In this document: positions 1 to 64,000 of the stretch, one piece after another
Layout: each line of letters starts with the position of its first letter
Position numbering within the stretch: position 1 is the first letter of the stretch
Assembly (NCBI RefSeq): GCF_964355755.1
Contig: NC_092675.1
Coordinates: 18,049,912 to 18,113,911 of the forward strand
Length of the DNA stretch: 64,000 nucleotides
Source of the DNA: Antedon mediterranea
Lineage: Eukaryota; Echinodermata; Crinoidea; Comatulida; Antedonidae
Direction of reading: 5' to 3'
Notes under the pieces: model-generated
Told to the model about the DNA's origin: nothing
The model's input: the letters and a program-made list of their open reading frames with translations, nothing else
Databases searched by the model: none
Program-made: the position numbers and the translations under genes

Positions 1-427
1 TACAAACGAAAACGAATCTTAGAAGATTCTCTAATGGACAAGTATCCATCGACGAGAGGTTTCATTAGTGATGTAAATAATCTACCCTCATCTAACATTG
101 GCATTCAACAACTCGTAAGCCAATTGGAGCAGGCACGCCAACCAAGATTTGCGTGAAACAGAAACAAAACTGACTACTTTACAAACACAATTCAATACCA
201 TGTTGATAGAATTCCAAAATCATATCACCAAATCGGAAGAAAGAGAAATCAAATATCAACAAGTAATAGAAAATTTGCAAAAACGAGAAACCGATATGGT
301 TTCTACGTTTCAAGACAGTTTGCTTTCGATGGCCGATACTTTGCGGGATGAGATGCGCCAACAACTGACAAAACGAAAGCATCTTCCTCAATGCGGCAAT
401 ATTAAGAAAAAACAACGAATCCATTGA
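1..427 (+). pseudogene. C-terminal fragment of an unidentified coiled-coil ORF, frameshifted
   Basis: The frame open from base 1 reads a hydrophilic stretch (YKRKRILEDS...) that stops at about 156. The coiled-coil continuation (NQDLRETETKLTT..., Lys/Glu/Gln-rich) lies one frame over from about 143 and ends at the stop at 425-427 after a basic tail (NIKKKQRIH). The two frames read as one protein if a small indel near 140-146 is assumed, so I call it a broken gene or a mobile-element ORF remnant. No family is recognised. The 5' part lies outside the window. A real intron at that point cannot be excluded, but no good GT/AG pair is visible there. Confidence 0.35.
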
Positions 428-1765
428 CTTTTAAAAAAAAAACATTGTTGTTGTTTTTGTAGTAGTAGTTTATTTTGTATTAGTAATTTTTTATTGTACT
501 GCCGTAATTGTAGTAGTATTAATAGTAGTGATAATAATAATTAAACGTTTGATTATTTCTATTTATAATTTATTGTACAAATCAATGCAATTTTAACGTT
601 GCGTCTACCTCAATATAATAGTAACAACGAATTAATTAAGAAAACAAAAAATTGTAGTGTAGTAATAATCAATTCAATGCCGCAATAAACATTGTAGTAA
701 TAGTAGTGATAATACAATTAAACGTTTGAAAGAAAAAAAAAATATTGTGTTTTTCTCTCTTCCAACGCGATGACGACGACAGAATGTTATGTGATTGTGA
801 GAATGTTGATGAAGAAATGAGGAGAGAGAGAGAGAGACATGGATACGGTTTGCTTAGACACCCATGGATATAGTTTATCATTCTCCCGTATGTAGCCTAG
901 ATATTACTCATAAATAAATATTTGTCGTATGATTGGAAATTCCGAATTCCCTGTCGTGAATTTCCAAAAGCGTTCTTTCTGAAGAGGGCGCTATACATAT
1001 TATTTTTGGCAGTGAACAATTCTTTTCTGATTTTATATCACAGACTAGTCTGGGCTCCAGACGGAGTTTTTTCTTAATATTAGTAAAAATATAAATATTT
1101 TTGCACATATGGCGTTTCATACGTGTATTACTTTCCGATTTTGGATTGTATTTTCAGATAAAAATCGCGGCAGAAATAAAAACAAATAAATAAAAAACAA
1201 TACAGACTTGGGGCAAGTCTAATCACAGACCAGTATTTTATTAGTCTCAGGAATCGATATTTTGTTGACTGAAATAATGTTTATTTTTTAAAAAGTCTTT
1301 ATTGAAGAGTCTTTTTAATGTTTGCTTTTTTAGTCTGCATGGACATGATCTCTGGAAACAAAACTATAATATGTCTGGTAATACAATGTATCACATACTA
1401 ATTGATAAATGGAGATCATTTCTTTACAATCAGAAAAAAAAGAATATAAAATAAATTAATCACAAGGCTTTTATTTTTGTTCAATGTTTGTGTTACAAAA
1501 TATGGTTTTATAGCATTAGATAAATGCTGAAGCATCGTATTATTGTGTGCGGTTAGGCCTGCTATGTTTCAGCATCAACAAACTCTACAGTTCTACCATA
1601 CAGATATTAAATGGTTGCATCACGTTCGGAAAACATGCGTGTTGATCATCAATAATTATCTAACTAAACCCGCAATTAATGTATTGGTTTTCATTAAAAA
1701 TCAGTATCGACAACAACAACTTCCTACCATATTGAGTACAAATATTATCCTTCAAGATTGATGAC
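428..1765. other. Non-coding AT-rich stretch with simple repeats
   Basis: No supported gene. It contains T/G-rich low complexity (430-560) and a short imperfect direct repeat around the words TAGTAGTGATAATA and TTAAACGTTTGA (about 507-553 and 690-730). A ~90-bp block at 920-1010, ending in GAGGGCGCTATACATATTAT, recurs in related form at about 15,090-15,175. The 3' end of the stretch (1,543-1,765) may be decayed 5' sequence of the retrotransposon that follows. Confidence 0.5.
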
Positions 1766-2386
1766 ATGTCATTTAATGAGCCTGTGACAGCTGTTCATCA
1801 GCATCTCACAACATTTACACCAGCATCTCAAGATGAGATCCGCAACATTCTGATGAAATCACCAACAAAATCATGCAGGTTAGATCCAGTTCCTACTTCT
1901 ATACTGAAGAAGTGTATAGACGCAGTCGTTCCAATAATAACGGAAATCATTAACCATTCTCTTAATACCGGCATAGTGCCAGATGAACTGAAAATTGCTC
2001 ACGTTCGTTCTTTAATAAAAAAGCAAAACTTGGATCATAACACGCTGAAAAATTACCGCCCGGTGTCGAATCTTTCTTTTCTTGGAAAGACTCTGGAGCG
2101 TGTAGTGACATCACGCATTACTCCATATCTTCAAAAGCATAATTTAAATGAGAATTACCAGTCGGCATATCGTGCATGTCATAGCACGGAGAGTTCCCTT
2201 TTAAAGGTACAGAATGATTTGTTACAAGGAATGAATGATGGGAAAATAACGCTATTGGTGTTGTTGGATTTGTCAGCAGCGTTTGATACAGTTGATCACC
2301 AAAGACTGATAACCCGTCTGAGAAATTGCATTGGCATAAATGGTGTTGCTCTTAACTGGTTCCAGTCAGCTAGTCTGTATCAATGA
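1766..2386 (+). pseudogene. Reverse transcriptase, N-terminal half (frame 1)
   Basis: A 206-residue open stretch covering the finger and palm motifs up to AAFDTVDHQRLITRL and NWFQS. It loses homology in its last residues (ASLYQ), where the element shifts frame. The true protein continues in the frame that reads [16 protein letters not shown]. The first Met is probably not the original start, since the upstream region is decayed. Confidence 0.8.
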
Positions 2387-3374
2387 TGCATTCTCAGATG
2401 AAGCTTGCCTGGAATATGGTGTACCACAGGGGTCAGTAATTGGGCCTGGCCAGTTTTCCATTTATACGCTTCCCCTTGGTGACATTATTCGCAAACACAG
2501 TCTACATTTCCATTTCTATGCAGATGATACACAGATTTATGTGTCAGTAAATCCAGTGCAAAGGGATGTTGCTGCAGCAATCAGTAAGATGGAAGCCTGT
2601 ATAGAAGATGTTCGCAATTGGATGACAACAAATTACCTAAAGTTGAATGATGGAAAGACAGAGTTTATTATCGTCGGGTCTAAATGTAACATCTCCAAAA
2701 TCAACATCACACATATCAGAATCGGAAACTCTAACATCGCTCCCTCATCGGTGGTCCGGAATCTGGGAATCATGCTGGATAGTAATCTCACTATGGAAGC
2801 ACAAATAACAACTGTATCCAAAGCAGCATGCATATCGATGAGGAACCTTGGTCGTATTCGCGGTAATCTTAACAAGAAAACAGCTGAATTGATTGTACAC
2901 TCATTTGTCACTTCTAAAATTGACATTGGTAATGCCTTGTTGTTTGGCATACCAAAATCTCAAATACAACGTTTGCAGCGCTTGCAAAATATGGCAGCTA
3001 GAATTGTAACTTATACAAAATCAAACGCTCACATAACTCCTGTCCTGATGGATTTGCATTGGTTGCCTGTTCAACAACGTATTAAGTACAAACTTGCGTT
3101 GTTTGTATTCAAGATCCTAAATGACAGTGCTCCTGCTTATTTATCTGACCTTGTGGATCGTTACGAATCATCCCGCAGAGGCCTACGATCATTGTCACAA
3201 AACCTTCTTCAAGAGCGTAGAGCGAAAAATCAGTGGGGTCAGAGATCTTTTTACGTTGCGGCCGCAAGTGTATGGAACAGCTTACCAGCAACAGTTAAAT
3301 GCTCAACTAGTCTAAACAGTTTCAAGACCAACCTAAAGACGTCGCTATTCGCTGATGTTCTCGCACGTTGTTAA
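2365..3374 (+). pseudogene. Reverse transcriptase, C-terminal half (frame 2)
   Basis: Continuation of the same retrotransposon ORF after the frameshift. It carries the [10 protein letters not shown] block, the YADD catalytic box (about 2,517-2,528), the thumb, and the conserved C-terminal module ending [18 protein letters not shown]. The open frame extends upstream to 2,340, but RT homology begins only at about QLVCIND. Confidence 0.8.
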
Positions 3375-3440
3375 TGCACAAAGCGCCATGAGCGCCACAT
3401 GGGTGGAGGATACCGGCGCTATATAAGTTTTCATTTATTA

Positions 3441-4340
3441 TTAAATTCTAGAAGTTATGCCCTATTTACCGAAATTTGGCCATACAGATATATAAATAAA
3501 TGTATATAAATAAATGTATATAATGGATGACAATGACAAAATGTTAATGTAACATAATGATAAAATAACAGGGTTATAAACACCTGGTACTGTATTAAAA
3601 TAAATATTATCCTACCGACACTGATGTAATATGGTTAAAACATTAAAGTGTTATAATAACTAGTTTATACCTCCATAAGCAAATAAATTAATGTGTATGT
3701 TAGCAACACTTGCAAGTATTTTGAAGCTAAAAATGAGTTTAATTTTAAGGAAATCCTGGTTGGTATTGGTTTAATTATTTCTAGGAAAATCCTGGTTGAT
3801 ATTGGTTTAATTATTTCTATGAAAAATCTGGGTTGATATTTGTTTAATTATTTCTACGAAAATCCTGGTGATTCTGGTTTTCTAGGCTTGGTTTATTATA
3901 CCAAGCTTGCACTTATAATAGAGTTAGCATTGTTCTGGTGCCCGGTCTTTCGGTCTTCTCTACATTGTACATGTACTTCATCATTTACACTTTACACAAA
4001 AATAGTACAGAAAATTTTTCCATAAAGAGTAGGTGGATTTATCTAGTCTGACCTGTTTGTCGTGGGCATATAATGACCCTCAGCAGGGTAGAAAATTCAG
4101 TTTAATTCTTCCAATCAAAAACCTTCAAACCACCATATATAATATAGGATAGATACATTCTTCCAAAACCCAGAAACTCTAAGAAACCAAACTAATTCTA
4201 ATATGCATACTCTTTTTAACATGACTCTGAAAACCAGACATAGGCAAAGGGTATCTGTTGAATGAGTTGAAATAATCACAGTGGTTTAAATCCATTGGCA
4301 TTCGAAAGCCCTTTCAAACTTTACTTAACTGCTGGTTCAA
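3441..4340. other. Intergenic region and HERC-A 3' flank
   Basis: No gene is seen. It contains the tandem repeat at 3,749-3,880. A TTTATT at about 3,890-3,896 reads AATAAA on the minus strand, a possible polyadenylation signal ~450 bp past the HERC-A stop; this is only a candidate. Confidence 0.4.
3749..3880. repeat. Short tandem repeat, ~36-37 bp unit, 3-4 copies
   Basis: Units of the type GAAAATCCTGGTTGATATTG followed by GTTTAATTATTTCTA repeat head-to-tail with a few substitutions. The last copy is partial. Confidence 0.85.
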
Positions 4341-6916
4341 TCACAGCAATCCAAATCCATGAGCATGCTCCAATGCCATCATCAACTTCTCTCTCATTTT
4401 TTCTTTGCTTTCATAAATTGGTAAGTCAAGGTAGTTATAACAAGTGTGAGCCGCTGGTAAGAAGTCTGTACTTCCAAATACTGGTTGGAATATCACTTTC
4501 AACTGAGACATTCCTTGCACTGGGATCCGATCACTACCTGTCAAGAATTCTGGAAGTATAATCAAGAGAAAAAGAAGTAAACAATACCATTTCGGATTAT
4601 AATAGTTTTTAGATTCGTTTATACTTTTTCATTGCATAAATATAATTCCAATTTTACGAATCTATTTTAAAAATAGGAATGAAAGAAAAGAACTTTAATA
4701 TTCATACACTGTAGGTTTTCTCTGACGAAGCAAGATACAAGTGTATGCTTAATAGCCATGCCTGATGTCCACAAGATACAAGTGTGCTATGCATAATAGC
4801 CATGCCTGATGTCCACAAGAGTAATATTAAAATTTATACATAAATACCAGAAAAAAAGATATTCTCATCTATGCACTTTTATTCATAATTTTATCAGAGG
4901 TAAACTCACTAGGAATTGCCACTTCAAAAAGACCAATTTATTTCAATTCTTTATTTATCATATATTTATTATTTATTATTATTATCACAATATATACTTG
5001 CCTAAGAATTTCTTCTTTTCTTTTAGTGTGAGTTCATGGAAAACTTCCCAAAAGTACTTGATAGTTTTATGCTCTTTGTTATAAAGGCCTTTGTACTCCA
5101 CCAGCTGTAAAGACATTTTTTTTGTTATTATTGTATAGTATTTTATGAAATATAATATTGCAAAAGAAAATGTTTCAAAACTTCATAATTTGACAGAACT
5201 GTGGCAGAGAAATTGTTGATGTTTACAACAATAGAGAAGATCAAATAATAAAAAAAAAAAACAAGAGAAAAAGAAACAAAATTATGTATTGGATCTTACA
5301 GCATTACAAGATACAGAAATGCTTGAAAATGTCTGAATAAGTAAAACAAAAATGATGACTCCACATACACTTTCAAATTCTTCCCAATCGTAGATTTCAT
5401 TGCCAATAACCAATGACATAAGCTCTTCTGGATGAAACATCTGTAGTATTGGTCCTCCACAGACCTGATGGAACCCTTCTGCAAAAGCACTATACTGCTC
5501 TTTTATCGACTCGTTAAACATGCAATCAATATACAGGTCTACAAACTCTTGCCTAAAATAAAGTATAAATCAGGTATCAAGTAGATGTATATTGATATAA
5601 TATATCTGCTTATTTTGTTATAATTATAGTATTGTATTCAATTGCATTTGTACAATGTTTCAAAATGCGCAACTAACTTATTCTCATAAGTGACAGGAAT
5701 ATCCTTTCCTCCTTCCTTCAGCTCGATAGTGCATACATCTCCAAGGAATTCTGATGAAAACTGGAAAAAGATACCGAAAACATCTTGAAGATCACAATCA
5801 TCATAATCCAAGATATTTTCCAAACTGGAAGTCATATCTGGGTCTAATTGAGTGAGGTCTGATAGAAACACAGGTCTAGAGAAAATTAATAACATTTTTT
5901 TTTGTTGACTTTGTCCTGATGACCTTATAAATATTGAATTTAATCACAATATTTCATAGAAAACTTAAAGTAAGTCACTTACTTATTGAGAAGTTTCTTG
6001 TAGAGTGCCAAGGGGAATGGAAGTTCCACAATAACTTGGTTGTAGATTGCTAATCCACACAGTATTCCAACCATTTCAAACACTGAGTTATCTTCAAAAG
6101 ACTGATAAAATCCAATTTAGAAAGAACATGATTGTACAAACAATTACACTTATTTTGTACTTACTATTTTTTATTATCATTGGTATCTTAAGTTTTACCT
6201 GTGGATTGAACCAAATCCTTTCCGTTTTGCTGAACACCTTAAACATCCCAAATTTTGGATCAAGGATTTCTTTGAAAATCAGCAGAAAGAACTCCTACAA
6301 AATGTTGAGTAAGAATAACAGATTCAATTTAATTGCAGCATTTTATTACACTAAAACAATTAGCTGGGTTTTAGTTCAAACTATTATGCACTATAGTTTA
6401 GTAGTCTCTTTATTTGTAGAAAATAAATACATCATGCTAAGCTAATCTCAATGTTTAGAAGACATCATGATGCAAGTAGTCTTTTCATAATCACTATCCA
6501 TACCCCTGCTGGCTAATGTCAAATGGCTGTTCAGCCACTAACTACAATAAAATAGATAATGCAATAGGAATTTTTGTTGGGACATGGTTCAGTTTTATAT
6601 CAACTATAACAATCAATCAACTCAATATAATGTTATGAATGAATGTTACAAAAATGAAATGACAACACCTTACCTTACAAGGCCCACCATCATCAACTCC
6701 TGGTTCCCCATCAAATTGAATCTTGAGTGGCTTTTTGAAGTCTTCTTTAAGTACACTTCTTAGCTGTTCCAGAGCACTTCCGACAATGTTCTCTCTCTCA
6801 ATTGTAATGCGTAAGTGTAGTAGGTGCTGAAATGCTGGATGCATATGCATACTGAACATTGGAGTAAATGCAAGCTGTTGGAATATTTGCAGTTGTATTT
6901 GTTCATCCATAGCTGC
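4341..6916 (-). CDS. HERC-A, HECT catalytic domain, exons 17-23
   Basis: Exon 17 holds [20 protein letters not shown] and [18 protein letters not shown]. Exon 18 is [19 protein letters not shown]. Exon 19 is [21 protein letters not shown]. Exon 20 is the [21 protein letters not shown] region. Exon 21 is [14 protein letters not shown]. Exon 22 is [20 protein letters not shown]. Exon 23 is [12 protein letters not shown] plus [12 protein letters not shown] with the catalytic Cys. All signature blocks of a HECT ligase are present. Exon 17 is 27 nt longer than its HERC-B partner (243 against 216 nt). [11 protein letters not shown] replaces the more usual MDAGGVRKEFF. Confidence 0.9.
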
Positions 6917-9900
6917 CTGCAATCAAAGACAAAATTAACATTAGTTTTAAAACATTTTAATTGGTGTATAACTTCATTTTCATCCTAATATGTCTCAGAT
7001 TATACATCTTTTCACTGGTTCAAATGAAACATTAGTGCAGGTGGGGGCTGTAAAATGGCATCAGTTAGATTTATCATATCTGCCCATATTTATATGAAAA
7101 ATCTGATATTAAAAACCCCCAATACTCCAGCAGCTACTACGAAATACACCTGGATATATTAATACTTTTATATTATGAAGCCAACAAAAACATTTCATGT
7201 CATTGGTGGAAACTAAACTATTTTTTTTTTAAAGTGTTTATGTAATCTTAGACATTTGTCATTATTTAATCTTAATCATATTATAAACTTACCTGTTGTT
7301 GTAGAATATTATCTTGTATGATTGAATTCATTTTTACATCATTCTCCAGAACAAATGGATAATCAATCAAGTTTAAACATGGACTCTAAAATAAATAGTT
7401 TATTTAAAAAAAATAATAAACATTTTAGACAAAAATCCACATAACAGCATTCCGTTCCTAGTACAGGTGTTGTGAGCATCTAACTCAACATTTAAAAAAA
7501 ACACTAAATTTTAACCTGAAATGGAAAAAGAATTATAATTTTATTGCTTTCATAAAGGAAAATCTACCTTAAACTATTACTACTACTATTAGAAAGAAAA
7601 GCTTTTATTAATTTACCAACATGTTCATATTCAACCACATCAATAGATTTTTAGACTTTGGAATATAGAATGCTGCATAAGGAACAATTTCTTCCATTTC
7701 TTCATTTATCTAGTAAAAAACAAATTCAAGTAGCACTTTTTCATGAAATAAAAAGATTGATAAATTTTAAACCACATTTTTTCAATGATTCAAACACTCT
7801 TTTTTTACTGTTTTATAGAACTAAAAATGTTTTTTGTTTTGTTTCAGCCACAAAATCTTTTCTTTTCATTCGTTACAGTACAGTATTTAATCCAGCCACA
7901 AAAGGCATCCTCTCAAATCCACAGCAGAGGCTTATAAATTTGTAGATAACTTGATAGAGATGAAAGGTTAATGGCCAATTGTCTTTCAAGTTACATTATT
8001 CAATCAAGTTATTGTTTTTACCTTATAAAGTTTCTTGAGCATATTTAATGGAATTGATATATTCATTTCGTCTGTGAATATTAATGTCATAACAGCACTT
8101 AATTGCTTCATCACTAAATGCACAACCACATTCTTGAAAATACTTAACAGATGCTGGAAGGTTGGAGGCGAGAAATTTCCAATCCATGTATCTAAAATAA
8201 AAACAAAAGTAAAATATTTTTTTTACTATTGTTATAAAAAACTTCTTTCATTCTTTAACAACTGATGCAAAATAATATTAATTGGTTTGTAAATTTATGG
8301 TTATTGTAAACTTTGCAGACTGGGTCAGAACTTTAGCATCATGGCCAACTTTCTCAAAACCAGATACTCTTATACTCTTAGAGTGACTTGAGAAAGATTA
8401 GTTCAACACATTAAAAAAATGTAAGTCACTCATTCAATTTGACTAATTATAAATGCTGCTGATACATGTACAGTATACAGTAACAATTAACTATGAAACA
8501 CACACATACCAATGACCTTTGACATTTTAGGTGAAAGATTACACAATGCTTCAGCAACAGCCAAGATAGATTTAAGGTAAAATTCTGGGCACTGCATTGT
8601 GGGACATTCCAATAGAATCATGTAGACACAAAGTGCTTCAACATCAAGTGGTGATGTCAAAAGTGTTGGACACAGTTGACTGCTTATTGCGTGATCAATC
8701 TAGAAAAATTTTGTAATTATTTATAACTAATACTCATAGATCATAGCATGGAAATAAATAATTAAGCTTGAAAAAAACATTGGAAGTAGGCCTGGTTTTG
8801 TTTTGCACTCCAATTATCGCTAAGAAATGCTTTTTTTTCAATTTCATTGTATTGCATGGGGTGGGTTGGGTGGATATTGGGCAGTACTTCCCTTCCTAGA
8901 TTCCTTCCCTCCTTCCAAATACTAACCAAGTGACTGTGACCGAATAAATGAACTTCAAAGCTTTGCTTTGTTTGAGTTTTGAGTTTTTATTAGTCGCATT
9001 AGTTGTGGTTTACTTGGCTTACATAAACTAAACTAAAAGAACAAATTGAAAACTAACCTTCTTTAGAACGATGTGTTTTTCTGACAACATTTTTAAAGCC
9101 TTTCTTGCTTTAGAAAGATCAAGTCCTGAGCTATCTTCATTACATAACCGATCACTATAATAGATTTTAAACAAATTATGTTTTATTTCAGCTAGGTGGA
9201 CATTACATTAGATTTTGAAACAATTTTAAAAAAAGTGGTAGTAAACACAGGGAAAACATAATTTTATACTAAATGTGAAGCAGTATTATTTCATTTTTTA
9301 TATTATTAACACAGAGTTGGTTGGAAAAGTATCATATTATAACAGATATTACTAAGGCGGTCGTTGACAAAGTTACAAACGATACTGAAAAATGCACAAG
9401 AAGTGGATGTCGGAAAAGGTTTGCCAAAATTTTGTTCATACCTTGTAAAAGCATTATTCAAACATTCTGCTGATGAAAATATATTTTGAATTAGTTTTAG
9501 ATTAGCACTCGTCAGCGGTTCGAGTTCTGTTATGACACCTTTATCTAGATGGTAGATCATTTCAGGTAGCTGGTTATTTCTACCCGATATACTCTTCTTT
9601 TTTGACTGGAAAATATAAGAAAACAGGTGATCAATAGTTTTATCCAGCATCAATAGGACAATGAATTTAGTGATGTGACTTTGGGGTTTTTTGTGCTATA
9701 TTTGTACTTTGCTCTGTTTTAAAAATTTAAATGTGTTCTCAGAATAACACACATACATCTATGTATATTTGTTTTTTTTTGTTGCAAATGATACAGTATA
9801 AATAAATGGAAATGTTTCGACTGATGATGATGATGACATTACATAGAAAGGTTTGTCATGCACATACCACAGATCCATTTGTTACTAAATAGCAGGTATT

Positions 9901-12900
9901 GAGTCCACCACAATATACATTGCTGATGTTAACAGTATCAGGTGTGCCAGTGGCATCAGTAATACATCTGGACAAAGAATCGTATACAAACATAGAGCTG
10001 TCATCATCATTGGACACAGCAGAGTGAGGATCATGCATTGATGTTAGACCAAATACATACAATTTATCCCCAGTCAATATCACAGAGTGCCATCTGAAAT
10101 TTTGTTAAGGCAAAACAGAGTGTCAACATTATTAATATTTATTTTTATATCTTAAATATAATCATTCAATTTTATACTTTCATAAATTGTTCAAAATGAA
10201 AATATTCACTAAACATAAAGTCACTGCTGCTAAATAAAAGGAACAAAAAACCTTTAAAATATCTCTTTAAAAAAATTGTATTTTATTTATTTTTTACTTT
10301 GTACAAACGATTGTTTTGTCCTTTTCTTTGTGTATCTCTGCTATGTTTTCATTCCAAGTTTGATTCAAATCCTTAGCTAGTCTTACAACTTCCCCATTCT
10401 AAATATTTCATGCAAGAAATAACAAAAACAATAATTGATACATTTTTTGAATATTCTCGTCAAACTTGTATATCCTGGAAATACAATAAAGACTCACTGT
10501 AATCGTGCTATATTGGATACCAAATTAGAAAGGATCTAAGGTAGTGTCATTTAAATCCTTCTTATGGTTTCAATACACTTAAGTTACATTCACACTGAAC
10601 CTGGATTCCAGTCCAGTGACCTCAGATAAAAATCGTGAAAATGGGTGGTGTTTAGAATTTATTTAGGATTTTGTACAAAATGTAAATTGTACAAAATGTA
10701 AATTGTGCCAAACTAATTAACATTAACTCCCATTGCCTTACATGAGGGTCCCAAATGATCACCAATTGCTGGATGGATCACCCTCATTAAATATGGTTTT
10801 AAAAAAAAAACATCCCAGAGTTTTAATCAAGGTTAAGTGTAAATGTAGCTTTATTTACTGTACGAATTACATTATTTAGTTTCATATTTAAAATGTTTAA
10901 ACTTTAGTTATTATACCTTTGAAAGAAACACTGAAAAGTTGTGTCCACAAGAAATGCTGGTTATTTGTTTCAGGAAATCTAATTTGTGTGGCACTGTGGA
11001 AGCTGAAACTAAAAAAATTGTAATATCAAATGTCAATGTTGTATTGTATAAGCTAATGATCCATATTCCAAAAAATAGATTTTGTGTATTTTGACTGAAA
11101 TGCAAGTTGAAAATTATTGTGAGAAATCGTACTGCATTGTACTTACTGAAATTGAATTCATGCCTAAGCTCCTATGAAAAAAGAAAAATGTATCTATTAA
11201 TTATTAATACATTCAATTTAAAGGCAAACAATTGAACAAGACAACAGATTCTGTCATTATATTTCAATAAACAATGAATTTATAATGCAACAAATTTACC
11301 GATGCAACAAAATAACAGGGACATTACAATTTCCAATCATTGTACAGTAGTTGTAAAATAACACAAATAAATAATGTAAAATGGTTTACCTCAAACGATT
11401 TATTCCTATGTTCAGGCATACCTGATACAGCCTGTAAGTGGGTTTCTATCAATTTTGACACACCACCCACTAAAACTGTATCTTTCTCTGTTTTTACAGC
11501 CTGAAGTTTTAAAAAGGGAGTTTATCTTATGATAATGGACAAATAAAGTTTTTCAGTATTCACTATTTATCTACATGACCAAATCATGTGGTAGTGGTGC
11601 AGCATAAAGGTTTGAAATTATTAATTATTATAAAATTCCTTAGTTCCTATAATTTATTTTCTTTTACTTGTAGGTTTCCACTTCAAATCAGATCAAGTTA
11701 TCATGGCACCACGACTAAGCTTGATCCTACCTATTTTGTGTTAATATATTATCAACAGTTTTTTTGTTGTTGGCTATATTTATGCCATGCATGGTAAATC
11801 ATGGATAGTGTTTGATCAGGTGAGAATAGTATATAACCTACCTGAAAAGCAGGCAGCTTTGGTAGTTGTTTTTCAGTGGTGTCAATGTAAGCTTTGCAAC
11901 CTAATATAATAATATACAAAATATAGCCTATTTATTGTTTGCAAATATAACATCATCATAATGATGCAAAGATAAGAATAAGCTCTTTTTAATTTATATT
12001 AAAAAAACAATTTTTTAAATTTAGTAATAAAAACAATCATAAGCCTATACAGTATATCAATCCTAGTATTAGTAAATGATCAATCAATAATTCTGTAGCA
12101 TTGTTCAATAGAAACTAAATCATTTAAAGACACCTTCCCTATGTTTTTTAGATCTAATTTAAGATCAAAAACTATATTTAATGTAAAAATAATACTATAT
12201 GGTCCTATTTCGATAAATTTGTTCATCTCTAAATGGTTAAAAATGTGAAAATAAGTCGATTCTAATAATTATAGCGGCCTGCTATAAATCCCGTGCGCAG
12301 ATTGATATTTTTGTTTTTCTTCTGTAATTCACCCACTTTTCGATCGATCGTGAGGCCAAAACAAATGGAAGACTCCTAACTTTTCAGCAAAAATACCGGG
12401 TTTTCCCAAATTTGTATCAACAGAGTGTGGCAAAAATAGAAAGACAATTAATGCAGTAACTATACAACATCAGGCTAGGTATATAGCTAGAGTTCGATGT
12501 TCGTACGTTACCGATGTTTACCTACAAAACTAAGCCTAGCTAGGCTAGGCCTAAAGACTGTTCACGAGAGGTCAATCGCCGCGAGCTACTTAGGTAGTTA
12601 ATTGTTTCTCACTTTTTATCATAATTTACCATAAAACGTACATTTAAGACAAGGAATGACCTGATTTAATGTTTTTAAAGTAATATATATGTATTATTTT
12701 AAAAAAACGTCACAAATTGTAGGGAAGGTGTCTTTAATCAAACCATTAAACAAAAACATTCTTGTCAAACCAATATACAGTACAGGCATGATTTAAGTTT
12801 TTATAATGGAAGTTTTTTATTGTATCTTCTTGGGACATATTTTTTTATTTGAAACAATAATAAAGGTTTAAACATGCAGCATGATGAATAGAAGATGTAT

Positions 12901-14508
12901 CAATACATTATTTTTAATGAAAATAATTACTTACTTTTTTCATCATATTCTCCGAGTTGATTAGAATTATTGCATCCCCAACCAAAAACATTGCCATTGA
13001 ATGTTAAGACAAGGGAATGGTTGCCACCACAGGATATTTGTTGGATAGGTAACCCAGCCAAGCAGGAGACATGTGTAGGGATGGCACAATGGTCTTGAGT
13101 AGTGCTGTAGCCTAGCTGCCAGTAACTGTTATCACCCCATGCATATAGTTTACCACCTTCATAAAAAAACGGGTTACTATTTTATAAAAAAACATATAAT
13201 TTGAACATATAAATTGAGAGTTTTTTCAAAAAATATATGCTCATGTTAATGTCATAAATTACAACTTAAGTAGCGCATTGGTAGGGCACATATAAAAAAT
13301 ATGTGACTAAATTTTTGTTTTTTTATTCTAGTGAGTAATTAGATACTTCTATATACTTAATTTATAATAATTTTCACATGATTATTTTTATTTTATTATT
13401 GAATTCAATATATTACTTTTTGCAAGAGCCAATGTGTGCTTAGCTCCACAGGCCACTTGAATAATGACTTCATTGGATAAAGACTTTATTACTCTGCAAA
13501 ATAAAAGCAAACAAAAGGAATATATGAGGTTTTAAATATTAGGGGGTAAACATATATGTTTCAAATTATCAAATGAATAAAAATTGTTGCATTACTTTGG
13601 TGTTGTTCTCTTCTTCAAATGCACTTCACCATGACCACATTGACCTTCAGAATCACGACCCCAGCTTATAATTTGACCTTTGTCACTTATGACAATGTTG
13701 TGTGTATCCCCACAGGCGGCTTGTACAATGACAAATGTATCCAGGGAAGAGACATGATCTGCAAAAAAAGAGGACAAAACTATACTTTACTGTTATGCCT
13801 GATTTAATAGATTTGCGCAATTTGATACATTGCATTAATTTTGATCACAAAGTATACAAGGAATCACGTAGGCATAAAGGGAAAATTCTCATCGACGTTA
13901 TTTTCTTGCACTTTAACTTGGAAACTACAATTTTGTAATAAAAATAAAATTTTAAAACAAAAATACTCCATCCGACTGTGGAGCGTAGATACCTACTTTA
14001 TAATAATAATTTTATCTATTTTATTATACATGCCCAATTAGCTCATAACCCCTCCGCTCAAGGGGATTGATCAATTTAAAATTGCACAAATCATGTACAA
14101 CACAAGCAACATTTTTCAGGATTTATGGTAGGTAAATTAATCTTTATGTGAAGAGATCATAATTTTGATTTCCCATTCAAGTCTGTGAAAATGTTACATA
14201 TTTACTTTCATAATAGGCTGGGAGGAAATGCATACAATTAGGACAGGGAATTTTGTGTATAGTATACAGATTTGCCTTAAAACAAATTTTTATTGAAAAA
14301 ACAAACCTGGAGTAGACTTCTCCTCATTTTCACATGTGTAAACTGTTCCATCAGTCAGAACAAAGATAGTTTGGTGATTGCTGCATGCTATTTGTTGAAT
14401 GGATCGATTATTCAATATTTGCAACTCTTTGATGACTGGACTAGTAGCAGCAGCAGCATTCTGATCATGTTTAACAGGATTCAAGCAGAACACTCTTGAT
14501 GATGTCAT
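4341..14508 (-). CDS. HERC4-like: HERC-A: HERC4-like HECT E3 ubiquitin ligase with a divergent RCC1-like domain (23 coding exons)
   Basis: Predicted 1,078-residue E3 ligase. Coding exons, 5' to 3' on the minus strand: 14508-14307, 13758-13596, 13493-13417, 13156-12935, 11900-11842, 11500-11390, 11171-11147, 11008-10917, 10398-10298, 10093-9868, 9605-9442, 9154-9058, 8699-8510, 8191-8022, 7709-7617, 7385-7293, 6916-6674, 6294-6199, 6101-5983, 5875-5678, 5552-5369, 5104-5002, 4549-4341 (TGA). All phases join (3,237 nt). Residues ~1-430 are the RCC1-like domain, ~430-750 the linker, ~750-1078 the HECT domain with the catalytic Cys ([14 protein letters not shown]) at about 1046. HERC3/4 proteins attach ubiquitin through a thioester on this Cys. 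Most GQLG-type propeller motifs are lost and a ~65-residue insert (exons 5-7) lies between repeats, yet there is no stop or frameshift, which argues for a functional, diverging paralog. The start is the first ATG of exon 1; an upstream ATG in the same exon (TTT GTA GAA TGA) ends at once. Tandem paralog of HERC-B. Confidence 0.88.
4996..5001 (-). other. Non-canonical GC splice donor, HERC-A intron 22
   Basis: Exon 22 ends TTCTTAG and is followed by GCAAGTATA on the minus strand, so the donor is AG|GCAAGT, the classic strong form of a GC-AG intron. The paralogous HERC-B donor (17,410) is TTCTTAG|GTATGC. The acceptor (TTCCAG|AATTC at 4,549) and the protein alignment fix this junction. Confidence 0.85.
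9868..14508 (-). CDS. HERC-A, RCC1-like (RLD) part, exons 1-10, degenerate
   Basis: Exons 1-3 keep recognisable repeats ([72 protein letters not shown]). Exon 4 has [21 protein letters not shown] but ends [11 protein letters not shown]. Exon 9 ([20 protein letters not shown]...) replaces the NGGVFTFGDGTNGQLGHN type seen in HERC-B. Exon 10 keeps only [15 protein letters not shown]. The first repeat lost its first strand ([12 protein letters not shown]... against MKIYSWGSNRNHQLG in HERC-B). Exons 5-7 (59, 111 and 25 nt) have no counterpart in HERC-B. The fold may be a distorted propeller; its partner binding is unlikely to match HERC-B. Confidence 0.85.
12124..12737. mobile_element. MITE-like element with AGACACCTTCCCTA termini and TTAA flanks
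   Basis: Inverted termini AGACACCTTCCCTA (12,128 on) and TAGGGAAGGTGTCT (to 12,733) bound a 606-bp non-coding element. Both sides are flanked by TTAA (12,124-12,127 and 12,734-12,737), consistent with a TTAA target-site duplication (piggyBac or Kolobok style). It lies in HERC-A intron 4. No ORF inside. Confidence 0.75.
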
Positions 14509-15586
14509 TCTACAAACATCTAAAATGTCAAATACATAAAGATATGGTGACTATTATATGGAGGAGGAAATGATACGGAAGTGTTAATCAACTGATAATA
14601 ATGTAATTTATTATTTTCTATTTATGTATTAACAGTATATAACTTCCTGTATCGGCACGGTCAACCAGAGAAGAGTTGCACCATGTGCCGCCAAACACCA
14701 GAATAAATGCAGTTTGCCGGTTGACGCAAATTACCCTAGACGTATTACATATGCCCTATATGTATATATACTTTATAAATATAGGCTTATATGCAGTGAC
14801 ATACCATACCTTTTTACACCTAACAATAACATAATAATAGTGTGGATTCATGGTCTAGCCTCCAAGCCAAGGCTAGGCATGGAGTTATCTCCATTATTCA
14901 TTGGCTGGCATGGCCGAGCCTAGCTGCTTTATTTATTCAAGTTTTTATTTTAAAGTATGATTGACTGAATATTTCTTACCTGGCCTTGTTTATTTGTTTT
15001 ATTTCGTGATATGAGCACAGCTTACAATATACTTTTGTAATTCTTTCCCACGTAACCTACTAGAACTTTCTAATTATGACTCATTTTTTGTATGCCTTGG
15101 AAATACCATATTCTATATTTGGAATTTCCCAGTCCACTTTCTGAACTGAAGAGGGCGCTACGCATATTATATATTTTATAAGTTTCTATATAAACCTTTG
15201 AAATAACATGATATGGGTGGAGTAACCAGCCTGATCGACTGGACTGTACACATGTGATGACGTTCAAAAATTAAAAATATAAAGCAAAGAAAATCAGCTA
15301 AATTCATTCGTATTTTATTTTTTAAAAGATAGCCCGTTAAAGTAAGAGTGCAATTTGCAGGTTTTGCAACATACTGTACTGTAATTATGATCTCCATGCT
15401 CGAATAGACCATGATTTAACTATGATGTGTTCACATGCACATATAGTCGCACTCCTTGGTAACACTAGTCACATAAAACATAGTATAAAATAAATCTTTG
15501 AAGGCTGTTTCTTTTGTTTAATGTTTGTAGTACAGATACTCAATTCAATGTTTTTGTTGTTCCTAAAATTCATATTACACAAATAA

Positions 15587-15670
15587 AGGCCAATTTACAC
15601 AGAAGAGCGGTAACTGGACTTGGTCAATTTAGTTGGCGATGCAGTTAATTTGAACAGTGTGTGATCAAGG
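15587..15670. mobile_element. Truncated MITE copy (AGGCCAATTTACACAGA family)
   Basis: Begins TAAAGGCCAATTTACACAGA followed by AGAGCGGTAAC, matching the left terminus of the full element at 29,100-29,267. The right terminus is not found. Confidence 0.65.
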
Positions 15671-16379
15671 TTTAAATTTGGAGCTTCTGACAACAAGACA
15701 ATTCTGATTTTCAGGGTTTACAGTTTTGGGACAGTTGATTGCAAAAGAGGGGACATAAATTGACTTTCCATGTTACTTCATCAACTTAAAAAACTTTGTA
15801 CAAATGCAATAAAAAAAACTTTATACTGTATATGAAATTACTTCTTATCTCTGCTTCTAATTAGTATAATATAATAAAAAAAACAATTTGTTTACCTTTC
15901 TGATTATTCATACTGTACATGTTTAAAATTGTAGAAAGAAGATTAATTTCTAAAGAAGTTAATTTTCAGAGCACATGTGTGTTACTATGAAAGTGTTGAC
16001 ATCTAAAATTAAATTATGAACTATTACTTTTACTTTTACAGATATTTATTAATATCAGCCATTTAAAAATCCTGGATCACCCCTGACATACTTCAAACAA
16101 TGAGATATACCATACCTAATCATGTTAGATTAAATATTTCGAAATTAATTATGTCATTGTTCCTGCTGACATAATTATTGTCAACAAATTTAATCTTAAT
16201 GTTAAACTACACTATTTGTACTTTATTAAGTAGATTAGTGGAACTTTGGTTTGTGTGTTAATAGCACCGTATTTAAATGATGCATTTACCAATATTAGAA
16301 AAAAAAAAAATAGTGTTACAAACAGCAGCAGATTATAATTAACATATAATTCATTGTTACACATGCCAATAATAAATTG

Positions 16380-16622
16380 GTTCCAATTGCCAATCTCTTT
16401 AACATTCCATGATCAAGATCTTAAATTATGTTCCTGTAGCTGAAACAAGACTATCACTGACCAACACTGACCACTCATTGCAATTGATATGGTTTAATTG
16501 CAAAACCAAACTTCCAACTTATGATCGGTTCCAATTCCATGATCAAGCTCTTAAATTATGTTCCTGTAGCTGAATAGCAAGACCAACACTGACCACTCAT
16601 TGCAATTGATTGGTTTAATTGA
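16380..16622. repeat. Two-copy tandem duplication, ~130-145 bp unit
   Basis: The block GGTTCCAATT...CCATGATCAAG...CTTAAATTATGTTCCTGTAG...CCAACACTGACCACTCATTG...GGTTTAATTG occurs at 16,380-16,500 and again at 16,525-16,622 with small indels. Confidence 0.85.
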
Positions 16623-16697
16623 GTTCATATGATCAGCGGAAAGAATCAAGCATTACCTCTATATTATAAAACCACCATGGTGTGATGCTGTATACTA

Positions 16698-19600
16698 TTA
16701 TACTAGTCCAAATCCTTGTGCATTCTCTATGGCTGCTAAGAGCTTGTCTCTCATTTTATCTTTGGTTTCATAAACTGGCAAGTCCAAGAGGTTAAAGCAG
16801 GTATGAGCCGCTGGTAATAAATCTGTATTTCCAAATACTGGTTGGATTATCATCTTCAAATGAGACATTCCTTGCACTGGGATCCGATCACTACCTGTGA
16901 GAAATACTAAAACAAAATATAAATGATTACATACATATATATTACTGCAAGTAATAGTTCTGGACAATTGCCAATGGTTGGAAAATAAAATCGTGGGGAA
17001 AAAAAGTGGGGTGGGTGGTGCTAGGGCTACAAAAACTATAGGACAGAGGGCTCTATTTATCTCTGGAATCAGCAGAGCAGGGTATATGGGAATAATTAAA
17101 ACAAAACATTCTACTCATCATCTAGTACCTGTGTATTAAAATAAAAAAAAACATGGTTAGACGTTAAACAACAATGTTGCCTTAATTGTCATTATGGTTT
17201 TTGTATTTTTTTGGTCTAGATTTGGTACTTGTGTCATAGTGAGAATGGTAGTACAATAGCTGGGTACTAAAAAACTTATGATGTCTACATTGGTCCTCTA
17301 CTTGCTAAATCAGCAAAAAAACCATATGATTCTATTTTGCATTTAACAAAACATTAGTTAATTTTTTATCCCAATCTCATTATTATTTATGTTTAATCTA
17401 TAATGCATACCTAAGAATTTTTTCTTCTGTTCAATAGTAAGTTCATGGAAAACTTCCCAGAAAAATTTAATTGTTTCATGATCCTTATAATAAACAGACT
17501 TGTACTCAACAATCTAGAAAAAAAATAAGATTGAAATGCATTGATAAATAAACCCATTGATGTATCAAGTACCTATAGAAGGCATTTGGTGCATTAAACA
17601 AATTTTACTCAATGAATAAACCACTAATGACCTGGAATCAAGTAAATACCTTGGAATGCAATTGATGCATTAAACTTCACACCATTCAATGAATAACAAT
17701 TGATGGAATCATGTATCTATGGAATGCATTTGGTGCATTGAACAACAAATTTTCCTTAATGAATACTATAAACCATTAACTTTACATTTTATTCAATGAA
17801 TTAACAATTGATGGAATCATGCATCTATGGAATGCATTTGGTGCCATTAAGAAACTTTGTAATTAATTATAATTAATTAATTATATGTTAAGCAGTATTT
17901 ACTTACACGTTCCAACTCTTCCCAATCATAGTTCTCATTTCCTATGACCATTGCCATAAGTTCTTGCGGATGGAATAATTGTAATACTGCTCCACCACAA
18001 ACCTGCAGAAACCCATCTGCAAATGCACTGTACTGGTCAGACACAGACGCGTTGAAAACATACTCAATGTATCGATCTACATAATCATGTCTGGAATTTT
18101 AAAATATGCATATATTTTATTTGACTCTGGTGGTTAATATTTAGTTTTAATATTTTTGTAGTAAGCCACAGCTTGAAAAGACAGTTATCAATAGGAACAA
18201 TTTGAAAAACATTTTAATAAATTTTGTTTCTTAAATTAACTTATGTATTAATAGACATGGTCTGGTGGCCACAGAAAGCACATTAAACATGATAAAACTT
18301 ATTCATCCAAGTTGTAATGTAGGAATGGGTAGAAATGTATTGTCATATACAATACAGTATAAAAACCCTCTTCCAGTAGGTATACCTCTGATTCCCCTTC
18401 CCCACCCCCGACACCCCATTTTCCTCCCCACCGTTTTTTTTTTTGTATACAGCCAACTTCTATTTAGGGGCCACTGGGTTCTGAAGGTGTCCCAATAATA
18501 GTGGTTCTACTACTATTAATCTACAGATACTAAAGTTTAATTTACTACTACTTAGGTTCTACTGTATAAAATGGAAAAAAAAGAAAAAAAAAAAAAAAAA
18601 AAGATTTGTGAATTATAGATTATCTGATAAAAATCCTAGGAAGTAGGAAGCCTTTTGCCAATTTTCCCCTGACTTTGTACACATTTTATTCGATTTAATA
18701 AAGTCAACTAATGTCAACAAGTTGTCTGCTGATATCTTACTTGTTATCTTGAGTGACAGTGACATCTTTGCCTCCAGGCATCAGTTCAACAGTTTGCACC
18801 TCTCCAAACACTTCCTCAGATATTTGAAAATCAATATCAAATACATCCTGAAGATCAGGATTCTCATAATCAAGCAACTCCTGTAGGTTGGAGGCTATCG
18901 TTGGGTCGAGCTGTTTTAGGTCATCAAGATTAACTGGTCTAAAAAACAATTTGCAAATGTGCTTATTAAACATTTCACAATATAATTAAGTTGTAGAAAG
19001 TACCAACAACCTGTGTATGATGACATCTCTAAAACAAAAGCCCTATCAATTATGTAAATATTGTGGTTTTAGCCCTTGGGCTACTTTACATTCTTTGATG
19101 AATATTGCAATAAAAAACCAATATATAAAAATCTATAACTAAATCATATTAAGGCCAACTTCTACAAACCACTGCCTCCATTCCCACTCCAACATCACCC
19201 ACTTTACATTGTCAATAGTTTCAATAGGCACTACATTTAAGGAAAATGGAATAGCTAATATTGTCCATTTGTAATCATATTTAAATATAAAGTGGTAAAA
19301 CCACTAACCTCTGAAGAAGTTTCTTGTAAAGAGCTAAGGTGAATGGAAGATCGATAATTGTATGATTATAAATTGCAAGTCCACCAAGAATTCCTACTAA
19401 ATGAAACATCAAACCATCTTCAAACGACTGATGACAAAAAAAAACCATAATTAATAAATAATTAACACATTGGTTTAATAAAGAATAGTATACAATTAAT
19501 TGTTTGAAAGGTTTGCATAGCGAAATCAAATGTTGATATAAAGTTTGCAGTACACCATGTGTATTAGTTTTGAAAAGAACTGTTGAGTTTCTTGACGTTT

Positions 19601-21053
19601 CGATCAATATGCTTTGATTGTTCTCAGGAGTGAGAATGACGACGATCAAAGCATATTGATTGAAACGTCGAGATACGCAACAGTTCTTTTCAGAACTAAT
19701 ACACGTGGTGTACCGCAAACTTTATATCAACAGTATACAATTAACTTGCCAACTATTGTAATTGGAAATTTTGAATGCACTATTGGCTTCAGTAAGTACA
19801 CCTCAATGTCATATTTTGTACTAAAATACCATAGAAAAAACTTCCTAATTTTGTAGGACTTTTAGGTAGGCTTCTTTTTAAGATGGGCTTCTTTTCGAGA
19901 ATACTTTTGCAAACTGCAAATTAATGAGGAGGGCTTCGTTTTGAGATGGGCTTCATTTGAGGTTTAATCAAACTGCTTGCAACTGTTACCTACTTATCCC
20001 CAACCCTTCAATCTAACAATTTAGATACAATGGGCTTCTTTTGAGCTTTAATCAAACTGTTTGCAACTGTTACCTACTTATCCCCAACCCTTCAATCTAA
20101 CAATTTAGATACAATGGGTTTCTTTTGAGGTTTAATCAAACTGTTTGCAACTGTTACCTACTTATCTCCAACCCTTCAATCTAACAATTTAGATACAATT
20201 GTTTTGAAGTATACATAATAATAAAATAAAAATATGTTATGTACAATGATCTGTTGAGTCATGGATTTCATTATCTTTATTTATAGCATATGATGTTGTA
20301 TTGATAAGAGCATGATGCAATATAAAAATAATTACATACAATATTTGTTGACTAACCTTTGAGTTAAACCATATTGTTCTATTATTGTCGTAATATTTGA
20401 ACATTCCATACTTTGGATCAAGAATCTCTTTAAAAATTAAGAGGAAGAACTCCTACATAAAGATACAAAGGTAAAACAGATTATTAGCCTTTTAATTTAA
20501 GTTTTATTTTAGTTTACAATTGTAGGTTTTCTAACAGACAAAAAAGTACTTGTTATCAACCTTAAATCAAGACTAAAAACAAGAAGTGTATTTTGAAGTA
20601 GATTTACTGCTTGTTTATATGGATAAAAGGTTGTTCCCACTACGCACACACTCGCCTATAAACATTTAAACATAGAGGTCTCTTGAGATCTGTTATTGGC
20701 TGCTGGTGCGTAAGCTCTGTCTACACTATCAAACTAGTTTGACAAAAAGTGTAATGTGCCCAAATAGTAGTAACATGACATCATCGTGTCCATATATGGG
20801 CACATCACATTTGTTGTGTAGATTACATGTACTGTACCTTTCGGACACCTCCTGCATCCATAGCTTCCTCTCCCATGAATACAACCCTCAAAGGCTTCTT
20901 CAGGTCTGCCTGGCCTTGCTTTGATAACTGATCTAGCGTGGTGGGTACGATAGCATCGCGTCGAATATAAAGCACCAAACATGGATTCACTGGATCTATG
21001 CTGGGTTGCAACAGACTTTGGAAATTTTGTCTATGTACATTTTCCAATGCAAA
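16698..21053 (-). CDS. HERC-B, HECT catalytic domain, exons 14-20
   Basis: Blocks in order: NPCLVLYIRRDAIVP and KKPLRVVFMGEEAMDAGGVRK (exon 14), [20 protein letters not shown] (15), SFEDGLMFHLVGILGGLAIYN (16), RPVNLDDLKQLDPTIASNLQ (17), YSAFADGFLQVCGG and NENYDWEELE (18), [12 protein letters not shown] (19), [12 protein letters not shown] and AAHTCFNLLDLP (20). The catalytic Cys sits in the last exon. Confidence 0.93.
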
Positions 21054-24000
21054 CTGTTAGTAAACAAAATTAAATATCACTCAAAACATTATTAGCGATG
21101 TTTTTTATCCACCACCTGAACTAGCTATAAACCCTAACCCTATTCTCTAACACACAAGCCATTTCTTAGCCTAGGCCAACTTAACATTATAAAACACAAA
21201 TGTCATCAAAAGTAGGTGTTGTTAAATTAACCTATTGGTTGGACCTGGTACTATTTTAGCTCAATTACACAGAGCAAAGAGGAAAATTAATTAATTAAAC
21301 ATCCTTTGGTACCTTTTTCAAGAGTTTAGATTGTTTTAGTAATGATCAAGTCAAACCTTTTTTCTTATTTCTTTTTACTCATAATCACCTGCATTTGAAG
21401 TGTGGCATCCAGATGTAGTATTATTGTCTTGGCATTTCCATTGAATATGAATGGATAGTTACAATAAGTAAACAATTGGTTCTGTAAAATATATTTAAAA
21501 CATAATAATACACAAAGTAAATAAACAATGTTATTTGTCGGAACATGTGTTGCTATCACAGATTACTATTCCTAAGAGAGTTTTATTTGTACAAACATCC
21601 TCACAATTCAGAAATGAATTCAAACTTCACTTTGAAATGAAGAAAAATCATGACCAAATTCAATAAATCATTAACTTCATGACAAGATACTTTCAGCCAA
21701 AATAAAGTCCAGAAAAACAAAAATGGCGAAAATAAGCACATAGAAAATATTGGCATGGTAGAATGTAGTAGTTAAGCAAATGTCACCTAGTCTCATAACA
21801 CATTTATAGGATAATTTAATAACTAATTTGAAGTAGCTTCATCAGGGAGCTGAAGTAAATGTAGAAAGCATAACATACAATTAAATCAGAAGAAATATCT
21901 GAGCCATTAAGTTTTTAGTAGTGGCATGTGGTAGCATAGTGAATTTGAGCCACTGAGTAGGAATAGGCACATAACAACAAAATCTACACTTACCTCATCT
22001 AACTGTTGACGAAGCCAATTGATGTAGTGTCGACGAAGCAAGTCTTCTTCGGTAATTTCAGGAATGTAAAATAAATAGTAGGGAACTATTTCTCCCATAG
22101 AAACATTCACCTATAAGAATAAAAGTTTAAACAACAGTAAACAATATGACCGGACTACCTAAAAATTATACACCAGTATTTTCATTTTGTCCCAATAGTC
22201 CAACAATTCTTCCAAAATTTCTGGACAACCAGTCAGTACCAAGTTCATTAACATGCACTGTATGAACACAGCACCAATGGCTTAACATCCTATCTGAAGG
22301 ATGAGGCAATGAGAGTAAAGCATCTCGTCTAAAGGATACAATCAATATAGCACAGACAGGCTTGGGTGTCTAGAAAACTCAGATCTCAGATATATCTGAG
22401 TTTTCTAGATCTAAAAAACTCAGATATCTGACTTTTCTAGATCTAGAAAACTTAGATATCTAACTTTTCTAGATCTAGAAAACTCAGATATCTGACTTTT
22501 CTAGATCTAGAAAACTCAGATATCAATATCTGAGTTTGATCATCATATAGAGTATTATTGAAACGGATTACTGTGTACATTTTCTTACTAATATTGTAAC
22601 ATGTAGAAGCGGCCTACGGCTTAAATCATAAAGAAAATACAGTTCATTTTACCGTTAAAATGAAGGCTTGAAAATTAGGTATGTACGAGTTGGTGTGGGT
22701 ACGAGTTGGTTGAAGTACGAGTTAGCCAAGTTGGGAATAGGTACGAGTTGACCACTTCTAGCCTAGTACCCGGGCCAGGCCTACTATTCGTGATACATCA
22801 TGATAGCGCCCACACGTTGAGCCTTGAATTGAGTTTGCTTAGCTAAGCTTGGCTAGGCCTAAATGCTAAGCCTACATTTTAAAAGGTGTATACAGTACTG
22901 TATTTCTTTATGATTTAACATAGGCCGCTACTACAAGTTACAATAATTATTATTATTAGTAAGAAAACGTATAATACTGTATTATTTCAAACAAGCTACC
23001 CTCTGATGATAATGGAACGATCCATTTGATGATCTGGGTTTTCTAGTTCCAATTTTGAACTAGAAAACTCAGATCTTGATATCTGAGTTTTCTAGATCTA
23101 GAAAACTAAGATATATCTGAGATCTGAGTTTTCTAGACACCCGACAGGCTTGAACCCATGCCTATCACATATTAGTCCGACCTCTTACCATTACTGTATG
23201 CCATATCATTATATATCAAGTTCTATACATCACCAGATATTCCCAGGCGATCTCCAACACAAGTTCTACTAGACCCAAAAGTTGCTGATGAACTTTGGTA
23301 ATCGGACAAAAACCGGTATTTCAATGTGTTGTTGATGTATGTAGACGGAGTTAAAATATTTATGTTGTAATTTTTAGTGTATAGTCAATTGTATATGCTT
23401 TTGGTTACCTTGTGTAGTTTTCCCAGTACTTTCATTGATATCTCTATACTCTGCTCTACCATATCACTTGGATTCTGATGTAGATATACAACTACTTTCT
23501 TGTAGATCGTTAAAATGCGATTTAAATGACGAGGCTGAAATTTCGACCACCAAGAATCTGATAAAAAATAAAATTAAACCAGTAATATATAGACCTGAGC
23601 AAACTGTTTTCCTTTTATATTGCATTATATAATTAACACTATTATTTTGATACTTCACTGAGAATAATTACTATAGTTCTGTTGATTTGTTACTTCATGA
23701 ATATGTGAACTTACCAATAACCTTGGCACCAGCACCAGATAAGTTTATTAGTGAGTGACCAACGCTAAGAATAGAATCAAGGTATAAATCTGGATATTGC
23801 ATTGTTGGACATTCCATTAACACTAAGTAAAGTCTAAGTGCTTCTATATCAGGAGGTGATACTGAAAGTGTTGGACAAAGTTGTGTATGTATTACCTGAG
23901 CAATCTGCAAAAAAAATTGTCACGTAATTATTATACTGCGAAAAAAAATTGGTTTATATTTGGTGGAGAGGAAAATTAACTGGGCTGAATTGCGAACATG

Positions 24001-27000
24001 TGTGAACACATACTACAGTAATACTGCCGTCTTGCCTCTCGTGTTAAGGGATGGATCAGTACACATGTGTAAGTTCTCTTCCTAAAGATGCATTAGGTGC
24101 ACACAAGCCAGATGGACTTATCTGAGAAGACTTGTTTCAGAACTAAAGGAGAGCCTTGAACCTTTGCCGATTTTATGGCTATAGTTTGTGGCTTTAACAA
24201 TTGGCCACTTAGGCTAGTCAATCTAGCAAAAAAAACAGCCCAAAGTGAAACAAATTGCAAAATAAAGTCTCTACAGACATTTTAGGCCCATTGTGTATGC
24301 AAACATTGAGAAACGAGGTCGAAGGTCAAATGTTGTACTTCCGTTCATTTTTTAGTAAAATGTTTCATTAAAGTAAATATAAATACTGTATATATATTTG
24401 AAATAAATCAGTGAAAAAATCAACTCTCTCGGACTAGTAGTTTTTGAGTTATGGTAACCCTATAATTTCACCCTAATTTGCATATTTAAGCTAATTTACA
24501 TACCATCGGGATTAGTGAGAGAGGAAAAAAAAAGAGGAAAATCTCTGTTTGCTATTTGTTTCACTCAGAATGATAGATTGATTAGCCTAACTTGACTCAA
24601 ATCTAGTGATTGGCTGGATTGGATCAACGACTAAGTTTCTTTCCTTTATATCATAGACCATGTTATGTGCTAAATAAGGGTGTGCTGAAAATATCGCATT
24701 GCAGATAAAGTATAACATAACGGCTGCTGCAAATTTTGAGGCTTATAACCCCAAGGTATGGGCTTAAGTGAATTCTTCATTTTCTTAAAGCTCTGTCTAC
24801 ACTATCAAACTAGTTTGACAAAATAAAGTGTGATGTGCCCAAATATGGTAGTGATATTCTAAAATATGGTATTGATATGACATCATCATATCCATATGTT
24901 TTTTTGTCACATACAGTGTGATAGTGTAGACAAGGTCATTTAGAGTGACACCACAGTAACACTACAGAATCTATATTCTGCATGGCAGTTATTAGAATTA
25001 AACTATAAAGTATTCTATAACAAAAGAAGAAAAAAGATTTACTTGAGAAAGTATGATATGCTTGTCACTTAATGTTTGTAGTTGCTCTCTTGCTTTGTCA
25101 AGATCAACACCATGATTCTGACGACCACAACAATAGTGACTATCCTCACTTAATGAAAACAAATATACAAATCAAAAAAAGTATAATCAACTGTTGATTG
25201 AAATATTTTAATTATACTGGGTGACCTCGTCAGTCAAAGACTGGTCTCCTAGAGGGCTGTGATGTACTAGTACACCGGGGTAACCCCCTACTCGTCTCGA
25301 AAGATGTACTAGGTTCTTTAAAGTGCACATGAGCTGGTTTATAGTCCTTATCCGAGGAGACTCGTTCTGCCTCGAATCCTTGCCAATTTTATGGCTACGT
25401 AATTACGGTTCCACTGTCTTAACCGCTTGACCGCCCAAAATTTACAATAACAGATGTAGACTGATAAAACTAGCTAAAATATATGTTTTTTATAAATAGT
25501 TTGTCCAGACAGAAGAAGAATAGTTTGACCTCCCTGAGACATAGAGGAATTGTCTTGTGTGCAGGTTCATATTCTGTTGTCATAAAAATGCCACTTTTGT
25601 CATTCACTAATAATAGATCCGAGTGGGCCTAATAATTTCCCCTGCTGTCCAAAATTAACGATATAGGTTTCCTGCTTGTATGATTTTATCACTGTTATTT
25701 TATTTTGAGTGTCAAATGTGTTAGCGCACTCACTGTAAGCATAAATGTACAACTATTATTTTCAAATTTTCTTTTTCTGTTTGTACGTTTGTTGATATGG
25801 ATGAAATTTTTCCAAAATAAAAGAAATTAAATTATGTGATAGGCCTAGTTACTCTGTTAGAAATGAGTTATTAAGACAACTTTGAGATGAGAAGGTTTCC
25901 TTGATCATCCCATAGATGTCATCCTGGACACGCTCCATACGACCAAGCTCCTCTAGGATGTGTATGAATTTTTCATCTAGTCGATGAACCATACATTCAG
26001 GAGAAGACTCGCGGTGATCTATTGGTTTTAATTTGTCCTGCAACAAAACAAAATTGATATAAGTTTGTTGCATATATAATATATAACTTTTGTCCCATCA
26101 ATAAAGGCATAATAATGCTGTTATTAGGGAGGTTTCGCAACGCTACAAATACGATAACGAAAACGGTTACGTCACACATTTTGTGAAACTTTTGAGCTGA
26201 TCCCCATTTCATATTCGTGAAGCGTATACTATTCGTGTTGACGACTATCATCAGTCATATTCGTAACTACAAAACGAGTATAGTTTTTGATCTATTTATT
26301 TGCACATTTTGCATTTGAATCAGGAATGATTCATGATTATAATATAATTATACTTTTATTGAAAGTAATTTACTAAAATGCCAGGTCAATTTTGATAAAT
26401 AGCAGTTTTTAAAGTCCTCACTCGCTTTGATGTTACGCTAGGCCTAGGCAGCCAAGCACCAAGCTCCAAGCAACACATACCTGCGCTTCGCTCAAATTTA
26501 CCGCAGTCATATTTTTGACGGCACCCTCAATATTTCGTTGCCATGCGAAACAGATTTTTACTGGCTTACAAAAAAAAACGTATCCGTTTTCGTTATAGTA
26601 TTCGTAGCGCTGCGAAACTTCCCTATTATACATAAACTGTAACTCTAGAAATTCAACTATAACTGTATCTTGTACGCAACATATCAGCCATCTTGAAATG
26701 GAAATTTTACATCTCCTTAATATTGTATTTTTTTTAATTGTTCGCTGTTTTACATTTTTCTTTCATATATCATATGTATTGCAGGTGCCATCATGAGACA
26801 AGCTTTTGCTTCTAGTGATTATTATTCAGTTATTCTTAACTGAATAAATGTGGAATGAATGAATGCATATTAACCTAAAACCAAGGTTATAAATTTGATT
26901 AACCATGTGTTTGTGGACCTAGACAGGTCATTGTTTAGAAAAACATTAAATTGAACAAAATAACTAAGGCTCTGTCTACACTATCAAACTTTATGTGACA

Positions 27001-30000
27001 ACATATATGGACATGATGATGTCATAGCACGTAACACTTGTCAAACTAGTTTGATAGTATAGACAGAGATTAATAAATCAAAATTACTGTACCTCAGGAT
27101 GAGATGCAACACAAAAGCATTGATTACCCCCACTGTACATATTTCTTATGATCATGCCCTCTCCCTCTTCAACACCCACTGGGGTCTGATTTGGTCCAAA
27201 TGGTACCCATGGACCTTTGACCGTCATTGGGCTGTTGTGTGAAGCCCATGAACCTAGGCCTAGCTGACCATTGTCAGATGAACCAAAAGAGTATATTCTC
27301 CCTGAAGAACATACAAACGCTAAGGTATGCTTCCTACAGGTGAAAAATGTAAAAGCATAAGTGTTATATTTTATAAAACATATAATCATGAAGTATTACA
27401 GTTATTATGGGGACACTTTCAAGATTTACTGTAAGAAAGTCCCCCCCCCCCTTAATAGGGGTGTCCCCTGCGATTTTTTTACATTGAAAAGGGGTTGCTT
27501 GTAGTTTTAAAAAACAAATACTTCCTCTTATTAAAACATATATTTCTTCTCGTTCGTTTCACCATAGTCAATCTATTGACTATGGTTTCAAAAGAAAGTG
27601 TCCCTTTAATTAGAATGAATTGGAAAGAGCAGTTCTACTGTACAAAATATTAAAGGGAACCTTCTACAATTATCAGTGTTGTATCTGTCGGCATAGACTA
27701 ATAACATTTACAAATGAATATTGAACACACACGGTGAAGATATATTTTTGATTGGTCCTGAAAATTTTCTGGATTTTTTTCTTTTGGAGTGCTAGAATAC
27801 AAACCTGCCACATACAACTTGTGTAACAGTGCTCCCCATAAGTTCTATAACCTTCTTTGGGTTGATTTCATCTGTATTTACATTGTGTCCAAGCTGTCCA
27901 TTAGTGCCATCACCAAAGGTAAAAACACCTCCATTCTGTTGGGAAAAAAACAATTTAGATACTAATTTCTTCAATATAAGGCAAAACAAAGTCTCTACAG
28001 ACATTTTAGCTTCATTATATATGCAATATTGAGAAATGGGGTCGAGGGTCAAATTTCATACTTCCGGTCAATTTTTTTTTAAATGTTTCATTGGAGCAAA
28101 TATAATTACGTACATTCTGAATACGGTTGTGAAAAAATCAACTCTCTAGCATTAGTGGTTTCAAGATATAGGACAACTGTAATTTTTCCCGCTTATTTGC
28201 ATATTTTATTTAAATTTTACTAGTAATTTGCATACTTTTGAGGTGTGTGACAAAGGTGTGATTTTGGGAATTACAAAGTGGTCCTATGCTGGCTATTAGG
28301 AACCTATGCCTGGGTCATTTGAGGGCAAAGTAAAGTCTCTACAGACATTTTAGTCACACTGTGTATGCAAACATTGAGAAATGGGGTCGAAGGTCAAATG
28401 TTGTACTTCCGGTCACTTTTTCGTAAAATGTTTCATTAGAGTAAATATAAATATATACATTTTGAATTAATCAGTGAAATCAACTCTCTTGGACTATTAG
28501 TTTTTGAGATATGGTAACCCTGTAATTTCATCCTAATTTGCATATTTAAGCTAATTTGATCAAATTTTGATCTCCTCATTATATAGTAGAGAGGCCAAAT
28601 ACACAAAAGTCCTCTATAAAAAGTTTGGGGGGCATTTTTTGTTAATAGCAGGCAACCATGTTGAATGTATCCTTTGTGGGTGACAAAACCGATAGGGGTG
28701 GATGCCATCTTCAATTTTGAGTTTTAAGGTCAGTTTATGTGGTCAAGAGGTCAAACAAGGTCAATTTATAGAATTTTTATTTTATTCACGGAAAATCATC
28801 TACATCATCAGGTCCATCCAAAAAAAAAGATTTCTGAAGATCAACTGATGTTTCATATTATATATTATATATACTGATGAAAGTAAAGTAATTATGAGAT
28901 AAACATTTTATTTTACACATAAAAACATAGGAAATTAAATATAAAAGTGTCATTTTCTCAAAATGTTGTTTTCACATACTTCTGTAAAGTACACAGTTTT
29001 ATAATAGGCTTTCGATCCCCAGTCTGTTGTTAATTTGTCTTTTTTATCTATAAGCGATTTAACTATGGCAGATATACACAGGGTTGTTATTTGGGACAGT
29101 AAAGGCCAATTTACACAGACGAGCGGTAACGGTAATAAAAATATAGAATGTTATTCATTAAGAGCATTTAAACACGGAAGGACGGGCGGCTAGATACAGA
29201 TTCTATGTGGAACAAATTATGCGGTTTTTCGCTTACCATAACCGCTAGTCTGTGTAAATTGGCCTTAGGAATTAAATCATTACCGAAGTCAACATAACTG
29301 AATGGTTCTCCCCACAAGCTATGTATTTAACTTGCTGTGATCGAAGGCTCTTCAGATGAGTTGGAGCAAGATGATCTGAAATTAAAAGATTGATAAAAAT
29401 CAATAGAGCTGGACAATAAACAGTATATCAATCAACAAACCATTCCTAAATTTGGACCGGTGATGAGGAACGAACTCCCGTCGGTGATCCGGGAGCAAAC
29501 CACGGTTTTAAAATTTAAAAAAGCCCTCAAAACACATCTATTTCCTAAGAAGTGACTCATTGTTGGGTGTGCTGATGTAAAGCGCTTTGATCATTTTATA
29601 CTAATTTGGAAAAGCGCTATATAAATAAAATAATAATAATAATAAATGGGCATTCTAGTGTGTTTCTATCTATGTGTCAATTAGGTCAGTAGTGCAAAGT
29701 TTTGTACACTATCAAACTAGTTTTACAAAAACAATGTGCTGTGCCCAAATATTGAAGTGATATGAAATCATCATGTCCATAAATATGGGCACATCACATG
29801 TTTGTCACATAAAGTTTGATAGTGTAGACAGAGCTAATAAAGTTTAATGTTGGGGCTTGCAGTTGGGGTTTACTGTTACCAAATCTTACGACTGTATTGA
29901 CTATTATTTTTTTTTACATGAAAATTAATACCTCAGTTTAATTAAAGTGACCTTTTAATTTAAACAGAAATGCACTTATTGCAAGCCAGTATACCATAAG

Positions 30001-33000
30001 TGCCATAGAATGAGATACCATCAAGTAAAGTATCTTTAAAATGTTTCAAAATACTCAGACAAACACTACATTAATTCTAAAACAAAATACTATAATATCC
30101 AAGACAAAATCAGAATGTAGCAACATTTATAGTGATGATAAAGTAAGGTTTGAAGTAATTCCTAAAGGAGAAGGAAGTTGGTGATATCTTGATGTTATTA
30201 CAATCATTTTTTTTAATATAGTGGTGAATGGCAGTTTTTTTTTTATTTCATATGCAACAGCGAGCCAATTCTATTATACAATAAACTATTGCTTATAAAC
30301 TTAGTCAAAAAAAAAAAAGAGTCACAAGTTGGCACTAGGTCAGGATTGAACCTTGGGATTGGAAGCCAATCCACTACACTTATACTAAAAGTCAATAAAT
30401 AGGCTACTTAAGGTGGACAAAAAAAACTTCACCCAACCGACAAATAAACTGTAAAATAAAGTACCTTTTCTGTCATTTAAACCAAGCTGTCCAAAGTTGT
30501 TGTATCCCCAGCCAAATACGGCACCACTGACAGTCAAGGCAAATGAGTGCCAACCTCCACACACAATCTGCTTAAACGCAAGACCATTCAAGCATAGCAC
30601 CTCAATGGGACTGGAACATAATAAACGGGGTGAACCAGCATGGCCTAGCTGTCCATATTTGTTAGAACCCCAAGAAAATATCTTTCCCTCTGCAAAACAA
30701 AAATATTAAATTTGTACGAAAGCTAAAATCAAATGGCAATTAATAAAAAAAAAAAAAGACAAGCCACTGTATTCGATACTTAAAATTATTATCATTAAAC
30801 AGTTTTAAAATGCACTGAAAATCATTGAATCCATTAAAAAAGAAAAATAATCAATTCCTCAAGTTCAAAATTAAATGAACAATTATTAACTAAAGACATT
30901 ACCATGTCTAAAGCCTAAACTAAATACTAATTCAATCAATGAAGTATTCATCAAATTTGTAATTCATTTATTTTGTTGACTGAAGAAGGTAGCTTTTAAT
31001 ATTCAAAATACATGTTACGTAATCTGTAACCCATCCACCAATGGATGGGCACCATCTAATTAGTGAGATATGACGTCTTTGTGACCTGATTGTGATGTGA
31101 CAATTCAGGCAGAGAGAAAGAAAATGATTTGAAAAATACATTTTTCGCAAACAAATTGCTGTTCCAACATAGCTCAATGGGTGAAACAAAATTAAAAAGT
31201 GTCCCAATTCGAACGGTGCGAGTATTGGTTAGTGCAGTTTAGGAGAGAATAAGCTAACACATTTTGGGTTAGTTTTATTTTAATATTGAGAATCTATGCT
31301 ATATTTATGTCGAAGATAAAGTTGAAATATAACATCAAGAATATGTTAAATGTATTTAGCTATACATTACAGTGTGATGATGCATCATTAATGTGAAGCT
31401 ATCAAAGTCAAAGGAAATGATTAAAAGTAGGCATAGTAACAGGAAGACATTGAAAATTAGTATGCATTAATATAATTATTGAAAGCATACAGAGAGGAAA
31501 CTGTTCTGTAAAAGTAGTATAGCTTATATTATAAATAATCAGAGATGTATAATAGAAGAGAACATTGAATAGAAGAAAAACCCATCGACTAATCTAAAAA
31601 ATCCTTCTGTGCTGTAAAGAGTAGTACAGTCATGAATTTATAAGTCCATATTAGTATGGTTTATATAATGCTAGATTAGAATGTATAATAGATGAGAGGA
31701 TTATATAGAAGAAAAAACCATTGACAAATTTAAAAATCCTTCTTAGAAAGAGTTTTGTTCTGCAAAAAGTTGTACAGTAGTTTATATATTGTTTGATAGC
31801 AAAAAAATAGAAAGGAGCATTGTATAGATCAAAACAATTTTGACTCAGTTCAGTTCAGTTTTATTCGGTTCACTCAAAAATACAAAGACAAACATAACAG
31901 AAAAAAAAAAAGCACAAGATAACAATATTAAAAGAATGAACCGAGGAATAACCCAAGAAAGTTTAAATGAAAACTTATTTCCATTGGGGTCCTCAGACTA
32001 ATCTAAAAAAATCCTTCTTGAAAAGAAGCCAAGCCAATTTACAATTGTAATGTTGAGGTTAGAGTTCATGAAACCTTCTATCAATTGTATGCAGATCCGG
32101 AGATGCTGTTTTACATTAATTATTAATAAATAAAGTTAGGAGGAATGATTTTAAAATAAATGGAACTCCAATAGGTTTGCTTGGGTATAATAGTTTACAT
32201 TCAAAATGTCTAAACTTGTATAGAAAAAATAACACATTACATTCCAATCAGCAATGGCCTCATGACTATCACTTTTCAATATCATATTCTTATGTATGAT
32301 TTTCTTAATGAGCCCTAGCTAATGAACTACAATGTCAAAAGAGACTTTTATCTGGTATTTACAGTGTATTTTTGTCACTTACCTTTCGTAAGAGCTATAG
32401 AATGGTGTGAACCACATGAAACTTGAATGACAAAGTGATTTGATAAAGATTTGATGACTCTAAAAAATAATGACACGATAAAATTACATATAGTGTAGTA
32501 ATGCTCTTAAAAGGGCACCACCTCCACTAGCATACCATAGATTTATACACTGAGACCGACAAGTTACTGAGAAGCATAACAGAAAGCAAAAACAATAAAC
32601 AAAAAAGAAAGTTTTTAATAAATGTATATTATAATGAATAATACTGTCAAATCATAGAAACAATGCTCATATTCGGAACATGTACTCATAATCGCGTCGA
32701 GCATAGCTCATCGGCGAAAGTTTCGTACTTTTTAGTTGTACCTGCAACCTCTCGCTTATAAGGTGAGTATCATTCCGTTAGACCATATTTAGCAATAAAC
32801 ACAATTATTAAAATTATTAAGAGAGCTGTTACTTTTTTCTTTTCAAGTCTGTTCATTAGATGTTGGAAGTTCTATTTTGATGTCTCTTCATCCAGGTTCA
32901 CCTAGGGTTTGAAAGGGCTACTAGTGATAATAATCTGAAATAATACTTATAATACCATCCATTCTCAGACATAAATTGGATGAAAATACTCTTTAAAAAA

Positions 33001-33944
33001 ATATCATTATCAATGTTACCTTGGTTTACTTTTGGACTTGATTTGAAAGTCCATTGACCCTTGACCACATTGTCCCTCATTGTTCCGACCCCAACTCAAA
33101 AGTTGACCTCTGTCATTGACAACAACATTGTGCGCTTCTCCACAACTAGCTTGAATTACTGAGAAGGTTTCAAGTGCCTTAATTTGTTCTATAGACAACA
33201 AAGCATACATTTTTAATGAAGATCAATAATAAATTTCCTTAAATATTACAATTTTAGTTACTTAAATAAGCAAACTTATTATGGAATGATTATTATGAAA
33301 TCAAAAGCATTGTACACTAACAAAACGGCAGATTTTTTTTAGAAAAAAACTTTTTTTAACATGACGGCTTTTTTTTTTTTTTTTTTTTTTTAGAAATGCA
33401 GTTTTTTAATGACACTCATCAGTTATTTTAGGTCGATATCTATCTATTGGTAAATGGATGATGACCTATGACCTAAGACCATATTGAAATTGGCCATTAT
33501 GTGCATCTGCAAAAACTCTATTTAGGAATCAAGTGAGAAATCACAAGAAACTACAAGCAAAATGTCCTGTATCCACACAAAGAATTAACACGATTTAACT
33601 AGGTACCAATTCTTTGCTCCATTTTATATTTTTCATTTAATCCTTTGAAGGAAACAATCATTCAGGACCCTCAATAAAAGTATATAAATTCTGTACATGA
33701 TGCTATGCTAACCTGGGATGTCACCAGTCTTATCATATCCCAGCTGACCTTGGTCATTACTTCCGCAGCTATACACAGTACCATCTTCCAGTACAAAGAG
33801 TGTGTGCCATTGACCACAGGCAATTTGCCGGATGACACGATCCCGGAAATGTGTTACATCTACAGGATTCAAAGTGTCTCCATCTTCCTGATGGCCTATG
33901 CCAAGTTGATGATTCCTGTTTGATCCCCAACTGTAGATTTTCAT
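16698..33944 (-). CDS. HERC4: HERC-B: HERC4-like HECT E3 ubiquitin ligase (20 coding exons)
   Basis: Predicted 1,043-residue ligase, close in length and layout to vertebrate HERC4 (~1,057). Coding exons, minus strand: 33944-33713, 33188-33020, 32459-32383, 30689-30465, 29375-29284, 27935-27805, 27333-27093, 26037-25853, 25148-25043, 23904-23715, 23557-23409, 22110-21994, 21481-21389, 21053-20838, 20452-20357, 19427-19309, 18938-18741, 18090-17907, 17513-17411, 16906-16698 (TAA). Phases join exactly (3,132 nt). Residues ~1-390 form seven RCC1 repeats, ~390-710 a helical linker, ~715-1043 the HECT domain; the catalytic Cys is at ~1011 (LPAAHTCFNLLDLP). HERC3/4 are cytosolic E3s that take ubiquitin from an E2 onto this Cys. 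The first coding exon extends 5' as UTR to an acceptor at ~34,034, so at least one non-coding exon lies upstream. HERC3 and HERC4 cannot be told apart here; invertebrates usually carry one HERC3/4 ancestor. Confidence 0.93.
17560..17850. repeat. Degenerate tandem repeat in HERC-B intron 18
   Basis: Three to four diverged units built from GGAATCATG..TCTATGGAATGC, ATTTGGTGCATTAAAC and TCAATGAATAA. Units differ in length, so it is an old, irregular array. Confidence 0.7.
19487..19744. mobile_element. Palindromic retroelement fragment (Penelope-like candidate) with 13-bp TSD
   Basis: Two ~95-bp arms (about 19,533-19,624 and 19,634-19,731) are inverted copies of each other with a very short spacer. 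Both carry GATAAAGTTTGC/GCAAACTTTAT-type ends and a GAAACGTC motif. The element is flanked by the direct repeat AGTATACAATTAA (19,487-19,499 and 19,732-19,744), a 13-bp target-site duplication. The GATCAA-loop-TTGAT-GAAAC-GTC arrangement resembles the hammerhead motif found in the terminal repeats of Penelope-like elements. It lies in HERC-B intron 15. Confidence 0.7.
19963..20203. repeat. Tandem repeat, 84-bp unit, ~3 copies
   Basis: TTTAATCAAACTG starts at 19,963, 20,047 and 20,131, an exact 84-bp period. Each unit contains CAACTGTTACCTACTTATC and CCTTCAATCTAACAATTTAG. Copies are nearly identical, so the array is young. Related GGGCTTC words precede it from 19,870. Confidence 0.9.
20712..20823. 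mobile_element. MITE family M1 (GCTCTGTCTACAC), copy 1, 3'-truncated
   Basis: Starts AGCTCTGTCTACACTATCAA, has the internal GTAATGTGCCCAAAT, ATGACATCATC and ATATGGGCACATCACATTTG words, but loses the right inverted terminus. It ends ~15 bp from the splice donor of HERC-B exon 14 (20,838). Confidence 0.85.
22355..23151. mobile_element. Foldback/MULE-like element with repeat-built TIRs and perfect 9-bp TSD
   Basis: Element 22,364-23,142 starts GGGTGTCTAGAAAACTCAGA and ends with its inverse (...TCTGAGTTTTCTAGACACCC). It is flanked on both sides by GACAGGCTT (22,355-22,363 and 23,143-23,151), a perfect 9-bp target-site duplication. Each end is built from tandem, self-palindromic units of TCTAGATCTAGAAAACTCAG plus ATATCTGA. 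The core holds several TACGAGTTGG motifs (22,684-22,752). No ORF. The TSD length suits Mutator-like elements. It lies in HERC-B intron 11. Confidence 0.88.
24005..24225 (-). mobile_element. tRNA-derived SINE family S1, diverged minus-strand copy
   Basis: Reads, in diverged form, the inverse of the S1 element at 43,521-43,830: TGCCAATT/GGCCA head region at the right, and GAGAAGACTTG, GTGCACAC and GTACACATG words in the same order. Confidence 0.55.
24253..24510 (+). repeat. Dispersed repeat D1, copy 1 (~250 bp)
   Basis: Shares AAAGTCTCTACAGACATTTT, GTATGCAAACATTGAGAAA, GGTCAAATGTTGTACTTCC, AAATGTTTCATT, ATCAACTCTCTCGGACTA and CCTAATTTGCATATTTAAGC with copies at 27,984-28,235 and 28,325-28,565. 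No TIR, tail or coding content is seen; the family is unknown. Confidence 0.85.
24788..24943. mobile_element. MITE family M1, copy 2
   Basis: Both inverted ends are present (AGCTCTGTCTACACTATCAA at left, TGATAGTGTAGACAAGG at right) with an internal short duplication (ATATGGTAGTGATAT / ATATGGTATTGATAT). It lies in HERC-B intron 9. Confidence 0.85.
25214..25436 (-). mobile_element. tRNA-derived SINE family S1, minus-strand copy
   Basis: Near full-length inverse of the plus-strand copy at 43,521-43,830: CTGGGTGACCTC...AGACTGGTCTCC...CACCGGGGTAACCCCCTACT...GTACTAGGTTCTTTAAAGTG...GTCTTAACCGCTTGACCGCC. The last word is the inverse of a Leu/Ser-type tRNA head. Confidence 0.8.
26121..26629. mobile_element. 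MITE with ~45-bp TIRs and TTAT flanks
   Basis: Left terminus TAGGGAGGTTTCGCAACGCT...AACGAAAACGG (26,125 on) and right terminus CCGTTTTCGTTATAGTATTC...TGCGAAACTTCCCTA (to 26,625) are inverted copies over about 45 bp. TTAT flanks both sides. About 500 bp, non-coding; a 3-4 bp TSD (TTA or TTAT) would suit PIF/Harbinger-like families. It lies in HERC-B intron 7. Confidence 0.82.
26967..27074. mobile_element. MITE family M1, copy 3 (short)
   Basis: GCTCTGTCTACACTATCAAA at left and TTTGATAGTATAGACAGAG at right bound ~105 bp. The internal order is inverted relative to copy 4 and it lacks the central block. Confidence 0.85.
27093..33944 (-). CDS. HERC-B, RCC1-like (RLD) seven-bladed propeller, exons 1-7
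   Basis: Clear RCC1 repeats: YSWGSNRNHQLG and CGQWHTLFVLEDGTVYSCGS (exon 1), ASCGEAHNVVVNDRGQLLSW (2), VSCGSHHSIALTK (3), FSWGSNKYGQLG and CGGWHSFALTVSGAVFGWG (4), IACGENHSVMLTS (5), FTFGDGTNGQLGHN and VTQVVCGRKHTLAF (6-7), YSFGSSDNGQLGLGSW (7). Intron phases 1,2,1,1,0,2,0 match HERC-A wherever the two can be aligned. Confidence 0.93.
27409..27612. mobile_element. Small MITE-like element with GGGACACTTTC ends
   Basis: GGGGACACTTTC at left and GAAAGTGTCCCT at right are inverted, ~200 bp apart. Inside are a poly-C run (27,438-27,450), GGGTGTCCCCTG, and a palindrome CCATAGTCAAT-CT-ATTGACTATGG at 27,562-27,585. Confidence 0.6.
27984..28235 (+). repeat. Dispersed repeat D1, copy 2
   Basis: Matches copy 1 over its length (AAAGTCTCTACAGACATTTT, GAGAAATGGGGTCGAGGGTC, ATCAACTCTCTAG) with more substitutions than copy 3. 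Same orientation as copies 1 and 3. Confidence 0.82.
28325..28565 (+). repeat. Dispersed repeat D1, copy 3
   Basis: AAAGTCTCTACAGACATTTT through CCTAATTTGCATATTTAAGC. It is closer to copy 1 than to its neighbour copy 2, so the two adjacent copies are not a simple recent tandem duplication. Confidence 0.85.
29100..29267. mobile_element. MITE, AGGCCAATTTACACAGAC termini (168 bp)
   Basis: Left end TAAAGGCCAATTTACACAGA continuing CGAGCGGTAAC; right end GTTATGGT/ACCGCTAGTCTGTGTAAATTGGCCTTA is its inverse over ~30 bp. Probably a TA target duplication. A truncated relative is at 15,587-15,670. Confidence 0.85.
29457..29645 (+). mobile_element. 3' end of a CR1/L2-like retrotransposon
   Basis: Encodes the typical RT C-terminus (NELPSVIREQTTVLKFKKAL followed by KTHLFPKK and a stop), then a short 3'UTR with AAGCGCTATATAAATAAAAT and (AATAAT)n. 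Same class of tail as the element at 1,766-3,440, but a different subfamily. It lies in HERC-B intron 4. Confidence 0.8.
29702..29838. mobile_element. MITE family M1, copy 4
   Basis: TACACTATCAAACTAG at left, GTGCCCAAATATTGAAGTGA and ATATGGGCACATCACATG inside, AGTTTGATAGTGTAGACAGA at right. The right terminus is intact; the left has lost its first ~8 bases. Confidence 0.85.
30322..30395 (-). repeat. tRNA-like SINE head fragment
   Basis: GGCACTAGGTCAGGATTGAACC is the inverse of a B-box (GGTTCAATCC). The same sequence recurs at 43,108-43,136. Confidence 0.5.
33366..33393. repeat. Poly-T tract
   Basis: About 20 consecutive T within a T-rich stretch in HERC-B intron 1. It may be the tail of a retroposed sequence; no homology is visible. 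Confidence 0.5.
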
Positions 33945-34470
33945 AAGGGCAGTTGAGATTCAAAACCCTTGGTGGAAAACTGTAGGCCTACGTCATTCAA
34001 AACTGGCTTAGAGTCTCTGTTGCATAAATTGAATCTGAAAGAAAAACTGAAACATAAATATGAACTACAAATTATTATTGTATACATTTTTCTTCTTGGT
34101 GTAAAAAAAAAATCACGCAAATGGTTTAGTTAAATATTAAAAAATGATAAATGGATTCAGTAAATTCACAATTAGTGATTCATAATGTAGCTACTTCTAA
34201 TACTATAATATGCCTACATGTCTGCAAGGCTAGTTCTATAGACCGCACTGCTGGAGGACCTGATGGTTTACAATGGTCACGTTTGAAATCGGTCTTATTT
34301 AATTTTGGTCACACTAAAATCAACTGTCAGCATTTGTATGGCACGTCGCTATCTATGCTATGATGTCATTGGCACTTGAAATCGGCGGCGTTTTATAGTG
34401 CTTGTGCTATTTTGTATGGGGCGCAATATACATTTTGGTCATAGATTTATTATTAGATTTACACTTTCTG

Positions 34471-35012
34471 TGATGTATTGTCCCTTGAAACACAAAAAAT
34501 GAAGGTCAAAATATTCTAAATTTAAATTGGCCATATCAAAGTAATATTAAATTTGTTTACTTTAAGTCGAAAATTCGAGCCAAAAACAACAAGTTTACGT
34601 AATTTACAGGTAAATTTATTTGATTACATTTCGTCTGGAAAATCATCGCGAGCGAAAGTAAACAAAGATTTCAAACCACGAGTATGCATTATGCATGATG
34701 CTAATTAGGATTGTTTACAACTTGTCATGGTTGAGAAGGTATTTTCACACAGATTGCGAGAAAGTTTTATGATTATGCATACAGAGTAGCCAAACAAACG
34801 CGTTGCATTATAAGATGTTTTGATCGAAAACTGTGACTGGAAGTCAAAGTTATTTTTTGAACAAAAAAACGTCTGTATTTCAGTTTAATGATTTTTTTTT
34901 CGACTAATTTTTGGTGAAAGTTAATAACTATTATGATACTTAAAAATGACCCACTTTTTTTCGAAATCTATTTTTTTGATTTTTTTGGAATTTGTCAAAG
35001 GGACAATACATC
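34471..35012. mobile_element. MITE-like element, GATGTATTGTCCCTT termini
   Basis: GATGTATTGTCCCTTGA at left and TCAAAGGGACAATACATC at right are inverted and ~540 bp apart. No ORF. The right half is T-rich and contains a long AAAAATCA/TTTTTTTGATTTTTTTGG stretch. It lies between the HERC-B first coding exon and the foldback element. Confidence 0.75.
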
Positions 35013-35329
35013 TTTAAATTTGTCAGTGAAATGATCATATTGAGGTTGGTAGTGTTGGTGTTTTTGATGAAGAGATTCCCCTTATAAATACACGCACTTC
35101 TGTCAATCTAGAAACGGCGAAAACTAGCCCAATTAGCACAACCCATATCAAATGCAACCGATATTATGATAACATATCTAACACTAACAGTGCTTCATAC
35201 AAAATACCGGCGATTAAAATTAACGATTTCAACTGTTAGTGTTACCGATATCTTTCACTAGGCCTAGAGACTTAGCCTAGACCTGATGAGAGGGCACACA
35301 TTCTGATGACAACCAAAACTAGTTATGAC

Positions 35330-35580
35330 AAGAAGGTAGCCCTCTAGGCCTAGGTCCTCCTAGCTAGGCATGGCATAGCCTAGCTAGGCTTATGGACTAT
35401 AATTAAATAAGGGCCTAAGCTTAGACTTAGCCTAGGCCTACCTAGGCCTAGATAGATAGGGATAGATAGTAGGCCTAAGGGTAGGCCTACCTCATCCTTC
35501 CTAACTAGGCCTAGGCATCATAGGAGGCCTACCCTACTACTAGGCTAGCCTAGCTAGCTAGGCCTAGGGCGAATAACAAC
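35330..35580. repeat. AGGCCTA / TAGCTAGG low-complexity cluster
   Basis: Dense runs of GCCTAGGCCTA and TAGCTAGGCC. The same word is scattered at 12,530, 22,780-22,870, 37,505-37,530 and elsewhere, so it is a genome-wide compositional habit concentrated here near the probable promoter region. Confidence 0.75.
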
Positions 35581-35601
35581 ACATTTAGTACAAAAGTATG
35601 G

Positions 35602-37136
35602 CAACCAGGCGCTAATGCAGTTTCGTACCCACCCCTTAAAATTACTCAAAATGATTTCAATACTTCATCTAGCCTACTCACGAGTTGTCTACAGCATTCA
35701 GCAAGCATAAAATGGTAAAATATCGATAATTTCTTATTTATAACTATCTTTAATCAATTAATAATTGAGCACCCTTCAGAAATCCATCGCCAGCTTAGCT
35801 TCGCGAAAATCATCGCTAGGCCTGCCGATGAAAGTACGGAGGCCTCATAGGGCATCGATCTATAGAGGACACTGTTATGATCATATTATGGCGATAATAA
35901 AATAATTTTTACATGTTCCTCGTGAAACGGATTTTAAGTTTTTTTCATAAAGAAATATTTTGTGTTTAATTATGTTGTTAATTTTTAGAACTTCTATTTA
36001 TTTTGAATATTGTGTGTTATTGTCTTGTCAAATTATATTTTTTGTAAGGGTCCCTAATGATCAGCTTCGGCTGGATAGACCACCCTCATAAAATATTGTT
36101 GAAATAAATTAATGAATAGTTGCTTCATTATGTAATGTTTTATTTGATTTTATTTTAATAAACACAACAGGAAAGAAGATAAAAAAGAAGAAATGAAAGA
36201 CATGAAATGATGTATTCAGTGTCAGCAGAAGTAAAATAAATTCTAGTAATTGATGGAAAACATTTTTATTATAATTATTGTATTACTGTACATTACATTT
36301 CAATAAATTATATCTTTCTGTTTTTGTTGCATTTCCTATTTCCATGTATTTGAAGAGGTCTTTCATAGGTGAATAAAAAATGTTAATTAATAATAATATA
36401 CTTCTATAAAATCTTAAAACAGGGAAACCATTAGCGTTTCTAGTATAGCTAGTGATAACAAATACTAAAACAATTAATTCGTCATAGCTTGATTATTGTG
36501 TTATAACATTAACAATGTAACTCAGGAATGAAGTACTGTAATTCTTTTTATTCATTTCATTTATTTATTTGACCTACAAACCATAATGTAAAATAAACTA
36601 AAACAGAGGAAAATTGGTCAGTACTTATATCTTCAAGAGTCAGCAGTTCCATATTTATCTTCTTTTATGTGTGAAATTCTACTAGTAAAATGAAAGAACA
36701 AATTAAAAACATAACATAATTATGATGATACCCACAATGATGAATACAGCAATTGTATAGTAGTACTTTTCTTTATTAAAAATACGAAACGCATGTCGGA
36801 AATAATGAAAATTATAATTATTTGGTGCGTGCTTTAAACGTTAGTAACTACGCCCTCTATAGAACGCAACTGTTTACTCTATTAATAGAGTTAATGTCCT
36901 GTGAGGCCTCCGTACTTTTATCGGCAGGCCTAGCGATGATTTTCGCGAAGCTAAGCTGGCGATGTATTTCCGAAGGGTGCTCAGTATTAATTGATTAAAA
37001 ATAGTTTTAAATAAAAAAATTTCGATTTTTTACAATTTTATGATTGCAGAATGTTGTAGACAACTCGTGAGTAGGTTGGATGAAGATTTTGAGTAATTTT
37101 AAGGGGTGGGTACGAAACTGCATTAGCGCCCAACCA
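35602..37136. mobile_element. 1.5-kb foldback element with ~270-bp inverted arms and CAACCA flanks
   Basis: Arm 35,608-35,869 and arm 36,854-37,130 are inverted copies (estimated >80% alike). Shared words include GGCGCTAATGCAGTTTCGTA, CCACCCCTTAAAATTACTCA, ACTCACGAGTTGTCTAC, GCCAGCTTAGCTTCGCGAAA and GATGAAAGTACGGAGGCCTC. The outer ends (GGCGCTAATG / CATTAGCGCC) abut a CAACCA direct repeat (35,602-35,607; 37,131-37,136), which looks like a 6-bp TSD. The 984-bp core has no ORF. It sits midway between two divergent genes (HERC-B minus, coiled-coil gene plus), so each gene has the same arm, in the same relative orientation, upstream of it. That would also fit a mirrored promoter. Confidence 0.72.
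36040..36115. repeat. Retrotransposon 3'UTR-like fragment (second copy at ~10,735-10,805)
   Basis: Both places share AGGGTCCC(T/A)AATGATCA, GCTGGAT(A/G)GA, CACCCTCAT(A/T)AAATAT. This looks like the 3' end of a non-LTR family. Confidence 0.6.
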
Positions 37137-38140
37137 CTCATGGACATACCACAGATTGTGTTATTTTTCTGCTTGGCAGCTAGGCTAAAATGTTATGAAG
37201 ACAGAACCGACAGAATAACCCAGAGCTCTCAGGCCTCCTAACGGTCTCTGGGCCGTGATCAATCAAGAAACTTAAACCAGTCTAGCGCCATCTATTTTGC
37301 CCTCTAAAAAAAAAAGTATTACGTAACCATTGATGTGTGATTTTAGGGGAATTTCCAAAAATATATTTATATTGCAAGTACAGTCATTATATTGTTTCTT
37401 TTGGTAATAAAGCCCACTGTAAGCAGTCTCTTAATAGTTTTGTGGTAAGTATATATGGCATATACATTTTCAACAGCATATATTTACCTTGATCATTTTG
37501 TTTTAGGCCTAGGCCTACCTAGCTAGGCCTAGGTATGTACGTAGGAAGGAGCGGCCGCAACGTGACCTTCTCTGCCTAGTAGTACCATATAAGCCTATAG
37601 TTAGATTCTTGAATGTATACGAAATTTATGCACTGTTTTTTTTTTGTGTTTGGAATATGTGTTAGTTATGAATTATTAAATTTAATCCTGTGTAGTTATA
37701 TGTTTTTTTTCTGTCCTATTATCATGCATCATAATAGTGTATATTAATGAGAGATTTTAGATTCAGCAGTAAGTAAACCATATTTCAAAATTATTCTACT
37801 ACAGTAACTACATTGTGTTTACTCTTCAATCTGTTTATGCAATTATTTAGCAAGCTTTTGAGGGTAATCATGCACACTGTTTAATGCAGTGACTGCCTCA
37901 TGTAACTTCTAGATTTAAGGATACAAACATTATACTGTACAGTAACTTAACTGCAGTCGAGGAATTGACGTGATCCCTAACTACAATTTTGGAGTTTAAT
38001 ATCTTCTATTTTTAGACAAAGGGACAAAACCTATTGTATTGAATATACTAATATGTTCCTGTTGTATTGTGATTTGTGGCCTTTGTGAAAGTTAACTTTT
38101 AACCTTGTAACATATATTTTTTTCTTAAACCTAAAAATAG
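37137..38140 (+). promoter_or_regulatory. Probable 5' region of the coiled-coil gene
   Basis: The first coding exon begins after an acceptor-like TAAAAATAG at 38,140, three bases before the ATG, so a non-coding exon should lie upstream. A strong donor, GTG|GTAAGTAT, is at about 37,444. No TATA box was identified. Otherwise only AGGCCTA motifs are seen. Confidence 0.35.
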
Positions 38141-38143
38141 AAA

Positions 38144-41100
38144 ATGTCTGACAATTTGGATCCAGAATTAAGACAATTTTTGGCAGATAATGTCACAAGA
38201 TTACAAAAATTAAACATTGAACGTGATGAAGCAACGCATGCGATGAAAAAGTTAACATCTTTGTTACAAACGACAAGATTGTCGTTAAATTCCTATAAAG
38301 AAAAAAGTGATATGTATGAACTTATGGTGTTACGAGATGGTAGCCATATTAAGCGCTTGAAGAAAATAATTTCCAAGAAAGAAAGAGAGATTTTGAACTT
38401 AAAATCTGCTAGGAAAAGTTCGGAGTATGGAGATGATGATCTTGAAACTGATGGAGTAGAGCCAGACGTAGAAAAACAAACAAGTACAAGTGTAAGCATA
38501 CTATTTCTACTTGACTGCTTATTTTAGCGCATATTCTTTCTACTTAAGCGCGTATTCAAGAACTGCTCAATGTACAAGATTATAATTGAAACAGTTTGGC
38601 CAGTTTTTGGTATTGAAAATGATTTTAATAATTGGTTTTTCAAAAAATTGCTTCCTGGTACAGTACATGTTCAAAGCACTTACAAAGTACAAACCTTTTT
38701 TCTTTCGTAAAATGCAGAGTGCTGAACTATTTTAATGTTCTTTTTTACATTGTACATTTCAAAATTTTAAGTGGAATCATGAATTATTGAATCCGCCTAT
38801 GACCCATTTGACACTTGTTATGTCATGTGTTTGGCCATTATTTTCTTTATCATTCTAGCATAAATTGTTGAAATACACACGCTAATATAGTATAATGTTA
38901 CTTTTTTAAAGACGTTTTTACACATGTGTTTGGCAATTGTGTTCCTCATCATTCTACCATATGTAGAATTGTTAAAATAAAAAAACTAACAATAAAACAC
39001 TTTTTTTTAAAGTATTAATTTATGAGGCAGTCAAATACAGTAGGTGAATAGATAAGGAATAAACTGCATTATTATCATATTATTACCAAAACTAAAACTA
39101 TTAAATTAATACTGTATTTTCATATATACCATTAGTATCATGTAACAAGATCAGTACTAGTGATATTTCAAAACAAATTGTTATTTTTAGAAAGATGGTG
39201 AACCAATAATTAGTGATGTAAAGCCAGATGCATCTGAATTTGTCTATGGAATTTCTCATGAAGTTTATGACCAACTCCTGCGAGATCATATTCAACTTAA
39301 AAAGGAATTAGAAAATTTGATACAAGCAGAAAAGATTAATCCTAGCAAATACATGGTTAGTACATGGAGGTATAAAAATCTCCATGGTTAGTATGAACAT
39401 ATTTCATTTGTTGCATCAGAATCCAATAATATAAGCAGCATCATACCACAATGTTTACAAACATATGGTGATTCATGTTGGAATTTTATGTAATGGTAAA
39501 AATGTTTATTATGAAATAATTCTTGTCATTATGAAACTAGTTTTTAAACTAAACAAGCTCTCAACAATATTTTTTTTTTTAATTACTCTAGGAAACCAGT
39601 TAAAAAACAGTTTCCTAGGCGGTCTGGATTGGAATCAATTTGTTTTTTTTTAGATTATTTCTAACTCCTACTGGCAATAAAAAACCTGTACTTTCAAGAA
39701 TGTGTTTAACCACATTCTCTATCAATAGAAATAGAAGCAATTAATATGAAGTCACTGAAAGTGGAAATTCCATAAAACCATAAATAACATCTGACCTTGT
39801 TTAACTACCCTGGGAAAAATACCCTGGATCATTATTATTTCTGAAACATGATAAATAAAATGCTGCCCTGGGAAATTAACCATGGATCTTGTTATTTGTA
39901 GCTTGTATTGAATTTAATCATAAATTACCATATACACTAGCTAAACTTGTACTATAAATTAATATGATATTCACGCGGTATGCCGGAAAACTTATTTTTA
40001 ATGTGTGTATACAGTATTACCTATATCTCAGACTTTTGATTCATCAGTATTTATTCAAAGTAGGCCTATAGTGTGTATTCTACACTTTGGTCGAAATAAA
40101 ATTAAAAAAAAAACCTTTAAACAAAAGATTTCAGTCTTTTTATGAGTGCATGAAAGTACATTTTGTGTTAGTTTTAAGAACAAATTTAAATTCATACTTT
40201 CATTTTGGTAATTTTTGGTTTTTACATAACCACACAATTAATAGAAAAATTGAATGGTATTGTATACTTCTTTTTATTGTTTGGATAATTTAACCTAGAT
40301 TATTAGGTAACCTTATAATTCAATGTGTACATTACTAATCTTTATTGTGAATACAGTACTTAATACACTGTTAGAGGTTGTGCTCATTTGTTTGATTTCC
40401 CTCTAGTATGTGTAGCCTACATCTATATGGTTCTCAGAAGCTTTATTGATACTAGTACCTTTTTAGTTTATTTAATTTCAAAATTGACATTTGCTGATAG
40501 ATTGTGTATTACATTGTTATCTATTTCTAAGATAAGTAGAAACAATGGAAAAAACATTTGTGTACACATATTTAGATTGATACCAGTTTTAAGTACTCTT
40601 GCTTAAGTATACATTAATTTCTGTTTTCTTTTAACATAGGAAGATGAAGAAAGAAAAGTACTAATAACTCAACTAGAGAGGTCTAATTCTGAACTCAAGA
40701 GTCAGATAAGAAAACTAGATAAAGATTTACAAGATGTTACAAATATTATTAAAAGTGACCCTAGAAGTAATCAATCAAAGGTTTTAGATTTGTCACAACA
40801 GGTAAGTGAGTACCCAATACTTATTGAATACTTTCAATTCAAGCATTTTACTGGTATCCAATATGTATCTCTCAATATTAGAAGAAGAAAAAGCATGTCT
40901 TTGTTATGAATGGAAAACTCTTCTTTTTAAACTTGGATTGGAGATTGCAAAAAAAATATAGAGGGAGTCTTTTCATTGTTTTCGGTTCTTGATAGAAATG
41001 CTTTTTCATGATTGGCTATTTCTTTTTGAGAATTCAAAATCATTAACAATTATCAGGATGTGTTCAGTTGCTTTATTCCCCTTCAAGTGAATATTTTATT

Positions 41101-44100
41101 TTGTTTATATTTTATTTCAGTTAAAATCTTTAGAAGATAAATATAAAAGGCAAGAAATTCTATTACATTGTATGGAAGACAAATGTCAGGATTTAGCTAC
41201 TAAGTTATTAGAGTTAAAAGAATCAAGAAAAGATAATGTAACACCTAAAGAAATAGAACATTCTGGCGCAGCCTTTTCTGCCACAGTGGCCAAGGTAGGA
41301 TTGTTTAAATGCAATTTACTTTCACCTTTCTGCCACAGTGGCCAAGGTAGGATTGTTTAAATGCAATTTACTTTCACCTTTCTGCCACAGTGGCCAAGGT
41401 AGGATTGTTTAAATGCAATTTACTTTCACCTTTCTGCCACAGTGGCCAAGGTAGGATTGTCTAAATGCAATTTACTTTCACCTTTCTGCCACAGTGGCCA
41501 AGGTAGGATTGTTTAAATGCAATTTACTTTCACCTTTCTGCCACAGTGGCCAAGGTAGGATTGTCTAAATGCAATTTACTTTCACCTTTCTATATATATT
41601 TACATTATATTGTTTGCAGGGTGAAAACATTGATACACATAAATCAATATATTTACATTATTTATAACATCTATGAAATAAAAACAAGAAAAATAATTTT
41701 ATTAATAAAATTTATAAAAACGGTAGTTTTATATAAGCACCTAATACAATGTTATTACGAGCTTTACACACAAAAATAATCCATAAAATATCATAAGAAA
41801 AAAAGAAGAAAACCAGAGAAACTATTGAAGATGGGAATTGATTTCCTGAAACATGTTTGTATGTATCGTAAGTTTACTACTAAAACGTGTAGTATTATTT
41901 ATTGAATTGAATTGAAATTTATATTTATACTGGGTAACCTCTTCAGTCAAAGACTGGTCTCCCAGAGGGCCCAGTTGCTGATCAGTGGCTGTGATGTACT
42001 CATACACCGGGGTAACCCCCTACTCGTCTCGAAATATGTACTAGGTTCTTTAAAGTGCACACTTAATGTTCCTCAGTACTCCTGACCCTCGGAAATACAA
42101 ATTATTTTTAACAATTTTTTCTTTTATTATGTAGTGTGATAATTCTGAATCAACTGTGACAGTAGATCAGGAAGTCAAAGATTTGAGAATTAGCAACAGT
42201 GCGCTCCAGTCAAGTCTTGAAAAAAGTCATCAAAGGCAAAAACTGTTGACTGAAAAACTGAAATCTGCTGAAATAAAATCACAGGTAATCAAAGTACCGC
42301 AGCAGTATTGCATCTTCCGACCGCAATGTTCATCCTAAGGATCCCTCGCTTTCAAGGAATGGATAGAAAATTTTATTGATTATAATAATTATTATAGTTT
42401 TCATGTCTTCTTGAGCCCTTGCAGGTTTCTATGGAATAACTTATGTATATTTAGTTATTATCAGAGATAGTATGGGAAAAAAAAGGAATACGGTATTATT
42501 ATTATATACTGGTCAAGTAAACTGACCAGTCCATCTTTCAACTTAAGAAAATATTCTATTCATTCTACTAACATTCATTATTTGTAGACTGAATACTGTA
42601 CAAACACTATGTAAGTCTCTTTTAGTTAACTAAAGTCGAAAAATATTAAACACAAATTTGCATAAGGTTGTGCTTCAAAAGCACTTGGTTTACTATGCTG
42701 ATTTTTTTAAATAGCATTTTATTTGGGACCTCATGACATTTATTGTAGGCTATTTTCTGCCAAATATATTTCTAAAATTTGAAATTTTAACTTTGTTATT
42801 GTAACAGATTTTTGAACAGCAGTATCAATCACTATTAAGAGCTCCGAAAGAAAATAAACAAGTTGTTGACAAGTGTGAAAAATGCTCTGATATGGGAAAA
42901 AAAAATGAAGAATTAAAAAAGGAAAATGAAGAACAGAAACAAATTAATGGACACCAAAGTGCACAGGTATTTATCTTAATTTTTATATAACAACAATTTG
43001 TTTTTGTTTCATACGCATTCAACAGCAAGATAGTTGGCAATTAAATAATGGATAAACTGTAATTCATCATGTTATAAAGTCCATGTAGTAGAAAGAGTTA
43101 CTTACAACCCTGGCACTAGGTCAGGATTGAACCTCGGACCTTGAGTTTGGGAGGCAAGTGTGTTTAGAGTCAAGCGGTTAAGGCTGATAAACTTAAGGCT
43201 GAGGCCCAGTGTGTTGGGCGTTGGACTACTGATCGTGAGACCGAGGTTCGAATCCAACTCTCGCTGCATTGCTTGTATCCGTAGCCAAGATACTTTACTT
43301 ACGTTTTCCTCTCTCCAGCCAGGTGTATAAATGGGTACCTGGTTAGATCAAGACACAACTTTGCGCTGATTACTAGCTGCATTATGGAAGCATGTTTCCA
43401 TACTTGTTTGATCCAAAAAAAATGACTGGGGTAATAATGTTCAGCGCATTGAGAGCTTGCTTATATGCGCTTTATAAGAATGAACTATTATTATTATTAT
43501 TAAATACCATTCACATTGAATGAGTGGCCGAGCGGTTAAGACAGTGGAACCGTAATTACGTAGCCATAACATCGGCAGGGGTTCGAGGCTCACTCACTCC
43601 ATGGTTCTGGTGGTAGAATGAGTCTTCTCGGATAAGGACTATAAACCGTAGGTCCAGTGTACACATCTAGCTCGTGTGCACTTTAAAGAACCTAGTACAT
43701 CTTTCAAGACAAGTAGGGAGTTACCCCGGTGTATTAGTACATCACAGCCACTGATCACCAACTGGGCCCTCTGGGAGACCAGTCTTTAACTGAAGAGGTT
43801 GCCCAGTATAAAGATATATTTCAATGGGTTTTATGAATTCTAAGAGCTGCTTTTGTAAAAGTAAAATATAAAGTTATTTTTCAATTTGTTACAGTTAACT
43901 GTTTATATTGAAGACTATAACCAATCAAGACTGGAAATAACAAATTTGAAGAAAAGAAATGAATCTGAAGTGTCACAATGGAAATTAAATTACACCAAAT
44001 TGAGTGAAGAAGTAAGTTCAAATGTTTTTACTGTTTTGTTCAACTCTTTATTAATGTTTTCCATTTCTATACTATTTCTATATTAGAAAACTAAGCGTAG

Positions 44101-44878
44101 TCATAAGAAAATTCATTTACTGTCCTTCTTAAAGGTGACAAAAACATACACAAGATGCGCTACATAAACAAAGTCTTAAGTTTTTTGGAAGTGGATTTGT
44201 GGAATAAATCCTGGCATTTGGAACACAGGCTAAGGATGTTAACCACCAAGTCCAAAAATTATTATAGTCAGTAGCGTAATGGCTATGAGCGGTCTATGGC
44301 TAAACCCAGGTGGCCCCAGAGCAGTGCCTAAAGGGAAAAACAGACATTAAAATATGTCGAAAGAGGCTAAAAACGCCCGACCTCCGGTGTTGGAAAGCCA
44401 CTTAGGGTTCCTAAACCAGAGGCCTCTGCATTACTTCACTGATTACAGTACTGTATATATGTACGTAGAAAGATACGTTGACAACCGCAGTTTGTTTTGT
44501 TTTATTACAACTGAAATTATGAATGAATAATAATGAATTTAAATACATTTTTTGCAGTTGGAAAAAATGAAAAAGGCTTTAGAATCACAACAGCAGGTAA
44601 ATTCAAGGCTCAGAGCTGAAAATGTAAGAAGACGGGCTCCGACAGTACCTGAGCCATATCAACAACAAAGCTGGGCTGACTCGTCCTACCAACAACCAAT
44701 TATAGATGTTTGTGATGAAACACAAAACTCTTCTTCTAATCGCACCCGTCGTGAAGCTGCTACAGCTCCTTACCACAGCACCACCACTGAGCTTGTATGC
44801 CCGCGCTGTAAACGGGAATTCCCACAATATCAAGAGACAGAGTTTAATATACATATGGGGCGTTGTTTACACGATTGA
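38144..44878 (+). CDS. Coiled-coil protein with C-terminal CEP55-type zinc finger (NEMO/optineurin/CEP55 class), 8 coding exons
   Basis: Predicted 531 residues. Exons: 38144-38491, 39191-39355, 40640-40801, 41121-41294, 42135-42284, 42808-42966, 43895-44011, 44558-44878 (TGA). Every intron is phase 0, so each exon adds whole codons. The protein is almost all Lys/Glu/Gln/Leu coiled coil. Exon 7 carries VYIEDYNQSRLEITNLKKRN, laid out like the ubiquitin-binding UBAN/NOA motif (DFxxER type) though its key residues are only partly kept. The C-terminus is a CCHC finger: C506, C509, H524, C528 (CPRCKREFP...IHMGRC). Its spacing (Pro, nine residues, His, three, Cys) is that of CEP55, a midbody/cytokinesis scaffold, and differs from optineurin. 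Likely role: oligomeric ubiquitin-binding scaffold, cytokinesis or NF-kB/autophagy type. Ortholog identity is inference. Confidence 0.85.
41278..41592 (+). repeat. Six-copy 52-bp tandem repeat spanning an exon-intron junction
   Basis: CCACAGTGGCCAAGGTAGGA starts at 41,281, 41,333, 41,385, 41,437, 41,489 and 41,541, an exact 52-bp period, almost without mutation. Copies 4 and 6 have GTCTAAAT where copies 1, 2, 3 and 5 have GTTTAAAT. Copy 1 contains the end of coding exon 4 (GTG GCC AAG) and its donor GTAGGA. Each later copy therefore repeats the donor, and the unit end TTTCACCTTTCTGCCACAG makes a fair acceptor in front of TGGCCAAG. Confidence 0.95.
41925..42085 (-). mobile_element. tRNA-derived SINE family S1, partial minus-strand copy
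   Basis: Tail half of the S1 inverse: TACTGGGTAACCTCTTCAGT, AGACTGGTCTCCCAGAGGGC, ACACCGGGGTAACCCCCTAC, TACTAGGTTCTTTAAAGTGC. It lacks the tRNA-like head. It lies ~50 bp upstream of coding exon 5. Confidence 0.8.
43096..43165 (-). repeat. tRNA-like SINE head fragment
   Basis: CTGGCACTAGGTCAGGATTG followed by AACCTCGGACC is the inverse of a B-box region, shared with 30,322-30,395. Confidence 0.5.
43196..43503 (+). mobile_element. tRNA-derived SINE family S2
   Basis: A tRNA-like head with a perfect B-box (GAGGTTCGAATCC, 43,243-43,255) is followed by a body (CAGCCAGGTGTATAAATGGG, TACCTGGTTAGATCAAGAC) and a tail TATGCGCTTTATAAGAATGA with (ATT)n. That tail resembles CR1/L2 3' ends, suggesting the partner LINE for its mobilisation. 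Confidence 0.8.
43521..43830 (+). mobile_element. tRNA-derived SINE family S1, full-length
   Basis: Begins GTGGCCGAGCGGTTAAGACA, a textbook A-box of a Leu/Ser-type tRNA, followed by a B-box-like GGGGTTCGAGGC (~43,577). The body contains ATGAGTCTTCTCGGATAAGG, CTTTAAAGAACCTAGTACAT, GTTACCCCGGTGTATTAGTA and CTGGGAGACCAGTCTTTAAC. Three more copies lie in this window on the minus strand. Confidence 0.85.
44100..44275 (-). mobile_element. tRNA-derived SINE family S3, diverged copy
   Basis: Shares CATACACAAGATGCGCTACA, TAAACA(AA)GTCTT, TTTGGAAGTGGA and GTTAACCACCAAG with the copy nested at 55,224-55,398. It lies in the last intron of the coiled-coil gene. Confidence 0.65.
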
Positions 44879-47335
44879 TCAGATATGAAAAAATTAATCT
44901 GTACATTAACTTTTAAATCAGTATACTGTATATTGTGTTCTATGCTATGATGCCTAGCTACTGTAATTATCATTGTACTTCATGTTTGATAAGTCAAGAA
45001 CTCACATCTGAACCTGAATATTCTATGTATTATAGCTTTGTACACAATACTGTATTTTCTTAGGGCCTACAGCAAAATTTAAATTGCGTTTATTATTTTA
45101 TGCTCTTATAGTAGTAGTAGTATTGTAATTGTAATGTTTAAATTAAATTATTTTAGACAATAATTTTCCTTAAACGTAAGTAAAATTTTGAATTTGTTAT
45201 GATTATTTATTAACAATTTGGTATTACTTTAATTTTATTGTCAGAATCTTGAATTAAAATAGTATAGTATATAAGTGAATTTCTTTTAAAATCAGTTTGG
45301 CTCTTGCTTTTTATTTTTGTTGGCTACGCACTATATACTTTAATTTGCCTCTTATATTATTTAGAAACTGTATTATTTAGTTATGTTGCACATGTGTTTG
45401 AATAATATAGGCTTAAGATAAAATGGTGATGTCAAAATGAAACTATTAAATGTAACATTTTGTGAATTTGTTTGCCTTTTACAACATTCTTGTATACTAA
45501 GTTATTGTAAACTTAGCGTACTACTGTATAATCTATTTGTATAATAATGTATTTTTTTTGTATGCCTACTGAGTAAACCTGTTTGTATTTACTGTATTTG
45601 TATGTTGGCCTACTGAATCTACGTTTATCAAAATGGCACTCTCGAATATACGACAAGTCAATGTTATCCAGAACATAAAGAAACATTAATGCAACATATT
45701 TACTGTACTTTTTATCATTTATTAATTATTTAACAATAATTTGTTTATAATCGTCAGTATAACACACGAAGAGACACGCATTTTCAGCTGAGTTTAACAC
45801 GTGTGCCACGTTTCCATTTTCTCCATGTGGGTTGCTGACAACATTGAACGAATCTTAGTAAAAATACTATTTATTCTAAGTTAACAGTAAAGTAAGCATA
45901 AAGCAATAGGTTATTTGATTACAGTATCTTTTACGATTTGACTGAATGATAATCATTAGGAACGAAGCATCCGGGTTGTCCCTTTCCATTTTCCCCCCTG
46001 TGTCTCAGGCAGGCCAGGAAAGAGTGAAAGTATTGTAATTTCACTCTGGGGAGACCCGACTCAAGATCTAGCAACTCTCTGGAATCCTGCCTTTTTATTC
46101 AGTCAACTCTCCCAATACCGGACACCTTTGGGCTGGCCAAATATGTCTTTTTCATAAAGTTTGGTAGTTGGAATGTATTTTAATGGTTAAAATGAATTTG
46201 GGACTATTTGGAGTTCGAGGAAAGTCTGGTATTGGAAGAATTTCCAGTGTTCGAAGAATCCGGTTTTGGAAGAGTCGACTGATTATTTATATTATCTTGA
46301 ATTGAATATCCATTGTTAATAATGGTATGTCTTAAGTTAGTATTGAGTAACATGCCTTTCTTACCATCATTATTGAAGTGACTAAACAGTGCAAAGCGGA
46401 GCGTAGATGTATTATTTAAGCAGGTTTAATGCTGTATTTTACAAGCCAATATTTTGTATTCTTAAAATTATTGCAAATTTATTATTCCTAGCAGCCTACA
46501 TCGATTTTTCTCACACATTAATAATTTAATGCTTTAATGACATTGACAAACAAGGCACTGGAAATAAATAATTTACAGAAAAAATGAACATAACATTTAA
46601 CAATATGTTATTATTACAACTTTACTTTTACTTAGTTCAAAACACCTTCGCACCAAAATTGTATATGTATAATTTGAATTTGAAGTCACCTATAATGTGT
46701 CGTACAAAAATAATGCGTTACATAATTTTACAAAATTACGAAAAATATAATTAGGCCTACGAATTATAAAAACATATTTTACATAAATACAAATGTATTC
46801 ATCATGTTACGTTGCATAAACGTGGTAGAAATAAATTTAAAATTTAGCCTAATTCTAACAAGAAAATAATACTGTGCAATTTGGACGCGCTGTAGAGTGT
46901 TTTTCTTTTGTGAAATTGCTCCTCTTTGATTAAAACATTGTATCTATGCCGACTGTTTGAAAGAGTTTTTGTTTTTCGTTGACGGAAATCTAGCGGCGTA
47001 AATGGGCTGAGTAAAGTGTCATTGAACCAAGAGTTTATGAAAAAAACACAATGCAAATTCAAACTCATTGTTTATTTTAGTGGAATCACGCTGTTTAAAA
47101 GTAGGCGCACATAAAGTCGACTTACACCTGATTTGCTCTGATTATTTTTTTGTGATCAAGCTCAGGCCTATTCCACATCTTACCGTATATTGTTTATCTT
47201 CCTTATTGCTAACCCGTATATGAGTATAAATTAGGTATAAATTCACAACCATAAGCCCTATTTACATGTTTATACAAGCCATCATATGGCACAATGTCCA
47301 CGATTTCCTAAAACACCACTCTACTGAAAACACTC
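44879..47335. other. Intergenic region (coiled-coil gene 3' flank / FSTL 3' flank)
   Basis: The two genes are convergent here. No ORF of merit. It contains one Tigger/pogo-like MITE (46,099-46,280). A TTTATT at 47,071-47,076 reads AATAAA on the minus strand, ~260 bp past the FSTL stop, and is a plausible polyadenylation signal. Confidence 0.5.
46099..46280. mobile_element. Tigger/pogo-like MITE (~180 bp)
   Basis: Ends CAGTCAACTCTCCCAATACC and its inverse (CCGGTTTTGGAAGAGTCGACTG) match over ~23 bp with CCGGA beyond. The CAGTC start is typical of pogo/Tigger-type termini. ATT flanks both ends. Family call by terminus only. Confidence 0.65.
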
Positions 47336-48673
47336 TTAGCAGAAACTTACGGGTTGAATAACATTTCCGTGTTTTATTGTTTGAACATCACAATGAATTT
47401 TCTGTGTTCTGGTGTCGAGGATGTATAGATTTTCTTCGAGTGGTATTGCTAAGTAACCGTCTAATAAACCGTCGCTAACAACTTTTCGATTATGCTCGTT
47501 ATGTGGCCAGTCATTTGCATTTATTGGTTTCCCATTGACAGTGATTACTTTAAGACCCCCTGTTTTTAGATCGACAAATAAAGCTTCAATATCTTCTCGT
47601 GGACTTAAAAGCATGTCATACGAATCCCGTGTTACAGACGGGAAAAATGCTACATCGCTGATAATGATATTTGCACGAATTTCAAAGTGTTGTTCAATCT
47701 TTCCGAAATCAGAAACAGTCTGAACAAAAACAGCGCCTTTTTTGTAATCGATACTAACAAGAAATTCTCCATTTGGTGATATTTTGGGAACACCTTGAAT
47801 ATTTTCATTCACTGAGACAACTGTTTCTGTAATATAATCAATTATTATCTGCTTTCCCGTTTCAGAATTTCCACAGTTAACGACAAGATATCCGCCAAAT
47901 GATACGTATGCAAGCGAATCGGGAACACAGCCATGACTCACAAGTTCTAAGGTACTAACTTTCTTCATAGATTTCAAATCTATCTTATCCAAGCCCAATT
48001 CCTTATCATGGTGAGCAAACCCATACTCAAAGTATCCCTGTCCAGGGATTTGTTCAGGCGGGATATAAAGGCTTCGGACACTATCATAATGATGATTTGA
48101 TGGCTCCATGTGAATTGGATGATGGGCCTGGAATTTACTTGCGTCTGGTATGATTTGAACTATACGAGCATTTGGTTGGTCATCTTTTTTCCAATTTACA
48201 ATCCATACTTGGTCTAAATGTTCCACGTACTGTAGCGATACAGGACCCGATTTCATCTCTATATACTGTAATATAAAAAACATTAATTTCAGGGAAATGC
48301 AATCACGGGTTTCTATATTTCAAGTATTTCTAAACATCGGTAGACGTTTACATCTTTCTTTGCTTTACTTTGTGTTTGTTTCTTCAATTGAAACCTACCT
48401 CAACAATTTGTTCGTTGCCGATAGCCAGAACTAATATTCTGTTTTCCACTGGTTGTGTAACGTATATAAACCGGTTTCGAACACGAACTGCTCCTCCCCA
48501 GATGCAAGTCTGTTCGGCGGTTTTATTTTTCACGTTGCAGAGTTTCTCATTTGTATTTGGAATCATGTCATTTGAACTTTTGGTGATTTGGCTGTCGCAG
48601 CTAACTGGATCAATTGCTGTAATGCCGTGCTTATGGAAGGCATAGAATAGGCTTCGAATTGGATCATGGGATA
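47336..48673 (-). CDS. FSTL C-terminal domain, last two exons
   Basis: Residues ~409-809. They start ISHDPIRSLFYAFHKHGITA, then an E-Q-T-C-x-W-G-x-A-V motif and ...VYIEMKSGPVSLQYVEHLDQ. They include CVPDSLAYVSFGGYLVVNCG and VSPNGEFLVSIDYKKGAVFV and end ...CDVQTIKHGNVIQPVSFC. Repeated short beta-strand-like segments suggest a propeller-like fold. The alignment with FSTL4/5 is collinear to the last residues. Confidence 0.9.
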
Positions 48674-51600
48674 CTAAAGGAGAGACAAATTATGATAATT
48701 AATATCCATCTAAATACATTTATCAATATTCATTCATTAATTTCATTTATTTCGGATAGTACATCTATATACAAAACAGAGACAAAATTTCATCAGGAAA
48801 TTAACAAGCATCTTCCACATAAATAACCTCAAATATCGATTTGCACCAACGCTGATGCAGGTTGGATAAGGAAGTACATTAAAATATTTTGAAGTAACTT
48901 TGCATCATGGCGCTGATTTAATTGGTCAGATAGTATGACGTAAGTGTACCTTAATCTAAAGTATAATTCGTCAAACACCCAACCAACCGAAACAACTTTG
49001 GCATCGATATCTCTTATAAAAATACAAAATGGAAGATGGAGGGGACAATGATAGAAAGTTATAATTTATTCCTCCAGTTCACGTTGTTATGTCTTTTGTA
49101 AGATGAAATATCATAAAATAATATAATTAAAACCATTCAGTGTCATCGTTTAGAAATTGCACTCACTGATTGCTTCTTCTTCAACAAGTACTGCGTTGAC
49201 TTCTTTTGTACCGATATCGTTCATTACACTGCAGATAAATCTTCCGGTATTTTCTATCTTTGCATCATTTATCGATAATGTTCTGTTGTTTAGTGCTTAA
49301 ATGTAAATATGTTACATAGTTTAGACCACTTATATTGTATACATCGTATGGTTTTACATTCCAAAATAAAGCTACCTGAGGGTTAGACCACGTAGGTAAA
49401 TTTGATACTCTAAATTAATATCATAGGCCTAGAATAATCATTTTTATTCTGCAAAATCATACATGAGAAATAAGAGTCAATAAATAAGGTAGTATAGTTT
49501 GTAAGTAAGTATATTATAGTAAGTATAGTTTGTTATATACACATTGGCTTTTTTTATAAAAAAAAAATAATACCTAGCCTAATTGGTCGAATTTAACTTA
49601 AAGGTATATCATTAATAATAGTATAACTAAGTTTTAAGGTGATCTTGGTCTAGTTGTTACAATGCTGTAGTCATACCTGTAACTTCATTTTCCTTTAGAC
49701 GTAAGCCATTGCGTTGCCAGGAAATAGTAGGCTGTGGCACTCCCCATGCATTGCAATAAAATTTAGCTGTTTTCCCTGTCGCCATGAGTTGGTTTTCAGG
49801 GCAGACACGAATTGTTGGTGCAACTGAAAATAACAATATAAATAATAATATATAAACATTAATTAATTTTAATGTAAATTACATTATATAATAATTGTAA
49901 TTGTTTAGTAACATGTTGTATGGGTGTTTCGATACATAAACTGCAATTGTTTGGAAAGGAGAAAGTTCCATATTACAAGAATCTTTTGCTTTTACTAGTT
50001 TACTGCCGCATGTTACTGCTTTTATTGTTACCTTTCACTCGTATTGTGTATGTTTGAGTTGGTAGTACACGATTACGAATACGACATGTATAATTCCCAG
50101 CATGCATTGTTGTTACAGGCGTAAAATATAAATGACCATCTCCAAACATCTATAAAAAGAAAAGACATGGATTATTAAAACAGAAACAGAAAACAAAATG
50201 ATAATAGTTGATAATTTATATGGAAGCTTTAGCAAGCAAGGCTCTACACAAAAGTTTAAGGAATCACAAGAGGGACAAGAAGATGTATGGGGAATATATT
50301 TAGAGGTTTCACAAAGATATTGGACCTTAAACCATGAATAAATTATGAGATACAAAAAAGACTGAGACTTTCGATAGAAAACAGCTAACGAGAACTTAGT
50401 TTAGAAAACTTTAGTATGCCTAAGCATGCACGATAGTTAATATACGGTGACAGAGTAAACTCATAACGTGGAATGATTAAAGGAATCACAAGTGATAGCT
50501 TCAAATGGAAGCATCGTTGAAGCAGAGAGAACTTATCCAGTTTGTCTTTACACCATAAAAAGGTATAAGTAAGAGAACACTGGTTTGATGCAGAGTGAGT
50601 GTAGTATATTCGGTAGAAGGGGCATGCATTCTACAATTAAATATACAGTACCTGAATGCCATCTAGATAGTTAATTGTGTCGAGCGCTACGCCATTCCTC
50701 ATCCATACTATATCTGGTGTTACTGCTTCGTCTCCTTGAATATCACATCCCAATACTAGTCTGTCACCACCTATTGCTAAGGTTTCCTTGTTTCGAAGAC
50801 CCTCGTCAAGATTGTATCCACCAACACCTGGGAAAGCCATAGTCAAATATTTGATTAATACAAAATTGAAATACATACATTGATAAGGCGAAAGAGAGAT
50901 GACACTAATTCAAGTTCATTCAAACGTTTTTTCCATGTCTAATTTCCTGTCCCGTAAACATCGTCGTTAAAACATGTATTCGCAATAATTGCATCATAAT
51001 AAACAACACTGCATAATTATCGTTGGATAACCGATGGAAGAGGAACAGACAGAACTATTAAGTGATGGTGAGCAACTGACAGTGACCTCGTATCCAGCAA
51101 TTGCTTAATGATAACTTACCAAATGTTTCAAAGAATTCATCATTTAACCACACCCCGTCCCCATTCGCGTCATGTTCTTCCAATACATCATTCATTGTAC
51201 AATGAGTTGAGATTGGCAACAAACTATCTCTTGTCATAGAAACGAGCACTTCATCTTTGCTGATGACGTCATCTTGGTCCAAGTCGTAGTGGTTGAATAT
51301 CAGACCCAGTAACAGATTCGTGGACACTGAAAAACAATGTCATTCGCTAATTAGTTAGTACAGTATAGGCTGTTTGTTTTAGGAGCGCTTACTAAATCTA
51401 ACTTTCGGAAGTTGTTGTAACAAGCGTCATAAATTTCAACAAAAAAAAACAATAAAATGAAATGTAAGCTTTCACTCTTTTTTCTGGCTGCAGTGAATAT
51501 AATGATAAATGATCTGTTATAATAATGTAGGCCTACTCATTTAAACACTGCTGTTTTCTGACCAAATTGTCTTTTTCTGCCCACTTTTGATGTGCCGTTT

Positions 51601-54600
51601 CTCATGTGATGTAGACTGGTTAGGCTCTGTCATGGTATAATCAGGAGAAAGGCTAATATACGAATTCGTTTATTTTTGTTTAATATAAAATAATTCGATT
51701 AGCATTAACCCGTTAATTTACCTGTATCATCAGTTGCCATATACGTATGTTGAGGATGCTTAAATTGCGTAGTGTAATGCTCAATAACTCGTTTTTTAAA
51801 TGTTTGCTTGTTGATACCTAAACAGGTCATACCTGAAAACAAAAACAAAAATGTATAGATTAAACAAATATTCCCTTTATCTACTGTGTATTGTAAGCAT
51901 TAACTATAGCACTGGAACTACCACTATTATTAGTAGATTGTCATAATATCTTAAACGTTGTCAATATAGGCCTATTGTAAGATACATGCTAAAAAATCAT
52001 TTTGAAATCGATAGTTATCAATGTTTTTGTCTGTGACTTTAATTTCTAGTCAAGTCACTAAATTACAGACTTCTGAAACTCTCTAAAAGTGAAAAGTGTT
52101 CACGAAAGTCATATGATGCCGTAGTTATATAATGATTATAAAATTTAAGATAATTATAATATAAATATAATTATGTATATTGACCGTTAATATATTAAGC
52201 AGACGTTAATTTAAACGAAATAAATTATGCGCTACTAAAGTAAAGATAGGCCTAATGTACGCGACTGAATGTTAGTCGATAACAATTTGCTCGTATAATG
52301 CCAGAGCGCCATTCATTCGCTATGAAAACTATTAAGAATACATTATTAACGAAGGTCAATAATATAAAACCTTTTCAGATAATAAAAACTAATAATAAAT
52401 TGTCATAAATTACTATTAAAATGCCATTCCAAACAACCATGTTATAAATGTACAGTTACACGTTCAACACTGTGTGCGCATTCAAAATGAGTGTACGGTA
52501 TCGTTTTGCCAAAGTGATATTAATAATTTTCTTTCTTCTTGCGTCTTTCTATGCATACACGATTAAATATAATTTTCGAAATTGGCCTAATTTTATAAGT
52601 GTAGGCCTACTTATTAATACACCGCAGATATATATATATACACTAATTCAAATTCATATTTGTTTCCTATGATTGACTTAAAAGCGAAGAAAAAACATAG
52701 TTTCTTACCTCTGCTAAAACATTCATTTGTATGATGTACCGATATTTTTGTATTACTAATACAAGCCGTCTGATGCAAGTGGCAATGGCTTTCGTACCAC
52801 TCGCCGTCTGAACCGCACGTTGGTTTCAATCGATCTGGCGGACAAGTCTTCACACACGTACATTCTGGCAAACCAAAATCATTGGTTGTGCACGTTGAAC
52901 CTGGTTGGCATGTCACCCTACGACAATCATCTGAGGAGTAGTAATTTGGGACGGATATTTTAACTCCAAATTTGGAAAGTAGAATATACAGAAGAAAATC
53001 TATTTAAGGGAACACTTTTGGGAACCAACAAAGTGAACCCATTGAGGCATGTGAACCTAATGAGGCAGAGGTTTCACGAGGGGGTTTCTCGTAATAGTAT
53101 CCATAGGTTCATGTATCTAAAGGTTGATCAAATATGATACAAATAAGGAATGTTTTTTTTTGTCTTGTGTGAGTTCATCTCACGTTTATTTAAATTCTCA
53201 TTGGTGAATATATTATATCTATATATAAATTTACGTAAGGGCAAAATTAGGTAAATCGCGCGTTATTTCTAGCGTACCATCTAGTACATATAAGTACATT
53301 TGTGACAATTAAAGGTAAGTGTTTAAAGTAGTTAAAATACAGGTATATTTACATAATAAGATGCTTGAATTCAGTATTAACCATATTTGTTTTCATTAAA
53401 ATTTTAGATACGATGTTAATTAAAATGTAAAAATGAAAAATGGTGGTAAAATACATGATTAAAATTTTCTTGTTAAACTATCTTATCTGTGATCTTATTT
53501 GTGTTCGAGTAGAGAGGCTATAAACTCAGGGGAGGAAAATGTAGTATCCTCCCTTTTCACCAAGATAAAAAGGATGATATGAAAAAGAGGAATGCAAAAT
53601 AATGAATGATTATGGGTGGAATAGAATAAATAATGTTATGATGTGACAAATATAAAATATACCAAATGTTCATCTTTATTTGAAACAAAATTGCAGAACT
53701 CGCGCGCATTTAACAACATTACACTCTCGATGACGTCATTAAGAGTGCAATAGAACTGTTTTTTTCAAAATATGTTACCCATAATCCTTCAATCAAATGA
53801 CAAGCATCTACTTAGGTGTTTTATAAAGTTGTTTATACGCGTAGAATCTATACGAACATACTTAGAGATACTTTTCTTTACATTATTGAATAATATTATT
53901 CATAAACACAAATTATTTATAATCAAATAACTCCAGTGATCTTGAAGGTAACGATTTTTGTAACTAATAAAGACGAAACTTAATTAGAATTCAAATCAAA
54001 AGTTTAATTGGGGTAATTATTCATTGGAGAGAGAAAAAGTAAAATGAGTGACGGTGGATGCGTTATTTTTTGCATGAGAGGTTCTTCATCAAGGCAATTT
54101 CACGCAGCACTCTTTCATAATGCACGAGTTGAGGAAAGACTAGCTTTAATAAATTATGTTATGACTCTGTAACAAATGTATAATGCATCAGGGTAGCAGA
54201 ACTGATTATATTAATATACCATTGTCCAATTGAAATAAAGGCCTCAGGCCTCGATAATTCAACATCTCATTGCGTATAGTAATCGAGCATATCGTTTTGT
54301 TACAGTATATCAAGTTTGTTTTATAAACATTCATTTATGATTTTATTATCAATTTTGCTAATAACATTTTAATCTTTAAACATTAGTTGATAATGCGTAG
54401 GAAATCTATTAAAATAATAGTAATACGAGATGATTATAAGTTGAGGACAACGATAGTGTTGATGAAAGATGGCGGTAGAGATAATGAGGATTGTATTGAT
54501 GACACTATCGTTGTGATAATAATGACCATGATGAGGAAAATAAGTAAGGAAAATTATGAAGAATGGAAAGATGATGAAAATAAATTATGACATTTTTATC

Positions 54601-57275
54601 TTGATGATTTGTATACAAATGACATCGTGATGATGATTAGTAAATCATAATTTTGATTAGAAGAAGATGGTATTATGAAACGCCTATAACTTGTTTGTAC
54701 ATTATTCACAAATGTTGACATATTCGTTCTTACCTGCACCCTTTGGAACACTATGTTTGCGTGCGTGGCCCTGAAAGAGAAATTTTTACGAATTATGCAA
54801 ATTAATTCAACCAAAAAAACTTAAATTTCCTACCTAATCGATCAAAGTCTATGCGTTTAACGCATCGTATTTTGTCGACTTTCTTCCGGCCGTGTGTGTT
54901 CTTGCCATAGGCATGCGTAATTACGTATCGTATCACGCATGAGTTATTGACTTATAAAGTCAGAAAATTAATGACTTTGAATATATTCGATCCCACAAGT
55001 CTGACATTAAGACACATCGATGCATATATATGGATTAATATGAGTACTCCGACAATAAACGAGATGTTGTGACCTTACCGTAAGGTCTTATCTTTATATT
55101 TAAGCGAGTTTGTACAACTGTGAAATGGGGAACAAATCAATGTTGAGCTCTGTCTACACTTTCAAACTGCTTTTACAAAAAAAGTGTAATGTTCCCAAAT
55201 ATGGTGTTTTTTTAAAAAACCATATTTAATGAGGTTCACAAGACAAACATATACACAAGATGCTCTACATAAACAGTCTTTGGAAGTGGAGTAATTTGGT
55301 CCTTAGAAAAAATCCTCACATGTGATGGGACTTGAACCCAGGACCCTTGGAGTGGTAGGCAAGCATCATAACCACCAAGCCACAACTCCACTCCTAAATG
55401 GAGTGATATGACATCATCATGTCCCTATATGTTCAAATCACATTTTTTCTCACATAAGGTTTGATAGTTTAGACAGAGCCTAAGTGAGGTAGGGTGTCCC
55501 TCCTCGTCTGTTGAAAAAAAAATGTTTTGCTTATTGTTTTATTTTCAATTACTAAATTGATTCAAATTCTTTTTAGTCGCGTGGACGCGACTCAATAGTT
55601 CACTATGTCGGTCGGTCTGTCGGTCGGTCTGTCGGTCTGTCGGTCTGTCGGTTTGTCTGTCGGTCCGGTATCACTATGCGTTTTATCGCTTTTCTGTACT
55701 TTTTGAAATGTTTTGATGTACAGAAAAGTTTTAAAGTACATTACTTTTTGAAAGTTCATTTTTTTCTGAGAGCACGCGACTTATGGCTGTTTGCCTTTTT
55801 TAAATAAACTTATATTACCAAATTCACTTCTAATACTGCAATACCTTTTCGAAACTCACCTTAGACATTTAATTATTTCAAAGACATACATTAAAGTTAT
55901 CTATTGTTTCAGAATATCTGCTTTCTGTCAACTCAATGGTTTATTACAGTCATTCACCATTTATTATGCATTAATATCCTCGCAGCTACAACATTTAAGT
56001 CATTAGCTTCGTTTTGAAACTAAATTATTGTCGTTTTCAATGACCTTAGTTACATTTGCTTACGTAAACCAATCAGTTTAATTCTCCTCGAATGACATTC
56101 TTTAAGTGTCTTCGCTACTTATACATCAAAATGAATAATGAAATTTGGCTAACTATGCTCTCTCTCTCTCACACACACACACGAATTAAAAGAAACAATT
56201 ATTTCGATACTGTGTATATTCGTTTACACTACTTTTTCCACAACGTTTGCACAAACTTCGAATTACAAATATAATTTCTTCAGTGAAATGCATCTATTTA
56301 TAATCAATAAACAATAATTATTTATATATGAAAGCCAAATTATTTAAAATCCTCTCTTTCTCCCAAATGTATTGCTTTTATGTATTTAGGCCGCAATAAT
56401 TATTTGCTAGAGATCTTTTTTGGAGGACCTTATTAATGCTTTCTGCATGTTAGGTTTTATACAGTGTTTCTTCAGCGTATCAAAAGGAAGAAAGTACAGA
56501 CTATAAGTACTCACTCAAATCCCGCTGCTTTTTCGATCATTTTTAAGTAATCAGGCCGTAGCCAATAAGCCCTCTAAAGAATCATAGCAATATTTCTACA
56601 GTGAAGTTTAATCATCTCACGCAAATACAACGAAGTTGTTTTCTATGTGAAATACAGATATCTTGAATTTCAAGAAGTAGGCCTAATCTGTCCGCAATCA
56701 TTTTTTCTAGATTTGTTAGTCTGTAATTACATGCACTTGATTTAGAAACATACATCTGTTTTCAATTTGGTTAATTCGATTGGATTTGTAGGAATCACAA
56801 GCATCATCTTCAAACCAATGTTAATAATAGGCCTACTGTGTTTGTAAATTATTTGTCCTAATATTTGCATGTCAGCGTTCCTATCTTTTCAAAGATAAGA
56901 ACACAACAATTTGTATAATGTATTGATATGGTATCAAAAAAATAAAACGTCGTCGATGGGCCAACAGCAGGAGCCAAGAACATTATGTAACCCTTTTTTC
57001 AAAATAGTGGAATAATATTGAGAAAAGGTCTACATACAGTTACAGAATTATAAAATCTAAAAATAACAAATAAGTACAAATACTTTTTACAAAGTTGCAA
57101 ATTACACAGAAGGCGTATGTAACATTCAAAAGAGGTCAAAACAAAGAAGAAATTGTTAACCTATGTAGGCCTAAACTAAAAAACTTCAGGAATTTACCCC
57201 AGAAAAACGCCTAGCGTCTGTGAGCACAGCTAACGCCACCAGAATGGTCACACAGAAAGCGTTGACGTCTCTCAT
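47336..57275 (-). CDS. FSTL5: Follistatin-related protein 4/5 (secreted; 11 coding exons)
   Basis: Predicted 809 residues (vertebrate FSTL5 ~847). Exons, minus strand: 57275-57198, 54770-54734, 52930-52709, 51832-51722, 51326-51120, 50827-50652, 50149-50032, 49823-49677, 49295-49167, 48673-48399, 48265-47336 (TAA). All phases join (2,430 nt). Order: signal peptide (1-~20), Kazal/follistatin (39-112, CGSDGEWYESHCHLHQTAC), EF-hand pair (~150-218; loops DLDQDDVISKDE and DANGDGVWLNDE keep all calcium ligands), Ig 1 (~219-316), Ig 2 (~317-405), then the long C-terminal domain of this family (NRFIYVTQPVENRILVL; DGLLDGYLAIPLEENLYILD). FSTL4/5 are extracellular calcium-binding glycoproteins of nervous tissue with poorly known function. 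A strong donor (CAACCC|GTAAGTTT) sits 12 nt before the stop, so a tiny alternative last exon is possible. FSTL4 and FSTL5 cannot be separated here. Confidence 0.92.
53000..54700. other. FSTL intron 2, no further gene seen
   Basis: AT-rich intron between the Kazal exon and the micro-exon. A short inverted repeat (ACAACGATAGTGT, about 54,448 and 54,503) is present. Nothing coding is supported. Confidence 0.5.
54734..54770 (-). CDS. FSTL 37-nt micro-exon
   Basis: Reads GHARKHSVPKGA plus one base. Acceptor TTTCTCTTTCAG, donor CAG|GTAAGA, both strong. It converts phase 0 (signal exon) to phase 1, exactly as the Kazal exon needs. The basic residues could form a processing site or linker. Confidence 0.75.
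55146..55486. mobile_element. MITE family M1, copy 5, split by a nested SINE
   Basis: AGCTCTGTCTACACTTTCAA with GTAATGTTCCCAAATATGG at left; GTGATATGACATCATCATGT and GGTTTGATAGTTTAGACAGA at right. The two halves are separated by 55,224-55,398 and join in register with intact copies. Confidence 0.85.
55224..55398 (-). mobile_element. tRNA-derived SINE family S3, nested inside MITE M1 copy 5
   Basis: On the minus strand it starts with GTGGCTTGGTGGTTATGATG (A-box) and has a perfect B-box, GGGTTCAAGTCCC (~55,328-55,341). It then runs through CACATGTGAGGATT and CTTGTGTATATGTTTGTCTT. A related copy is at 44,100-44,275. Confidence 0.82.
55570..55770. repeat. GTCGGTCT microsatellite within a GTCGCGTGGACGCGAC repeat
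   Basis: (GTCGGTCT)n at 55,609-55,668 follows AGTCGCGTGGACGCGACTC. A matching AGCACGCGACTTATGG end is at ~55,770, so the whole may be one non-autonomous element. Confidence 0.7.
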
Positions 57276-57313
57276 GCCTCTGTATCATACGCTCTCCACT
57301 ATATGCTGTTAAC
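57198..57313 (-). CDS. FSTL signal-peptide exon
   Basis: MRDVNAFCVTILVALAVLTD followed by ARRFSG: a short basic N-terminus, a hydrophobic core, then a polar cleavage region. It ends in a GT donor (GGG|GTAAAT) in phase 0. TTCTTCAACAG at 57,314 is a good acceptor, so a 5'UTR exon probably lies further right. Chosen because it supplies the missing signal sequence and its phase fits the next exon exactly. Confidence 0.75.
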
Positions 57314-59825
57314 CTGTTGAAGAAACAGAACACAGAATGCAGTGTTAATATTTATAGTCTATTCATATGGAAATATTTGTTAAATATTGTTATTAGATTC
57401 GACATATTGCAGCAGGCTGCCTGTGTATTGTTAATAACCAACCCGTGTTGCATTAATCTGACATAATTAATAACTTCCTCCTGTGTTGAAATAATCAATA
57501 TTCCTAAGTAAGAAAGTGTAATTCTTTTCACTAAGCAATAAAACATACGATATGAATGGGCCGCAGTATGTATTATATGATTTGGATGTGTGTGACGTAG
57601 TAAACGTGCATTCAATGTATTTAAATAAGAGACTTATCTAGTAACGTTGGAAAAAAATCTTTACCAGAAATGATACTATAGATCGCCTTTATGTTTTGTA
57701 TTTTGTAAAGCATTAATTACTATTATAAATCCATGCACACATGTATGGCCCTGAAAACATCAAATATGTTCTGATCGCAAAAGGCGCCTAAGAACCACAC
57801 CATTATTTAAACTACTATCACGTGATACTAAATTAACATAAGAGTATAACATTAATTGAATAACTAATAGTAATTAGTATTTCATGTAAAATTAATCATA
57901 AAGCCTTTATCGACATATATTAGTACAAAACCCAGGAATGGCATCGTAATTGTTATGAATAAATTATCATAAAGACATTGAGAATTAAATGTAAACGAAG
58001 GTGAACTTCAAAATCGAACAACTGGTTAAAATACACAATAATGATATAGCATTAATATTCAGGTAAATGTACTTTCGTAATTCATTCAAACCAACGTTGT
58101 TTGATCCGTTCAATATTAGTCATCACATTGATATCTACCTTATTATTGTATAATAAAACCGTGTGCTTCTCTATTATAACAATACTGTCGTTATTTTAAT
58201 CAAGAGGAAGTTAAATATTTTACTTTATACTATAGCATAATATAGAAAAACACATTGCCGTAATTTTGTTCTTAAATACTAATAGGCCTATAGTTTCTAT
58301 ACGTTAGTAGACAATGTATTGTGAGTCGAAGATGCTCTCTGATGGAATAGCATTCTGAGATGAAAGTGTCTCATATTGTATTTAGTCACTTATATACTTT
58401 TATATAAATGTGTTAAATAAGTAAAATCGTTACTGAATTGTTGATAAATTGCATGACATTTCTATAATATTGATGATTGACGTCGTTTCAAAATATTCAG
58501 GGAATTGAACCATGTCCATCCGATTGTTCGCTCCGTGGCAAACAATTTCATTTCGTTTTGTTCTAAAACCACACAGTCACGTACCGTACCAAAGTGACAG
58601 GTAAGTCACTCAAAATTAAAAATAAATAAACAACAACAATGTGGTTACTTTACGCAAGGACATTTTAGGCGACACTTTGGAGTTGAAAACCGTGGATTTA
58701 TATTGTGTATTCTTAAAATAATTGCCTATAGCACAATGTAATATTTCAGTGTGGGAAAATATAAAGGTCATAACCAATTATAGGCATACCTACACTTTAT
58801 TTTTAGGTCATAATATCAAAGTTATAAAATAATTTCTCCGGCACTTTTCATCAACAAAAGAATATCTTGATAAATTACAGAATTATGTGTCTAAAATGTT
58901 AAGGTTCTGGTAAGAAAGACAGTGAAATGTTATCAAATTTTGACGTAGTGACACATCTAAAGTTCTATCTATACACTATCACATTATTATGTGACAACAC
59001 AATGTGATGTGCCCATATATGGACATGATAGTGTCATATCACTACCAATTTGGAAATATCACTACCATATTTGGGGATAAAATAGTTTGGTAGTGTAGAC
59101 AGAGCTTAAGAAAATGAAATTAGGAAGAATTAAGAATTTTAGAAAGATTGAAGAGAAATATTAAGATGGTAATAGTATAGAGACAGGACTATTCCTCATA
59201 CGCCTCTTAACGCCACTTGGTAAATTATTCATTTACATTAATACAAACTATTAATTGGAGAAATGGGATTGAGTCGGAGAATAACGTTCATTATCATAAC
59301 TTACATGTTATAGAAATAATCAAATGTACAGTAATTCAATTCAGATGTATGCATATTTTAAGAGGTTGAATTCTATATATTGTGTTTAATATTCACATAT
59401 TCTCCGTACAATCCACCAGAATATAAAATCACATTAAAATCATCTAAATTGATTTCCGCAGAAGTAAAAGCATACAGGTAGGTATAATGTATTATAAATC
59501 TGACATATTAGAATATCTTTCGGCTATAGTTTAATATTCAATAACACATTGTGCATAATCCTATACTCTATTGTAGTGCTGTAGTCGTGTTGATAATGGT
59601 TTAAACATGGCAGTCAAAATTCATTAGTCTAGTGGATAGTATCATGGTATGAACATGGAGGTAGTAACACATGTTATACCTCCTCATTCAGTCACATTAC
59701 AAAGATAGATACATAAAAAGATAAATATTTACTTTTAATTCTTCTGATAATAACATTTACACATGCAATTCTTTTCGTATTGATTTCGGTATCTTGAACC
59801 ACCCTTTTTAGTGCTTCATGGTATT
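57314..59825. other. Putative FSTL 5' intron/flank, no gene seen
   Basis: AT-rich DNA. The only recognisable item is MITE M1 copy 6 at 58,959-59,110. No exon with supporting splice sites or homology was found. Confidence 0.45.
58959..59110. mobile_element. MITE family M1, copy 6
   Basis: Diverged left end (GTTCTATCTATACACTATCA) and clean right end (TTTGGTAGTGTAGACAGAGC). The centre has ATGTGCCCATATATGGACAT and TATCACTACCAAT, in the opposite orientation to copies 2 and 4. Confidence 0.82.
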
Positions 59826-60200
59826 CCTGAACGATTATCGGTGTAACGGTACCGAGTCAGCGACTTTTCTGACGGTATCCTTGAATGAACGTCCAATGAT
59901 ACAATATCCCTGAATCAACGTTTTTGTTTCGGTATTGCTTCGGTATTCCAGTTAACGTTCAACTCTTCGGTATTCCAGTGAACGTTCAACTCTTTGGTAT
60001 TCCAGTTACCGTTCAACTCTTCGGTATTCCAGTGAACGTTCAACTCTTCGGAATTCCACTTAACGTTCAACTCTCCGGTATTCCAGTTAACGTTTAATGC
60101 TTACGATTCTTAAAGAACGTTTAGTGCTTACGGTATTCTTAAAGAACGATCAGTGCTTATACGGTATTCCTGAATAATCTACGTTTTTTTGGCTTATTAG
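59826..60200. repeat. 27-bp minisatellite (GGTATTCCAGTTAACGTTCA type)
   Basis: GGTATTCCAG recurs at 59,942, 59,969 and 59,996 (27-bp period) and on to ~60,080. Looser, longer units (CGGTATTC..GAACGTT..AGTGCTTA) lie on both sides. The core copies are nearly identical; the flanks are decayed. Confidence 0.88.
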
Positions 60201-60254
60201 GTATTCCTGAACCAACGTTGTGTGCTTGTCTGTTATCTCTGAACTGTATTCTAG

Positions 60255-60423
60255 TGTCAACCACAGCAAATCTCAATGATCTATCACAAGCCCTGCAGCA
60301 GCGATTGGCAGAACACAATCAGTTCGTTTCAAGTGCTTTGAAAGAGTTTCTTTTGTGCCAGATGAAATGGAGTTTTGTTGTTGAACAACACACTTCATTA
60401 GCCGATTACAATGCCATGTACAG
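60255..60423 (+). CDS. Orphan plus-strand exon candidate, unidentified
   Basis: An open stretch reads VSTTANLNDLSQALQQRLAE, then HNQFVSSALKEFLLCQMKWS and FVVEQHTSLADYNAMYR. It is preceded by a good acceptor (TTATCTCTGAACTGTATTCTAG) and followed by a GT (TACAG|GTAGCT). The composition is protein-like and amphipathic-helical, unlike nearby noise. No family is recognised and no partner exon was found. It is antisense to FSTL, so it would belong to a gene extending beyond or within the FSTL 5' region, or be a pseudogene fragment. Confidence 0.3.
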
Positions 60424-61004
60424 GTAGCTAACGATAACAACATGCAGAAGAAAATGATGCGATTACACTTTCATAAAGGTGTTTAGAAATCAGAACAGCA
60501 GTCGGTAAACTAACAAACAACCTGTGTTCTTCGGTTACTCAAGTCTCAATACTGAAAACTGAATTCTACCGAATAACTTGGATTCAATACAATACTTGTA
60601 TTGAATAAATCTAAAGCGCAATTATAGATGTTAAATTAAGATTACCGATAGGAATTAAATTCATCAAACAATTTGTTATTTGTTTAGTCAAATTACACCA
60701 CATCCGTCGAAGCAGCTACATCTGTACAAATAATACATTTCAAAATCCTATTTATTATTAATGTAGACCATACTTAAAAGTACAATAAGCGCTAGGCCAG
60801 TTTGCCGAAACCAACTTTGCCGAATCGAGTTTACCAAACAAGTTGTGTGACAGAGTGAACAGTTTCCACTGGATTCATTCTTATTGTATTATGTCTAGCG
60901 ACAAAAAAGACAGTCCCAGTATCATGACTGAAGAGATAAGATATTTTTATCTTGCCAGTCTAATGTATAAATGAAATTGAACTAATTGGGAATGTCACAC
61001 CCAT

Positions 61005-61345
61005 AAAACGCGTGGAGTAGATAACTTAAATATTGCTATACCTCATTATACCCGAGCAAAATGGATTCGTCTTTTAAAGTTGCAGGCGGAAAAACATGGA
61101 ATGACTTGCCAGCAGATATAAATTGTTCACCCACGATTATGTCCTTTAGGCCTAAAGCTAGATACAGATCTTATTTCTTTTCATAACATTTAACTTCCAG
61201 TTTATATTTTTTTATTGTTATTATTAATAATTGTATAAGTATTTAAATGTGTATCCGTTTGTCGACAGGACCACAATGTAAAACAACGGTATTTGATTGT
61301 GTATAATCCTGTATAAATATGTTGTTAAATAAATAAATAATGACT
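61005..61345 (+). mobile_element. 3' end of a non-LTR retrotransposon
   Basis: Encodes a RT C-terminus (SFKVAGGKTWNDLPADINCS, then FRPKARYRSYFFS and a stop). A 3'UTR with GTCGACAGGACCACAATGTA and terminal (AAAT)n follows. It is a different family from the CR1/L2-like tails. Confidence 0.75.
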
Positions 61346-64000
61346 GTTGACGACCACCTTTTCTCACGTTTTTTTAGACCGGGTGTTTATGGTTCCAATA
61401 GGAGGTTTTGATTTTAAGGGAATCCTAACAGCATCAAATAATAATCTGAAATCAATTTGGGGTACAGGGAATGGATCACGTCACATACAAACATATTAAT
61501 ATAATAATATTATCTCAATATGCTCAATGTATGTTATGTAAAGTTGAATCTCTATCTTTCAAAAATAGCAACTACGTTACCAGTACAGATTAGAAATTCA
61601 ATATTACATTTGAATAGTTAAACATATTTAAACTATTTTTAGACTATATATCAAATTCTGAAGATATGTTCACATAATGTAGCATCATCTACCTCATAAA
61701 ATGTCGCTGGAGAGATGATGAAATATTTGCGCAGATGACAGCCGATATAAATTGCAAAGATGCAATAAAAGTTAAACTGTGTAAGACTAATAAACTAGAA
61801 TTCCATACAGCTCTATATATTTAATAAATTAAAAAATGAGAAGAAAAGAGCATTATTATGAAGATGTTTATGATGTAAGCAAAAACTGAATCGTGCATAA
61901 ATTTCTTGCCTTCTTCTTACCGTATATGTATATTTAAAAATAAGTGTGTCCCGGTGTATTTATTTATTTATTATTTATATTATTATTAAGAGCTGTTAGG
62001 AACTCATTGTACTAAGACTCGATATTTATATGTAGAATGCCTTATCCTCCCTAGTGTTGTTTTAAAACTAGTTTTACTGTACTCATTTAGTCATTTTCTG
62101 AGTCATTTTTATCGGAAGTTGAATCCGAGTCTTTCTGCTACCGCAAACTTTTTACACAAATATTTTTTTTATAAAAAAATAAATATAACAATTATTTTGA
62201 ACATAAATAAAGCTCTCATTATTATCGTAATACAGTGGATTTAATTTCCTAGGTTTTATTGCAGTTTTCAAAAAGCCATCTATTTACAATCTGATCCGCT
62301 AATGCCGACTTAATTCAGACGAGTTTCGTTCAAACCCATACCATCACGTGTGGCCTAAATAGTTTATCCGCCCTGATCTTCTAAGCTTAGATTTTGCAAT
62401 ACGAAAATTAAAAGGTCTTACGGTAAGAATGAAAAAGCGGATTTTAGTGGTTATAATCACATTTAAATACTGTCGTTAGGCCTACAACTGAACTAAAAAT
62501 GAATTTATGTTTTAACTTAAGAAGAAAAAAATAACATTATTCCTTGGTCAATAAGTAAAAATTACGTGAACATTATCTATCTAAATAGAAACGCCATTAT
62601 GTTTCAGTATAGTTCACAAGTAGGTGGGCGTATACTGAGCAGTTTAACGTTTCTGTGATGGACAGTGAGTGCATTAGATATTGACACAATCGATCTGAAT
62701 GTAAACATTCACTTTTCTAAACACAATTTATAATATTGATATCAACGCCACATTAATAATTGTCAATGCTCGTTAAAAGCTTCAAACAACCTTCACCTTT
62801 ATACAAATAGAATAATATTATTAAAATTATTATTAATACAGTAGAGTAATATTGATACAGTATATAGATGAGTTGCGTATATTATTACTTTAAAGTACAT
62901 TCAGTGTCAAAGCTGTTTGTCGAAAGTTATTAAACAGAGAAATCCTGATATATGGTTATTACGTTTCAGTTCTCTTTCCTGATATATTATATTTTATATA
63001 GGCTTGTATTTTCACATATTAAACTTGTATTTCTATTGTGTGCGTAATAAAAATCGTCTTTGGTATAATAATAATACACTATTTCCAACAATATCAGAAC
63101 GAGTGTCAGAGTCCTGTTTTAAAAAAGTGATGTTAAAATATAAGAAGCCGCTGTTTAATTCTAAAACTGTCATTAGGTAGATTGTAACTGACAATTGAGA
63201 GTCATCTAGATACGCGTACGCGTATATCAAGGCTATAATAATTGTTATTCCTGTCACAAAAGCTTAGTTCCCGGACACAACACAAGAACGTTAGTCGCAA
63301 CGTTTTCCAACTGTCACTTGTGATTGGTAGATTCGCAAATGTACTGATGCTTTATACAATTCATTACTGAATATTAACGCATCTAAACGTAATATCTTTT
63401 GATCTTGTTTTCAAATAATGAATCTGTATTTACCATTTTAATACGAAACACACTTCAGCATATTGATCTCGTTTCTAAACATAATCGGTTTACTTGTTTA
63501 ATGTGTGACTAACGAGGTGTTAAACCCTAATCCGTTAACATAGTTGTATAATGAGTAGGCTACTTGTGAAAAGTCAAGAAAGGTTTTTTTTCTTTTCTGT
63601 GTTATGTGTTAGAAGCTAGACATAGCTTACTCACGTAATACTGAATACAGAGATAATTGACCTGGATTGAGCGGGCTAAATTTAGATTACAATTAAATTT
63701 AGGCCTAAATTAAAAGAATCATAGAATTAAATCTAGGCCTAGATGATTAAGATTTCTTCTTCATCATTGTAGCCAGAAAAGTTATTCTTTAATAATAGCA
63801 GTTTGCCCGGTCACCTACTCATCCATGTTGTATTAACGTAGTCTTGTAAACGTCTATGTAAAGTCTCACTTTAACTATGATTTTTTCGATATCAATTAAT
63901 CAACCATAGAATAAATAAATAATAAAATCACAAAGTAATTTGAAAAATGGTAAAAAAAAATGATATTCAACTCTCCGACTCCTGCACTAGTGAAATCGAA
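61346..64000. other. AT-rich terminal stretch, no feature supported
   Basis: No exon, TIR pair or tandem array could be supported. It may contain the FSTL 5'UTR exon and promoter. Confidence 0.4.

Follow-up and report, generated by a model that had tools for sequence, protein, structure and literature searches.

Minisatellites that span an exon-intron boundary and repeat its splice signal, termed mirage minisatellites, have been described in amphioxus, where they occur in Adh3, in the globin genes BflGb6 and BflGb9, and in the troponin C gene (PMC3087553, PMC3902484). The unit lengths given are 10-72 bp for Adh3, 150-160 bp for BflGb6 and 157 bp for BflGb9 (PMC3087553), and similar, imperfect repeats of 60 and 108 bp are described for PGBD5 (PMC3902484). 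With respect to their effect, the Adh3 data and RT-PCR of the globins are presented as suggesting that regular splicing is undisturbed, the copies being regarded as potential cryptic sites (PMC3087553), and the Adh and troponin C mirages are said to yield no aberrant mRNAs (PMC3902484). Tandem duplication, in one instance across a boundary, is also reported to have produced new introns (PMC4974935, PMC3443670).

The array described here lies in a 64,000-nucleotide stretch of Antedon mediterranea DNA, hereafter the window. By its anatomy, it exhibits two features of the amphioxus mirages: the unit, of 52 bp, spans an exon-intron boundary, and the splice signal is present in all copies. Splicing was examined in amphioxus, whereas the window array is described here from its sequence. 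Our literature search found mirage minisatellites in this sense in lancelets only, the other use of the word being in a cited title on speciation. The window has a GC content of ~32%, and the genome comprises 354.4 Mb in 18 contigs, with 353.5 Mb in 11 of them. Two innexin-like matches were obtained in it, and searches for arthropod-cuticle, GFP and connexin sequences, run with no positive control, returned none. Lancelets have a GC content of about 41% and 19-20 chromosomes. The window array seems to be one of a series in a genome outside the lancelet cases, and it likely reflects quiet biology, namely an exon-end minisatellite whose extra donors would be spliced out unseen.

A 52-bp array at the end of coding exon 4

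The host gene was modelled on the plus strand from open frames and splice signals, with an ATG at 38144 and a stop codon at 44878. The model comprises eight coding exons (38144-44878) separated by introns that are all in phase 0, and it encodes a predicted protein of 531 aa without internal stop, which contains a coiled coil and a C-terminal Cys/His motif. Searches of Pfam and PDB with the 531-aa protein and with parts of it returned no relative and nothing above a curated cut-off; the only matches were weak and zinc-finger-like, one of them to a UBZ model. The protein may perhaps be akin to those of the NEMO/optineurin type. Its last 306 aa match the genome only at the exons of this gene, and no RNA family reached its gathering score in the region 38000-45500.

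Exon 4 (41121-41294) is 174 nt long, and its end was placed by the reading frame rather than by a homologue. Its last 20 nt (41275-41294) form the exonic part of the first repeat copy, and the 52-bp unit consists of these 20 nt followed by 32 nt from the start of intron 4. Tandem Repeats Finder reported the array at 41275-41591 with a period of 52, 6.1 copies, 98% matches and a score of 620, which is the highest among its 24 rows in the window. The periodicity is far beyond chance: TGGCCAAGGTAGGATTG occurs six times, from 41287 every 52 bp to 41547, and the six units differ at a single site, where copies 4 and 6 have C instead of T. The donor AAG/GTAGGA (the slash marks the exon end) is repeated in all six. 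A sequence-only reading had described a 52-bp unit that starts within coding exon 4 and carries the donor in every copy, as borne out here, and had set its bounds at 41278-41592, to which the repeat finder brings a small correction. A 5-bp direct repeat, TTTCT, opens the first unit and recurs directly after the last copy. When two units were used as a DNA query against the 354-Mb genome, in a search that skips very common words, the sole match was the window array itself.

Just past the array, a strong acceptor opens a frame of 15 codons ending in TAA (41620-41667) and followed by two AATAAA motifs. This is a possible alternative last exon, and such motifs are expected by chance because the DNA is AT-rich. 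A similar dispersed repeat is found in intron 4 (41906-42082, plus strand) and in a later intron (43642-43785, minus strand), and the translations of the two copies share RLVSQRAQL.ISGCDVLIHRGN. Members of a dispersed family of 21-bp minisatellites, close to GTGATATGCCCAAATATGGTA, are present at 24819-24879 and 59036-59074, and also in nine loci fetched from elsewhere in the genome (L006, L008, L010, L021, L035, L040, L045, L048 and L057). Elsewhere in the window, long open frames at 1736-3371 resemble, by eye, the reverse transcriptase of non-LTR retrotransposons. The minus strand contains, again as judged by eye, RCC1-like and HECT-like exons in two adjacent sets, at about 4344-14550 and 16701-33959; these are probably tandem HERC-type genes.

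Donors, latent acceptors and reading frames

According to the computed products, only donor 1 (41295-41300) gives the full 531-aa protein, the reading frame continuing in phase 0 into exon 5 (42135-42284). Use of donor 2 (41347-41352) would give a truncated product of 301 aa, with a stop just inside exon 5. Donors 3, 4, 5 and 6 (41399-41404, 41451-41456, 41503-41508 and 41555-41560) would each give 304 aa because of an in-frame TAA at 41358-41360, which is reached when donors 1 and 2 are skipped. The stop near 41,360 that had been proposed for later donors is thus correct for donors 3 to 6 and incorrect for donor 2, which stops in exon 5. When scored with a generic consensus matrix, the six donors are alike and rank second best among the seven donors of the gene; site strength therefore cannot tell them apart.

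A human reporter library is reported to show predominant use of the first of two tandem donors when both are at consensus, although the same paper describes some contexts that break this rule; the library compared two donors as against six here, and other species may differ (PMC6783452).

The unit also contains a latent acceptor. In copy 2, an AG at 41337-41338 is followed by the 8-nt TGGCCAAG (41337-41346 together), and the arrangement recurs every 52 bp to copy 6. On a generic consensus matrix, the acceptors of copies 2 to 6 score 3.94, compared with 3.49 for the best of the seven real acceptors of the gene, so some aberrant splicing is possible. In copy 1, the stretch before TGGCCAAG is exon and its score is lower, at 2.62; the earlier proposal of an acceptor before each TGGCCAAG consequently stands for copies 2 to 6 and not for the first. 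If one to five 8-nt micro-exons from copies 2 to 6 were included, each intron separating two copies would measure 44 nt, and the frame would be kept only by three micro-exons together. Likewise, none of the single pseudo-exons from copies 2 to 6 yields a full-length product, combinations of several longer pseudo-exons being outside this test. Nearly all products of the later donors or of the micro-exons would be broken proteins, as judged from the reading frames. We therefore find no support for two uses that the sequence-only reading had suggested: regular splicing from later donors, each of which truncates the protein (alternative splicing being unproven rather than disproved), and 8-nt micro-exons, given that only three together keep the frame and that the introns would be 44 nt.

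Exon-boundary arrays elsewhere in the genome

Seven further arrays at exon boundaries were found elsewhere in the genome, six of them involving a donor and one an acceptor. With the window array, this makes seven of donor type and one of acceptor type, a series of myosin paralogues on contig C3 being counted once. The further arrays were noticed in Tandem Repeats Finder output and by eye while exons of conserved families were being fetched as controls, and therefore no rate can be given. The units of the donor-type arrays measure 52, 72, 47, 36, 23, 58 and 82/83 bp. Five of these seven lengths are not multiples of 3, which fits copies that are not translated.

The longest string of donors was observed in a myosin VI gene on contig C7 (G000, C7:203965-205182; L049 with L080), where a 58-bp array with 21 donors follows the exon ending in HFAGAVCYQT, the next exon being AEFIEKNNDALH. 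When these exons are joined at donor 1, the product matches myosin VI across all 86 aa (E 1.7e-31), while each of donors 2 to 21 leads to a stop after 52 aa. The donor letters are identical in all 21 copies, whereas the units vary at four positions, three of them exon-derived and one at the unit junction, and one copy is interrupted by a stop codon in what was the reading frame. A second array, of 70 bp x 4.1, is present in the same intron (L080, 2039-2322).

On contig C3, at least 19 myosin paralogues (L061-L079), which are close relatives of one another and represent either genes or gene copies, are spread over ~5.5 Mb, at about 19.6-25.1 Mb; they are all the C3 matches of the segment that were listed, 65 of 335 candidates having been scored, so that further members may exist. 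Their coding part is similar to myosin heads (best E value 0.006). The exon end is present in a single copy in 14 of the 19 paralogues, in two copies in L063, L074 and L077, in three in L064, and in at least six in L069, counted up to the end of the piece. In at least four of the single-copy genes (L062, L065, L070 and L078), the start of a second copy follows. The exon is open in 17 of the 19, including all five with repeats; L068 and L076, both single-copy, contain a stop and may be pseudogenes. This series indicates that the exon end drifts in copy number, the coding copy being retained. On contig C1, two adjacent stretches (G000, C1:19159516-19159647 and 19159687-19159821), 171 bp apart, match the same part (107-152) of a myosin head model and possibly represent a duplicated exon.

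The ABC transporters provide a second group of parallels. The ABCA-like locus L005 on contig C8 exhibits three donor arrays: one of 72 bp (seven copies up to the locus edge), one of 47 bp (two copies) and one of 23 bp (eight copies, extending into L082). Its paralogue L004, on the same contig, has one copy at the boundaries that are expanded in L005, as established by pattern for the 23-bp array and by reading for the other two, and carries a 36-bp donor array of its own, with 12 copies extending into L081, in which the spacing is 56 bp at the first interval and 39 bp at the last. Among the eight donors of the 23-bp array, only the first keeps the frame. Homology to ABCA was supported for two exons, namely that of the 23-bp array (E 5.7e-5) and, in L004, the one that corresponds to the exon with the 72-bp array (E 9e-6). 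The L005 exon with the 47-bp array and the L004 exon with the 36-bp array gave nothing in a PDB and a Pfam search, respectively; the former is identical to its paralogue in L004 at 17 of 21 residues, and the latter has an open frame whose start resembles a paralogous exon in L082 (28 of 40 identical). The one acceptor-type array, in the ABCB-like locus L015 on contig C3, consists of 7.1 identical copies of a 70-bp unit that repeats the acceptor, and its coding part has only weak ABC-transporter matches. A donor-like array in L022 (70 bp x 11.8) was left out of the count because searches with its coding part returned no relative. A further ABC-transporter locus, L007 (33-134), contains an in-frame coding repeat of 30 bp, THDETTPLLS, in about three copies.

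Three tests of whether tandem repeats in this genome prefer donors gave no clear sign of it. Pairs of CAGGTAAG spaced 24-54 bp apart (start to start) number 269 genome-wide, compared with 300 for the reversed motif. In the sampled DNA, local duplications cover 2985 of 74356 positions (4.0%); L001-L003 and L016 were dropped from the sample as overlaps, while the remaining loci that overlap or are paralogous were retained, and copies and paralogues are therefore counted more than once in these figures. Of 207 strong donors, 12 fall within local duplications, as against 5 of 210 for the reversed motif, and the 12 reduce to three places, two in L005 (seven and two copies) and one that was read in the overlapping loci L039, L043 and L044. 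For medium donors, the shares are 111/1036 (10.7%) and 80/1079 (7.4%) for the reversed control, both above the 4.0% background and corresponding to 27 and 20 places by 600-bp bins; for weak GT sites, the count is 1231/28023.

In the 49 exons with a Pfam match, neither the 77 scored boundaries nor the 1062 exon-interior positions were duplicated. These exons derive from 50 matches without a stop chosen from the 158 listed, one of which fell outside any fetched locus. About three of the 77 boundaries would be expected in duplications at the 4% background (0.96^77 = 0.04), the boundaries having been picked by score rather than homology and close paralogues counted separately. Given that none was observed, conserved exon ends may be depleted in duplications. 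In the gene of the window, one of 14 boundaries is duplicated. As no donor preference was apparent, the arrays are explained by a genome that is rich in minisatellites and in which repeats at exon ends are tolerated. Some of the minisatellites extend to the end of an exon, conserved exons apparently being hit less often than average, and the pattern calls for no special machinery. The excess of donor-type over acceptor-type arrays, seven to one when counted by eye, may result from a viewing bias, donor motifs being easier to spot. It may also have a simple mechanical origin: when a donor is repeated, splicing can continue from the first copy, whereas a repeated acceptor would require the earlier copies to be passed over in favour of the last.

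A probably tolerated repeat among known systems

Taken together, we consider it very probable that the window array is a nearly neutral mirage minisatellite, in which splicing proceeds from donor 1 and the remaining copies are excised as part of the intron. Such an array would have arisen by local tandem amplification of the exon-intron boundary, and the position of the TTTCT repeat is compatible with slippage or unequal exchange as the source of the first duplication. Further copies would have been added by later exchange. The T-to-C change shared by copies 4 and 6 fits the duplication of a two-unit block, in agreement with the earlier attribution of this variant to an exchange of copies within the array. 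Exon 4 would then be joined from donor 1, and the five downstream donors and the latent acceptors would be removed with intron 4, leaving the protein unchanged. This splicing step draws on the reading frames, on the parallels in the same genome and on published tests on other genes. The array would be tolerated rather than used.

In one alternative, the array would tune the gene: some transcripts would use donors 2 to 6, reach a premature stop and be degraded, with the copy number setting the output. Every later donor does lead to a premature stop, all donors are equal in strength, and the copy number varies at a comparable exon end among the myosin paralogues. Nevertheless, we regard such tuning as improbable, given that the first of two consensus donors is reported to dominate in the human reporter library (PMC6783452), that the lancelet parallels are reported as normally spliced (PMC3087553, PMC3902484), and that in the myosin VI gene, with its 21 donors, the conserved protein is continued by donor 1 alone. 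It is very unlikely that the array instead generates isoforms, either through 8-nt exons or through pseudo-exons of 60-216 nt running from the acceptor of one copy to the donor of a later one. The acceptor-like sequences of copies 2 to 6 outscore the real acceptors of the gene and three micro-exons together keep the frame, but one, two, four or five truncate the protein, no single pseudo-exon gives a full-length product, and the exons and introns would measure 8 and 44 nt, respectively. Moreover, the repetition of the acceptor needs no selection, as it shares the 52-bp unit with the donor.

The gain of an intron by tandem duplication, in which a new intron would be spliced from the duplicated sites, is suggested by the presence of CCAAGGTAGG, that is AGGT, in the unit and by published cases, one of them across an exon-intron boundary (PMC4974935, PMC3443670). 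We consider it highly improbable here: the duplicated block already lies within an existing intron, skipping all of it gives the full protein, and no new exon is apparent. Finally, the copies could have been multiplied or misjoined during assembly; in a draft genome, the lancelet mirage BflGb6 seems to be misassembled (PMC3087553). With an array of only 317 bp inside a 31.7-Mb contig, an internal variant pattern and several independent arrays of the same sort in the genome, an artefact of this kind is extremely unlikely. The nearly neutral mirage thus remains the reading that we prefer for the window array.

In several genes of this genome, between 2 and 21 similar 5' splice sites follow one another. 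The choice of the spliceosome among equal donors has often been studied in built reporters, and the genome offers ready-made series: the window array contributes six donors, the myosin VI gene 21, and the 19 myosin paralogues a shared exon end in one to at least six copies. There is some chance, albeit a small one, that the genome amounts to a natural laboratory for donor choice, governed either by a strict first-donor rule or by a leak of poison splicing that tunes some genes. If it were so, a strict first-donor rule would let boundary minisatellites grow freely on the donor side, and its footprint would be the predominance of donor-type arrays noted above, seven to one by eye. The series also bears on whether mirages generally arise where a genome is rich in minisatellites, and on whether they give rise to new exons and introns.

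With regard to other known systems, the cases of intron gain by duplication reported for a potato RdRp gene and for ATP2A1 resemble the window array in that an AGGT segment or a boundary was duplicated and splice sites were multiplied; they differ in that the copies in the window lie within an existing intron, with no new intron or exon evident. Tandem alternative 5' splice sites likewise provide several donors for one exon, and equal donors are reported to favour the first in the human library (PMC6783452), whereas the window presents six identical donors, 52 nt apart, that stem from one repeat. Intronic VNTRs reported to alter splicing, such as those of ABCA7 and MIR137, also link a variable repeat to splicing. 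These VNTRs are reported to be associated with altered splicing in people; in the window, in contrast, the repeat itself carries the donor.
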